Shown: positions 1 to 64,000 of the stretch, piece by piece
Numbering within the stretch: position 1 is the stretch's first letter
Layout: every line of letters begins with the position of its first letter
Assembly (NCBI RefSeq): GCF_024323335.1
Contig: NC_066579.1
Location: forward strand, 240,907,652-240,971,651
DNA: 64,000 nucleotides
Direction of reading: 5' to 3'
From: Lathyrus oleraceus
Taxonomy: Eukaryota; Streptophyta; Magnoliopsida; Fabales; Fabaceae
Notes under the pieces: model-generated
Database searches by the model: none
Seen by the model: the letters and a program-made list of their open reading frames with translations, nothing else
What the model was told of the DNA's origin: nothing
Program-made: the position numbers and the translations under genes

Positions 1-2340
1 TCTTCTTCAAAGAAACCCTTCTCTGGGGCACCTCGCCGTAGAGAAGGAGAGACCAATGCTGTACAGCACAGAGGGGGTGTGTACAGAGCTAATACAAACA
101 GGGACCAGTATCGTCCAATCGCCGCAGTGACCATTCCTGCGCCTCAACCGCGTCCACAACAACCAAGAGTTCAGCAACAACAACCGCAACGACCTCAACA
201 ACAGCAACAACAACAACAACGTCCTTTCCAGCCTCAGCAGAGACAGAGGTTGAATCCTGATAGAAGATTTGATCCTTTGCCCATGTCATACGCCGAGCTA
301 CTACCCGAGCTACTCCGGTTAGGGTTTGTAGAGTTGCGTACGATGGCAACTCCTACTGTGCTGCCACCCGGCTATGATGCCAATGTAAGATGTGACTTTC
401 ACTCTGGGGCACCAGGCCACCATACTGAAAGATGCTGGGCGTTTCAGCACAAGGTCCAGGACTTGATTGATTCCAAGACAATCAACTTCTCTCCGGTTCC
501 GAATGTGGTAAACAATCCTATGCCACAGCATGGAGGGCATAGGGTTAATAACATTGAAGATGGGGAAGCTGAAGACCTGATCGTAGATGTTGAAGATGTT
601 CAGACATCTTTGTTGGTCGTCAAGGGCCGCTTGTTGAAAGGGGGTGTTGACCCAGGTTGTTCAGAAGATTGTGTGGGTTGTTCAGAATCTACCAACGGTT
701 GTGACCAGCTGAGGGCTGGAATTCAGAGTCTGATGGATGAGGGTTGTGTGCAGTTCAGCCGTGCTACCAGAGATAATGGGGCGGTGTCTACTGTCACCAT
801 TTTTTATAAACCGGCTGAAGGAAGAGGGCGTGGGGCTGTCAGTACACCCACCACCAGCAATACTCCGGTTACCATTCCTACCCCGGTAACCATCAGAGCA
901 CCTACTACTATCGTTGCGCCTGGCAGAAGGCAGGTTGAAAATAGTAGAGCTGTGCCTTGGAGCTATGACAATGCCTATCGCCGAGATAGGAGGGCTGGTA
1001 ACCAAACGAGGCCAGTTAATCCAGCACCGGTTACGATCAGTGCTCCTGTGAGGATCCCTGCTGTTACAAGTCCGGTAGTGGACAATGTTGGAGGACAGGG
1101 AGGCTTCACAAGGAGTGGACGACTGTTTGCTCCTCAGCCTTTGAGAGATGCTGCTGCCGAGTCATCTGCAAGGGCTAAGGGCAAACAAATAATGGTTGAC
1201 GAAGAACCGGCTCAGAAGGAGGCTGAGGGTTCTTTTCAGAAAGATGTCGAGGAGTTTATGAAGATCATTAAGAAGAGTGACTACAAGATTGTTGATCAAC
1301 TCAACCAGACTCCGTCGAAGATCTTGATACTCTCCTTGTTGATGTGTTCTGAGGCACATCGGGACGCCTTGCTGAAAATGTTGAATATGGCATATGTCCC
1401 GCAAGAGATATCAGTCAACCAGCTAGAGGGTGTTCTAGCAAATGTGAGTACCAGGCACGGTGTAGGTTTCACTGACCTGGACTTGACACCTGAGGGCCGT
1501 AATCACAACAAAGCCTTGCACATCACTATGGAGTGCAAAGGTGCAGTATTATCACATGTGCTAGTGGACACCGGGTCGTCCCTGAATGTCCTTCCGAAGC
1601 AAATATTGAAGAAAATCGACGTTGAGGGAGTCGTGCTCACTCCCAGTGACCTGATCGTGCGTGCATTCGACGGATCCAAACGATCTGTGTTTGGTGAAGT
1701 CACTTTGCCGATGAAAATAGGTCCAGAAGTCTTCGACATCGTGTTCTATGTGATGGACATTCAGCCTGCTTACAGCTGTTTGTTGGGGCGTCCTTGGATT
1801 CACGCCGCTGGAGCAGTCTCGTCAACTCTCCATCAGAAACTCAAGTATGTCTGGAATGGTCAGATCGTGACCGTCTGTGGTGAAGAGGAGATTCTGGTGA
1901 GTCATCTCTCCTCATTCAAATATGTTGAGGTGGATGGCGAGATCCATGAAACCCTATGCCAGGCATTTGAGACTGTGGCGTTGGAAGGGGTTGCTTGTGC
2001 TGAGCAGAGGAAGCCGGGTGCTTCAATTTCGTCATACAGGCAAGCAAAAGAAGTTGTGGACTCCGGTAAAGCTGAAGGCTGGGGCAAGATGGTTGACCTT
2101 CCTGTCAAAGAAGACAAATTCGGCATTGGGTACGAGCCTCTCGCAGCAGAGCAGAGCGTACAAGCAGGTCCGAGCACCTTCACCAGCGCTGGGCTGATGA
2201 ACCATGGAGACGTCTTTGCTACTGATGGTGAAGACAGTGATCATGATTTGGATGTCTGGGTCCGCCCTTGTGCACCAGGCGAGGTTATCAACAACTGGAC
2301 AGCAGAAGATGTGGTCCAAGTTACTCTACTGACAGAGTAA
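1..2340 (+). CDS. Ogre gag-protease polyprotein (5' truncated)
   Basis: The frame is open from the first base of the window to TAA at 2338-2340, so the N-terminal part of gag is missing. The start is Gln/Pro-rich (about 150-250). A zinc-knuckle-like motif lies at about 390-440 with the pattern C-x2-H-x5-H-x4-C rather than the usual CCHC; the same pattern is seen in the minus-strand Ogre gag at 43348-44976. The retropepsin-type aspartic protease follows, with active-site Asp-Thr-Gly at 1567-1575 in the context VDTGSS, and a conserved LLGRPW segment near 1780-1797. In Ogre elements gag-pro is a separate ORF from RT-integrase and an intron lies between them, which fits the stop here and the new frame downstream. 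The C-terminal ~170 codons are not recognised as a domain. No internal stop is present. Confidence 0.9.
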   Translation, partial: SSSKKPFSGAPRRREGETNAVQHRGGVYRANTNRDQYRPIAAVTIPAPQPRPQQPRVQQQQPQRPQQQQQQQQRPFQPQQRQRLNPDRRFDPLPMSYAELLPELLRLGFVELRTMATPTVLPPGYDANVRCDFHSGAPGHHTERCWAFQHKVQDLIDSKTINFSPVPNVVNNPMPQHGGHRVNNIEDGEAEDLIVDVEDVQTSLLVVKGRLLKGGVDPGCSEDCVGCSESTNGCDQLRAGIQSLMDEGCVQFSRATRDNGAVSTVTIFYKPAEGRGRGAVSTPTTSNTPVTIPTPVTIRAPTTIVAPGRRQVENSRAVPWSYDNAYRRDRRAGNQTRPVNPAPVTISAPVRIPAVTSPVVDNVGGQGGFTRSGRLFAPQPLRDAAAESSARAKGKQIMVDEEPAQKEAEGSFQKDVEEFMKIIKKSDYKIVDQLNQTPSKILILSLLMCSEAHRDALLKMLNMAYVPQEISVNQLEGVLANVSTRHGVGFTDLDLTPEGRNHNKALHITMECKGAVLSHVLVDTGSSLNVLPKQILKKIDVEGVVLTPSDLIVRAFDGSKRSVFGEVTLPMKIGPEVFDIVFYVMDIQPAYSCLLGRPWIHAAGAVSSTLHQKLKYVWNGQIVTVCGEEEILVSHLSSFKYVEVDGEIHETLCQAFETVALEGVACAEQRKPGASISSYRQAKEVVDSGKAEGWGKMVDLPVKEDKFGIGYEPLAAEQSVQAGPSTFTSAGLMNHGDVFATDGEDSDHDLDVWVRPCAPGEVINNWTAEDVVQVTLLTE

Positions 2341-2586
2341 TTTTCTTTTGTTTTTTCATTTTTGCATGAAAACCCTACGTTCCGCCCAGGGCGTAGTGGT
2401 TCATTGTAGGGCCACATCATGTTCGCAATGTTTATAAATAAAGGACGTTTTTTTCAATCAAATTTTGAGATCTTTGTCTTTCTATTTTCTGTTTTTCCAC
2501 TTTTTCAAAACAATAAAATGGCAATGTTTTTTGTTTTTGTGACTTTATTGAAATCTTTTTCTAAAAACAAAACATTAAACATGCAG
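2341..2586 (+). other. Putative Ogre intron between protease and RT ORFs
   Basis: This T-rich, AT-rich interval has stops in all plus frames and separates the gag-pro frame from the RT frame. Ogre elements are known to carry an intron at this position, removed in part of the transcripts to make a gag-pol fusion. A good 3' splice site (AACATGCAG) ends at 2586, preceded by a branch-like TTAAAC. The 5' splice site is not clear; a GT inside the last codons of the protease ORF or shortly after its stop could be used, so the left edge is only approximate. A homologous interval is kept in the minus-strand Ogre at about 42940-43150. Confidence 0.6.
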
Positions 2587-5500
2587 AAATGATCTTTTGG
2601 CATCCACTGTGAACGACTCTGTTATGGCTCAGTATGATTTCAACAATCCCATCTACCAAGCTGAAGAGGAGAGTGAGGAAGACAGTGAACTCCCTGCAGA
2701 ATTGGTCAGACTACTGAAGCAAGAGGAAAGGGTCATCCAACCTCACCAGGAAGAGTTGGAGATTGTTAATCTGGGTACTGAGGACGCCAGAAGAGAGATC
2801 AAGATTGGGGCTGCTTTAGAAGACTCTGTCAAGAGGAGGCTAATCGAGATGCTGAAAGAATATGTGGAAATATTCGCCTGGTCATACCAAGATATGCCTG
2901 GGCTGGATACAGACATTGTGGTGCATCGGTTACCTCTCAGAGAAGAATGTCCGTCAGTCAAGCAGAAGCTTCGCAGAACAAGTCCCGATATGGCTGTCAA
3001 GATCAAAGAAGAGGTTCAGAAGCAGTGGGACGCAGGTTTCTTAGCTGTCACAAGTTACCCGCCGTGGGTTGCCAACATTGTTCCCGTGCCGAAGAAGGAT
3101 GGCAAAGTCAGAATGTGTGTCGATTACCGAGATTTGAACAGGGCGAGTCCGAAAGACGATTTCCCATTACCTCACATTGATGTATTGGTGGATAATACGG
3201 CTCAATCCTCGGTGTTCTCTTTCATGGACGGTTTCTCAGGCTACAATCAGATCAAGATGGCGCCAGAGGACATGGAAAAGACGACATTCATTACACCTTG
3301 GGGCACGTTCTGCTACAAGGTAATGCCATTTGGGTTAAAGAATGCCGGTGCTACCTATCAGAGGGCAATGACGACTCTCTTTCATGACATGATGCACAAC
3401 GAAATCGAAGTGTACGTGGATGATATGATTGCGAAGTCGCAGACGGAAGAGGAGCACCTGGTAAATCTGCAGAAGTTGTTTGACAGACTGGTCAAGTTCA
3501 AACTGAGGCTGAATCCGAACAAGTGCACGTTTGGAGTGAGATCCGGGAAGCTCTTAGGCTTCATTGTCAGTGAGAAAGGGATTGAGGTAGATCCAGCTAA
3601 AGTCAAAGCTATTCAAGAGATGCCTGAACCGAAGACGGAAAAGCAAGTCCGTGGGTTTTTAGGGAGGTTGAACTACATTGCAAGGTTCATATCTCATCTA
3701 ACTGCCACATGTGAACCAATTTTCAAACTACTCAGAAAAAATCAGGCGATCAAATGGAATGATGACTGTCAGGAAGCTTTTGACAAAATCAAAGAATACT
3801 TGCAAAACCCTCGAAATCCTGATACCTCCAGTTCCTGGGAGACCACTGATCATGTACCTTTCAGTCACCGAGACTTCGATGGGGTGTGTATTGGGTCAGC
3901 ATGACGAGTCTGGTCGAAAAGAGCATGCCATATACTACCTGAGCAAAAAGTTTACCGACTGTGAAACAAGATATTCACTGCTCGAGAAAACTTGCTGTGC
4001 TTTGGCCTGGGCTGCTCGCCGACTAAGGCAGTATATGTTGAACCATACTACTTTGTTGATTTCTAGGATGGATCCGGTAAAATACATCTTTGAGAAGCCA
4101 GCTCTCACCGGACGTGTTGCCCGTTGGCAGATGATCTTAACCGAGTATGACATTCAGTACACGTCTCAGAAAGCCATCAAAGGTAGTATTCTGTCAGACT
4201 ATCTTGCCGAACAACCAATCGACGACTATCAGCCTATGATGTTTGAATTCCCTGATGAAGACATCATGTACCTGAAGACAAAAGACTGTGAAGAGCCGCT
4301 TGTCGAGGAAGGACCGGATCCTGATGACAAGTGGACACTGATGTTCGATGGGGCTGTGAATATGAACGGTAACGGTGTTGGGGCAGTGTTGATCAATCCC
4401 AAAGGTGCTCATATACCTTTCTCTGCCAGATTGACTTTCGACGTCACCAACAATGAAGCTGAGTATGAGGCTTGTATCATGGGGATAGAAGAAGCCATTG
4501 ATCTGAGGATCAAAACACTTGATATATTTGGAGATTCTGCTCTAGTGATCAATCAGGTCAATGGAGATTGGAATACGAATCAGCCACATTTGATTCCGTA
4601 CAGAGATTACACCAGAAGAATACTGACGTTCTTCAAGAAGGTGAAGTTGTGTCATGTCCCGCGAGACGAGAATCAGATGGCTGATGCCTTGGCTACTTTA
4701 TCCTCCATGATAAAGGTTCATTGGTGGAATCAGGTGCCACATGTTGCTGTGAATCGACTCGAGAGGCCTGCATATGTGTTTGCAGCCGAGTCTGTTAATG
4801 CTATTGATGATAAGCCGTGGTATTATGACATCAAGAACTTCCTCAAGACTCAAGAGTATCCTGAGGGTGCATCGAAGAATGATAAGAAGACCCTGAGAAG
4901 GCTAGCTGGAAGCTTCTACCTGAATCAGGATGATGTGCTATACAAGAGAAACTTTGACATGGTCTTGCTCAGATGCGTGGATAGACACGAAGCAGACATG
5001 TTGATGCAAGAAGTGCACGAGGGTTCGTTTGGTACCCACGCTGGTGGTCATGCAATGACGAAGAAATTGCTGAGAGCCGGATATTACTGGATGACTATGG
5101 AATCCGATTGCTTCAAATATGCTCGGAAATGCCATAAATGTCAAATCTATGCTGATAAGGTGCATGTACCACCAAGCCCATTGAATGTCATGAACTCGCC
5201 TTGGCCGTTCGCCATGTGGGGCATTGACATGATCGGGAGGATAGAGCCAACTGCTTCTAATGGACATCGTTTCATCCTGGTTGCGATCGATTACTTCACC
5301 AAGTGGGTGGAAGCAGCTTCTTATGCCAACGTCACCAAACAAGTGGTTGCCCGGTTCATCAAGAAAGAAATCATCTGTCGTTATGGAGTTCCCGAGAGAA
5401 TCATCACTGACAATGGTTCGAATCTCAATAACAAAATGATGAAAGACTTATGCAGAGATTTCAAGATTGAACATCACAATTCTTCTCCTTACAGACCGAA

Positions 5501-6068
5501 GATGAATGGTGCTGTAGAGGCAGCTAACAAGAATATCAAGAAGATTGTGCAGAAGATGGTCGTTACGTACAAGGATTGGCACGAGATGTTGCCTTTCGCT
5601 TTGCATGGGTACCGTACCTCAGTACGTACGTCGACCGGGGCAACCCCCTACTCCCTTGTGTATGGTATGGAAGCAGTCCTACCAGTTGAGGTGGAGATCC
5701 CTTCTCTGAGGGTATTATTGGATGTCAAGCTGGACGAAGCCGAATGGATTCGTACAAGGTTTAACGAGTTAAGCCTGATTGAAGAAAGACGTTTAGCAGC
5801 TGTTTGCCATGGGCAGTTATATCAGAGGAGGATGAAGCGAGCCTTTGATCAGAAAGTGCGTCCTCGGACATTTCAAACTGGCGATCTAGTTTTGAAGAGG
5901 ATCCTTCCTCCCGGTACAGATAACAGGGGCAAGTGGACTCCTAATTACGAAGGTCCATATGTTGTGAAGAAGGTCTTCTCCGGTGGAGCCTTGATGCTTA
6001 CAACAATGGATGGTGAAGATTTTCCTTCCCCTGTCAACTCAGATGTAGTCAAAAAATACTTCGCATAA
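2587..6068 (+). pseudogene. Ogre RT / RNase H / second RNase H / integrase ORF with one frameshift
   Basis: The frame opens just after the putative splice acceptor and runs to about 3810, where it shifts to another frame that continues to TAA at 6066-6068. Reverse transcriptase is at about 3000-3560, with the catalytic box YVDDM at about 3412-3426. A gypsy-type RNase H follows at 3830-4150; its first catalytic Asp is not obvious (TETSMG where D is usual). A second, plant/archaeal-type RNase H lies at 4330-4690, with FDGA, NNEAEYEA and GDSALV carrying the D-E-D residues. Integrase has an HHCC zinc finger at 5010-5150, catalytic Asp residues in GIDMIG and ITDNGS, and Glu in GAVEAANK (DD35E). 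A GPY-type C-terminus is at about 5955. The frameshift at the RT/RNase H junction (3806-3818) would abolish the full polyprotein unless it is a sequencing error. Confidence 0.9.
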
Positions 6069-6780
6069 TTTGACCCGCTGGACAAAAAGAACAAAATAGT
6101 CCAGGCAAAAATGGGCATCCCGGCGAACCAAAAAAAACAGAAAGAAAGGTTCGGGCAAAAATTAGGGATAAAAGGAAAAAATCGTACACCCGGTAAGTCG
6201 AAAACCCGCAAGGGCGGCTTAGGCAAAAATGGGTATCCCGGTGGATTGAAAACCCGAAAGGGCGATCCAGCCAAAAGAGGGATTAAAGCGAAGACTACAG
6301 TCTGAGTCATATGTACTTCGTCATGCTTCGTCAGCTGCCATCTCGACAGATGTGATCGGTCCAGTCAGTCTTCTCAGAAAGCAAGGAATTGGGAGGAAAC
6401 TGATGATCTATGAGTTATAACCGAGTTGGGAAACAGTGGATGCCGTGTTCACATTGCCATTAGGATAGTTTATTTTCCTTTTGTGCGCAATTACCTCTTT
6501 CTAGGAATTGCTTCCCAATGTACTTGCCTCTTCAGGCACACTTTCAATCAATAAAAGTCGTTATTCAGATAAGTTGCTCTCCTGTTTTTACTTTTACTGT
6601 TTTGTTTGCAAAAAACGTCCGAATTTTTGATAAACATTGCATACAAAAACATGAAGGCTACACAATGACGTGCAGGAAGATTAAAACATTTGAAAATCAT
6701 TTTGAATGTTGAGGACACTTGACCGTATCTTGTCCATGTACTCCCTGGGGCATTTGTTGTTCCGATTTGCAGGTCGTCAC
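6069..6780 (+). repeat. Ogre 3' UTR, proximal part with short degenerate repeats
   Basis: There is no coding potential. From about 6090 to 6300 a unit of roughly 50-60 bases recurs, containing GGCAAAAATGGG, CATCCCGG and GAAAACCCG...AAGGGCG. The same words, in the same order relative to the integrase stop, occur on the minus strand at 42100-42240 in the second Ogre, so this block is ancestral to both. The remainder to 6780 is unstructured AT-rich sequence. Confidence 0.7.
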
Positions 6781-7640
6781 CTGTGAATATTTTCCCCAGT
6801 AAGGTCGTCACCTGTGAGCATTCCCCAGCAATGCTTTCCCCAGACAGAATCATTCTCCCAACTTTGGATTTGTTTAAGCCTTCCCCAGCGAAGCAATTAT
6901 TTCTCCAGCAGAGTTCATCCCACCAGTGGATTGGACGAGTTTCCATAGCAGGTCGATACCTACATCCCCAGCTGAGTTATTTCTACTTGTGAACATTGTG
7001 GGTCGTCCCCGGCAGAGTAATAGATATTCCCCGAAGCAGAGTTCATCATATCTGAGGATTGTCTGAGCCTTATCCCCAGAGAGTTTCTTGGTTTATCTTC
7101 CCCAGCGGAATAGCGATTTCCTCAGCAGAACGATTATTTCCCCAAGCGGAGTTTTTTGTGGATTGATTGGGCTATCTCCAGCAGTTTACTGCTATTTCTC
7201 CCTAGCAGAGTTGATTCATTTCTCCCCAACAGAGTTGCTTTCTTCCTCCCCAGCGAGTTGCCTCGTATCCCCCTAGTGGATTTGATTTGTTGGCTCCCCA
7301 GCAGCAGTTTGTTGCTTCCCCAGTGGATTTATCTTGAAGATTCCTCGGCACAATCGTCCTGTGTATTTCTCCCCGCAGAGTTCTTATCATATTGCATTGC
7401 ATATAGTAATCATTGCATCCTCAAACTGCGTAGCATTTCCATTCCATATGGAGCATTACGCCATAGAAAAATTCAAACATATGCATTCATGTGTTCGAAA
7501 CCACATCAGACCGTATTCCCCGGCAGAGGCAGATCATCTTTATTCAACGTCAGCACCAAGTCTGCTACAGTTGCTTCAACAGCATTCAGAATTGATATCC
7601 CCACAGAGGTTTATTTCCTCACCCGATGGTGACAGATGGT
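6780..7640 (+). repeat. Ogre 3' UTR, CCCCAGC(A/G)GAG-type degenerate repeat block
   Basis: About twenty scattered variants of TTCCCCAGCAGAG / TCCCCAGCGGAG recur every 25-60 bases. The word resembles the 3' end of tRNA-Arg and therefore the complement of the Ogre primer site (see 62948-62965), although a link may be accidental. A comparable block, in the same place relative to integrase, is on the minus strand at about 40900-41700. No ORF is supported here; open frames in it are by-products of the repeat. Confidence 0.65.
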
Positions 7641-7756
7641 TTGTTTCTCCCCAGTGAGATCCTCCAGCAAGTGATCAGTCTTGCCTTAGCATATCTCAGT
7701 TTTGATCTTGTGATACCAGTAAGTGTCATGTTAGCACCCGCGTGTGTTTCAGTTTT

Positions 7757-8790
7757 TGGTGTCGGTAAACACCATTGTTTCGGTGTCGGTAAACATCGAG
7801 TCTCACCCAGTCATCGGTAAATGTCTGGTCTTTTTTTTGGTGTCGGTAAACGCCATCGTTTCGGTGTCGGTAAACATCGAGTCTTCCTTTCAGTCATCGG
7901 TAAATGTCTGATAATCCCCAACAAAAATCTCCAGTAGAGTCATCTGTAAATGTCCTATTTGGTTTCCAGTTGCATTTTCTTGTCTGTCTCTCACCATAAA
8001 TGTCCCATCCCAGTCATCGGTAAATGTCTGGTCTTTCTTTTTGGTGTCGGTAAACGCCATTGTTTCGGTGTCGGTAAACATCGAGTCTCACCCCAGTCAT
8101 CGGTAAATGTCTGGTCATTCTTTTTGATGTCGGTAAACATCATCTTTCGATGTCGGTAAACATCGAGTCTCACCCAGTCATCGGTAAATGTCTGGTTATT
8201 CTTTGTTCTCTCGTTAATAAAATCAGAATCCCCCAGAAGTCGTCGGTAAACGTCTTGTCTGGTATCACCTCAAAGATTTTGTTCCTCCCCAAGCGGAGAT
8301 GCCATCGGTAAATGGCTCAGTTTTCTTCGATATCGGTAAATATCGAGTTCCCAGTTGCAGCAGCCATCGGTAAATGGCCTTGATATCGGTAAATATCAAG
8401 TTTGCTTTGAAGCCACCATCGGTAAATGGTTTTGCTTCCTTTTCAACATCAAATTATTTTCCCAGCAGCCATCGGTAAATGGTCTGGCTGAAGTGGATGT
8501 CAAGGTCCCAGTTCTAACCATCGGTAAATGGTTTTGTTTTTCAGAAGTTCGTTTTTCCCAGCAGCCATCGGTAAATGGTCTGGCTGAAGTTGATATCGGT
8601 AAATATCAAAGTTTTAACCATCGGTAAATGGTTTTGTTTTTCAGAAATTTGTTTTCCCCAGCCGCCATCGGTAAATGGTCTCGCTGAAGTTGATATCGGT
8701 AAATATCAAGGTTCCAGTTCTCCAACCATCGGTAAATGGTTTTGCTTTTCTGAAGCTGTCATGCAGTTTATCATCGGTAAATGACGTGGT
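7757..8790 (+). repeat. Array of ~28 small inverted repeats with constant CGGTAA loop
   Basis: The hexamer CGGTAA occurs about 28 times in this interval and is nearly always flanked by complementary arms. Examples are TGGTGT/ACACCA (7757-7774), CGGTGT/ACATCG (7781-7798), TGGTGT/ACGCCA (7838-7855), CGATAT/ATATCG (near 8327), CTTGATAT/ATATCAAG (8379-8400), GCCAT/ATGGC (near 8302) and AACCAT/ATGGTT (near 8515). The arms differ in sequence yet remain complementary, and mismatches are mostly G-T in this strand. A second class, CCAG-T-CAT / ATG-T-CTGG (7807-7828, repeated near 8020, 8092 and 8172), has one T-T mismatch in the same position; AAG-T-CGT / ACG-T-CTT near 8240 keeps it too. See findings. 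Confidence 0.85.
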
Positions 8791-8906
8791 TTTCTTGTAT
8801 TGTATCCAGTCGGTGCAAATTTCTACGGTTCTTTTGTATTCAATCCCTGTTTACCCTGAAAGTCTGACAGCCCTTGCTATCATCCGTTCGGGTTCCCAGC
8901 TGATTG

Positions 8907-8918
8907 AATAGGGGCAGC
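8907..8918 (+). promoter_or_regulatory. Polypurine tract of the plus-strand Ogre
   Basis: AATAGGGGCAGC sits immediately before the TG that starts the 3' LTR. This is where second-strand DNA synthesis is primed in LTR retrotransposons. Confidence 0.75.
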
Positions 8919-10270
8919 TGTAGCACCTCAAATTTGCACCTATCATTGTGCATATCATTTCATATTAAGTCATAGCATATCATGATACATTGCATAACAT
9001 TTGCATTGTCCTCAGTTGCCTCAAGAGCCAGCAAGCAAGAATTAGGTCAAACTGATCAGGAGATCAGTCAGCCAAGCAAGCAAAGGAATTTCTCAAGGAG
9101 CATAGGCCCTGGAGTTTGTCCAACAAGTTCACATGACTTGGAGGTCTATTTGAAGTGTTCAAGTCAAGGGTTGAAGGCTCAGAGGTCAGCAGTCAATGCA
9201 CAGCCAGGCAGAAAACCCTAAACAGTCAACAATCAATCAAAGCAGTGGATGGTGGCCATTCTTGTGGAATTTGGGCACCATGGTCAATATTCAAGAGTTC
9301 ATATGTCTTGAGACATCATTTGAAGTCAAAGTCTCAAGGAACCAGGGTTTGGAATTCATCAGAAGTGCACAGTCAAGTCCAAAACCCTAGAAAGTCAAAG
9401 TTGGTCAACTGTGATTGATTCTTTGGATTTGGTGGATGGAAATGGTTTGAAGGAGCTTATTCATGTCCTAATAGGTCTCATATGTCATGGGAATCAACAT
9501 CATGGAAGAATTTGAAGCAAATCAGAAAATTTCCCAAAATAGCAACTGGGCCTGTAATTTCAACTGCCAAAAATAGAAACTTCTTGATCCTCAACTTGCA
9601 TCATGATACAAGCTTCAAATGAATTTTTTCCCAACATGAAAGTTGAAGATCTTGTCTTCCCATTTCCAAAAAGTCCAAGAACTCTCAAATCCCATGTGTG
9701 GTTGTCAAGATATGATCAAATCATTTTCACCAATTTTTGAACTTCAACAAGCCATATCTCCCAAACCATAAGGCCAAATTTGGTGGGGTTTTTTCCTACA
9801 AACCACATTTTTCATCCTCTTTCCAAAAATATAAATTTCATGACTTAAAACCTTGCCAATCAAAATGGCATTTTTGGACCTTTTTCATTTAAATTCAAAG
9901 TTTGACCAAACTTTGACTTTTTGCTTCTTTGACTTTTTCTTGACTTGGCCAATTGGGAAATGTTCTAAATCACATTTGTGACTTGTCTCAAGCCTTAAAC
10001 CATGTTCATTTCACTATCTTACTACCATTTTGGACAAAAATTCAAAGTTGGCAAAATGTTGCAAATGGAAGTACATAAGCAAAACACATACAGCATTTTT
10101 CTGTACAACCACAAGCAGCAATTGGAATGTCCTTCTGCAGCCTTTCCAGCCCATAATCGTGCAGACAAACATACCCTCCATCCCACTTACATGTCAATTA
10201 GCAAATTTGCAAAATGCATCATTAAGCATAAACCAGCTTACCAATTGATTAAAGGACCTTAAACAGGTGG

Positions 10271-10277
10271 TATATAA
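10271..10277 (+). promoter_or_regulatory. Putative TATA box of the Ogre LTR
   Basis: TATATAA lies 1.35 kb into the LTR and is followed about 25-30 bases later by CAAACAAACC, a plausible start region. The solo LTR has a TATATAAGG at about 34302-34310 on the minus strand, about 1 kb into its own LTR. Position and context suit a U3/R boundary, but nothing here proves transcription. Confidence 0.5.
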
Positions 10278-10919
10278 ATGCTTTTCTGTCCAAACAAACC
10301 CTAGTTTTTGGCAGCCACACGACAGAAAATAGATTATCACTCTCTTCTTGCAAATTTGCATTTGGAAAATTTCTGAGAAAACCCCCAAAGCACACAAGAA
10401 ACCCTTGCTTCCTCCATCATCTAAACATCATTTGTGAGTGTTTTTGACCATCAAACACCAGCTGGAACCATCTCTCTTGTTCTGCTTTCTTCAAAGAACC
10501 AGCCATGGCAGTTAGAGTTTTGAAGAATTCCAAGCAAGCTTGAGCTGAAACAACTTCATCATCCATCATTTAGAGCTGGAATCTTCGACTGTTTGGGCAA
10601 CTACCATCAAATAACCACTGTTCCATCAACTTGCTTCAAAAACAAGTAAGTTTTCCACCACCTCCATTCTCCAATCCATGCCATGTGTTATGTAGGTCTT
10701 TGTATGCTAGTTTCCATGCATTTTATTTCATTCAAAATGGTGCTCTCATGATGGAGAAATTTGAATTTTCATTTTTATACCCAATTAGGTTTTCCATCGA
10801 TTTGGCTTGTCTAGGGTGATTTGATGTAAATGGATAACACATTCATGTTGTATGTTGCATATTGATTCTATTGATGTGCTGGTTTGGTCATGCTGGGTGT
10901 TTTGAAAATCCAAGTTGCA

Positions 10920-11830
10920 TAGTGATGATGAATGCTTGCTGCTGTCTTGAAACCCTACCCTGCCCAGTACATGAGCTCATGATTATGTGTGTTTTGTTGT
11001 TAGTTGATGTACATGTTAATGGTGTTTCATAGGTCATGATTATTGATGATCCTGTTTCTGTTTTGTTTGGTCATAATTTTTGGTTGATGATTAATGATGA
11101 ACATGAGTTGCCATGCTAGTTAAATCCTGCTACTGTTATGCTTGAATCATGAATATGCCCAGAATTTTCCCATGATTCATGTTTTGCTTTGTTATTGGTT
11201 GGTGCTACACATGAATGCCTTGCTGCTGTTTGAAACCTCCTGACCATTGCCCTGAAATTCATATGTTGATGTTTGTTATGTTTGGTCATAGGTGCTGGTT
11301 TATTAATTGATTGTGTGTTAATGAACCTACTGTGCTGTCCCCTGCTGTTTATATGCTGTTGTTGGATTTCATCGAAATTAATTACTTGCTGCTGTTTTGA
11401 ACCTCATGAATATGCTTATAAAATCCATGGGAAATGGTGTGCTGTTGTTTGGTTGCCATTTGCACATTGATGCCATACTGTTACCATACTATTTGAAATG
11501 TTGCTTGATGATTTTACATGATGATGAATGCCTGCTGCAGCTTAGGAAACCTTGCCTAGAAATGTTCTTGCTTATGTTGCTTGGTTGTTATGTCATGAAA
11601 AAACATTGTTTTACCATGCTGTTATGCTATCAGCCATGCTGCAAATTGATGATGAATACATTGATGCCACATGAAAACCTTGCTGCAGTATTTGAAACTC
11701 TTTGAACATTTGTCCTGAGATCCATGTGAAACATTGTTGTATGCTGTTGTGATTGCTTGCTCGATTTTGTTTTATGATGAGATAACATGAAATTGATGCT
11801 GCAAGTGCCCTGCTGCTGTTATGATGAGCT
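10920..11830 (+). repeat. Degenerate CTTGCTGCTGTTTGAAACC repeat inside the Ogre LTR
   Basis: Variants of TTGCTGCTGTTTGAAACC, often with GATGATGAATGC upstream and CATGA downstream, recur near 10930, 11220, 11390, 11530, 11680 and 11810. Spacing is irregular, roughly 110-290 bases. The block appears to be an old, decayed tandem expansion that lengthens this LTR relative to its relatives. Confidence 0.55.
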
Positions 11831-14349
11831 GCCCATAACTTCCCATGATTTTGGTTGATTGTTGTTGGTTTGTTGTCCATGAGGTGTTGGTATGAGGGAC
11901 ATGCTATTTGCCATGGCTGTTTGATCTATTCTATTTGAAAAGTGGTTGATTGGATGTTGAACATTGATGTTTGAATACCTTGCTGTGGCTTGCTGTTGTT
12001 TATAATGAGTACATGTGATGATGAACTTGATGCATTGCCCTGCTGTTTGTGAGCTGTTGTTGGACTTCATTTTTTTGATCAATTGCATGAAGTTACATGA
12101 GTTTGAATGCTGAATGCTAAGCTGTTGGGTGGTTGATGTTTGAATTCGTTTGGATATTGATTGAGTGTGCATGAAGATGCCTTTGCCATGCTTAAACCCT
12201 AGGTTTTTGTTAAACCCAGAACATGAACAATGGATTGGCCACGGTACTGTTTTATTGCCAGCCAGCCAATCACAATATTTCATTGCCATGCCTAAAACGC
12301 TGTAGTTTTGTTTAATGAAACACAGAATTACAAAACTGCCACGGTTGACCCTTGTGTTGACCATTTGCCTTGCTTTTGTTCATACTTCATTCCAATTATT
12401 TCCTCAACTTCATAAATTAATTTCTCATTCAAATTAAATCCAAAAATTATGATTCTTTTTCCATGATGTTCTTGTTTGAGTCTATTATTTAATTATGAAT
12501 TTTAATGATTTTTCCATTGGCTGGATTTTTTATGGAAATTATTTTCCCAACATATGTGCATAAATGATACATCTCACCATTTCAATTGTGAAATATTCAT
12601 GTTATATCCAATGCCTTTGAGATTTTTTGTGGTGAAAATAGATTCCTTGACCTTCATTTCCATATAGACTTTGTGCATTTATCATTGGTGGATTGAGAGT
12701 TATGAATTTTTGAAATTGTGTATTGCATTGGGTGTCATACCATGATCATGTATTTTCACAAATTTTGTTCACATGCTTCCTTGCATCCAAATGACCCCAA
12801 ATTTTGCATGAATGATCCTTTGTATGTCTACTTCATGTATGAATTTTCTTGGAATTTATTGTGCAATTTTCCATTTGATTGTGATTTTTCTTCCCTGCCT
12901 AGTCCATGGTTGACTTTTTGTGCTACATGTTGCCAAATCATTTGGGAAATTCTCATAACATATCACATGACCATGAAATTTCATAGGTGATAACTAGACA
13001 TCTCAAGCTTTGCATGGGTGTTAATCTCATTCATTTCTCTTCTGTTTTCAAATTGATATGATTTTTTGAAGTTGACCCATGCTTGTTGACTTTCACCATG
13101 CTTACTTGAATTTGGTTTGACTTCATGATTTTACTTGACTGCCTTCCTCTCATCCAAATGCCATGAAATTTTACATGTATACCATGTTAGATGCTAGGAT
13201 TGAGTGTGATTTATTTCATGATTTTTTTGAAAATGTTTGAGTTGACTTTTGATGCAAGTCATTCTGTTGACTTTTGTATGCTTTCTTTGCCTTACTTTGA
13301 CTTCAAATGTTCATGAAATGATCATAATGCATGATTTGAATGTGGGCCCAATTGTGATTGCTTTCTAATTGGTTGACTTTGACTTTGAGTTGACTTTTCC
13401 TTGCTGCCTTGACTTTTTCTTTCATCTTTGACCCTAGGCTAGCCCTAGTGGTCCTTTGGACTTATGTTGAGTTCATCTGTTTCAGGTTGAGCATAGTGCT
13501 TCCAAGATCATACCAATTTGATTGATGTTTGTTTGTCTATATTGTGCTAACCTTTTGTTTTGTAGGTGACTCATGTAACTTGAGTCTTGCTTTGCACAGT
13601 TGACCTCCTGTGGTTGACTGTTTATCCATTTCCTTTGGTTTTAACTGTTGAACTGTTTACTGATTGGTTTGAATTTTTCAGGTACTTTAGTTGCCTAAGT
13701 TCTTTGAACTTGCTTGCTTTGCTTTTTAGCATTTGCTTTGAGGTATAAACCTTTCTTCTTCATGTAGTCTGGAGACCCGGTCTGTTATTTGACCGGGCAA
13801 ACTGTCTGAAGTCCTCCTTAAGAGGCAATGCCTGTGTTTGTTTATATTTGTCCCAAGCAGGAAAAGTCCTTCAAGTAAGGCGATTGGTGGAAGGTAGGGA
13901 TAAGCAATCTATCCCCCACTATTCAGTGTGTCCTCTTTTTGCTCCCATTACATGGTTGAAGCATTGAGATAAATACCCAAGATCTAATCGAGTCAATAAT
14001 GTGGAGAGAGTTCCTACTTTCTGAACTCCCACACTTTCTTTGATGCTCTCTCTGACCTGAGATTGAAGCAATGAGGCACACCCCTCATCTCCTATTCATC
14101 TGCTTCACCTTAGCCTCTCAATGGCAAGGTTAAGAGCGACCTTCACCCATTACAGTGGACTTTTATAGTCAAACCCTCTTGTGTGAGCCCCTTGTTTGGC
14201 TATAGAGTGTGTTGTTTGATTCTCATTGACTGTTTGGTTGCTTCATATGCACTTGCTTGCCTGTATGTTATGCATTTATCATCATCAATTGTCATTAATG
14301 CATGAGCATCTCTTTTGTCTGTTTGACATCATTATTGTTGTTTACCCAT

Positions 14350-14845
14350 TGAGGACAATTGTAAGTCCCACAAGTTGGCATTTGTTCCTATGACATGGAA
14401 GTGAGTATAAGTCCATCACATTGGCCACTCATCTTATCTTTGCTTGTTGTATTGTTTGTATGTGAGGATACAATTGTAAGTCCCACAAGTTGGCAGTTGT
14501 TTTCCTAGGATCATACTGTGTGTTAGAGTAAGCCCCACAAGTTGGCATCTGACACCCCTGTTTTTGCTTTCTTTGTTTATGAGAGGATGCAATTGTGAGA
14601 CCCATGAGTTGGCATTTGCTTTCCTATGATCATGTGTGGAATTAACGTAAGTCCCACAAGTTGGCAGTTGACTTCCATATTTCTTCATTGTTTTCTTTTT
14701 GAGGAGATTAGTGTAAGACCATTGAGTGGCCTCTGATATCCAGTTCTGTTTTAGGAGATTGGTGTAAACCCAGCCATTGGTATCCGATATCCGCTTTTGT
14801 TTGTGAGATTGGAGTAAGACCATTGAGTGGCATCCGGTATCATTT
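14350..14845 (+). repeat. GTAAGTCCCACAAGTTGGCA tandem repeat in the Ogre LTR
   Basis: About nine units start near 14359, 14406, 14477, 14527, 14595, 14648, 14713, 14764 and 14813, spaced 47-71 bases. The best conserved part is GTAAGTCC(C)A...TTGGCA. The same word, as GTAAGTCCAGCGATTGGCA, forms the minus-strand tandem repeat at 31415-31640 and 63445-63665 in the other Ogre LTRs, so the repeat is shared though unit length and copy number differ. Confidence 0.7.
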
Positions 14846-15840
14846 TGTTTGTTTATTTTATCATTACTTACTTTCCATTCCAAAGGACACCCTTGAATCA
14901 TCCTCCATATGATCTCAAGAAGTGAACCTCTTGAGAAGTTTTACAACCCATCCTCACTCATTCATCCTCATTGTGTCCTAGAACCTTTTCACACTTTGAT
15001 CTTAAACTTGACATAGACATTGTGCAAACTTCTTCATGTTTTCAAACTAAAAACCTGGACTCAAGTCCTTGACTTTTTTTTAAACTTCATTTCATAATAC
15101 TTCTCTGAATCAATCCTAATCATATTCTGACTCCATTTTCATAATCATAATCAATTAACTTCACCCATTCACTTGTTTTGGCCATGTCCATTAATCTTTT
15201 CATGCATTAGCCGTAGGTTTCAATTATCATTGTGGTTGATGTAAACCTCACCTTATCTTTAGTGAGTCGACAGTAAGACTTCCGTACTGAAAATAGGGTT
15301 AACCCCTCTCGTACGTCGAAGCTATCCTCGCATGGTGGATGTTGGTTTTGGTCGAGTGTTCTCCCATTGATAATGAAAAGCCTCAGTGCTATTGTTTAAA
15401 ATTGAATCCAACTCACTTTTGGAGATCTTTTAGCCGAACTACGGTGTTTTGATCCTTACTTTTGATGGAAGGTACGTAGGCAGCGGGTTCATCCGCTCAA
15501 ACCCAATAAAACTTGTATATTCTTTTCTCATCATCTCACTCATGTTTGCACAATGCATATGTCATAACAAATAACAATTTAGCATAACAAGTGTGAAAAG
15601 GGCTCCCTAGGAGTACCTAGGACGTAGTGGGTGCCTAACACCTTCCCATTGCGTAACTTACCCCTTACCTGGAATCTCTGATCTTTTATTAGTTTTCTAC
15701 GTGTAAAACTTCTTAGGCTTTTGTTCGCTTTTTAGCCAATCCTTTGGATAAATAAAAGTGCGGTGGCGACTCGAAACTTCATTGTATGCTTTGCTTATGG
15801 TTTAATTGATAAATCATATGGCGACGAATACACCGCTACA

Positions 15841-16261
15841 CTCCACTAAAATATTCTTATGGTAATAAAGTTCAACCTTTTCTCCTCTTTTGTATAAGCT
15901 ATTTCTTTGTTGTTGAATAAAAAATTAGATAAAATACTCAACTTGCTTGTGTCTTAATATACAATATTTTGTAATAACTAATAATCATTAAATACTTTTT
16001 TAAGTTATTGATTTGCTTTTTCTTAGATCCAAAGGGGTATGTAAATAATTGGACTGCTTTACTATAGAGTTCATATATATAATTATTTGTAACTTTTACG
16101 CCAAGACCAATTTGGGCGCCTGCTGCCAACATTCATTCGGCCTATCAATTTTACTAAGCAAGAAGAATTTGAATACTAGGCTATTGTATATGTTGTTTTT
16201 TAGGGCAAGCAAGTGGATACTATTGCATCCCAGTAAAAGTTTGACTTGATTACTTCTGTAG
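15841..16261. other. No gene seen; AT-rich sequence between Ogre LTR and copia relic
   Basis: The sequence is AT-rich with no convincing coding segment or terminal structure. It may include the decayed upstream part of the copia element that follows, but I cannot align it to a copia domain by eye. Confidence 0.5.
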
Positions 16262-16985
16262 ATGTTAACATCAATAATAAGGTTTTTAGCTAACCAACTT
16301 ACGTTTAATATGAAACATGTTTCTTATGTATATGCGGTGGATAGTTTGATGTACGCAATGGTGTGTATAAGACTAGACATAGCACATGTTGTTGGTACAA
16401 TCAGTAGATTTTTGTCAAATCCAGGTAGAGAGCATTGGAATCCTGTAAAATGGATTTTAAGGTATCCTCGCGGTACTACTTCTGCGAGGCTTTGTTTTGG
16501 AGGAAATGAGTCTACTCTAATGGGGTACTCTGACTTTGATATGGCTGGAGACATTGATTCAAGAAAGTCCACTTCAACCTACATGATTAAATTTGCAGGG
16601 GGAGTTGTGGCTTGGCAGTCTAGATTGCAAAATTGTGTAGCATTGTCTACTATAATGGCTGAGTTCATTGTAATTACTGAAGCATGCATAGAGTTATTAT
16701 GGTTGAAGAAATTTTTGCAGGAGTTTGGTTTTGTTCAAGACAAATGTGTTATTTGTTGATAGTCAAAGCGCTATTCATCTTGGTAAGAATCCAACTTTTC
16801 ATAATAGGTCCAAACACATTGATGTGAGATATCATTTGATATGTGATGTTTTGGATGATAAGTTGTTGGAGTTAGCTAAAGTTCATACAAATGATAGTGG
16901 TTCTGATATGATGACTAAAGCAATACTAAGAGGGAAATTTGAAGCTTGTGGTGATATCGTTGGTTTGCCGATTTCCTCCACATAG
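16262..16985 (+). pseudogene. Ty1/copia RT end and RNase H fragment
   Basis: From about 16310 the translation follows the C-terminal end of a Tnt1/Tork-like copia polyprotein: SLMYAMVC, PDIAH-like, HWNPVKWILRYPRGT, GYSDFDMAGDIDSRKSTS, VVAWQSRLQ, ALSTIMAEF, then in another frame FVDSQSAIHLGKNPTFHNRS and KHIDVRYH. These are the end of the RT thumb and the whole RNase H, with catalytic Asp in SDFDMAGD and DSQSAIH. A frameshift near 16740-16755 separates the two halves. Everything upstream (gag, protease, integrase, RT palm) is absent, so this is a 5'-truncated relic. The stop at 16983-16985 is followed directly by a polypurine tract and LTR, as expected for the 3' end of pol. Confidence 0.88.
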
Positions 16986-16988
16986 TTT

Positions 16989-17001
16989 TGAGAGGGAGAT
17001 T
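16989..17001 (+). promoter_or_regulatory. Polypurine tract of the Tork-like copia relic
   Basis: TGAGAGGGAGATT lies between the pol stop and the LTR start, the usual place and composition for a copia polypurine tract. Confidence 0.6.
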
Positions 17002-17711
17002 TGCTGGGTTTGGACTCCCTTCATATGTAGAGAAAAGTCCAAATATGATTAACCAATTTGTTTCAATTATTTATGTGTAGAGGATCAATTTAGAGTTGAG
17101 AGGGGATAAAGAGAAAATAAGGATTCAAAAGAGGGAGAAAATGAGAGAAACTCATTCGCGTTTTTTGGCAAATAGTATCACTAAATCGACGATCCCCGAT
17201 TCGTTAACCGTTGGATCGAGATCAAATTTGGAGATCAGGTTCATAACATATGTATCTAACTTTTCACCGTTCGGAATTTAAAAAACATGTCTGAGGTGAG
17301 AGTTATCTATTTTGCACTAAAGCTGCAGATTTCAGAATTTTTTTAGCTTTGTGGTTCTTATTTGTAAGCTAGTTTGCTTTGTGATTTGCGGTTGTTATCA
17401 CTAGTTTTTGAATCACTTTAAGACTCTCTTGTACCCTTAATTAATTATAGTGGAATTATTTTTTTGGTTTAGACGACTCGTGGTTTTACTTTTATATTAA
17501 GGGGCTTTTCACATTAAAAATATTGATGTTCTTTTGTGACTTTATTTGTTTGATTTATCGTCTTATATTTTTTGTTGATCCTTAAGGTTCCTACAAATCC
17601 GAAGAATTTTATATATGTTACATATTGGTGTGTTATTGTGTCTTAATTTTCCATCAGTCTCGACAAGTCTCGATGGAATGGCCATATCTTAAAATATTAA
17701 GGGGTGCAACA
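17002..17711 (+). repeat. 3' LTR of the Tork-like copia relic
   Basis: It begins TGCTGGGTTTGGAC just after the polypurine tract and probably ends at ...GGGGTGCAACA, giving about 710 bp. The ends are a slightly decayed TGTTGGG...CCAACA pair typical of this group. Without the 5' LTR the right edge and target duplication cannot be confirmed. Confidence 0.6.
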
Positions 17712-19090
17712 ATTATTATTTAAAAATCATAATAATATTATCTTAGTTTTATTTAATTTTCAAAAGTTTGCTCTTGAAAAATTAATTTCTAAAAAATACA
17801 AATCAATAATTATTTTCTAAAGAATAAGAACTTAACTTTATATAACATTAATAAAATATGCATAAATTTACTACTAATTTCATCTTCTCTTTCTTCTTTG
17901 TGTAGAAAAGTACAATTAAATTGCTAAAATCTAATTAATTTAACGCCACCACAAATAACTATATAATATAATGGCTAGTTTCAACAATAAAAAACTAAAA
18001 AAAACTTAAGAAATATTATGAACTCCGTAATTAATTTCAAGTACAACTTTCTAATTTGAAGTACAACTTAAAAGTATTGATTGATTTAAGAATTTTTTTC
18101 TATTTAAATATAGGATTTTTTTAACTCAATTAAATTAATTCAATACTTACTAAATTTATTATTGAATCTTTAGAAATAAATCAGTCAGAAAGTTTTCAAT
18201 AACAAGTATATTAGAAAACAACTATATTATTTGAACACCAAACTTTAGCAACTTATTTAACATAGTATGTCTAGTATGTCTTTTTCTCTTAGTTTTTGAT
18301 TTTATATACTTATACAATTTCGAGAATCCACTAACAAGCCTTAAATTAACAAACAGACACATTATAAACAACAATTTTAAGTGTCCAAATATCCTTTATT
18401 ATTTATTATTAAGCAAGTCAGGTAAAGAGATGCAAGAATTTATATGTTGTAGTTGTTTAAATAAAGTAGAAACGTGTGTAGTTGTGCTATCTATCAACGG
18501 ATAAAGTAGCTATATATCATATGGATAAAGTCATAAAACCTTTATTTAAAAATTCTGATAATTTTGAGGGGTGATGTGCCCCGCTCCCGCTCTCTTGTAT
18601 CTCTGTCACTCTCGAAATCATTTATTTCCTTGAATTTAAAAATAAAAACTTCTTAATAGAAACAGAAAATATCAAAAAAGAGAAAGTATTTTTACTCAAA
18701 TCTCTTCTTTTTTTCACGAAATATTAGATAAATTTATTAAGTATGATCAATGTGATATTTTAAAAATAAAAAAAAATCATACTGATCAAAGTTATCCTAA
18801 CTTATGAACCTAATAATAATAATAATAATAATGTTAAGAAATTTAATAAGATATGTCATATTCATCAAACTTATAAATGCAAAACCCTTCAATGCAATTA
18901 TTAGAATAGAAATGATCATGTTGCTCTTTGTTGTTTTATTAAAAAAATCATGAAAGCAAATATGATCATCTTCCTTCATACTTTTATAAAAATCATTATG
19001 AACGCAAAATAAAAACATGTCTACCGCATAATTTTAACAATTGTGATCCTCATGAAAATTCTAGTCATAACACTTGTCAAATTAATATTA
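17712..19090. other. AT-rich stretch without recognisable genes
   Basis: This is about 1.4 kb of very AT-rich sequence with frequent stops in every frame. A TAA microsatellite lies at 18811-18832. The segment 18830-19090 may be a badly decayed part of the copia gag that continues downstream, but no motif is clear. I see no RNA gene or terminal repeat. Confidence 0.6.
18811..18832. repeat. (TAA)n microsatellite
   Basis: About seven uninterrupted TAA units. Confidence 0.95.
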
Positions 19091-19440
19091 ACGGATCCAA
19101 AATAATTTGAGTACCTAAAACTAAGACCTAAGTTTTTCTACCTAAGTGTTTTATAGTATCAAACGTTGAGCGGTGTCTTGATAATGGTTGTTCAAAACAC
19201 ATGATCGGAGATAAAACTTTGTTATCCTCTTTCACTCCCAAGAAAGAAGGTTTTGTCTTCTATGGTGACAACAACAAAGAGAAAATCATTGGTATTGTTG
19301 GTAACTCAAAGTCAAACTCAATATACTCAGGATGAATAAGCAAATGTAGAACAACAAGATATTCCTAAAGAATGAAGGACTATTAAGAATCATCCAATTC
19401 AGAATGTTATTAAAGATATTTTTAAGGGAGTTGCGACTTG
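19091..19440 (+). pseudogene. Ty1/copia protease fragment fused by deletion to the pre-RT linker
   Basis: Translation of 19150-19330 gives CLDNGCSKHMIGDKTLLSS followed by a FYGDNNKEKIIG-like segment, the copia protease context (normally LDSGCSRHMTGD; the active-site D-S-G reads D-N-G). Upstream a VPKTKT segment preceded by a stop (a probable W codon turned TGA) is the copia gag-protease linker. From about 19340 the sequence jumps to a QQDIPKE...KNHPIQNV...KGVAT-like stretch, which in SIRE-related elements lies just before RT. Integrase is therefore missing by internal deletion. Several stops confirm a relic. SIRE lineage is likely but not certain. Confidence 0.7.
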
Positions 19441-19825
19441 ATACTCCCTTAGCAAGGTGTAGTGGTATAATTGACAAAGACCCTAAGGGCGAGGCGAGAG
19501 GCGTTTACTCAGTCCCTTCTGAGTTATCCTTTATTTAGTTTGAGCACCCTTAGTTTTATTTGACTGTCTCTTGCCTGGATGACTCACACGTTCCTCCGCC
19601 CATAACACGGAATTGTGTGGGGAGCGAATATTGGGTCAACTATCGTTATATGGGGAATCATTAGACTTAACTATACTTTTTAGATTTCAAGGAATCAGCA
19701 AACCATTCTTGGGGAAGTTTTTATATCCTGTGGAGACTCGATTCCCTCGAATCAGATCCCTTGAGGCTATAAATACGATAGAGGGAATCTTATCATTAAA
19801 AATACACATATAGAGTAGCTTCTTG
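19441..19825. other. Unclassified 385 bp between copia relic and gypsy LTR-like block
   Basis: There is no coding segment. A TATA-like CTATAAATAC lies near 19768, and the GC content is higher than in the flanks. It could be the remains of an LTR, but no matching copy is in the window. Confidence 0.4.
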
Positions 19826-20819
19826 TAACACCGCGATTTTTAAATTAATTAATTTTATTGAGTTTTATATGCTTAAATGATTTATTGAAATGTTATATGT
19901 ATTTTTGTGGGATCGTATGATGTTGGGTAGAATTTATATCATTTATCATTATTTTTTTATTAATTAAAATAATAGAAAAATTGAACAAAATAATGAAATA
20001 GTGAGTTAGGGGGAAATAGAATAATAAAATAAGTGGTTGGATAATGAGAGATACACCAAAAGTGAAGAGGGGAATGAGAAATAACTAAAATAAAAGAATT
20101 AGGTTTCTTATTTAAAAGAAAAGTGGAGAGAAAAATAGGTTATGCAGTACGTAGAGTTTTCGAGCAAAAGAGATTTTGAAAGGCAATGGAAAAGGGATTC
20201 CAAGGCAAAAACTTCAATTTTCTACAGAATTCAGATAAGAGAGGATTATTTATCTATGGGTGTATTTTTCATAAAGGATAGAGAGGTATCTTAACCCTCT
20301 TCTATGTTGTTTTCCCCATCCTTCATTGTTGAGGTTTGAATTCTTGAGATGGTTGTACATACCTCTTTGGATTATTTTGTTATGAATCTATTTTTATGTT
20401 GTGTTAAGTGTTGAATTCGTATGCAAATTATATGTGAAATTCGAATTGATGTTGTTCTTTTTTATGTGTTTTGGAGGTGACGATGAACATAATGATACAT
20501 TTCATGACAAATTAATGTTAATGTGTAAGTGGTGCTGATTTGGTGTGTTATGTGTCCAATATATTATGTTTGATGTTTTCCTATTTAATTTGGGTGGGCG
20601 TGGGTTGAAGTCAAAGCTTTGGAAGTGCTTAAATGAAGGAAATCGTGGATTCTATAATCTGCACAGCGGTGACGAGAGTCACCGGCGTGACGGACATCAC
20701 TGGCGTGGCGGATCGACTGTCATGCATTTGGGAGAGCTAACGGGCATCAGCGTGAGGACGGGGAGACTATCATGATCTCCGAGACGAACTTCTTGCCCAG
20801 ATGTCATAAGGTGACGGGT

Positions 20820-20859
<40 letters not shown>

Positions 20860-20965
20860 TGAAGGGGTGTGGTGACGACCGTCGGTCTGGTGACGGGTTG
20901 ACCGTCATCCTTGGAGTTGACTAGTTCTGAGCGATTGACTCGATTTTTTTTAGTAATTTTTATGG
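19826..20965 (+). repeat. Gypsy LTR-like block starting TGTAACACC
   Basis: The block opens with TGTAACACCGCGATTTTT, the same type of start as the Tekay-like LTRs at 54218 and (reversed) 54027. Between 20660 and 20910 it has a GTGACGG/GTCACC-rich part that resembles, in reverse orientation, 36480-36700, where the sequence flanks a Tekay-like gag-protease relic on the minus strand. The right border is uncertain. No internal coding region is attached on either side, so it is a solo or truncated LTR. Confidence 0.5.
20823..20857. repeat. (GA)n microsatellite
   Basis: About 17 uninterrupted GA units inside the LTR-like block. Confidence 0.97.
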
Positions 20966-22074
20966 TAGTGACTGTTTAGTGATAACACTAAAATATATAG
21001 TATATTTTGACTCGATTTGTACATGTTTTAGTGTCACTTTATTACATTTTGTAGTGTTATGCTGGTACTTTGTGCTTGTTTCAGGTGTTTTGCAAGTAGG
21101 AGTCGATATAAGAAGAAACCAGACAAAAACGGAGAAAAACAAAGAAAATATGCGAAAATACACTTGCGTAGACCTCCATGGAGTTCCCCATGATGCTTGT
21201 CGTGACTAGGATGACATGGGACCCATGAATGAGTCAACAAAGAGTGAAAAGACGGAGTCAAAGGCCCATGGCGCCAGTCACGCCAGTCAGCCAACCACGA
21301 TCTTCAATATTACACTAGTGGCGAATGCCATGCAGTTCGAAACCTGAAAAACAACAACAATTATTAACTTGGTTCATCATCACTCTTCCTATATTTTCTC
21401 CCATAATTTTCACTCTCTTGGCATAAGTTTTTCAGCATTGTATCACTATATATTGCAAATGGTAAGTACTTTTTAGAGTGTGGAAGTTTTGTGGATCGAA
21501 GTAGGGTACAATGTTTAAAGAGTTTTAGTTTTAAGCAGAAATCACTTTGTAAAGTAGTAGTTTTCTCACATCGAGGAACTACTACACCTTAGTGTTTTTA
21601 GGCATTCATTGTATAACGCTTGGATCAAACAATCTTTCCATCATTTGAAGTTATTCAATTCAATTTTACTTTCCAATTTATTTTTAGGTTCATTTAAGTT
21701 ATTGCAAATTATTTTTCCGCCATTTATAATTCAGTAACATTTACTTTCCGTCATTTACAATTTGCTTTATAAAGTCTACCATTGTTGTTATTGTTCTGAG
21801 TTTTTGTTGCTCTCCTTTAAATTCATCTGCAATAATTGCTTTGAATTATTTTAAATCATTTACTATGTCTTTGTTTAATTTGAAAACCTATAATTACTTA
21901 TTTATTTCTGCATCCATGTCCGGCTAAATTTCTAGAGTCTGGGATGTGAGGACCGTCGTTCCGACGAGACTCGATGAATTGTTTGGCACCAATTTTAGTC
22001 TTGAATTATTTTTCTAGTTCTGGTTTTTAAGATTTAAATATTAAAAATGTTTTGCATGACAGTGAAAACGTTTA

Positions 22075-22299
22075 GATACTGGTCAACAACACGACAGTGT
22101 GAGACCAGTATCCGATAAATTTTATATATCTCTAATTTCAAATCGTTCAGGTACCGGTCAACAACGCGACAGTGTGAGACCGGTGTCTGATCTATTTTAT
22201 GCATTTGTAATTTCAATACACTCAGGTACTGGTCAACAGCGCGACAATGTGATACCAGTATCCGATTGATAAAAATAGGATCTTTAATTTCTACATACA
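22075..22299 (+). repeat. Three 75-bp tandem repeats, each with a 10-bp inverted repeat
   Basis: Arms begin at 22075, 22150 and 22225, an exact 75-bp period. Copy 1 has GATACTGGTC (22075-22084) against GACCAGTATC (22103-22112), a perfect 10-bp stem. Copy 2 has GGTACCGGTC against GACCGGTGTC, still 10 pairs with two G-T wobbles. Copy 3 has GGTACTGGTC against TACCAGTATC, nine pairs. Inside copy 1 a smaller ACAC-GACA-GTGT hairpin fits in the loop. A fourth, decayed copy is at 30301-30332. Confidence 0.85.
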
Positions 22300-22405
22300 T
22301 CGACATCGCTTTAGACATTAATTAGGACTTAGTAGTTTTCAAAAAGTATTTAGAAATTCTACATGTGGAGCGACAACATAACATTTACGATTTTGAAATA
22401 TAACA

Positions 22406-22410
22406 CATGT
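22406..22410. repeat. Target-site duplication CATGT, left copy
   Basis: CATGT directly precedes the SIRE-like 5' LTR and is repeated at 30296-30300 directly after the 3' LTR. Five bases is the usual size for Ty1/copia. Confidence 0.9.
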
Positions 22411-23821
22411 TGTAGATGTTTGATTGGCTGCATTTTGTGTTAAAACATCTAACTGTACTATGATGTCTTAACTGATGTCATGACATACTTGAGTAGTATG
22501 CTGCAGGTTTAGCTAATACAGGATTTACTGAATGTCAAACTAGATGTTATGATATTCATCCCTGACAGCAGATACTGAGGTTTAGAATAGTTGGTTGTCT
22601 GTTATAACTTAGTATTTATCTCAGTCTGTTTATTCAGAAGAATAACAGACCTGACATAAGGCCTACTGTCTGAATGTCAAACTGGATGTTATGACATTCA
22701 TCAGTGACAACATATACTGAATAATAGGTAGGTTGGTTTTTCTACTTCAGTTCAGTATGTATCTCAGTTTGTTTATCAAGGGAATAACATACCTAGCATA
22801 AGACCATTGTGTAAATGTCAAACTGGATGTTTTGACATTTATTACTGTAAGCTGATATTGAAGTATAGACTAGTTGGTCTGCTACAGTACAACATTTAGC
22901 ACAGTCTGTTTTCAGGAAAATAACAGACTTAGCATATGGTATATGTTCTGGTCGTCAAACTGAATGTTGTGACATTCATCCCTGACAGCATATGCTAAAG
23001 TGTAGGATGGTTAGTTTTTCTGTTTCAGCATTTTTCTCAGGCTATTCTTCAGGAGTCCAACAACTGAGCTAAAATCCAGGAAACTAACAACTAAGCTACA
23101 ACTAATGAACCTAACAAATAGCCTATTTGTTAGCACCCTAATATGTGGAAATTAGGTTAACTTGCTTAACCTTAATTTTAGGAAATACAAGTACAAGGCC
23201 CAAGTGCTGCAATATAAAAGGATGGCAATCCTTCTTTCAGAACTCGTGGGTTTTAGGCGTGAAGATTTTATTGGTCCATCATACTTCACTGCTGTATTTT
23301 TATGTGTGTCTTGTATTAGGTGTATCTTGTGAGCCAAGCAATTATCACCTAGATGATTGCATTGGACTAGGGTGTTCATTGAGTTGTAAGTGTTGTGTCA
23401 CTCTAAGCTTTTAAGTGTGAGTGCTGTGTATCTTGATTAAAGCTGTTAAGCACAATCGAGAGTTGTTTGAAGTGTGACTTCACCATTAACTTTAATCTAA
23501 TTAAATGTTGTAATCACTGAGGTGATTGAGGGGGAGTGAGTAGGAACTCTGATCTTAGTGTAAGATTGAAATTGCATTGGGTAGGTATTAAGTGATAGAA
23601 TTAAACAGTTGGTTTAAGGTCTGAATTAATACTACTAATAGTGGATTTCCTCCCTGGCTTGGTAGCCCCCAGACGTAGGTGTGTGTGACACCGAACTGGG
23701 TAAACAATTCCTTGTGTTATTTACTGCACTTACTTTTTAAGTTCTGCATAATTCTTGTCTGCGCAGAATTGGATGTCATAACATCCCGTGTGACATCGAA
23801 AGTCTGTTAACTAGAATTTCA
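22411..23821 (+). repeat. 5' LTR of the SIRE-like element
   Basis: It begins TGTAGATGTTTGATTGG and ends CTAGAATTTCA. The U3 part (22520-23000) consists of about four diverged units of ~142 bp, each with the inverted pair TGTCA...TGACA spaced by 12 bases. TATAAAA at 23213-23219 marks the probable promoter. The last 60 bases hold another GATGTCA/TGACATC pair with a 12-base gap. Confidence 0.93.
23213..23219 (+). promoter_or_regulatory. TATA box in the SIRE-like 5' LTR
   Basis: TATAAAA in the context GCAATATAAAAGGATGG, downstream of the U3 repeat array; the copy in the 3' LTR is at 29688-29694. Transcription would start about 30 bases further. Confidence 0.7.
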
Positions 23822-23822
23822 A

Positions 23823-23836
23823 TTGGCATCAGAGCA
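23823..23836 (+). promoter_or_regulatory. Primer binding site (tRNA-Met) of the SIRE-like element
   Basis: TTGGCATCAGAGCA starts right after the LTR; it matches TGGTATCAGAGC, the usual complement of initiator tRNA-Met, with one change. Confidence 0.8.
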
Positions 23837-23891
23837 GGCACCATGCCTGTTAATTTCTGGGTGAGATCTAGGGAAGTTACTTTCTAGTACC

Positions 23892-26423
23892 ATGGACAAG
23901 GATGTAGGATACTCAAATAGACCACCCATGCTGGATGGTTCTAACTATGATGACTGGAAGCCTCGTATGATAACCTTCTTAAGGTCTCTAGATAGAAAAG
24001 TCTGGAGAGCTGTCAACAAAGGATGAGAACATCCAACGAAGACAGGTAAAGATGGAGTCAGTATGCAAATTCCTGAAGAAGAGTGGGACAAGGAGCAAGA
24101 GGCATTAGCCCTTGGAAATTCTAAGGCCTTAAATGCATTGTTCAATGGAATAAGTAAGAACATCTTCAGACTGGTGCATCACTGTGAGTTGGCTAAGGAA
24201 GTTTGGGATACCCTCAAGATAACTCATGAAGGTACCTCCAAGGTGAGGATGTCTAAACTTCAGATGCTGACCACCAAGTTTGAAAATCTGAGGATGAAAG
24301 AGGATGAGACTATTCATGACTTCCACATGAATATTCTTGAAATTGCCAACACTTCTGGTGGCTTAGGTGAGAAAATGGCTGAAGAGAAACTTGTAAGAAA
24401 GATTCTCAGATCATTTCCAAAGAGATTTGCCATGAAGGTCACAGCCATAGAAGAGGCTCAAGATATCAGCAATATGAAGGTTGATGAGCTTATTGGGTCA
24501 CTCCAAACCTTTGAAATGGGATTATGTGAGGATGCTGAAAAGAAGAACAAAAGCATAGCCTTTGTATCAAATACTGAAGAGGATTAAGAAGAAGGAAATG
24601 GAGGAAATGAAATCATTTCAGAAGCCATAGCCATGCTTGGGAGACAGTTCAACAAGTTCATAAAGAAGGTTGATCAACAGGGCAGACCTAATGTCAAGAA
24701 CTTCTCATCTGACATCAGTAGAAGACCAAAACATGAAGAAAAGGTCACCCAAGGCAAGGGAATCCAATGCCATGGATGTGAAGGTTTTGGTCACATTAGA
24801 GCTGAATGCCCTACCTTCCTTAAGATGCAAAAGAAGGGGCTATTTATCACCTGGTCTGAAGGAGATTCTGAGAGTGAATCTGAAGGAGAATCTGATAAAC
24901 ATGTCACTACACTAACTAGTGTTTGTGCCTCCGATGATGACTCAAGTGGAGATGAACTTACCTTTGATGAACTTGCTGCTTCATATAAAGAGCTATGTGT
25001 CAAAAGTGCAGAAGTATACATCCAAGGAGAAAAGCAGAAGAAACTCATCAAGGAACTAGAAGCTGAAAAACAGAAGCATCTGACAGTCATAGATGGCCTG
25101 AATGGTGAGATAGCATTGCTGACATCTAAGCTAGAACAAATGACAAAATCCATCAGAATGCTGAATAAAGGAACTGGCACCTTGGAAGAGATTCTAAAGG
25201 TGGGACAGAAGTCAGGAACCATGTCTGGTTTAGGCTTTGTTAAGAAATCCTCAGCTGAACTCAAACGCTCAAAGGCTGAAGTTCAGAAACTCAAGCAGAA
25301 GTCACAACCGATGTCTCAACATCAGGGAACCAGGATGAGTAACCATCAGAAGAAGAAATTTCAGAGATGGAGATGTCACTATTGTGGTAGATTTGGTCAC
25401 ATAAAACCCTTCTGCTACAGGTTGCATGGTTATCCTAACCAGACCCCTCAAGTCAGACCTAAGCAGAAGGCATCTTAGCATAATGCCCCCATTGAGAAAC
25501 AACAATGGGTTGTTAAACTAGCTCACACATCCCTTAGGGCATCTACCAGACAAGACTGGTATTTTGATAGTGGCTGCTCAAGACATATGACTGGGATGAG
25601 CAACTTATTGGTGGATATACAACCTCATGCTACCAGGTATGTGACATTTGGTGATGGAGCTAAAGGAGAAATCAAGGGTGTTGGTAAGCTGGACTATCCT
25701 GGAGTTCCAAAACTGAGTAATGTGCTGTTAGTAAAAGGACTAACTGCTAATCTCATCAGCATAAGCCATCTATGTGATCAAGGCTTCAATGTACAATTCA
25801 CTAAGGAAGGATGTGTGGTGATGAATGGTTGCAATCAGGAAGTTATGAGAGGAGCCAGATCCAAATATAACTGTTATCTATGGGAATCTAGAGTCTCACA
25901 CTACTCCTCAAAGTGCCCCTTAGCCAAGGAAGAGCAGGAAGTGAAGCTGTGGCATGGAAGACTTGGACAACTTCATTTAAGAGGAATGAAGAAGATCATA
26001 TCCAAGGAAGCAATTAAAGGAATCCCAAATCTTCTTATGGATGAAAGAAAAGGCTGTGGAAAATGTCAGGTGGGCAAGCTAAACAAGATACCACATTCCA
26101 AGATGGGACATTCAAAATCTGCCAAACTTATGGAACTGGTGCCAATGCACTTAATGGTACCTATGCAGATTGAAAGCCATGAGTCATCCTCACCTATTGG
26201 ACCCCATCAAAATGGTGTAGTAGCAAGGGAGAAACAGAAGTGTGTATCATTGTCCACTGCAGAAGCTAAGTACCTAGCTTCTGGTAGCAAGTGTTCACCA
26301 CTGGTATGGATGAATCAGATGCAGACTGAGTACAATGTCACTCAGAATGTCATGACATTGGATGCTACTCAGTTTGACAAAGTTGGGGGCAAAGAGGGAA
26401 TGTGTCCTTCTGAGAAATTATAG
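23892..26423 (+). pseudogene. SIRE-like gag-protease-integrase remnant, single frame with internal stops
   Basis: The ATG at 23892 opens a frame that stays in register to TAG at 26421-26423, broken by TGA 24024 (probably a former Trp), TAA 24585 and TAG 25476. A UBN2/DUF4219-like copia gag domain fills 23900-24550. One CCHC knuckle (CHGCEGFGHIRAEC) is at about 24770 and a second (CHYCGRFGHIKPFC) at about 25375, with an acidic and coiled-coil region between. Protease is at about 25560 (FDSGCSRHMTGM). The GAG-pre-integrase part has LWHGRLGQLHLRGMKK, and the integrase zinc-finger cysteines are in CGKCQVGK. After about 26130 the sequence jumps to a short PHQNGV integrase piece and then to an RNase H tail (SLSTAEAKYLASG). 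The integrase core and nearly all of RT are gone, so the copy cannot reverse-transcribe itself. Confidence 0.9.
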
Positions 26424-26429
26424 CAACTA
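26421..26429 (+). promoter_or_regulatory. Leaky-stop context TAG CAA CTA between pol remnant and env-like ORF
   Basis: The stop that ends pol is followed by CAA CTA, which fits the tobacco-mosaic-type readthrough rule (UAG CAR YYA). The frame after the stop is open and continues into the env-like ORF without a shift. The two upstream stops at 24585 and 25476 do not have this context. Stop suppression has been reported for soybean SIRE1 env expression. Confidence 0.65.
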
Positions 26430-28442
26430 ATGATGTTAGTTATTTACTGTTTAATAAGTCAACTTATTAAACACTTGATAATGCACTCTGATTGGTCAAC
26501 AAATAATAGACATTGCTCGTGCAACAAGCGTTTCCTCTTCCATCGCTTCAACTTTCAGTCTTGCAAGCTTTCTCTCAAAGAAACTTTTCATTTCTCCTTT
26601 GAGATATTCATCATGTCGCACCAATCCGACTCATCTTCCTACACGACCATGTCTGATTCCTCCAGCTCCGAATCATGCAACCCTAACAGGGAATATCCTG
26701 TGTCTGACTCTGCAAATACCTCACATGCAAGAAGACCTAAAGAAACGGTCTCAGGCTTCTCCTCAGCACTCGCGCTTGATGAACAAACCAGAGAAGGCTC
26801 CAGGTATGTTCACAATTCCATTGCAACCTTGGTAACTAGAATTTTGTCTGGTAATCATAAGGTTCTTGAGGTCTCAGTTCCCCTAAACACGATTGTACCA
26901 GAAAATGTTGCGTGTCAAGAAAATACACTTTCCTTAGCAAAGAATGTGTCTGATGAGGCTGAGCAAAATGATACTCATGAGGGGTCAAATACTGACAAAC
27001 CCTTAGAGAATGTGGGTAGTGAGGCAGTCCGTGTCACTCATGATGTCAGTGACAACCCTAAAGCTGACACAGTTAATTTGGAAGAGTTCTCTGATAATGA
27101 ACTGTTGACCTCGGTTGTCCCTAGCATAGCCAAAAGGGTTAGGACTAGGAGAGAAAAGAAGATTGTGGTGCAGAGGTCCCCCAAAAGGAAGATTGATGTG
27201 GCAACTTCTTCCAATCCAAAGGTGACAGAGAGTTCCCTCAAAAGGAAAGGGCATGGGCCTACGAAATCTTGGAGCAAAGAGGTGCCCAAGAAAATGAAGA
27301 CCAAGTTTGTTGTTGTGGAGTCTGATTCAGATGTCCCATGTGATGTCACAACATCTCTGTCAAAGAAGAAGCCAACCACTAGCAAGCTGGCAGCCAGTGT
27401 CCCCGAGGTACCTGTTGACAACGTCTCATTCCATTTTGCTTCTAGTGTGAACAGATGGAAGTATGTCTATCACAAGAGGCTGGCCTTGGAGAGGGAGCTG
27501 GCTCAGAATGTCCTGGAGTGTAAGGAGATTGTAGACCTTATTCAAGAGGCAGGGCTAATGAACACTGTGACTCAGCTCTCAAAGTGCTATGAGACTTTAG
27601 TAAAGGAGTTTATTGTCAATGTGTCTGAGGAATGTGCAGATGGAAAGTCTAGGGAATTCATAAAAGTATATGTGCGAGGCAAGTGTGTGAACTTCTCTCC
27701 CTCAGTAATCAACATGTATTTGGGAAGACCTGATGTAGCTCAACCTGAGCTTGAGGTGACTGACAACACAATCTGTCAAGTCATCACTGCTAATCAAGTC
27801 AGAAAGTGGCCTCTGAAAGGTAAGTTGGTGGCCAGCAAACTCAGTGTTAAGTATGCTATGCTACACAAAATTGGAGCTGCCAACTGGGTACCCACCAATC
27901 ACAAATCCACTGTGGCTGTGATGCTTGGAAAGTTCATCTATGCTGTTGGAACCAAAGCAAAGTTTGACTATGGAACCTACATTTTTGATCAAACCATGAA
28001 ACATGCTGGGAGCTTTAGTGTGAAGGGGCCTATAGCCTTTCCTTCCCTCATATGTGGCATTGTGTTGAATCAATTTCCAAACATATTGACAGAGAATGAT
28101 TTTGTGAAAAGAAGAGAGAGTCCTTTGACCTTCAATTATAAACTATTCTTGGGTAAGCATGTCCCTGACATTGCCATGACAACAGGAGAGACATCAAGTG
28201 TTGGCAATCAACCAGATAAAGCTGTTGTCATTGCCATACTCAGAGAGACTTGCAAAGAGCTAGAGGCAAGGAAGCTCACTTTGGAAAAGTTGATTATCAA
28301 ATTGGAGATGTCTGATGATGGTGTGCCTGGTGAAGCTGTTGAGGCTACAGAAGAAGCTGCAAGGCAAAGTGCAGAGGGTGAAGAGGATGCCAGTCCTGAT
28401 GATGGCACTGATGCTGAGGCTGACTCTGAGTCAGATGATTAA
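26424..28442 (+). CDS. Env-like ORF3 of the SIRE-like element
   Basis: The frame is open for about 670 codons directly after the pol stop and in the same register. The first ATG pair is at 26430-26435; another ATG at 26613 (MSHQSDSSS) follows a CT-rich leader-like stretch and may be an independent start giving about 609 residues. The N-terminal third is Ser/Thr-rich and low in complexity. A Lys/Arg-rich region follows (about 27120-27310), then a globular part at 27440-28080 (HKRLALERELAQNV, VNFSPSVINMYLGRP, AMLHKIGAANWVPT) that resembles the plant transposon domain found in retroelement ORFs (PF20167-like). The last part is a short coiled coil and an Asp/Glu-rich tail. I see no clear signal peptide or membrane segment, so the word env reflects position only. 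The function is unknown. Confidence 0.8.
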   Translation, partial: QLMMLVIYCLISQLIKHLIMHSDWSTNNRHCSCNKRFLFHRFNFQSCKLSLKETFHFSFEIFIMSHQSDSSSYTTMSDSSSSESCNPNREYPVSDSANTSHARRPKETVSGFSSALALDEQTREGSRYVHNSIATLVTRILSGNHKVLEVSVPLNTIVPENVACQENTLSLAKNVSDEAEQNDTHEGSNTDKPLENVGSEAVRVTHDVSDNPKADTVNLEEFSDNELLTSVVPSIAKRVRTRREKKIVVQRSPKRKIDVATSSNPKVTESSLKRKGHGPTKSWSKEVPKKMKTKFVVVESDSDVPCDVTTSLSKKKPTTSKLAASVPEVPVDNVSFHFASSVNRWKYVYHKRLALERELAQNVLECKEIVDLIQEAGLMNTVTQLSKCYETLVKEFIVNVSEECADGKSREFIKVYVRGKCVNFSPSVINMYLGRPDVAQPELEVTDNTICQVITANQVRKWPLKGKLVASKLSVKYAMLHKIGAANWVPTNHKSTVAVMLGKFIYAVGTKAKFDYGTYIFDQTMKHAGSFSVKGPIAFPSLICGIVLNQFPNILTENDFVKRRESPLTFNYKLFLGKHVPDIAMTTGETSSVGNQPDKAVVIAILRETCKELEARKLTLEKLIIKLEMSDDGVPGEAVEATEEAARQSAEGEEDASPDDGTDAEADSESDD

Positions 28443-28870
28443 ATCATTTCATGTGTTTCTGTCATTTGTGTGTAATTCTGTTTGTTTTGGTCTGTAATTT
28501 AAAGTGTTGCTTTGGCAACATTTTTGACAAAAAGGGGGAGTAACACCTGTGATGCCCCAGGACAACAGATTATTTGCTATGTGATTAAACAGATATTGAA
28601 GATCCTCTAATCCAGAGGTTGTGCTGCAGCCTAATGTTCCACTCCTATGTGTGATGAGTGTGAGTGTGTTATCTGTATGTGTGCTGCTGTTCGAAGTTTT
28701 TATTTAACTTCTATATGTGTGCTGTTGTTAGAAGTTTTTATTTAACTTTTATGTGTGTTGAGTGTGTTGCTGCTCTGAGTGTATTAGCTAGGTAAATTTC
28801 CCTGCTAGATGTGTGTTTTTCCGCTGCTATGAACTCTGTTGTGATGCCAAGTTGTTTTAGCCAAAAATTT
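28443..28870 (+). other. 3' untranslated region of the SIRE-like element
   Basis: It is non-coding and T/G-rich. A unit of about 50 bases recurs at 28675-28760 (TGTGTGCTG...GAAGTTTTTATTTAACTT). AAAAAGGGGGAG at 28530-28541 resembles an extra upstream polypurine tract. Confidence 0.6.
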
Positions 28871-28885
28871 GCCAAAGGGGGAGTT
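28871..28885 (+). promoter_or_regulatory. Polypurine tract of the SIRE-like element
   Basis: GCCAAAGGGGGAGTT immediately precedes the TG of the 3' LTR. Confidence 0.85.
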
Positions 28886-30295
28886 TGTAGATGTTTGATT
28901 GGCTGCATTTTGTGTTAAAACATCTAACTGTACTATGATGTCTTAACTGATGTCATGACATACTTGAGTAGTATGTTGCAGGTTTAGCTAATACATGATT
29001 TACTGAATGTCAAACTAGATGTTATGACATTCATCCCTGACAGCAGATACTGAGGTTTAGAATAGTTGGTTGTCTGTTATAACTCAGTATTTATCTCAGT
29101 CTGTTTATTCAGGAGAATAACATACCTGGCATAAGGCCTACTGTCTGAATGTCGAACTGGATGTTATGACATTCATCAGTGACAGCATATACTGAATAAT
29201 AGGCAGGTTGGTTTTTCCGCTTCAGTTCAGTATGTATCTCAGTCTGTTTATCAAGGGAATAATAGACATGGCATAAGGCCATTGTGTAAATGTCAAACTG
29301 GATGTTTTGACATTTATTACTGTAAGTTGATATTGAAGTATAGACTAGTTGGTCTGCTACAGTACAACATTTAGCACAGTCTGTTTTCAGGAAAATAACA
29401 GACTTAACATATGGTATATGTTCTGGTCGTCAAACTGAATGTTGTGACATTCATCCCTGACAGCATATGCTAAAGTGTAGGATGGTTAGTTTTTCTGTTT
29501 CAGCATTTTTCTCAGGCTATTCTTCAGGAGTCCAATAGCTGAGCTAAAATCCAGGAAACTAACAACTAAGCTACAATTAATGAACCTAACAAATAGCCTA
29601 TTTGTTAGCACCCTAATATGTGCAAATTAGGTTAACTTGCTTAACCTTAATTTTAGGAAATACAAGTATAAGGCCCAAGTGCTGCAATATAAAAGGATGA
29701 CAATCCTTCTTTCAGAACTCGTGGGTTTTAGGCGTGAAGATTTTATTGGTCCATCATACTTCACTGCTGTATTTTTGTGTGTGTCTTGTATTAGGTGTAT
29801 CTTGTGAGCCAAGCAATTATCACCTAGATGATTGCATTGGACTAGGGTGTTCATTGAGTTGTAAGTGTTGTGTCACTCTAAGCTTTTAAGCGTGAGTGTT
29901 TTATATCTTGATTAAAGCTGTTAAGCACAATCGAGAGTTGTTTGAAGTGTGACTTCACCATTAACTTTAATCTAATTAAAGGTTGTAATCCTGAGGTGAT
30001 TGAGGGGGAGTGAGTAGGAACTCTGATCTTAGTGTAAGATTGAAATTGCATTGGGTAGGTATTAAGTGATAGGATTAAACAGTTGGTTTAAGGTCTGAAT
30101 TAATACTACTAATAGTGGATTTCCTCCCTGGCTTGGTAGCCCCCAGGCGTAGGTGTGTGTGACACCGAACTGGGTAAACAATTCCTTGTGTTATTTACTG
30201 CACTTACTTTTTAAGTTCTGCATAATTCTTGTCTGCGCAGAATTGGATGTCATAACATCCCGTGTGACATCAAAAGTCTGTTAACTAGAATTTCA
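28886..30295 (+). repeat. 3' LTR of the SIRE-like element
   Basis: Same ends and layout as the 5' LTR. The U3 array is kept, with TATAAAA at 29688-29694. It is followed by the CATGT duplication at 30296-30300. Confidence 0.93.
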
Positions 30296-30650
30296 CATGT
30301 CAACAACACAAAGGTCTGAGACTGGTGTTTTTAAATTCTTTCTCCAAAAAATATTTTGAAACCAAAACCAATTGCCTCAATTCATCTAAGTCCTGAGGTA
30401 CATAGGAAATCATATCATGGCCTCATTTTTATTCAATCTTTAAAATCTAATTATTTTTACGCTTTCTTTCTAAAACCCCTTTTTAGTTAGCCTTAGATTT
30501 ACATAGCAATAGTGGATAGCGGCTTAGTTGACTAAAAAGTCTTTATAGGATCGATATCTTTTATTACTACCATAATATATCTCTGCACTTGCAGTTAAAC
30601 CGCATCATTTACTATTGTTTGTTGTGGTTTAGTGAGTTTGGTGAGTAGAG
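30296..30650 (+). repeat. Athila-like LTR piece, right part after the SIRE-like insertion
   Basis: It resumes with CATGT then CAACAACACAAAGGTC..., a decayed fourth copy of the 75-bp repeat seen at 22075. The rest is non-coding and ends in a CTCTGCACTTGCAG-type segment near 30580 that suits an Athila LTR end. The right border, somewhere in 30600-30860, is not resolved. Confidence 0.5.
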
Positions 30651-30864
30651 TCGGTACATCGGTGTTGTGTGAATAAAATGAGTGATGTATTAAGCTATTT
30701 GACATGTTCGGAGCTGATTCGAAAGGTAATCGAGTTGGGATTTAAAGTATGTCTAGTAACTCTAAAATTCTCGAATAAAAGTGAAATAGTCATGTATGAG
30801 CTTTGGTGAGTCTTGAGTTGACTTTGTTGAGTTTTGTTTTAAAATATTATCTGTCGTTGAATAT

Positions 30865-30942
30865 GATGTGATTAATGATATGATTATGCGCCTCATGTTG
30901 AGGAAAAATATCCTCAGGAAAAACATCAAGAAACTCACACAC
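30865..30942 (-). pseudogene. Tekay-like gypsy relic, short pre-RT segment
   Basis: Read on the minus strand from 30942, the translation includes EFLDVFPEDI, matching the conserved [10 protein letters not shown] segment just before RT in the intact Tekay-like elements of this window. It is the continuation, across the solo LTR, of the gag-protease relic at 35304-35998; after about 20 codons homology fades. The sequence joins unrelated DNA between 30650 and 30865. Confidence 0.6.
30938..30942. repeat. Target-site duplication CACAC, left copy
   Basis: CACAC abuts the solo LTR on the left and again at 35304-35308 on the right. The surrounding CA-rich sequence weakens the test slightly, but both LTR ends are exact. 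Confidence 0.75.
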
Positions 30943-33900
30943 TGTCGCATTACGCGAAAAACCGGTGGGAAAAAGACACAGAGCCGCCACCGTGCGTTAT
31001 TTATCCCAAAGGAGGGAAAGGAAACGCTCGAAGTAAACCTAGAAAGGAATGGTCTCGCGACCAGAGATTGATGGGATCGGGAGTCGGTTATGCGAAGGGA
31101 AGGTATTAGCACCCCTACGCATCTGTCGTACTCAACGGGATCCACGCTCATAAAGAATAGAAGAAAGGTTGCTAAAGAAACTGCTCAAAACTGCGCGCAC
31201 TGGAAGGAAACACAGAAAAGACGGAAAAGCGGACTCGGCAAGATGTCGCATCTTGGGCCTACGTAGTTTGTCACACAAACATTAGAGTTGACGTAGTTCG
31301 GGGGGAAAGCGGAACGTGCTCGCTAGGATGTCGCATCCTATGCATACGTATCTTCTCTAACCAGAGAAGAATCAGAGCACTCGTAGCTCGGCTAACGCAC
31401 GCCAAACAAAACACAAACAGGAAACCGACTGCCAATCGCTGGACTTACGTCAGACTCCACACAAACAGGAAAACTTGGAAACCGAATGCCAATCGCTGGA
31501 CTTACATCAGACTCCGAACCAACAAACACACACAGGAAACCAACTGCCAATCGCTGGACTTATGTCAGACTCCAAACAAACACACACACAAACTGGAAAC
31601 CGAATGTCAATCGCTGAACTTACATCAGACTCCAACCAGAAAAGGATAACAAACTCACATAAAAGAAAAGAAAGTGCCCAGAGAGATCAGCTCAATCTCC
31701 TGCGTACGTACCTCATCTGGTATGAGGATCAGGGCGACGTAGTTCCCCTTAACAGGGAAAGAACTTCTAACCTAACCAGAGACAAGGGAGATAACAAGCT
31801 ACTAGGGAGACTACGACTCGAGCCTAGAAGTTGTCATGCATACGATCCCTATGTTGAGGTCTCTATCCTAACTTGCACAGGAAGCAAGCTAGCCTAAACA
31901 GCACATTATAAAACACAAGCACAAGAGAGCAAGCACACATACTATATGCAAACAATTGGCTCATACAAGGCTAGGCTGTAGAAACAAGCCAACTGGAATG
32001 GGGTGTTTTTAGCTCTTAACCCTAACATTGAGAGTTAGGGTGAAGCAGATGAAATGGAGATGAGGGTTAGACCTCATAGCTCTTATCCCTGGCCAGGGAG
32101 AGCTTGAATCAAATAGAAAGTGTGGGAGTTCAGAATGAAGGAACTCTTCTCCACATGACTGACACAACAAGATCTTGGGTTCTTATTCACAATGCATCAA
32201 CACATGGTGTGATCAAAGTGAATGACACAACTGAATAGCAGGGGATGGATTGCACATCCCTTTTATCTGCCAATTGCCTCCTAAGAGGTCTTTACCTGCT
32301 TGGCACAAAAATAAACAACCACAAACATTGCCTCTTAAGGAGGGCTTCAGACAGGTGCCTGCCAAAGTAACATGACAGGTCTTCCAGACTACATGAAGAT
32401 CAAGGAATTATACCTCAGTGGTATGCCAACCACAAGCAAAAGCAAAGCAAAGTTCAAATGAACTTAAAGCAACTTAAGTACCTGTGGAAACAGCTAAACC
32501 AATCAGTACAAAATCCAAACAATAGTCAATAGTCAATATCACACAGACAACCCATTATGCAACACATGAGCCATAAACATAAATGAACCATCATCAAGGC
32601 CTACAAAACAGCATATGTTAGCCAATAACAACAAATGATCAAGCTCAAATGAAGGAGCAACATCACTCATGGAGATGCATACTTGAACCTGAAATCACAA
32701 CTCAAATGTAAGTAACAAACCACTAGGTCAAAGCCTAGGGTCAAAAGTGAATCAAAAAGCCAAAATAGAACTTGATATTCAACATGGATCATATTTAATC
32801 AATCAAGAACAAGTCCTAAAAAGGACCAAACCAAAATCAATAGGAAAGTTCATGTAATAGGCAAGAGAAGTCAATGACCAATTCAAGGTACACATTTGAA
32901 CATTAAGAATGAAAATTCCCAATCAAAACAGAAATGATTCAAATAATTCTGGAAAAATTCATGAGCATTCGACACATCTAAAACATCCATCATGCAAAAA
33001 ATCAGAAGCATTAAAAGTCATTTGGCATGGAAATTAAACTGCACAAGTTGAACAACCAAATTGTGTGACACAAATTGTCACACCATGCAAACATGTCCAT
33101 AAAACAGCAATGGTAAATGGTAAAAATACCAAACTAAGCCTAAAACATCCATTAACATGTCTAGAATCAGAATGTAAAATTTCAAGTCCATTGGATTAAA
33201 ATCAAGCATTTCATGATAGAAAAAGCAAGGCGAGGTCACATATGCACCAATGTCCAATCAACCTAGAACAAATAAAATTCCAGCCGTGCACAACTTTTGA
33301 AATCACCATCATTAAAAACTAGACATCTCAAGGATCATTTTGCAAAAAATTGGGAATGAATTGATGCATTTTTCAATTTTATATGGATTTTAGAAGTTAG
33401 CATAAACAAATGAAAATGAAAGATGAACATGGCATGGCAAGTGGAGGGAAAACATGAAAATGCTGAACAATTTGAATATTTGTCTTCGCTGGGAATCGAA
33501 CTAGGTAATAATTTGAATTGAGCGCGCGCCAGGTGCCAAAACGACACCGTTTTGGTCTAAAAACCCTAAGCCTGGAAAAAATCCAGAATCCGTCGCTAAT
33601 CCTGCAAAGTCCGACGCTAACCTATGATCTTCATCTTCTTCATGATGAAGATGATGAACTTCATGCATCCATTTTCCAGAAAATCCAGAAATGTCCAGAA
33701 ATCCACAAAAATTTATACCACTAGCAAGATCTTTCACTGGTGAGCAAGGATCAACAAACATCTAAGCTTAAAACATCAAGATCAACGAGAATCGACAGAA
33801 AACAATTTTTGCATCTCAAACTTCAAACGCACATAACTCAACGAATAATGCATCATTTCAATTGATTTTTCTCCCAGAATGATCAGCAACACAAGCTCTA

Positions 33901-35303
33901 TACAAATATACGCATGGATTTGAGAATTGTGAAGGTCGAAAATCCTACCTCTTGAAGAGCAGGTTCTTGTTTTGCACGTTCCAAGGTTCCAAATGATCCA
34001 GATCAATTCCAGAATGCTTGTGGAGATGATTGATGAAGAAATTGAAGCTCCAACACGTGTGAATCCATCTTAATTTGAAAACTCCATTAACACCTTCAAG
34101 CTTCAAGCATGATTGAATCTGGCACGAATTCTTCAAAGTGCACGTTGAATCTTACTCAAAACTTCACCAAGATCAAGGATTATGCAAGGAAATGAGTGTT
34201 TGTGTGAGAAATCTTGAAGTTCTTTGTGAGAGAAAATTTTGATCAAAATTCCAAATCTAGATCTGAAAATGTGTGTTCTGATCAATACAGTTATGATTAA
34301 CCTTATATATGTCCTCTTAATCAACCTGAAATCATGATTAGGCCAAAGCTAAATGAGATTAGAAGGATATAAGGTGCATGCACAAATTTGCATTTTCACC
34401 TCATGCATGAGATGCACACATGAACAGCACACCAAGCTGGCCCAAATCCACTCAAAATTACTCCATGCACACATTGGAATTGGAATTACATGCATGTGAT
34501 CAACCAATTTTGATTTTGGCAAATTTCCTTCAAAAACTTCATGAACAAGCAAGTGATCATATGATAACATTTCATGCAATGTGATGGTTGATTTGGAAAC
34601 CTCATGTCATGAGGAACATTTTGCAAAAAGAACCACCAAATTTGGAGTCTTGGTTCAAAAGATATGGCCATTTGAAGTTTCAAGCACACTTTGCAATGAT
34701 TTGATCATAACTCCTTAACCATTAATCACAAATTCATGATCTTGGACTTTTTGGAAATGGGAGAGAAAGATCTTCAACTCTAATGTTGGACAAAATTTCA
34801 TTTGAAGCTTCTTTGATGTTGGAAAGTTGAGTTGAAGTTGGTCCAAAAACTTGCCATTTTTGGAAACTTGAAATTACAGGTCACTTTCCCTTTTTGGAAA
34901 CTTTTGATCTGGCTTCAAAATCTTCAAGGTAGATGTTTGACATGTTGAATGAACCTCTTTGGGACATGAATGAAGTGTCTCAGACCATTTCTCCATCTCT
35001 TAGCCCTCAGTTGACTTGCAGTTGAATTTTATGGGCCTCAGATGACTTGGACATGTACTGATGACTTTTGAGCCTCTAGCCTTTGGTCAAGTTGCATCAA
35101 AATGAACCTTGAGTCATGTAAGCTTTCTAGAACAACCATAGGGCCTTTGTCTCATGGAAATGCTTGGTCTCTTGCACAGATGAACTTCTCCTGATACCAG
35201 TCTTGCCTGATGATATGCAATGGACTATGCAATGTGAATGCAATGTTAATGACCTAAAATGAAATGAATGTACAAATGGGAGGTGCAAATTTGAGGTGCT
35301 ACA
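30943..35303 (-). repeat. Solo Ogre LTR (4.36 kb)
   Basis: On the minus strand it runs from TGTAGCACCTCAAATTTG (35303) to ...GCGTAATGCGACA (30943). The end block is nearly identical to the partial Ogre 5' LTR at 62968-64000 (about 95% over the stretch I compared), and the start equals that of the plus Ogre LTR at 8919. Neither primer site nor polypurine tract adjoins it, and CACAC flanks both ends, which is the signature of a solo LTR left by recombination between two LTRs of one insertion. A TATATAAGG is at 34302-34310 on the minus strand. No gene lies inside. Confidence 0.85.
31415..31640 (-). repeat. ~60-bp tandem repeat in the solo Ogre LTR
   Basis: About four units, each with (minus strand) GTAAGTCCAGCGATTGGCA followed by TCGGTTTCC. 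The same array occurs at 63445-63665 in the other Ogre LTR, with the same unit order. It is homologous to the 14350-14845 repeat. Confidence 0.8.
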
Positions 35304-35998
35304 CACACCACAAGCATAAAACTAGCCACAATATCACTCTCAACACTGAAAGAAGCGAACATCACTAGTTATCGACCGTCCTCCTTCAAAGACATCTCAT
35401 CCTAACCAGAAGACATGAATCTCAAATCCATACTCTTTTCAGTTTCGGGAAACAAAACAATCTTGTCAAAGCAGTTGATATAAACACGGTTGAACTCTAG
35501 CCAGTTCATCCCTAAAATCATATCGAGTTAACTCAAAGGCAGACAAATCAAGTCAAGTCCAAAATCTTTATCATAAATGGTCAAAGGACAATTCAAACAC
35601 ACTAGTGAAGTAGTCATTAAACTATTAGTTGGGGTATCAATAACCATACTTCCAATCATAGAAGACACTTTGAGATTCAAGTTGTCGACACAATCAAGAG
35701 ATATAAACGAATGCGTCGCACCAGTATCAATCATAGGAACCAGAGAAACACCATTAATGAAACATGTACCTCGAATCAAATTATCTGATCTCGAGGCATC
35801 CATACCACTCAGAGAAAACACTCTACCATTAGCTTGTACGACAACCGACGCCTTCCTCAGTTTCTGACAATGGGTACTAATATGCCCTGATTCACCATAG
35901 TTCTAACAAGTTGGAATATTACTATTGCACTCAACAATACAGTGTCCTTGTTTTCCATACTTGAAACACTTATGACATGCAGTTTTAAATAGAAGCAC
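35304..35998 (-). pseudogene. Tekay-like gypsy gag-protease relic
   Basis: On the minus strand from about 35998 the translation gives two zinc knuckles (CHKCFKYGKQGHCIVEC and a second one with its first Cys followed by a stop, NYGESGHISTHC), then FSLSG, a NLIRGTCFINGV segment and the retroviral-type protease [13 protein letters not shown] at about 35690-35740. It matches the gag-protease part of the complete elements at 47598-51809 and 56202-60572 but is clearly diverged. The 5' half of gag is absent. The reading continues at 30942 beyond the solo LTR. Confidence 0.88.
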
Positions 35999-36954
35999 TT
36001 TTGCCCTACACTCTTAAATAGAGGTATGTTACTGATTTAGTCCACTCACAGATAGTCCCCCTTTAAACTATAAATGTCACTAATCCCCCTTTCTAACTCA
36101 GGACTCGTCACTGACCCCCCCTATGAATCAACGACTCATCACTGCCCCCCCTTTCTAAATATGTGACATAACACTGGACAGAAGTCCGCATACCATGATG
36201 CATGATATGCAACAACACATACAATGTGCTAATCATTAATAGTTACCCTTCGAACCACATACATCTCCAAATAAGACCACCATCTCAATATAACAAGTAT
36301 GATATGAAATTATAACTCACCAATACTAAATCATACAAGCATTAAATAACACATGCTTATACATTCACAAAGTATTCACACAACTTATAAAAACATACTA
36401 ATTGTATTCACTAACTCTTCAAACACAACAAAATGGTAACCAACAACCGTTGGAATCAGAAACAACTCAAAAATCGAGTTGGTGATCCAAAATTGGTCTA
36501 CTCAGGTCATGACAGTCAACCCACCCGTCATGATGTGGCAATCATCCCCCCTCACACACTCGTCATCCAGGCGACGACCAGTAGGGTCATCTGCTTTGAG
36601 ACCATGACGGCCAGCTCGTCATCTGGATGGTGGTCGTCAGCTCTCCTAGGGCAGTGAAGGTCGACTCGTCATGATAGTGACGCCCGTCACCACTGTGTAT
36701 AATGCATAACTATGTTTTATGCCATTAGAGCTCTTCCTAAGCTCCGACTTTGATCCTAGAACATCCAAAGCGCACATAATTCGACATATATAATTTATAT
36801 CATGTTTATCACATTAATTACTCATAAATTAATCACCTAATTCATCAATCTATCATAATTTCATCAATATGTTCAGCATATCAAATCGTATTATCATGAA
36901 CAACAACATCCAGATTTATATTACACCATAAGCATTTACCACAACAAAGAGAAT
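35999..36954 (-). repeat. Probable LTR-like sequence of a gypsy element; no gene
   Basis: There is no coding match. 36000-36170 is a non-coding stretch with C-runs (CCCCCTTT, CCCCCCCT) in loose repeats. 36480-36700 is rich in GTGACG/CGTCAC words and, read on the minus strand, resembles 20660-20910. I infer LTR sequence of the same family in opposite orientations. Neither end is defined. Confidence 0.4.
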
Positions 36955-38031
36955 GGATCATTACGCTGTTTCATTCCATTGTTGTACCAATGGTTTGCCT
37001 CTCACCTTGATAAGGACATGCATATGATAGAGACCAAGGGTAATCATGCTTGGGCTCAAAAGCTTATGTCCCTCAACGAAAGATTGGTCTTTTCGTACCC
37101 AAAGAAGATAAACGTTGGGGATATAATTATCAATTATGGGAGTTTTCCCAATGTACCCCTTATTGGTTCCAAAGGGTGCATTAATTATAATCCTGTATTA
37201 GCTCTGAGACAACTAGGACAATCCATATGGGAGAGGCCTAAGGAAGACAAGCTAGAGGAGTTTATCTTGCATAGTGGAGAGACCTCACACAAAGAGTTGT
37301 TTAGAAAGGTTACACGTGCATGAGAAAATGTGCATATAAAGGAAAACAAGCTAAAGAGGAAGGATACTTCATCCGAACAATCCTATACCCCATGGGTTAA
37401 GGAAAGGGTCTGTTTGATTAAGGTACCTTTTGTGATTGACCCAACTTATGTTCCAGACATACCTGATCATGTTCCAGTGTCCATTGAGGAGGTCGACCAT
37501 CTCAGAGCCTCTATTTTTGGGCTAGAGAAAGATAAGGAAGGCTTGGAGCATATACTTTATGACACGACCTACGAAAATAATCAGATAAGCTACGACATTG
37601 AGCAAAGGGACAAGCAACTTTGTGAGAATATGGAGGAACTCCAAGCTGAAAGAAGCAAAAGACAAAAAACTTTAGGAGGTTTATTTAGCACCGAAGTCGA
37701 CTTTAAAAATCTCAATAGTAAATTAAAAGAAGCCCAAGCTGAAGGTAATAGGTGGAAGAGGTCATGGGAGATATCCGTATGGGAACAACAAGAGAGGGAA
37801 AGCGTTGTAATGACTCAAATTCGTGGATTCGAAGGGGCACTTGTGGAATCTCAAGTGGCTACTGCTAGGCAATGATAACTAAGTATAGAAGCTGAGCAGA
37901 TGCTACCACATAATTGGAGGAGGACCTGCAAAGAGATCTTGAATCTTAGAGAGAAGGTGCATCTTCGAGCCCAAGATCATGAAGTCTTGACAACTCAAAT
38001 CACACAATTATAAGGAGAAGTCCAGTACCTA
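36955..38031 (+). pseudogene. Fragment of Ogre ORF1 (DUF7745-like), C-terminal part
   Basis: The frame reads FIPLLYQWFASHLDKDMHM, then a VGDIIINYGSFPNVPLIGS-like segment and NYNPVLALRQLGQ, then (after a TGA at 37321 where a Trp is expected) YTPWVKERV and a long Glu/Lys-rich coiled coil to about 37870. Further in-frame stops are at 37873, 37876 and near 38010. This layout is that of the extra ORF1 that Ogre elements carry upstream of gag; its function is not known. Here only the C-terminal ~350 codons remain, and they lie in plus orientation against the end of a minus-strand Ogre 3' UTR, so the fragment was brought in by rearrangement or belongs to a different, now deleted copy. Confidence 0.75.
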
Positions 38032-38775
38032 AGGGGCCCAACGGAGAGGTGACCAGACATCAACGGATGAATGGAAAAGGATACAGCCAGACGTCAATGG
38101 ACGAATGGAAAAAACTCGACGTTTACCGACACCAACGGAGAGGTGACCAGACATCAACGGATGACTGGGAAGACTCAAACAGACATCAACGGATGAATAG
38201 GAAAAACTCAACCAGACGTCAATAGACGAACGGGAGAAGCTCGACGTTTATCGACACCAACGGAGAGGTGACCAGACATCAACGGATGAATGGGAAGACT
38301 CGACCAGACGTCAACAGACGAACGGGAGAAGCTCGACGTTTATCGACACCAACAGAGAGGTGACCAGACATCAACGGATGACTGGGAGAAAGAGATACAA
38401 CCAGACGTCAACGGACGAATGGGAAAAACTCGACGTTTACCGACACCAACGGAGAGGTGACCAGACATCAAAGGATGACTGGGAAGACTCAAACCATACG
38501 TCAACGGACGAATGGGAGAAGCTCGACGTTTACCGACACCAACGGAGAGGTGACCATACATCAACGGATGAATGGGAAGACTCAACCATACGTCAACGGA
38601 CGAACGAGAGAAGCTCGACGTTTACCGACACCAACAGAGAGGTGACCAGACATCAACGGATGAATGGAAAAAGGTACAACCAGATGTCAACGGACGAATG
38701 GGAAAAACTCGACGTTTACCGACACCAACGGAGAGGTGACCAGACATCAATGGATGAATGGAAAAGGAAGGGGTG
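38032..38775 (-). repeat. ~93-bp tandem repeat with small hairpins in the Ogre 3' UTR
   Basis: Seven units, anchored by GACGTTTACCGACACC at 38118, 38243, 38335, 38432, 38525, 38617 and 38711 (two units read TTATCG). In element sense each contains GGTGT-CGGTAA-ACGTC, whose arms pair with two G-T wobbles, plus CATC-CGTT-GATG and CGTC-CGTT-GACG mini-hairpins. The CGGTAA core links it to the array at 7757-8790 although the rest of the unit differs. Confidence 0.85.
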
Positions 38776-38778
38776 AGG

Positions 38779-40560
38779 TGTTACCGGTTAGTAGGTAACA
38801 AGCTCGGGAAGAAGGAATATCTAAGACCGGTGCACGGATGAGAGATATCAATCAACCAAAAACATCTGAGGAAAACCTGGAAAAGGTATACTTCGACTCA
38901 GGAAAATCTGACTCCACAGGGGACCAAGGTCGCAATAGGGAGCAGACAGGAAGGAACACCAAGGATACCGGGTTGTAGGCATAAAACAGGTGACCGACCA
39001 AGGCGTGAATTGGTTTGTGTTCCAAAACACTCATCATCCTGAAGAGAGCTAGCAAAGCAATCTTGTTAAAGGATGGACATTCGATTCCGCCAGGAATACG
39101 AATCTTACTCAGTTGGGGAAACAAACACAGGGTTCAACAAAGGAGTGCATGAGATATATTATCTATAGTCGTCAAAACGTAGATAATATACTCGCAAGGA
39201 AGATTATCCATAACCGGGTTGTAGGTTGACAAAGGATAAATCGACCGAAATCGTGAATTAGTGTGTGTTCCAAAACACTCATCATCCTGAAGAAAGCGAA
39301 AGCAAACTTGTTAAAGGATGGACATTCGATTCCACAAGGAATACGAATCTTACTCAACTGGGAAGGACAAAACTTCGACCAAAGAGCGCATGAGATATAT
39401 TATCTATAGCCGTCAAAACGTAGATAATATACTCGCATGGAAGATCATCCATAACCGGGTTGTAGGTTGTCAAAGGATAAATCGACCGAAATCGTGAATT
39501 GGTGTGTGTTCCAAAACACTCATCATCCTGAAGAGAGCGAAAGCAAACTTGTTAAAGGATGGACATTCGATTCCACAAGGAATACGAATCTTACTCAACT
39601 GGGAAGGATAAGACTTCAACCAAAGAGTGCATGAGATATATTATCTATAGCCGTCAAAACGTAGATAACATACTCGCATGGAAGATCATCCATAACCGGG
39701 TTGTAGGTTGACAAAGGATAAATCGACCGAAAAGAGAAACAATCGTTACCAACAACAACAGGGTAGACGAGAGATGACTCACTGGGGATAAATTGCGCGA
39801 ACAAGGCAATTATCCAAACAACTGGGGTAGAATGAATATTCGATTCCGCAAAGGGACAACAAATCTTACTCGACTGGGGAAACACAAAGGGCTTCGACCG
39901 AAGAGTGCATGAGATGTATTATCTATAGCCGTCAAAACGTAGATAATACACTCGCATGGAAGATTATCCATAACCGGGTTATGGGTTGTCAAAGGATAAA
40001 TCAACCGAAAAGAAAGGCATCGGGATACCAGACTAGGTATGTAAAGATGACCCATCAAAAGGGGAAACCACAAACATTACCGGCAAACGGTGAATGGAAG
40101 AGGACCCACTGAGGATAAAATGGCTTACTCAGAGCAATTATCCAAAAGGAAGGGGAAGACCGCTGGGGATAAGATTGCTTAATCAAAGCAAATATCCAAA
40201 AAGGAAAAGGACTATCAATACCGAATACTGGATAATGATAACCGCAAAGAGGGGATTACATCTACCGGTTCGTAGGTAGAAAACCACGGAAAAGTAACCG
40301 TCATCGACTAGGATGAGCACAAGGGTTGACTCCACAAAGGGGAGAAAAGAGAGTTCACATCTACCGGTTAGTAGGTAGAAGACCACAACAATCTGCTGAG
40401 GAACTGAATGGGAGAAAATAGGATTTACAACTACCGGTTAGTAGGTAGAAAACCGTAAATATAGGACTTACAACTACCGGTTAGTAGGTAGAAGCCAATA
40501 AATTCCGCTGAGGATAAGATGAATGAGTGCCGGTTAGTGAGTAACTATTCACTTATACCA
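38779..40560 (-). repeat. Ogre 3' UTR with ~241-bp tandem repeat and CCGGTTAGTAG hairpins
   Basis: Between about 38990 and 40010 a unit of about 241 bp is repeated roughly four times; the word CATGAGATATATTATCTATAG starts near 39148, 39388, 39629 and 39907 (the last interval is about 278). From 40261 to 40500, and once at 38779-38800, short inverted repeats close an almost constant CGGTTAGTAG loop, with arms TCTAC/GTAGA, CTAC/GTAG and TGTTAC/GTAACA. No ORF here is supported. Confidence 0.75.
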
Positions 40561-42241
40561 CAGGGAGGCACAAGAGACAGCCAATAGGAAGCCAATTCAG
40601 GATCGATCCAAAAAGGCAAACTGAATCAAGACTCATCCTAATGAGGAAAGAACTCAATAGGGAAAACCCATCCCATTATGTGTGTAGGAAGGGAACGGAA
40701 ACAACCGTCATCCACGAGGATATAACTCAGTGGGGAATGCAAAAGGAAATGGTAGACACTTTCTGCCTAGGGGCTGCCTCTATATGGAGAGATCAGACAC
40801 ACCAACATCTGCTTGGGGAGATCTACTAGAGAGATCTGTATCACCAATTAGCAGGAGACAACAATCAACAGATATATGGCAAAAGATGCAACATGAATAT
40901 CTGAATGTTATGATTATGCGTATATGCATGATGCATGATGAATGCTGACAAACAGACATGTCTAACACACATAGGTCCAGGAATCAACCACCCGGTACTA
41001 CCCTTCCAGAGGGAAAGCCAAAAGATCACCCGAGAGCAAAAGAGACCTGCCGGAGACTGGGATATCAGGGGACAACACCATCTTGCAGGGGAGGAAGTCC
41101 ACAAGAGGCTGCCGGAGGGATCATCAGTCACAACCGGAGAAAAGAGTTCATAGCACAGGCAGACACCGCCACAACAGCAACTGATGCTGGGGGTCCAAGA
41201 TACCAAGAAGCAACCAGATCTCTGGTGGGGATAGATAGGCATTGATAAAGTTCATCATGCCAACAACTCCGTTGGGGATCTATCCGAGGAAATGCCGGAT
41301 TACTGGGATGTCAATCCACCAAATACAGAATCTTCAAAGAAAAGCACCCATGCTGGGGAGAGGAGAAGACTGCTCTGCTGGAGAGAGGAAAGTTGAAGTC
41401 TTCAACAACACTCTGCTTGGGGACTGGCCCACAAAATGTTCAAATAGCAACCTACTGGGGATGACCCACAATAGGGCTAATGGGGCTTGGAGGAAGAATG
41501 CTGCACTGCCGGGGAAATGAAGATGAACAACTTCACACAACACTGCACTGAGCACCCTCGCTGAGGAGAAACCATGAAAGGTTCTACAGGAAAAAGATAC
41601 AGTATGCCAGAGATATGAACAAAAGTCTTACCCTGTTGGGAATCATACCACCCTTGGGAGAGCACTGCAAATCTCCTAAGTATCCTTCCATCATCGTGAA
41701 CGTTCACTTTGTTTAAGAATAATTTTGTGAAAAATTTGTTTATTTTGAAAACAATGATCTTTTATCAACTAAGACATGCAAAACATTTGTTGAATTGAAA
41801 CAAATAAGAGTGCAAATAATTGGATAAAAGCCCAAATTGATTTGATGGAATGGTAATCTGCGAATGGCAAGACTCCATAGATCTGTACAAGTTTGAAATC
41901 GGTGATATATATTGGAAAAGGCTACATTGAACATAATGACCATTTCTCCACCAATTCCGAATTTCGATGTATTCGAAGCTTCAGTCGACGACGAATCAAG
42001 AATTTCCTGGCGGATGACAGATATAGAATACAGTCTTGTCAGGATGCAGTTACTTGCCAAATCCCTAATTTTTGTCTAGATTGCCCCAGTGTGAGGTACT
42101 CAATCTAGCGGGATGCAAATTCTTTTTTCAATGTCTCTAACTTTTGCCTGGATCTCCCTTTCGGGTTTTCAATCCACCGAGACGCTCCTTTTTGCCTAAG
42201 TCGCCCTTTCGAGGGTTCAACTTAGCGAGCTATTCTGCTTT
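40561..42241 (-). repeat. Ogre 3' UTR, proximal part
   Basis: Non-coding. 40900-41700 carries, on the minus strand, many TCCCCAGCAGAG-like words, matching the block at 6780-7640 of the plus Ogre. 42100-42240 matches the GAAAACCCGAAAGGG words at 6110-6300. The order is the same as in the plus element, which supports reading this as 3' UTR downstream of integrase. Confidence 0.7.
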
Positions 42242-42592
42242 TTAGGCGAAGTATTTCTTGACTACATCTGAATTCACAGGACGAGTGAAATTCTCCCCGT
42301 CCATTGTTGTAAGTGTCAAAGCACCGCCTGAAAAGGCTCTCTTGACAACATATGGACCTTCATAGTTTGGAGTCCACTTGCCCCTGGAATCGAGCGCGAA
42401 AGACAAGACTTTCTCGAGCACGAGGTCACCTTCTCGGAACACACGAGGCTTGACCTTATTATCGAATGCTTTCTTCATTCTCTGCTGATATAACTGACGA
42501 TGACACATGGCAGTTAATCTCTTCTTTTCGATCAGATTCACTTGGTCGTAACGACTCTGAATCCATTCAGCATCAGTCAACTTGGGACTTTG
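42242..42592 (-). pseudogene. Ogre integrase C-terminal end
   Basis: The minus-strand frame begins near DAEWIQSRYDQ, continues through the CHRQLYQQRMKKAFD helix and the GPY/F module (NYEGPYVVKRAFSGGAL), and ends VVKKYFA at the stop, the same C-terminus as the plus Ogre at 6068. The catalytic core and zinc finger are absent: sequence upstream changes abruptly to a purine-rich (minus strand) tract at about 42600. Confidence 0.9.
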
Positions 42593-42599
42593 AGGGTTC

Positions 42600-42700
42600 T
42601 ATTTTTCTTTTGTTTCTTTCTTTCTTTTTTCTTTCTTGATTTCGATTTGATTTTTCACCCTCCTCTTTCTCTTTTTTTTTGTTTTTTTTTGTTTACATTT
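42600..42700 (-). repeat. Purine-rich tract at the deletion junction
   Basis: In element sense this is about 100 bases of almost pure A/G (plus strand T/C). It has no counterpart in the plus Ogre and sits exactly where RT to integrase should be, joining the start of the RT ORF to the integrase tail. Confidence 0.7.
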
Positions 42701-42938
42701 GTAATACCCCAGTTGGACTGTTTTGCTGATTCTCGAGATGCAGCTGAGTGATCTTCTTTTCTTGCTCAAGAAGTCGGGAAATCTCGTCAGGAATCCTTTC
42801 AACATCATCTTCCTCTGCTTCGAATACAGGGAATTCAAAATTGGGAGATGGCGTTGGATCATTATGTTCAATGGGTTTAAGAATCAACCTGTATAATGAT
42901 TTTGATATGAAAAGCTTTTTGGAAATCAAACAAGGCAA
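42701..42938 (-). pseudogene. N-terminal remnant of the Ogre RT ORF
   Basis: The minus strand translates to an acidic stretch with FPVFEAEEDDVERIPDEI and SRLLEQEKKITQLH, equivalent to the first codons of the RT ORF in the plus Ogre (EEESEEDSELPAELVRLL, KQEERVIQPHQ at 2660-2750). It is cut about 60 codons in, before any catalytic motif. Confidence 0.75.
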
Positions 42939-43150
42939 CCATTATGCAGATGAAAAGATTGCTTTTATTCTTGTTTTTAGGGTTTTTTGTGATCACCAAT
43001 TTCATGCAAAAAGCGAAAAGGGAAAACAAATGGAAAAACAAATGTTTTAACATGCTTTATGAAAATATCATTGCACAAATGTTGCCAACAATGTCATCAC
43101 TTCTCCTTTTGGCATGGGAGAAGGGTTTTTAAACAAAGTGATTATTACTC
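42939..43150 (-). other. Retained Ogre intron-like region
   Basis: The minus-strand order (T-rich stretch, TTTGCATGAAA, AAAAACCCTAAA, then CTTTTCATCTGCATAATGG) resembles the plus Ogre intron at 2341-2586. It separates the protease-ORF end from the RT-ORF start. Stops occur in all minus frames. Confidence 0.55.
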
Positions 43151-43347
43151 TGACTTATGAACAACTGTAGGAACACCCACAGCGACCCAAATGTGGCAGA
43201 TCCCGCCAGGGATGACAAATGTCAGTATCCTTTGCATCAGCAGCTTCCCCACTCTGATTGACGTGGATAAAACCTCCGCTCTTGAACAACCTTTTTTCGT
43301 TGAAGACCTCAGAAGACAAGCCAACGCCAGCCCGGGACTTGTTGTCT
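43151..43347 (-). pseudogene. C-terminal remnant of the Ogre gag-protease ORF
   Basis: Minus-strand translation contains SRAGVGLSSEVFNEK and GEAADAKDTDICHPWRDL, then a stop before the intron-like region. I infer it is the tail after the protease because of its position; it has no clear counterpart in the plus Ogre tail. The protease itself (DTGSS) is missing. Confidence 0.45.
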
Positions 43348-44976
43348 TCAAGCTCGATTAACATTGGGACCGAAGTCCTCAAAGCTCAGAATACCCGATC
43401 TCATAAGGTCTTGAACCTTAATCTTCAGCTGAAAGCAACTATCCACGTCATGACCAGGAGCACCCGAATGATACACGCAATGCTGATCAGGCTTATACCA
43501 CCACCGAGGGTTGACGGGTATAGCCGGCGGGTCTCTGGGAGTAATCAAGTTCCGCTCTATCAAAGAGGGATACAGTTCTGCATACGACATAAGAATTGGG
43601 TCAAAAATGATCTTCTTCCTCTCATTACTCGTACTGGCTTGATTACCATTGTGAGGCTGGTAAGCCTGCTATTGAGGACGATGTTGTTGATGTTGATATT
43701 GTTGAGTTGGTCTTCTTTGCTGTTGGGGTTGAGTTGCTGGAATAGTCATAGCAGCAGCCTAACGATATTGTCCTCTGTTCACACTCCTCCGACGGTGCAC
43801 AACATTGGTTTCACCCTCTCCCCTTCTGGGTGCCCCAGAGGATGGCTTCTTAGAATTTGAAGAGCTTGAAGTGCCAGGATCTTGTATCTTTCCTGCTTTG
43901 ATAAGACTCTCTGTTCTTTCTCCACAGATTACAACATCAGAAAAGCTACTGAACGGGCAACTCCCCATGCGGTCCATGAACACACCCTGCAAGGTTCCGA
44001 TGAACATATCAGTCAACTCTCTCTCCAACATCGGAGGTTGCACTCTTGCAGCTAACTCACGTCACCTCTGGGCGTACTCTTTGAAGCTTTCCCCGGTCTT
44101 CTGACACAAGCTCTGCAGCTGAGTTCGGCTTGGAGCCATATCCATGTTGTGTTTATACTGCCTCAAGAAGGCTTCACCCAAATCTCTCCAGCTTCTAATG
44201 GATTCTCTCCTCAGGTCCATATACCAGTCCAAGGACGCTCCAGACAAGCTGTCTTGGAAAAAGTATATCCACATCTTCTCGTCGTCAGTATATGCGGAGA
44301 TTTTTCTGTAGTAAGCCTGCACATGGGTGCGAGGACAAGAAGTGCCATTATATTTGTCAAAGGAAGGCGCTTTGAACTTGTAAGGAATTCTCAATCCCTC
44401 CACCAAACCCATATTTGTGACATTAAACCCTAAAGAGTTCTGACACTCCATGACACGGATTTTCTCAGCAAGGGCATCAACCTTCCTATCCCTCTCTTCA
44501 GTCCTTACAACTTCATCATCCTCACTGAGGAGAGTAAACATATCCTCTTGTTTGTCAACCAACGGAGCAGGATGGCGCACCGGAGCACGGGTTGCTCTGA
44601 CATTAGCAGTCTCTGCAATAATAGGTTGTCCATTAATTCTGATACCCCTCAACTCATCCCTCATAGCATACTTGTTGACAGGAACAGTAGCAGCAGCAAC
44701 GTTGTCATTAACAGGGACTTCCTCTTGTGAAGCACGGCTGGCAGGTGGAATCATAACTTCCTGTCTCTGGGCTAAGGCACGCAGCTCCTCTTGCCCTTGA
44801 ACGACCCCTTGCATCATATTCATGAATTGGGCCATGTTAGCCCTCATCTCTGCCAACTCAGCCTGAACTTGATCGATGTTTCTCTGTTGATTCAGTCTGG
44901 TCGCATAGCGGTGCGGACGACGATCAGAAATCCTGCCTAGGACAGGAACCAGAATGAGAAGTCTTGTCAAGAACAC
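43348..44976 (-). pseudogene. Ogre gag with three in-frame stops
   Basis: One minus-strand frame runs from 44976 to 43348. It has a coiled-coil-like start (QVQAELAEMRANMAQFMNMM), the gag capsid region at about 44420-44070 (YKFKAPSFDKYNGTSCPRTH and GASLDWYMDLRRESIRSW), a Gln-rich linker and the zinc-knuckle-like CVYHSGAPGHDVDSC at about 43490. In-frame stops lie at about 44062 (TGA where Trp is usual), 43759 and about 43670. The capsid part is the piece missing from the truncated plus Ogre; the shared region (GAPRR.EGETN, MSYAELYP, HSGAPGH) confirms the family. The assigned start is the first Met in frame and is uncertain. Confidence 0.88.
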
Positions 44977-45305
44977 CTATAATGCAAGATGATATGTACA
45001 TGATGCGTATGCTGTTTATCATGAATGATCCTGAAAAGGATATACATATGCGGGTTAACTGTCTTTTTTTTAATTATTTTTTGTTGTTGAAAATAAACAT
45101 GCTATGATGCAAATGATGACGCCATGGCAGGTTGGCTGAGTATCACACGGCACAGGCATGAACTCGGCACCGGAAACCACATATCCAAATCAACTGGAAC
45201 CCAAGGTCATCTGGAACCCAAACTTCAGAACCAAATCACCATCTGAGCAAGTACCCTCAAATTCAGCCCAGGGATCCGAAATAAACGGAACCCTCTGATC
45301 AATAC
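44977..45305 (-). other. Ogre 5' leader, piece next to gag
   Basis: Non-coding sequence between gag and the insertion point of element A; it continues at 54028-54217 beyond A. It ends at AATAC, the target duplication of A. A T-rich tract is at about 45060-45090. No ORF1 segment is recognised in it. Confidence 0.6.
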
Positions 45306-47398
45306 TGTAACACCCTTCTAAATACCCCAAATTATTATAATTAAAATAACAATATATATATTCATCAGAGTAATTATGCCCCGAAGGGTGTCACACAATC
45401 ATTTCACAACAATTATCAAAATATCCTGTCATGCTCATTTCTTTAATCAAAATAAGATTCTTTGCATAAATCGCAGCGGAATCAATTCAACATCAATGTA
45501 AAACATGTACACAATACATGTCAATCATTCAACAACAGAAATCAAATTAATTAAAACATCCCCTCCCGATGTTACATCTATCAGAGCATGACCCATAAGA
45601 AACTACTCTAGACTCCAAGCATTAGCTTCTACTCAACTCATTTCTCGTTACCTGAAAAATAGGCATAAGGGTGAGTTCCTCAATCAATATAATAAGCATT
45701 ATAGAACAATATGTAATGCCAAGTAATTAACACATTAATTCACCCTAATCAGACTACGCATTCAGCAACAGCAATATTCGTTCAAATATCATACTCAACA
45801 GTAGATTCTCAACCATATTCAACATCAATAACACAACACACAATACACATATAATACTGGAATACATCCATTCATATTATATGCCAAACATTCATTATGC
45901 AATGAGACTCTATGCATGCGGTACCGACTATTTGTGAACATATAGTTCAACCTCACCGTCCAAACCCAGGCACGGCTACCAAGCTCACTAGTCCCACTCA
46001 TTTGAGACATAGTGACTCACTCACTAATTCCTCACCATGGGAATTAGCTACCACCCCAAATGGGCCATGAAATGCACGCTAATCACCTAGCATGCAAACA
46101 TCAACAACAACGATCAAATGATATACTCACTAATTCCTCACCATGGGAATTAGCTACCACCCCAAATGGGCCACAACATGCATGCTAATCACCTAGCAAT
46201 GCAACATCAACAATAATCAAGAATAGACACATGCTCACACTCTAAGCCATAATACAGTCTATTCACAAACGTATACATTCACATCATCATGTATACCATC
46301 ACACATTATCAACATAATTAATCACAAAAGCACATCATATCATGCCACATAATCAACCACAGTATTAGCCCGCTCTACTAATACCTATACCACTCAAAAC
46401 AACGGGAAATGACCCCTACAACATCATATCTCAGCTAAGTGCATCACTCAGCCTAAACAACCAAAAACTGCACAACAACAGTTCAGGAAAATCCCAACTC
46501 TGCCCATACGCGTACTGTCCATGCCATACGCGTATTGCCCAAACCTGGCCAACTCCATACGCGTAATGCCTACTCTCTTACGCGTATTGCGCATTTCCTC
46601 GCCCAACTCATACGCGTACCACCTATCCCATACGCGTACGCTACGCGTAACAACTTCCCATTACGCGTACCAACAGAGACCAATTTACGTTCAAAATATC
46701 ATCTTTTTCTCCCATACGCGTAAGGCCTCCTCCATACGCGTATCCGCCAGCTCATACGCGTATTGCCTAGTGCCATACGCGTATGACCAGAAACCAGAAC
46801 TCTCAGATCTGCTATGGCTTTCTCTGTTACGAAACCTATCCGATCCAACCTCCCACAGTCCAAATTACACAAAATAATCGTCCATATCATCTACACGAAT
46901 CATATCCTATTCATCTTCACCAATCCTAACATTATCTCTTCTAATCCCTACGAATTCTTTTCAATTATCATCCAATTTCATTATCCAATTTCATTCATCC
47001 AATATTTCACAATTTCATCATGCATCAATCAAATCAGAGATACAACCAATGGTTATCACTACCCAGTACATATTATCATATAATACCCTTTAACCGATGA
47101 TAAACCCCCCTTACCTGAGTTAATCCGGCAGTCTCTGAGCTCCAAGCTTTCCCTTCCTTCAACCTTCGTTCTTTTGCTTTTTTGCCCTTTCTGCCTCTTT
47201 TTCCTTTTCACGTGAAATTAACCTTTTTACCAAAAAATGGGATTTTTCTAAATTCCAACTTATATATTATTCCAATAAATAATTATCCCAATAATTATTA
47301 TTCCAAAATAATAATAATAATTCAAATATTCTAATTAAATTAATAAACATATTATTAATTTAATTTAAATAAATACATATTATTATCGGGGTGTTACA
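45306..47398 (-). repeat. 3' LTR of element A
   Basis: On the minus strand it starts TGTAACACCCCGATAATAA at 47398 and ends AGAAGGGTGTTACA at 45306. It has a palindrome array (TACGCGTA, twelve copies) at 46500-46795, two hairpin-bearing repeats at 46020-46190, and conserved splice-like signals at 47114 and 45652. Confidence 0.95.
46500..46795 (-). repeat. TACGCGTA palindrome array in element A LTR (3' copy)
   Basis: Twelve copies of the 8-base palindrome TACGCGTA, mostly within CATACGCGTA, spaced 10-60 bases in otherwise ordinary sequence. The 5' LTR copy is at 53129-53424, where one unit has decayed to TATGCGTA. The homologous position in element B instead holds GTTAACCGGTTAAC. Confidence 0.93.
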
Positions 47399-47411
47399 AC
47401 TCTCCCCCACT
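47399..47411 (-). promoter_or_regulatory. Polypurine tract of element A
   Basis: In element sense AGTGGGGGAGAGT lies directly before the 3' LTR start; element B has the same sequence. Confidence 0.85.
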
Positions 47412-47597
47412 AAAAGAGTTTTCGTCCTCGAAAACATACCTCAAGCGAACAACTCCGGATAAGACTCCTTCATCTGACTCTCGAGTTCCCAAGTCACATT
47501 GCCACCTGCTGGTCCTCCCCAAGCTACCCTCACCAAGGCAATCTCTTTACCCCGTAACTGCTTCAACTCGCGATCCTCAATCCTCATAGGTGATGTT

Positions 47598-50500
47598 TCA
47601 ACAGAGGTTATCTCTCACCTGTACATCATCTACTTGGACAACATGCGACGGGTCATGAATGTATCTCCTCAACTGAGACACATGAAAAACGTCATGCAAA
47701 TTCGCAAGCGACGGTGGTAAGGCGATACGATAGGCTACCTCTCCTATCCTCTCCAAAATCTGATAGGGACCAATAAATCGAGGTGTCAACTTCTTCGACT
47801 TCAAAGCTCGACCAACACCAGTTATCGGAGTAACACGAAGAAACACATGATCTCCCTCTTGGAACTCAAGTGACTTCCTCCTCTTATCATGATAACTCTT
47901 CTGACGACTCTGAGCAATTCTCATCTTCTCCTGAATCATCTTAATCTTTTCCGTAGTCTGTTGAACAATCTCCGGTCCAACTACAGCACTCTCACCGGAC
48001 TCATACCAACATAAAGGTGTCCGACATCTCCTACCATACAAAGCTTCAAACGGTGCCATACCAATGCTCGAATGAAAACTATTGTTGTAGGTAAACTCAA
48101 TCAAAGGCAAATAACAATCCCAAGCACCTCCTTTTTTCAAAACACAAGCTCTCAAAAGATCTTCTAATGACTGAATCGTCCTCTCAGTCTGACCATCAGT
48201 CTGCGGATGATATGCAGAACTCAATCTCAGCTTAGTTCCCAAAGCCCTCTGCAAACCTTCCCAGAACTTCGATGTAAATCTAGGATCTCTGTCCGAAACA
48301 ATACTCGACGGAATACCATGCAAACTTACAACCTTCTCAATATACAACTCAGCTAATCTCTCTAACGGATAATCCATTCTGATCGGAATGAAATGAGCCG
48401 ATTTTGTCAACCTGTCAACAATCACCCAAATGGCTTCAAAATTCTTATTTGTCCTCGGCAAACCAGAAACAAAATCCATACTGATACTATCCCACTTCCA
48501 CTCTGGAATAGCCAACGGTTGCATTAGCCCAGACGGCTTCTGATGCTCAATCTTTGACTTCTGACAAGTCAAACAGGAATAAACAAAACTCGCAATTTCT
48601 TTCTTCATTCCCGGCCACCAAAATAACTTTTTCAAATCATGGTACATTTTCGTAGCTCCAGGATGAATACTCAGGCCACTACGGTGTCCTTCTTCAAGAA
48701 TACTCTTCTTAAGCTCGGCCACGTCCGGAATACACACCCGGTCGCCAAATCTCAAAACACCATTCTCATCAACTCGGAATTCACCACCCTGACCTGAGTT
48801 CACCAAAGTCAACTTATCAACCAAAAGCATATCGGATCTCTGACCTTCTCTGATCTCATCCAGAATACCACTTGTTAATCTCAACATTCCCAGTTTAACA
48901 CTATTGTGAGTAATCTCACACACCAAACTCAAATCTCTAAACTGCTCAATTAAATCCAATTCCTTAACCATTAACATAGACATATGTAATGATTTCCGGC
49001 TCAATGCATCAGCTACTACATTTGCTTTACCCGGATGGTAATTCAACCCAAAATCATAATCCTTCAGAAATTCTAACCATCTCCTCTGTCTCATATTCAG
49101 CTCTTTCTGATCAAACAAATACTTTAAACTCTTATGGTCACTGAAAACCTCAAATCTTGATCCATACAAATAATGCCTCCACAACTTCAGAACAAATACC
49201 ACAGCTGCCAACTCTAAATCGTGTGTCGGATAGTTCCTCTCATGAACCCTTAACTGTCTCGAAGCATAAGCTATAACCTGCTTATTCTGCATCAACACAC
49301 CACCCAAACCCAACAATGAAGCATCACAATAAACCTCAAATAATTCCGACGAACTCGGTAATATCAGAATAGGAGCAGTAGTTAACCTTCTCTTTAACTC
49401 TTGGAAACCTTCTTCACACTTTGAGTCCCAAACAAATGCTTGCCCCTTTCTAGTCAACATTGTCAACGGTAACGCCAACTTAGAAAATCCCTCAATAAAC
49501 TTCCTGTAATAACCAGCCAAACCAAGAAAACTTCGAATCTCAGAAACTGACTTCGGAGCTTCCCACTTAGACACCGCTTCTATCTTAGAAGGATCAACAG
49601 CAACACCACCTCTTGAAATCACATGACCAAGAAAACCAACCTCTTCTAACCAGAATTCACACTTAGATAGTTTAGCGAATAACTTCTTTTCTCGTAGAAC
49701 TCCCAAAACCACTCTCAAATGCTCAGCATGCTCTTCTTCAGATTTCGAATACACCAAAATATCATCAATAAACACCACAACAAATTGATCTAGGTACGGA
49801 TGGAAAATCCTATTCATATACTCCATAAACACTCCAGGCGCATTAGTCACACCAAAAGGCATTACAGAATACTCATAATGTCCATATCTTGTTCTGAAAG
49901 CAGTCTTCTGAATATCCTCATTTTTCACACGTATCTGATGATACCCAGATCTCAAATCTATCTTGCTGAACACACTTGCACCAACCAACTGATCCATCAA
50001 ATCATCAATTCTCGGCAAAGGATACCGATTCTTGATCGTCACTTTATTCAGTTGCCTGTAGTCCACACACAACCTCATAGTACCTTCTTTCTTCTTAACC
50101 AATAACACTGGTGCACCCCACGGTGACACACTCGGACGAATAAATTTCTTATCCAACAAATCTTCCAACTGACTCTTCAATTCAGCTAACTCAACAGCAG
50201 ACATACGATACGGAGCCATCGATATCGGTCTAGTACCAGGTACCAAATCAATCGAGAACTCAATTTCACGCTCTGGCGGTAATTCATTCACTTCTTCCGG
50301 AAACACATCAGGAAAATCACACACCACAGCTAGATCGCCAATCACCAGTTTATCTTTAGCCTCCAAAGTCGCTAACAGCATAAACAACTCTGCCCCATCT
50401 GCCACTGCCTCATTCACCTGCCTTGCTGATAGAAACAAACTCTTTCCTTCCTCAATCTCAGGGAATATCACTGTCTTATCAAAACAGTTGATAGAAACTC

Positions 50501-51809
50501 GGTTAAACACCAACCAGTTCATACCCAGAATAACATCAATCTGCACTAGTGGAAGACACACAAGGTCTATCCCAAAGTCTCTACCGAAAATACTCAAGGG
50601 ACAACTTAGACAAACTGAAGTAGTAGTTACTGAACCCTTCGCAGGAGTATCAATCACCATACTTCCAAACATCTTAGATATCTCTAACTTAAGTTTCACA
50701 GCGCAATCCAAAGATATAAAGGAATGAGTCGCACCTGTGTCAATAATAGCTACAAGAGGAAAGCCATTAATATAACACGTACCTCGGATCAAACGATCAT
50801 CTGCAGAAGTCTCAGAACCTGATAAAGCAAAAACCTTGCCTCCTGACTGATTCTCTTTCTTCGGCTTAGGACACTGTGGACTGATATGACCCAACTCTCC
50901 ACAGTTGAAACAAGTCACAGTCTTCAACCGGCAATCTGCAGCTAAATGACCACCTTTTCCACATTTGAAACACTTCTTCTCATTACTGGTACACTCATGG
51001 ATACGATGTCCAGCCTGACCACATCTGTAACACTTAACAGGAGCACTAGAATCTCCCCCACTAGTCCTCTTCGTCCCACTCTGCCTCTGAAAACCTTTGC
51101 CAGCTGCATACGGTTTTCCACGATCCATCTGATTCTTGCCTCTCCTATCAACTCTCTGCTGATAGCTCTCAGCTCTTGCCTTGGAATCCTGTTCGAAAAT
51201 CCTGCAACAGTCAACCAAATCAGAAAACACTCTAATCCTCTGATATCCAATCGCCTGCTTGATCTCGGGACGCAACCCGTTCTCAAACTTCACACACTTG
51301 GAAAATTCCCCAGCAGCCTCAGCATAGGGAGTATAATACTTAGACAACTCTGTGAACTTAGCAGCATACTCCGTAACAGACCGGTTACCCTGCTTCAATT
51401 CCAAGAACTCTATCTCTTTCTTTCCTCTGACATCTTCGGGAAAATACTTCCTCAGAAATCTCTCTCTGAATACAGCCCAAGTAATCTCAGCATCTCCAGC
51501 AGCTTCCAACTCAGTGCGGGTAGCAACCCACCAATCATCAGCTTCTTCTGACAGCATATGTGTACCGAACCTGACCTTCTGGTTATCAGCACACTCAGTT
51601 ACTCTGAAGATCCTCTCTATCTCCTTCAACCACTTCTGAGCACCATCTGGATCGTATGCTCCTTTGAACATTGGAGGATTGTTCTTCTGGAACTCACTCA
51701 ACTGACGAGCAGCTCCCATTCCCACAACATTTGGATTCCCTCCAAGTACTCTAGCTAGCATACCCAGAGCCTCAGCAATCGCAGCATCATCTCTACCTCT
51801 TCCAGCCAT
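47598..51809 (-). CDS. Gag-pol polyprotein of element A, C-terminally truncated by a 2-bp deletion
   Basis: One frame of 1403 codons starts [17 protein letters not shown] and carries, in order, the gag capsid domain, three CCHC zinc knuckles, aspartic protease ([10 protein letters not shown]), RT ([17 protein letters not shown]), gypsy RNase H ([19 protein letters not shown]), integrase with HHCC finger and DD35E core ([24 protein letters not shown]) and the GPY/F module (FIGPYQIL). Against the intact ORF of element B, two bases are missing just after 47604, so translation stops a few codons after [11 protein letters not shown]. The last ~53 residues, a chromodomain-like segment, remain in the DNA at 47420-47600 in another frame. 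All catalytic residues are present; only the targeting tail is lost. Antisense open frames over this ORF are shadows. Confidence 0.95.
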
Positions 51810-51918
51810 CTCTATTCTGAAAACCCAACAAGCTAAAACAATAAGTACTGATAGGGTTACACAACACCTATCCCGTACAGGGGAAACAGAAAATTTACGA
51901 CTCGACTCGACCGACTAT

Positions 51919-51930
51919 GCTCTGATACCA
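51919..51930 (-). promoter_or_regulatory. Primer binding site (tRNA-Met) of element A
   Basis: TGGTATCAGAGC on the minus strand, four bases from the end of the 5' LTR; exact complement of the 3' end of plant initiator tRNA-Met. Confidence 0.9.
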
Positions 51931-51934
51931 CTAA

Positions 51935-54027
51935 TGTAACACCCTTCTAAATACCCCAAATTATTATAATTAAAATAACAATATATATATTCATCAGAGT
52001 AATTATGCCCCGAAGGGTGTCACACAATCATTTCACAACAATTATCAAAATATCCTGTCATGCTCATTTCTTTAATCAAAATAAGATTCTTTGCATAAAT
52101 CGCAGCGGAATCAATTCAACATCAATGTAAAACATGTACACAATACATGTCAATCATTCAACAACAGAAATCAAATTAATTAAAACATCCCCTCCCGATG
52201 TTACATCTATCAGAGCATGACCCATAAGAAACTACTCTAGACTCCAAGCATTAGCTTCTACTCAACTCATTTCTCGTTACCTGAAAAATAGGCATAAGGG
52301 TGAGTTCCTCAATCAATATAATAAGCATTATAGAACAATATGTAATGCCAAGTAATTAACACATTAATTCACCCTAATCAGACTACGCATTCAGCAACAG
52401 CAATATTCGTTCAAATATCATACTCAACAGTAGATTCTCAACCATATTCAACATCAATAACACAACACACAATACACATATAATACTGGAATACATCCAT
52501 TCATATTATATGCCAAACATTCATTATGCAATGAGACTCTATGCATGCGGTACCGACTATTTGTGAACATATAGTTCAACCTCACCGTCCAAACCCAGGC
52601 ACGGCTACCAAGCTCACTAGTCCCACTCATTTGAGACATAGTGACTCACTCACTAATTCCTCACCATGGGAATTAGCTACCACCCCAAATGGGCCATGAA
52701 ATGCACGCTAATCACCTAGCATGCAAACATCAACAACAACGATCAAATGATATACTCACTAATTCCTCACCATGGGAATTAGCTACCACCCCAAATGGGC
52801 CACAACATGCATGCTAATCACCTAGCAATGCAACATCAACAATAATCAAGAATAGACACATGCTCACACTCTAAGCCATAATACAGTCTATTCACAAACG
52901 TATACATTCACATCATCATGTATACCATCACACATTATCAACATAATTAATCACAAAAGCACATCATATCATGCCACATAATCAACCACAGTATTAGCCC
53001 GCTCTACTAATACCTATACCACTCAAAACAACGGGAAATGACCCCTACAACATCATATCTCAGCTAAGTGCATCACTCAGCCTAAACAACCAAAAACTGC
53101 ACAACAACAGTTCAGGAAAATCCCAACTCTGCCCATACGCGTACTGTCCATGCCATACGCGTATTGCCCAAACCTGGCCAACTCCATACGCGTAATGCCT
53201 ACTCTCTTATGCGTATTGCGCATTTCCTCGCCCAACTCATACGCGTACCACCTATCCCATACGCGTACGCTACGCGTAACAACTTCCCATTACGCGTACC
53301 AACAGAGACCAATTTACGTTCAAAATATCATCTTTTTCTCCCATACGCGTAAGGCCTCCTCCATACGCGTATCCGCCAGCTCATACGCGTATTGCCTAGT
53401 GCCATACGCGTATGACCAGAAACCAGAACTCTCAGATCTGCTATGGCTTTCTCTGTTACGAAACCTATCCGATCCAACCTCCCACAGTCCAAATTACACA
53501 AAATAATCGTCCATATCATCTACACGAATCATATCCTATTCATCTTCACCAATCCTAACATTATCTCTTCTAATCCCTACGAATTCTTTTCAATTATCAT
53601 CCAATTTCATTATCCAATTTCATTCATCCAATATTTCACAATTTCATCATGCATCAATCAAATCAGAGATACAACCAATGGTTATCACTACCCAGTACAT
53701 ATTATCATATAATACCCTTTAACCGATGATAAACCCCCCTTACCTGAGTTAATCCGGCAGTCTCTGAGCTCCAAGCTTTCCCTTCCTTCAACCTTCGTTC
53801 TTTTGCTTTTTTGCCCTTTCTGCCTCTTTTTCCTTTTCACGTGAAATTAACCTTTTTACCAAAAAATGAGATTTTTCTAAATTCCAACTTATATATTATT
53901 CCAATAAATAATTATCCCAATAATTATTATTCCAAAATAATAATAATAATTCAAATATTCTAATTAAATTAATAAACATATTATTAATTTAATTTAAATA
54001 AATACATATTATTATCGGGGTGTTACA
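51935..54027 (-). repeat. 5' LTR of element A
   Basis: Same length and ends as the 3' LTR. Splice-like signals are at 53743 (CTCAG|GTAAGG) and 52281 (TTTTTCAG|GTAACG) in element sense, enclosing 1463 bases. The palindrome array is at 53129-53424. Confidence 0.95.
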
Positions 54028-54217
54028 AATACCAGGGTCAAACCTCTGGCGGCCAGAAATAAAGATCCATAAATCCGGCTTAAGGTCACCAACACAACAT
54101 CACTGGCAGAAACTGTACTTGCAAGAATCAAACCCTCCCCTCACAGGTGAATTCTAACAAGGTCATCCTAAGGCGGATAATGGTTTCGATAATCGGGCAA
54201 AGATACTCAACGGGTTT
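54028..54217 (-). other. 190-bp slice of Ogre leader between elements A and B
   Basis: Begins AATAC and ends GGTTT, the target duplications of A and B. It has no coding content. It is the only host-element sequence separating the two chromoviruses. Confidence 0.85.
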
Positions 54218-54345
54218 TGTAACACCCCGATAAAAATAAGATAATTATTTAATTTAAGTTAATATTATATTTATTAATTTAATTAAATAATTGGAATTAT
54301 TGGATTATTATTATTATTATTATTGGAATAATAATTATTGGAAAA

Positions 54346-54354
54346 TATATATAA
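54346..54354 (+). promoter_or_regulatory. TATA box of element B 5' LTR
   Basis: TATATATAA about 130 bases into the LTR, upstream of the conserved splice donor at 54515/54516. Its early position gives a short U3 and an R of up to about 1.6 kb if the AATAAA at 55944 directs polyadenylation. Confidence 0.6.
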
Positions 54355-54515
54355 GTTGGAAATAAGAAAAAGAGTCCCATTTTGGTAAAGAAAGGGTTTC
54401 ACGTGAAAAGCAGAGAAGCGGCTGAAAAGAGGAAAAGGGCAAAGAGACAGAGCAAGAGGAAGAAGGTTGGAGAAGAGAAAAGCTTGAAGCTTAAAGATTC
54501 GCCGGATTAACTCAG

Positions 54516-55731
54516 GTAAGGGGGGGTTTATCGTCGTTTAATGGGTATTATGGGTTAACATGTAATGGGTAGTGATAAGCCATTGATTTGACCCTAATTG
54601 GGATGTTGAATGCTGAAAAATGGTGTTGGATAAGTTGTGTTAAAGCTGTAATTGACTCTGTAATTGGATGAGTCTTGATTTCCCGAAAGTGTAGCTTTTT
54701 ACAGAATTGGAATCGGAGGTCCGGAAGTCCTCCAACGGCGGAAAATGCGGAGAATTCTGCATTCTGCTTCGTGTTAGCGCAGGAACAGCTTTCTGTCTTA
54801 CGTTAACCGGTTAACCCAGGGTGTTAACCGGTTAACACTGTTGTGATTTCTGAGAAATTGTTGTTCTGTCTGCGTTAACCGGTTAACCCAGGGCGTTAAC
54901 CGGTTAACACTGTTGGAAATTGGAACAATTGATATTTTAATGTTGTGAACATAATTGGTGATTTGGCCTATATCGGTGTGTGATATAGTAGGGATTATTT
55001 CCCGTTGTTTTGAGTAGGATAGGTATTAGTAGCGTGTGCTAATACTGTGACTGAATTATTGGCATGACATAATATGATTATGTGATAAATATGCTGATGA
55101 TGTGTGAAAATATGCATAATATTGTGAATGTATATATTATGTATGTAATTGTGGATGAACTATTTTATGGCTTAGAGTGTGAGCATATGTCCATTGTGGA
55201 TTGTTGTTGATGTTGCATGCTAGGTGATTTGGCATAGCATAATGTGGCCTTTATGGTGGTAGCTAATTCCCATGGTGAGGAATTAGTGATGTTAGTCATT
55301 TTGGACTGTTGTTGATGTTTGCATGCTAGGTGATTAGCGTGCATAGCATGGCCCTTGGGGTGGTAGCTAATTCCCATGGTGAGGAATTAGTGATGTGAGT
55401 CACTAGGTCTCAAATGAGTGGGACTAGTGAGCTTGGTAGCCGTACCTGGATTTGGTCGGTGAAGTTGAACTATATGTTCACGAATAGTCGGTACCGCATG
55501 CATGGAGTCTCATTGCATAATGTATGTATGGCGTATAATATGAATGGATGTATTCCAATATTATATGTGTGTTTTATGTTGGTGTTGAGTATGATGTTTG
55601 AGTTGATGTGCCGTTACTGAATGTGTGTTATGATTAGGGTGATGAAATGTGTTAAATTACTTAACATTGCATGATATTTTATAATGCTTATTATATCGAT
55701 TGAGGAACTCACCCTTACAACTATTTTTCAG
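54516..55731 (+). other. Putative leader intron in element B 5' LTR
   Basis: CTCAG|GTAAGG (donor) and CTATTTTTCAG|GTAACG (acceptor) would define a 1216-base intron between the TATA box and gag. Both signals are also present in element A (1463 bases) although the sequence between them has diverged in length and motif content. In B's 3' LTR the donor has changed to GTTAGG. Confidence 0.45.
54802..54908 (+). repeat. GTTAACCGGTTAAC palindrome array (5' LTR of B)
   Basis: Four perfect copies in two pairs: 54802-54815, 54823-54836, 54874-54887 and 54895-54908. The 3' LTR has the same four at 61199, 61220, 61271 and 61292. Confidence 0.97.
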
Positions 55732-56081
55732 GTAACGAGCAGTGATTGAGTAGGAGCTAGTGCTTGAAGTCTAGTGTAGTTCCTTAGTGGGTCATGCTCT
55801 GGTAGATGTAACATCGGGATGGGATGTTTTAAATGTTTTATTGTTGGTTGTGAACCAGTTTACATGTAATATGCTACATGTTTTGCATGATTGATTTAAT
55901 CTCTATCCGCTGCGTATTGTGCAAATGCTTTATGTTTTGAATTAATAAAAGAGCATGACAGTTATCATGGTGGATGGTGTGAAGTAATTGTGTGACACCC
56001 TTAATTGCATATTTACTCTGATTGATATATGTTGTTATTTTAATTAAACTTTTGGGGTATTTTAGAAGGGTGTTACATTAG

Positions 56082-56093
56082 TGGTATCAGAGC
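56082..56093 (+). promoter_or_regulatory. Primer binding site (tRNA-Met) of element B
   Basis: TGGTATCAGAGC, four bases after the LTR end. Confidence 0.92.
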
Positions 56094-56201
56094 ATAGTCG
56101 GTCGAGTCGAGTCGTAATTATTCTGTTTCCCTGTACGTGATAGGTGTTGTGTAACCCTATCAGTACTTATTGTTTTAGCTTGTTGGGTTTTCAGAATAGA
56201 G

Positions 56202-59200
56202 ATGGCTGGAAGAGGCAGAGATGATGCTGCGATTGCTGAGGCTCTGGGTATGCTAGCTGGGGTACTTGGAGGAAATCCGAATGTTGTGGGACTGGGAGCT
56301 GCTCGTCAACTGAGCGAGTTCCAGAAGAACAATCCTCCAATGTTCAAGGGAGCATACGATCCAGATGGTGCTCAGAAATGGTTGAAGGAGATCGAGAGGA
56401 TCTTCCGAGTGACTGAGTGTGCCGATAACCAGAAGGTCAGGTTCGGTACGCATATGCTATCAGAGGAAGCAGATGATTGGTGGGTTGCTATCCGCACTGA
56501 GTTGGAAGCTGCTGGGAGTGCTGAGATCACTTGGGCAGTGTTCAGAGAGAGATTCCTGAGGAAGTACTTTCCAGAGGATGTCAGAGGAAAGAAAGAGATA
56601 GAGTTCTTGGAATTGAAGCAGGGCAACCGGTCTGTTACTGAGTATGCTGCTAAGTTCACAGAGCTGTCGAAGTATTACACTCCCTATGATGAGGCTACTG
56701 GAGAATTTTCGAAATGTGTGAAGTTTGAGAACGGGTTACGTCCCGAGATCAAGCAAGCTATTAGATATCAGCGGATTAGAGTGTTTTCTGACTTGGTTGA
56801 CTGTTGCAGGATTTTCGAACAGGATACCAAGGCCAGAGCGGAGAGCTATCAGCAGAGGATTGATAGGAAAGGCAAGAATCAGAATGATCGTGGGAAACCG
56901 TATGCAGCTGGCAAAGGTTTCCAGAGACAGAATGGGATGAGGAGACCTAGTGGGGGAGACTCCAGTGCCCCTGCTAAGTGTTATAGATGTGGTCAGGCTG
57001 GACATCGTTTCCATGAGTGTACCAGTAATGAGAAGAAGTGTTTCAAGTGTGGCAAAGGTGGTCACTTGGCCGCAGAGTGCCGGTTGAAGACTATGACTTG
57101 TTTCAACTGTGGAGAGGTGGGTCATATTAGCCCACAATGTCCTAAGCCGAAGAAAGAGAACCAGTCGGGAGGCAAGGTCTTTGCTTTATCGGGTTCTGAG
57201 ACTTCTGCAGATGATCGTTTGATCCGAGGTACGTGTTATATTAATGGCTTTCCTCTTGTAGCTATTATTGACACAGGTGCGACTCATTCCTTTATATCTT
57301 TGGATTGTGCTGTGAAACTTAAATTAGAGATATCTGAGATGCATGGGGGTATGGTGATTGATACTCCTGCGAAGGGTTCAGTGACTACTACTTCAGTTTG
57401 TTTAAATTGTCCTTTGAGTATTTTTGGTAGAGACTTTGGGATAGACCTCGTGTGTCTTCCACTAGTGCAGATTGATGTTATCTTGGGTATGAACTGGTTG
57501 GTGTTTAACCGAGTTTCTATCAACTGTTTTGATAAGACTGTGATCTTTCCTGAGATTGAGGAAGGAAAAAGTTTGTTTCTATCAGCAAGGCAGGTGAATG
57601 AGGCAGTAGCAGATGGGGCAGAGTTGTTTATGCTGTTAGCGACTTTGGAGGCTAAAGATAAACTGGTGATTTGCGATCTAGCCGTGGTGTGTGATTTTCC
57701 TGATGTGTTTCCTGAAGAAGTGAATGAATTACCGCCAGAGCGTGAAGTTGAGTTCTCGATTGATTTGGTACCTGGTACTAGGCCGATATCGATGGCTCCG
57801 TACCGTATGTCTGCTGTTGAGCTAACTGAATTGAAGAGTCAGTTGGAAGATTTGTTGGATAAGAAGTTTATTCGTCCGAGTGTGTCGCCGTGGGGTGCAC
57901 CAGTGTTATTGGTTAAGAAGAAAGAAGGTACTATGAGGTTGTGTGTGGACTACAGGCAACTGAATAAAGTGACGATCAAGAATCGGTATCCTTTGCCGAG
58001 GATTGATGATTTGATGGATCAGTTGGTTGGTGCGAGTGTGTTCAGCAAAATAGATTTGAGATCGGGATATCATCAGATACGTGTGAAAACTGAGGATATT
58101 CAGAAGACTGCTTTCAGAACAAGGTATGGACAGTATGAGTATTCTGTAATGCCTTTTGGTGTGACTAATGCGCCTGGGGTATTTATGGAGTATATGAATA
58201 GGATTTTCCATCCGTACCTAGACAAGTTTGTTGTGGTGTTTATAGACGATATTTTGGTGTATTCGAAATCTGAAGAAGAGCATGCTGAACATTTGAGAGT
58301 GGTTTTAGGAGTTCTACGAGAAAAGAAGTTATTTGCTAAATTGTCCAAGTGTGAATTTTGGTTAGAAGAGGTTAGTTTTCTTGGTCATGTGATTTCAAGA
58401 GGTGGTGTTGCTGTTGATCCTTCTAAGATAGAAGCGGTATCTAAGTGGGAAGCTCCGAAGTCAGTTTCTGAGATAAGGAGTTTTCTTGGACTTGCAGGTT
58501 ATTATAGGAAATTCATTGAGGGATTTTCTAAGTTGGCGTTACCGTTGACGATGTTGACTAGAAAGGGGCAAGCGTTTGTTTGGGACTCAAAATGTGAAGA
58601 AGGTTTCCAAGAGTTAAAGAGAAGGTTGGCTACTGCTCCTATTCTGATATTACCAAGTCCGTCGGAACCATTTGAGGTTTACTGTGATGCTTCATTGTTG
58701 GGTTTGGGTGGTGTTTTGATGCAGAATAAGCAGGTTGTAGCTTATGCTTCGAGACAACTGAAGGTTCATGAGGGGAACTATCCGACACACGATTTAGAGT
58801 TGGCAGCTGTGGTATTTGTTCTGAAGTTATGGAGGCATTACTTGTACGGGTCAAGATTTGAGGTTTTCAGTGACCATAAAAGTTTAAAGTATTTGTTTGA
58901 TCAGAAAGAGCTGAATATGAGACAGAGGAGATGGTTAGAGTTTCTGAAGGATTATGACTTTGGTTTGAATTACCATCCGGGTAAAGCAAACGTAGTGGCT
59001 GATGCATTGAGTCGGAAATCATTGCATATGTCTATGTTAATGGTTAAGGAATTGGATTTAATTGAGCAGTTTAGAGACTTGAGTTTGGTGTGTGAGAGTA
59101 CTCACAATAGTGTTAAATTGGGAATGTTGAAGTTAACGAGTGGTATTCTGGATGAGATTAGAGCGGGTCAGAAATCCGATATGCTTTTGGTTGATAAGTT

Positions 59201-60572
59201 GACTCTAGTGAATCAAGGTCAAGGTGGTGAATTCAGAGTTGATGAGAATGGTGTTTTGAAATTTGGTAATCGGGTATGTATTCCGGATGTTACCGAACTT
59301 AAGAAGAGTATTCTTGAGGAAGGACATCGTAGTGGCCTGAGTATTCATCCTGGAGCTACGAAGATGTATCATGATTTGAAAAAGTTATTTTGGTGGCCGG
59401 GAATGAAAAGAGAAATTGCGAGTTTTGTTTATTCTTGTTTGACTTGTCAGAAGTCAAAGATTGAGCATCAGAAGCCGTCTGGGCTAATGCAACCGTTGGC
59501 TATTCCAGAGTGGAAGTGGGATAGTATCAGTATGGATTTTGTTTCTGGTTTACCGAGGACAATTAAGAAGTTTGAAGCTATTTGGGTGATTGTTGACAGA
59601 TTGACAAAATCGGCTCATTTCATTCCGATCAGAATGGATTATCCGTTAGAGAGATTAGCTGAGTTGTATATTGAGAAAATTGTAAGTTTGCATGGTATTC
59701 CGTTGAGTATTGTTTCGGACAGAGATCCTAGATTTACATCGAAGTTCTGGGAAGGTTTGCAGAGGGCTTTGGGAACTAAGCTGAGATTGAGTTCTGCATA
59801 TCATCCGCAGACTGATGGTCAGACTGAGAGGACGATTCAGTCACTGGAGGATCTTTTGAGGGCTTGTGTTTTGGAGAAGGGAGGTGCTTGGGATTGCTAT
59901 TTACCTTTGATTGAGTTTACCTACAACAATAGTTTTCATTCGAGCATTGGTATGGCACCGTTTGAAGCTTTGTATGGTAGGAGATGTCGGACACCTTTAT
60001 GTTGGTATGAGTCCGGTGAGAGTGCTGTGGTTGGACCGGAGATTGTTCAACAAACTACGGAAAAGATTAAGATGATTCAGGAGAAGATGAAGATTGCTCA
60101 GAGTCGTCAGAAGAGTTATCACGACAAGAGGAGGAAGTCACTTGAGTTCCAAGAGGGAGATCATGTGTTTCTTCGGGTTACTCCGATAACTGGGGTTGGT
60201 CGAGCTTTGAAGTCGAAGAAGTTGACACCTCGATTTATTGGTCCTTATCAGATTTTGGAGAGGATAGGGGAGGTAGCCTATCGTATCGCTTTACCGCCGT
60301 CACTTGTGAATTTGCATGAGGTTTTTCATGTGTCTCAATTGAGGAGGTACATTCCTGATCCGTCGCATGTGGTTCAAGTAGATGATGTACAGGTGAGAGA
60401 TAACCTGACTGTTGAAACATCACCTATGAGGATCGAGGATCGAGAGTTGAAGCAGTTGCGGGGTAAAGAGATTGCTTTGGTAAAGGTAGCTTGGGGAGGA
60501 TCAGCAGGTGGCAATGTGACTTGGGAACTTGAGAGTCAGATGAAGGAGTCTTATCCTGAATTATTCGCTTGA
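56202..60572 (+). CDS. Gag-pol polyprotein of element B, intact
   Basis: An uninterrupted frame of 1456 codons from ATG in [17 protein letters not shown], the first in-frame Met after the leader, to TGA. Approximate residue positions: gag capsid 60-230; three CCHC knuckles 260-312 ([27 protein letters not shown]); protease DTGATHSF near 355; RT 560-730 with VDYRQLNK and FIDD at 680-683; RNase H 820-935 with [16 protein letters not shown] and SDHKSL; integrase HHCC finger near 1040-1085, then D near 1112 (SMDFVSG), D near 1174 (VSDRDPRF) and E near 1210 (DGQTERT), spacing 35; GPY/F module near 1346; chromodomain-like tail 1412-1456 ([24 protein letters not shown]). It makes the capsid, processing, copying and insertion enzymes of the element; the tail is thought to guide insertion through chromatin contacts. 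I see no missing catalytic residue. Confidence 0.97.
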
Positions 60573-60600
60573 GGTATGTTTTCGAGGACGAAAACTCTTT

Positions 60601-60614
60601 TAGTGGGGGAGAGT
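60601..60614 (+). promoter_or_regulatory. Polypurine tract of element B
   Basis: TAGTGGGGGAGAGT directly before the 3' LTR, 28 bases after the gag-pol stop. Confidence 0.88.
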
Positions 60615-62474
60615 TGTAACACCCCGATAAAAATAAGATAATTATTTAATTTAAGTTAATATTATATTTATTAATTTAATTAAATAATTGGAATTATTGG
60701 ATTATTATTATTATTATTATTGGAATAATAATTATTGGAAAATATATATAAGTTGGAAATAAGAAAAAGAGTCCCATTTTGGTAAAGAAAGGGTTTCACG
60801 TGAAAAGCAGAGAAGCGGCTGAAAAGAGGAAAAGGGCAAAGAGACAGAGCAAGAGGAAGAAGGTTGGAGAAGAGAAAAGCTTGAAGGTTAAAGATTCGCC
60901 GGATTAACTCAGGTTAGGGGGGGTTTATCGTCGTTTAATGGGTATTATGGGTTAACATATAATGGGTAGTGATAAGCCATTGATTTGACCCTAATTGGGA
61001 TGTTGAATGCTGAAAAATGGTGTTGGATAAGTTGTGTTAAAGCTGTAATTGACTCTGTAATTGGATGAGTCTTGATTTCCCGAAAGTGTAGCTTTTTACG
61101 GAATTGGAATCGGAGGTCCGGAAGTCCTCCAACGGCGGAAAATGCGGAGAATTCTGCATTCTGCTTCGTGTTAGCGCAGGAACAACTTTCTGTCTTGCGT
61201 TAACCGGTTAACCCAGGGTGTTAACCGGTTAACACTGTTGTGATTTCTGAGAAATTGCTGTTCTGTCTGCGTTAACCGGTTAACCCAGGGCGTTAACCGG
61301 TTAACACTATTGGAAATTGGAACAATTGATATTTTAATGTTGTGAACATAATTGGTGATTTGGCCTATATCGGTGTGTGATATAGTAGGGATTATTTCCC
61401 GTTGTTTTGAGTAGGATAGGTATTAGTAGCGTGTGCTAATACTGTGACTGAATTATTGACATGACATAATATGATTATGTGATAAATATGCTGATGATGT
61501 GTGAAAATATGCATAATGTTGTGAATGTATATATTATGTATGTAATTGTGGATGAACTGTTTTATGGCTTAGAGTGTGAGCATATGTCCATTGTGGATTG
61601 TTGTTGATGTTGCATGCTAGGTGATTTGGCATAGCATAATGTGGCCTTTATGGTGGTAGCTAATTCCCATGGTGAGGAATTAGTGATGTTAGTCATTTTG
61701 GACTGTTGTTGATGTTTGCATGCTAGGTGATTAGCGTGCATAGCATGGCCCTTGGGGTGGTGGCTAATTCCCATGGTGAGGAATTAGTGATGTGAGTCAC
61801 TAGGTCTCAAATGAGTGGGACTAGTGAGCTTGGTAGCCGTACCTGGATTTGGTCGGTGAAGTTGAACTATATGTTCACGAATAGTCGGTACCGCATGCAT
61901 GGAGTCTCATTGCATAATGTATGTATGGCGTATAATATGAATGGATGTATTCCAATATTATATGTGTGTTTTATGTTGGTGTTGAGTATGATGTTTGAGT
62001 TGATGTGCCGTTACTGAATGTGTGTTATGATTAGGGTGATGAAATGTGTTAAATTACTTAACATTGCATGATATTTTATAATGCTTATTATATCGATTGA
62101 GGAACTCACCCTTACAACTATTTTTCAGGTAACGAGCAGTGATTGAGTAGGAGCTAGTGCTTGAAGTCTAGTGTAGTTCCTTAGTGGGTCATGCTCTGGT
62201 AGATGTAACATCGGGATGGGATGTTTTAAATGTTTTATTGTTGGTTGTGAACCAGTTTACATGTAATATGCTACATGTTTTGCATGATTGATTTAATCTC
62301 TATCCGCTGCGTATTGTGCAAATGCTTTATGTTTTGAATTAATAAAAGAGCATGACAGTTATCATGGTGGATGGTGTGAAGTAATTGTGTGACACCCTTA
62401 ATTGCATATTTACTCTGATTGATATATGTTGTTATTTTAATTAAACTTTTGGGGTATTTTAGAAGGGTGTTACA
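60615..62474 (+). repeat. 3' LTR of element B
   Basis: Same length as the 5' LTR. Differences by eye include positions near 60888, 60915, 60958, 61100, 61186, 61198, 61258, 61309, 61459, 61518, 61559 and 61761. Confidence 0.95.
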
Positions 62475-62967
62475 GGTTTGCCCTTTCGGGTGTGCCGTTG
62501 CAGCTCTTTTGAGATCATCTAAACCAAAGATCCGGGACAGAACGGTCACCGAAGTCAACAGCTCAAATGAGATAACCCAACCTAAGTGGAATAACTCCAC
62601 CCGGAAGGACTCTCTCAGATGAACCTCGTCCGGCTGTGGTGACACGTCTCCTCATCATGTCGTACAACATGTGAAGAAACATGAGACCACGCTAATCCTA
62701 GGTGTATACTCAGGGTTGGGTATTGGGCCTCACTCAGAACACCCACCCCAAATCAGAGGAACCCACCTGTACCGAATCCAATATGATGATAGTATGATGC
62801 ATGCAAGCATAAATGCAAACATAAATGCAAACATATACAATCAATGCAATAAATAAAACAGTAAAAGCAACCAAACCCTATTCTAAAGAGCGCTAGGATT
62901 GACTCGCTTAGGGAAGATGGACCAGCAAGAGGTCAACTTCTCTATTGTCCCCAGCAGAGTCGCCAGC
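62475..62967 (-). other. Ogre 5' leader next to the primer site
   Basis: Non-coding sequence between element B and the Ogre primer site. It starts with GGTTT, B's target duplication. No ORF1 segment is recognised; a 124-codon open frame on the minus strand at 62271-62645 straddles the B border and is not a gene. Confidence 0.65.
62948..62965 (-). promoter_or_regulatory. Primer binding site of the minus-strand Ogre (tRNA-Arg type)
   Basis: In element sense TGGCGACTCTGCTGGGGA lies two bases after the end of the 5' LTR. It is complementary to an 18-base tRNA 3' end ending in GAGTCGCCA, which fits plant tRNA-Arg with about one mismatch; Ogre elements are described as using tRNA-Arg. Confidence 0.8.
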
Positions 62968-64000
62968 TGTCGCATTACGCGAAAAATCGGCGGGAAAAAG
63001 ACACAGAGCCGCCACCGTGCGTTATTTATCCCAAAGGAGGGAAAGGAAACGCTCGAAGTAAACCTGGAAAGGAATGGTCTCGCGACCAGAGATTGATGGG
63101 ATCGAGAGTCGGTTATGCGAAGGGAAGGTATTAGCACCCCTACGCATCTGTCGTACTCGACGGAATCCATGCTCAGAAAGAATAGAAGAAAGGTTGCTAA
63201 AGAAACTGCTCAAAACTGCGCGCACTGGAAGGAAACACAGAAAAGACGGAAGAAGCGGACTCGGCAAGATGTCGCATCTTGGGCCTACGTAGTTTGTCAC
63301 ACAAACATTAGAGTTGACGTAGTTCGGGGGGAAAGCGGAACGTGCTCGCTAGGATGTCGCATCCTATGCATACGTATCTTCTCTAACCAGAGAAGAATCA
63401 GAGCACTCGTAGCTCGGCTAACGCACGTCAAACAAAACACAAACAGGAAACCGACTGCCAATCGCTGGACTTACGTCAGAATCCACACAAACAGGCAAAC
63501 CTGGAAACCGAATGCCAATCGCTGGACTTACATCAGACTCCGAACCAACAAACACACACAGGAAACCAACTGCCAATCGCTGGACTTATGTCAGACTCCA
63601 AACAAACACACACACAAACTGGAAACCGAATGCCAATCACTGGACTTACATCAGACTCCAACCAGAAAAGGATAACAAACTCACACAAAAGAAAAGAAAG
63701 TGCCCGGAGAGATCAGCTCAATCTCCTGCCTATGTACCTCATCTGGTATGAGGATCAGGGCGACGTAGTTCCCCTTAACAGGGAAAGAACTTCTAACCTA
63801 ACCAAAGACAAGGGAGATAACAAGCTACTAGGGAGACTACGACTCGAGCCTAAAAGTTGTCATGCATACGATCCCTATGTTGAGGTCTCTATCCTAACTT
63901 GCACAGGAAGCAAGCTAGCCTAAACAACACATTATAAAACACAAGCACAAGAGAGCAAGCACACACACTATATGCAAACAATTGGCTCATACAAGGCTAG
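62968..64000 (-). repeat. Ogre 5' LTR, 3' part only (runs off the window)
   Basis: In element sense it ends ...GCGTAATGCGACA at 62968. The visible 1033 bases are close to 30943-31980 of the solo LTR, about 95% by eye, including the ~60-bp repeat at 63445-63665. The rest of the LTR lies beyond the right edge. Confidence 0.9.

Follow-up and report, generated by a model that had tools for sequence, protein, structure and literature searches.

Short hairpins with a near-constant loop and covarying stems in the 3' untranslated region of an Ogre/Tat-type retrotransposon

Background

Structured RNA near a 3' end is known from the constitutive transport elements of retroviruses, which enable the nuclear exit of intron-containing RNA. 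In Ty3, a hairpin of the genomic RNA, DS/PAL6, has been proposed to serve particle assembly (PMC11381356). In STNV-1, several short stem-loops that share one loop motif, AxxA, have been proposed to bind the coat protein, although in-plant data weighed against their being true packaging signals (PMC6475782). Ogre elements, reported to account for 45% of the genome of Lathyrus sativus (PMC7004042), carry tandem repeats in their 3' untranslated regions (UTRs) that are known as a source of satellites, FabTR and PisTR-A among them (PMC7004042, PMC9659126); nine L. sativus satellites are described as also occurring in the form of short arrays in Ogre 3' UTRs (PMC7004042).

We report here on an array of hairpins of this kind of location, found in a window of 64,000 nucleotides from Lathyrus oleraceus (the window being the whole stretch of DNA that was analysed).

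Results

The element that carries the array

Judged by its coding sequence, the element at the start of the window (element 1) is an Ogre/Tat-type Ty3/gypsy retrotransposon whose inside spans from the window start to about position 8918 of the plus strand. The features that locate the array are the following:

1-2337 (+), gag-protease frame of element 1 (frame end about 2340), open at the 5' end of the window
2579-3901 (+), reverse transcriptase frame of element 1, with a match to RVT_1
3702-6068 (+), RNase H, archaeal-type RNase H (RVT_3) and integrase of element 1, with a stop codon at the end
7755-8788 (+), array 1, composed of 28 hairpin units (loop CGGTAA, closing pair T-A, loops starting from 7763 to 8775)
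8906-8932 (+), purine-rich stretch leading into the 3' LTR, which begins with TGTAGCACCTCAAA at 8919, read in the sequence

Pfam placed RT_RNaseH (45-149), RVT_3 (215-332), H2C2 (426-483) and rve (502-599) in one frame. This order of RNase H (RH), archaeal-type RNase H (aRH) and integrase (INT) is described for Ogre and Retand elements (PMC6317226); the aRH between RH and INT in element 1 is common to both and separates neither. Elements of this type are characterised by two open reading frames, gag-pro and RT-RH-INT, with a short intron region between them. In element 1, reverse transcriptase and RH-INT lie in two different, overlapping frames, and the gag-protease frame ends at 2340, ahead of the reverse transcriptase frame starting at 2579. 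In the gag-protease frame, the protease matched Asp_protease_2 at 21.5 bits, under the Pfam cut-off of 24.3, and the gag models of Pfam gave no match, so that gag is assigned to frame 1-2337 by its place. A C-x2-H-x5-H-x4-C motif, read by eye in this translation, is presumably knuckle-like with a role in nucleic-acid binding.

For the RH-INT protein, the top score among the 120 of 1030 matches listed belonged to Theobroma cacao (60% identity), the next named ones to Vicia villosa (77%) and Trifolium repens (76%), and the top named matches were mostly legumes. One matching protein labelled Salmonella enterica (P0030) carries an Ogre-like pol at 64% identity; it is probably plant DNA within a bacterial assembly.

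Array 1 lies between the pol stop (6068) and the LTR start (8919), whose 14 bases TGTAGCACCTCAAA recur once in the window, from 35303 on the minus strand. The array ends about 130 bases before 8919, and TRF detected part of it (8457-8754) as tandem repeats between pol stop and 3' LTR. An initial annotation of the window had placed the array in an Ogre 3' UTR; the placement in an Ogre-type 3' UTR is supported.

Hairpin units and their loop

CGGTAA occurs 50 times on the two strands of the window, compared with 10.9 ± 3.5 expected; 28 of these copies are in array 1, 6 in the region of a second array and 16 elsewhere. Within array 1, each of 28 copies of TCGGTAAA (7762-8781) is flanked by complementary arms, and the hexamer itself (7763-8780) is on the plus strand and flanked by T and A in 28/28 cases. 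The initial annotation had described about 28 hairpins with this loop at 7757-8790. The 28 that we found each pair at four or five of the first five arm positions (five in 21 units, four in 7; mean 4.75), compared with means of 1.38 for the 16 CGGTAA found elsewhere and 1.86 for random centres. In the second array region, five of the six CGGTAA pair at all five positions, and the one at 38786 pairs at none and is part of another hairpin.

So that the word was not picked by eye, a scan was run over all words of 4 to 8 bases with at least 8 occurrences per 1.5 kb and at least 6 different arm pairs. Among the resulting 1,635 clusters, many of them overlapping (median 1.86 pairs of 5), CGGTAA ranked first, with 4.73 pairs of 5 over 11 distinct arm pairs; apart from array 1, the highest scores were those of a CGCG repeat, at 3.69, and of array 2, at 3.43.

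The units of array 1 were sorted into class A (12 units), class B (6, with a fixed T-T mismatch), class C (9) and one odd unit (8775). All stems listed in the initial annotation are present. The second stem class that it had recognised by a fixed T-T is found in 6/6 class B units and recurs in the second element. Its statement that the imperfect pairs it had checked are G-T wobbles does not extend to all imperfect pairs: the 112 cells of positions 2-5 comprise 97 Watson-Crick pairs and 8 G-T, but also one A-C (unit 8775) and six T-T. Three decayed units without the loop were recognised as well, at 7944 (CTGTAA), about 7990 (truncated) and about 8493 (internal deletion).

Parsimony changes were counted on a tree of 29 units, namely the 28 of array 1 and the decayed unit 7944, the decayed units near 7990 and 8493 being left out. 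The six loop columns had one change in total, a count biased by the fact that 28 of the 29 units were selected by their loop. Per column, arm positions 1-5 had 0-4 changes and the two columns of position 6 had 6 and 7; in the outer flanks there were 5-13 changes per column on the 5' side and 3-10 on the 3' side. The loop, initially described as constant, is near-constant in array 1; in array 2, class B units carry CCGTTG or variants of it.

Covariation of the stems

Array 1 stood above both arm-swap nulls (0 of 5000) and tree-matched nulls (0-1 of 2000). When 3' arms were swapped among the 28 units, the 97 Watson-Crick cells at positions 2-5 compared with a mean of 55.9 of 112 (0 of 5000); for the 16 distinct units, the figures were 57 and 31.8 of 64 (0 of 5000). 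Taken by class, A alone was significant (0 of 5000) and B was weak (172 of 5000; 878 of 5000 on its 3 distinct units). Class C alone gave no covariation signal in this test (2410 of 5000) and is therefore uninformative by itself.

Because the units are relatives, we used a tree-matched null in which the parsimony changes of each column are placed randomly on the unit tree. On such trees, built from short, related units and from the very columns under test, 127/140 cells of array 1 were paired at positions 2-6, compared with 81.4 ± 13.9 (0 of 2000), and 105/112 at positions 2-5, compared with 69 ± 13 (1 of 2000). The result for both arrays was 215/255 against 127 ± 27 (0 of 2000), and that for array 2 alone, at positions 2-7, was marginal (111/138 against 81 ± 16; 77 of 2000).

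A pair counter, applied to the 22 distinct rows among the 28 units, gave array 1 a covariation score of 0.740. Shuffled arms scored 0.314 ± 0.040, with 0 of 500 shuffles reaching the observed value, and slid controls did not exceed 0.240; 93.2% of cells were paired compared with 70.5%. For arrays 1 and 2 together (33 of 51 units), the score was 0.578 compared with 0.254 ± 0.029, and 84.3% of cells were paired compared with 66.4% (0 of 500 in both cases). Pairs with two-sided change and pair types, as tallied by this counter, showed no excess over shuffles in array 1 (345 and 303 of 500) or in the two arrays (327 and 188 of 500).

The clearest matched change was seen in one unit present in four tandem copies, which read GGTGT/ACACC, GGTGT/ACGCC (twice) and GATGT/ACATC. 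In a neighbouring unit, GGTGT/ACATC, with a G-T pair, becomes GATGT/ACATC, with A-T, in the fourth tandem copy. The compensatory stem changes claimed at the outset are supported: tandem copies show matched changes at corresponding positions, and the nulls reach array 1 in 0 of 5000 arm-swap runs and in 0 or 1 of 2000 tree-matched runs.

A second array in a second Ogre-like element

A related array was found on the minus strand, together with the remnants of a second Ogre-like element (element 2):

38053-38761 (-), array 2 of element 2, 23 units at 38753-38066
42242-44976 (-), remnants of element 2, gag (44976-44065) and integrase end (42535-42242), about 1.5 kb apart

The gag, upstream of array 2, matched PF03732, and the integrase end matched positions 5775-6068 of element 1 at 70% over 294 bases; 42598-42245 gave no Pfam match. 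Between array 2 and the LTR start (35303-38037, minus strand) we observed an antisense open reading frame with DUF7745 (36859-37320) and, beside the LTR, an apparent fragment of the gag-protease of another element, and no polypurine tract is visible there. From these three observations we conclude that element 2 is rearranged. The stretch that separates the gag of element 2 from its LTR (62967) contains two further elements, at 45293-54028 and 54217-62474; they are in opposite orientation, about 91-94% alike, and their terminal repeats are 99.7% and 99.4% identical. What appears to be another LTR element lies at 22410-30295; its ends are 97.5% identical, and it has a copia-type gag (PF14223) and a frame with Transposase_32 (PF20167).

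The pattern used to search array 2 fixed the closing T-A, restricted position 2 to A/G against C/T and preset the 3' T. Seven units are of class A (5 CGGTAA, 2 CGATAA) and 16 of class B (11 CCGTTG, 5 variants one or two steps off). The inner arms of class A are as in array 1, with three G-T pairs. As in array 1, the T-T at position 4 is present in 16/16 class B units, its 3' T being preset by the pattern, and position 2 is Watson-Crick (A-T or G-C) in 51/51 units of the two arrays. Position 5 of class B in array 2 is G-C in 3, T-A in 3 and a broken T-C in 10 of 16.

At E ≤ 1, a covariance model of array 1 found all seven class A units of array 2 (5 at 24.6 bits, 2 at 17.0) and 0/16 of class B; three matches lay outside both arrays (E 0.25-0.66). 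Units whose loop differs between the two arrays thus retain their inner stems, and the outer stems are partly lost.

Other hairpin families

A different family of tandem hairpins, with seven units, directly follows the pol stop in both elements:

6069-6286 (+), post-pol hairpin family of element 1, units H1-H4, arms set by hand
42057-42234 (-), post-pol hairpin family of element 2, units Ha, Hb and Hc, arms set by hand

The outer stems are ATCCC/GGGAT, ACCC/GGGT, GCTC/GAGC and GTCTC/GAGAC. The inner stem has six different 5' arms among the seven units (two units share one) and differs in each of H1-H4. A 3' internal loop lies around GGCAAAAATTA, with G(G/C)CAAAA in element 1, and closure of the inner loop as CCC-GNAA-GGG is possible in three units (H3, H4 and Hb), Ha having CCCT-CGAA-AGGG. 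With arms set by hand, which favours pairing, and with permutation among units as the sole control, the 42 inner-stem cells comprised 37 Watson-Crick, 4 G-T, 0 A-C and 1 other, a pairing matched by 4 of 5040 arm permutations. The 35 outer-stem cells comprised 31 Watson-Crick, 0 G-T, 2 A-C and 2 other (matched by 12 of 5040 permutations for Watson-Crick pairs and 18 of 5040 for all pairs). A MAFFT alignment of these units misplaced the arms of H1 and H2 and was left out of the pair counts. Rfam gave one match in 6000-9100, far under the gathering score (18.7 of 75 bits, antisense, 7373-7417), and none in 38000-42400.

Other hairpins were observed on the minus strand. Five of them, at 40491-40262 and 38799-38780, have the loop TACTAACC (in one case TACGAACC) on stems CTACC/GGTAG (four) or GTTACC/GGTAAC (one); we take the UACUAAC within the TACTAACC-type loop to be a branch-point-like word. 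At 39951-39154, repeats of 241 bases contain a long hairpin four times, with loop CGTTTTGACGGCTA (one CGTTTTGACGACTA) and stems that vary by G-C/A-T exchange and a G-T. Stems of at least 7 bp also occur in the window outside the named families.

Sense and antisense strands

The ratio of G-T to A-C pairs was 8 to 1 at positions 2-5 of array 1 and 25 to 1 at positions 1-7 of array 2, where 21 of the G-T come from one homogenised unit. In the post-pol stems it was 4:0 for the inner and 0:2 for the outer ones (4:2 overall). Counted as separate events, by our own count, there were about 10 G-T and 4-5 A-C, a difference that chance allows, and a homologous unit from outside the window (P0124, below) has an A-C. 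The sense-strand wobble that had been read as a mark of selection on RNA therefore stands as a trend towards G-T excess and is not established as proof of such selection.

Mean folding z values were -0.91 (sense) and -1.86 (antisense) for array 1, and -1.68 and -2.01 for array 2. Summed hairpin energies of array 1 were -152.5 and -154.5 kcal/mol, and summed unit energies of array 2 were -113 sense and -92 antisense. At a probability above 0.5, 25/28 units of array 1 form in the sense strand, and 24/28 form in the antisense strand, in whose fold the loop gains a pair. Folding of the sense strand only was rejected for array 1, since folding of the antisense strand is equally good or better. With so little difference between the strands, action at the DNA level is possible. 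The structure of the array is well supported, and we infer that it acts in RNA.

The idea that the whole 3' UTR of element 1 is structured was also rejected (mean z of -0.05 at 6069-7700). Low folding energy is in any case unspecific, as a stretch of a nested element, at 46-47 kb, reaches -2.85 on the plus strand.

Relatives outside the window

The comparison is based on two elements of one window and six environmental protein records. These six short proteins from environmental contigs match translations of the arrays and, because they were found by similarity, are not an independent sample. In one of them (P0126, on a contig of 1,993 bases), part matches array 2 and part matches array 1 with the stretch preceding it (7908-7597); another (P0123) spans the last array 1 units into the LTR (8553-9071). 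Position 2 could be read from the protein letters at 25 places, of which 22 were paired, one was A-C and two were other mismatches. For the decayed unit 7944, supposing its closing pair to be intact, the pair at position 2 is A-T in the window, A-C in P0124 and G-C in P0126, where the neighbouring protein letters agree. On that supposition, it is a matched change between elements whose intermediate is not a wobble.

In viral contigs, CATCGGTAAATGTCTG gave 12 single matches, with at most two TCGGTAAA within 1 kb at any of the 12 loci, and GATTGAAAACCCGAAAGGG gave 8 single matches. The RH-INT frame of element 1 had no match in these contigs; with an RH-INT alignment as query, the matches (80 of 329 loci) covered some 50-125 residues of the RNase H portion at 30-51% identity. 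Genome contigs gave one distant contig (26%). Among the matches listed for viral and genome contigs, there was no close relative of the element 1 pol.

Discussion

Our results suggest that the fold rather than the sequence of these hairpins is kept by selection. We tentatively propose, with somewhat less than even confidence, that array 1 consists of short hairpins maintained by selection on pairing and loop in an Ogre/Tat-type transcript, where they would serve as a landing pad for a protein. Their place of action would be the genomic RNA, in which a single presented loop, repeated many times, would offer many sites to an RNA-binding protein; repeated binding of this sort would leave the presented loop in many copies and the stems free. 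The likeliest partner, at a guess, would be the Gag encoded by the element itself, which would recognise or package the partly spliced RNA, and it is the first candidate because the gag-protease frame holds the C-x2-H-x5-H-x4-C motif. A host export or stability factor would come next, export of intron-containing RNA being considered because Ogre RNA is partly spliced. Units would be supplied and renewed by tandem duplication via strand transfer in reverse transcription, and those losing loop or stem would be removed by selection.

Similar arrays could arise by mutation if pausing or template switching of the reverse transcriptase duplicated hairpins and snap-back copying of one arm kept them complementary without selection. 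The tandem amplification of the units and the similar folding of both strands agree with such an origin, which we nevertheless consider fairly unlikely: loops should drift, yet one change is seen in six loop columns (28 of 29 units being loop-selected); correction of one arm by the other should erase G-T pairs, yet they persist; and the T-T should vanish, yet it is fixed in 22/22 class B units (with the 3' T preset in array 2). The lack of sense bias in the folding of array 1, and a palindromic form that is identical on both strands, would also be compatible with inverted arms acting as hairpins or cruciforms in the cDNA or the chromosome, for example in strand transfer, integration or binding of a host protein. 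Action in DNA seems to us distinctly unlikely. Of four stem sets, three have more G-T than A-C on the sense strand, which is not decisive, and arms that vary yet stay complementary speak against a sequence-specific dimer site.

Covariation might also be mimicked by differences between classes if a few units, already palindromic, had been amplified. Three classes do cover 27/28 units, and class C alone is without signal and class B weak; yet class A is significant on its own (0 of 5000), matched changes occur at homologous places, the tree-matched null of array 1 is reached by 0 or 1 of 2000, and the post-pol family behaves likewise, so that we hold this founder effect to be quite improbable. 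The loop, for its part, could be a decoy for U1 snRNA that regulates splicing or polyadenylation of partly spliced Ogre RNA. It contains GGTAA, which resembles a 5' splice site and fits the consensus at -1 to +4, yet the constant C at -2 brings no benefit to a splice site. Partial splicing is described for Ogre transcripts of pea and Medicago (PMC6317226), but such a decoy is very improbable because in array 2 the inner stem persists in class B units whose loops are CCGTTG or variants.

The reading of array 1 as a protein landing pad in RNA may extend further: the fast-changing 3' UTR repeats of Ogre/Tat elements might be, rather than junk, renewable arrays of RNA hairpins with loops of several types, to which the element's Gag or a host protein would bind. 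We regard this extension as possible, if on the unlikely side. If it were true, satellites of legume primary constrictions that grew from such arrays would descend from functional RNA motifs. An array of constant-loop hairpins is a concrete, testable candidate for the feature by which the RNA of plant LTR retrotransposons is recognised, and it might explain the repeated formation of tandem repeats in this stretch.

Among known systems, the constitutive transport elements are similar in combining a 3' structure with intron-containing RNA, Ogre RNA being partly spliced; they differ in that the two 3' UTR stretches had no Rfam match near the gathering score. The repeats of hypervariable Ogre/Tat 3' UTRs resemble array 1 in lineage, in their place between pol stop and LTR and in tandem organisation, and the published descriptions present them as sequence repeats whose monomers differ in sequence and length. 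Hairpins, palindromes and secondary structure are not mentioned in the main texts of PMC7004042 and PMC9659126, and a literature search, which covered few subscription papers, turned up no description of hairpin covariation in the 3' UTRs of Ogre elements. Tandem repeats of these UTRs were thus already known, and the covarying hairpins appear, from these searches, to be new. The Ty3 DS/PAL6 hairpin lies at the 5' end and has an apical palindrome (PMC11381356), whereas the CGGUAA of array 1 is not self-complementary, lies 3' and is present in many copies. With the signals proposed for STNV-1 (PMC6475782), array 1 (in element 1 only) shares a constant loop, variable stems and many copies; unlike those dispersed signals, it is clustered in one 3' UTR and belongs to a retrotransposon. 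By analogy, dispersed packaging signals may be the nearest working model for the array, and the in-plant result for STNV-1 makes the analogy also a caution.
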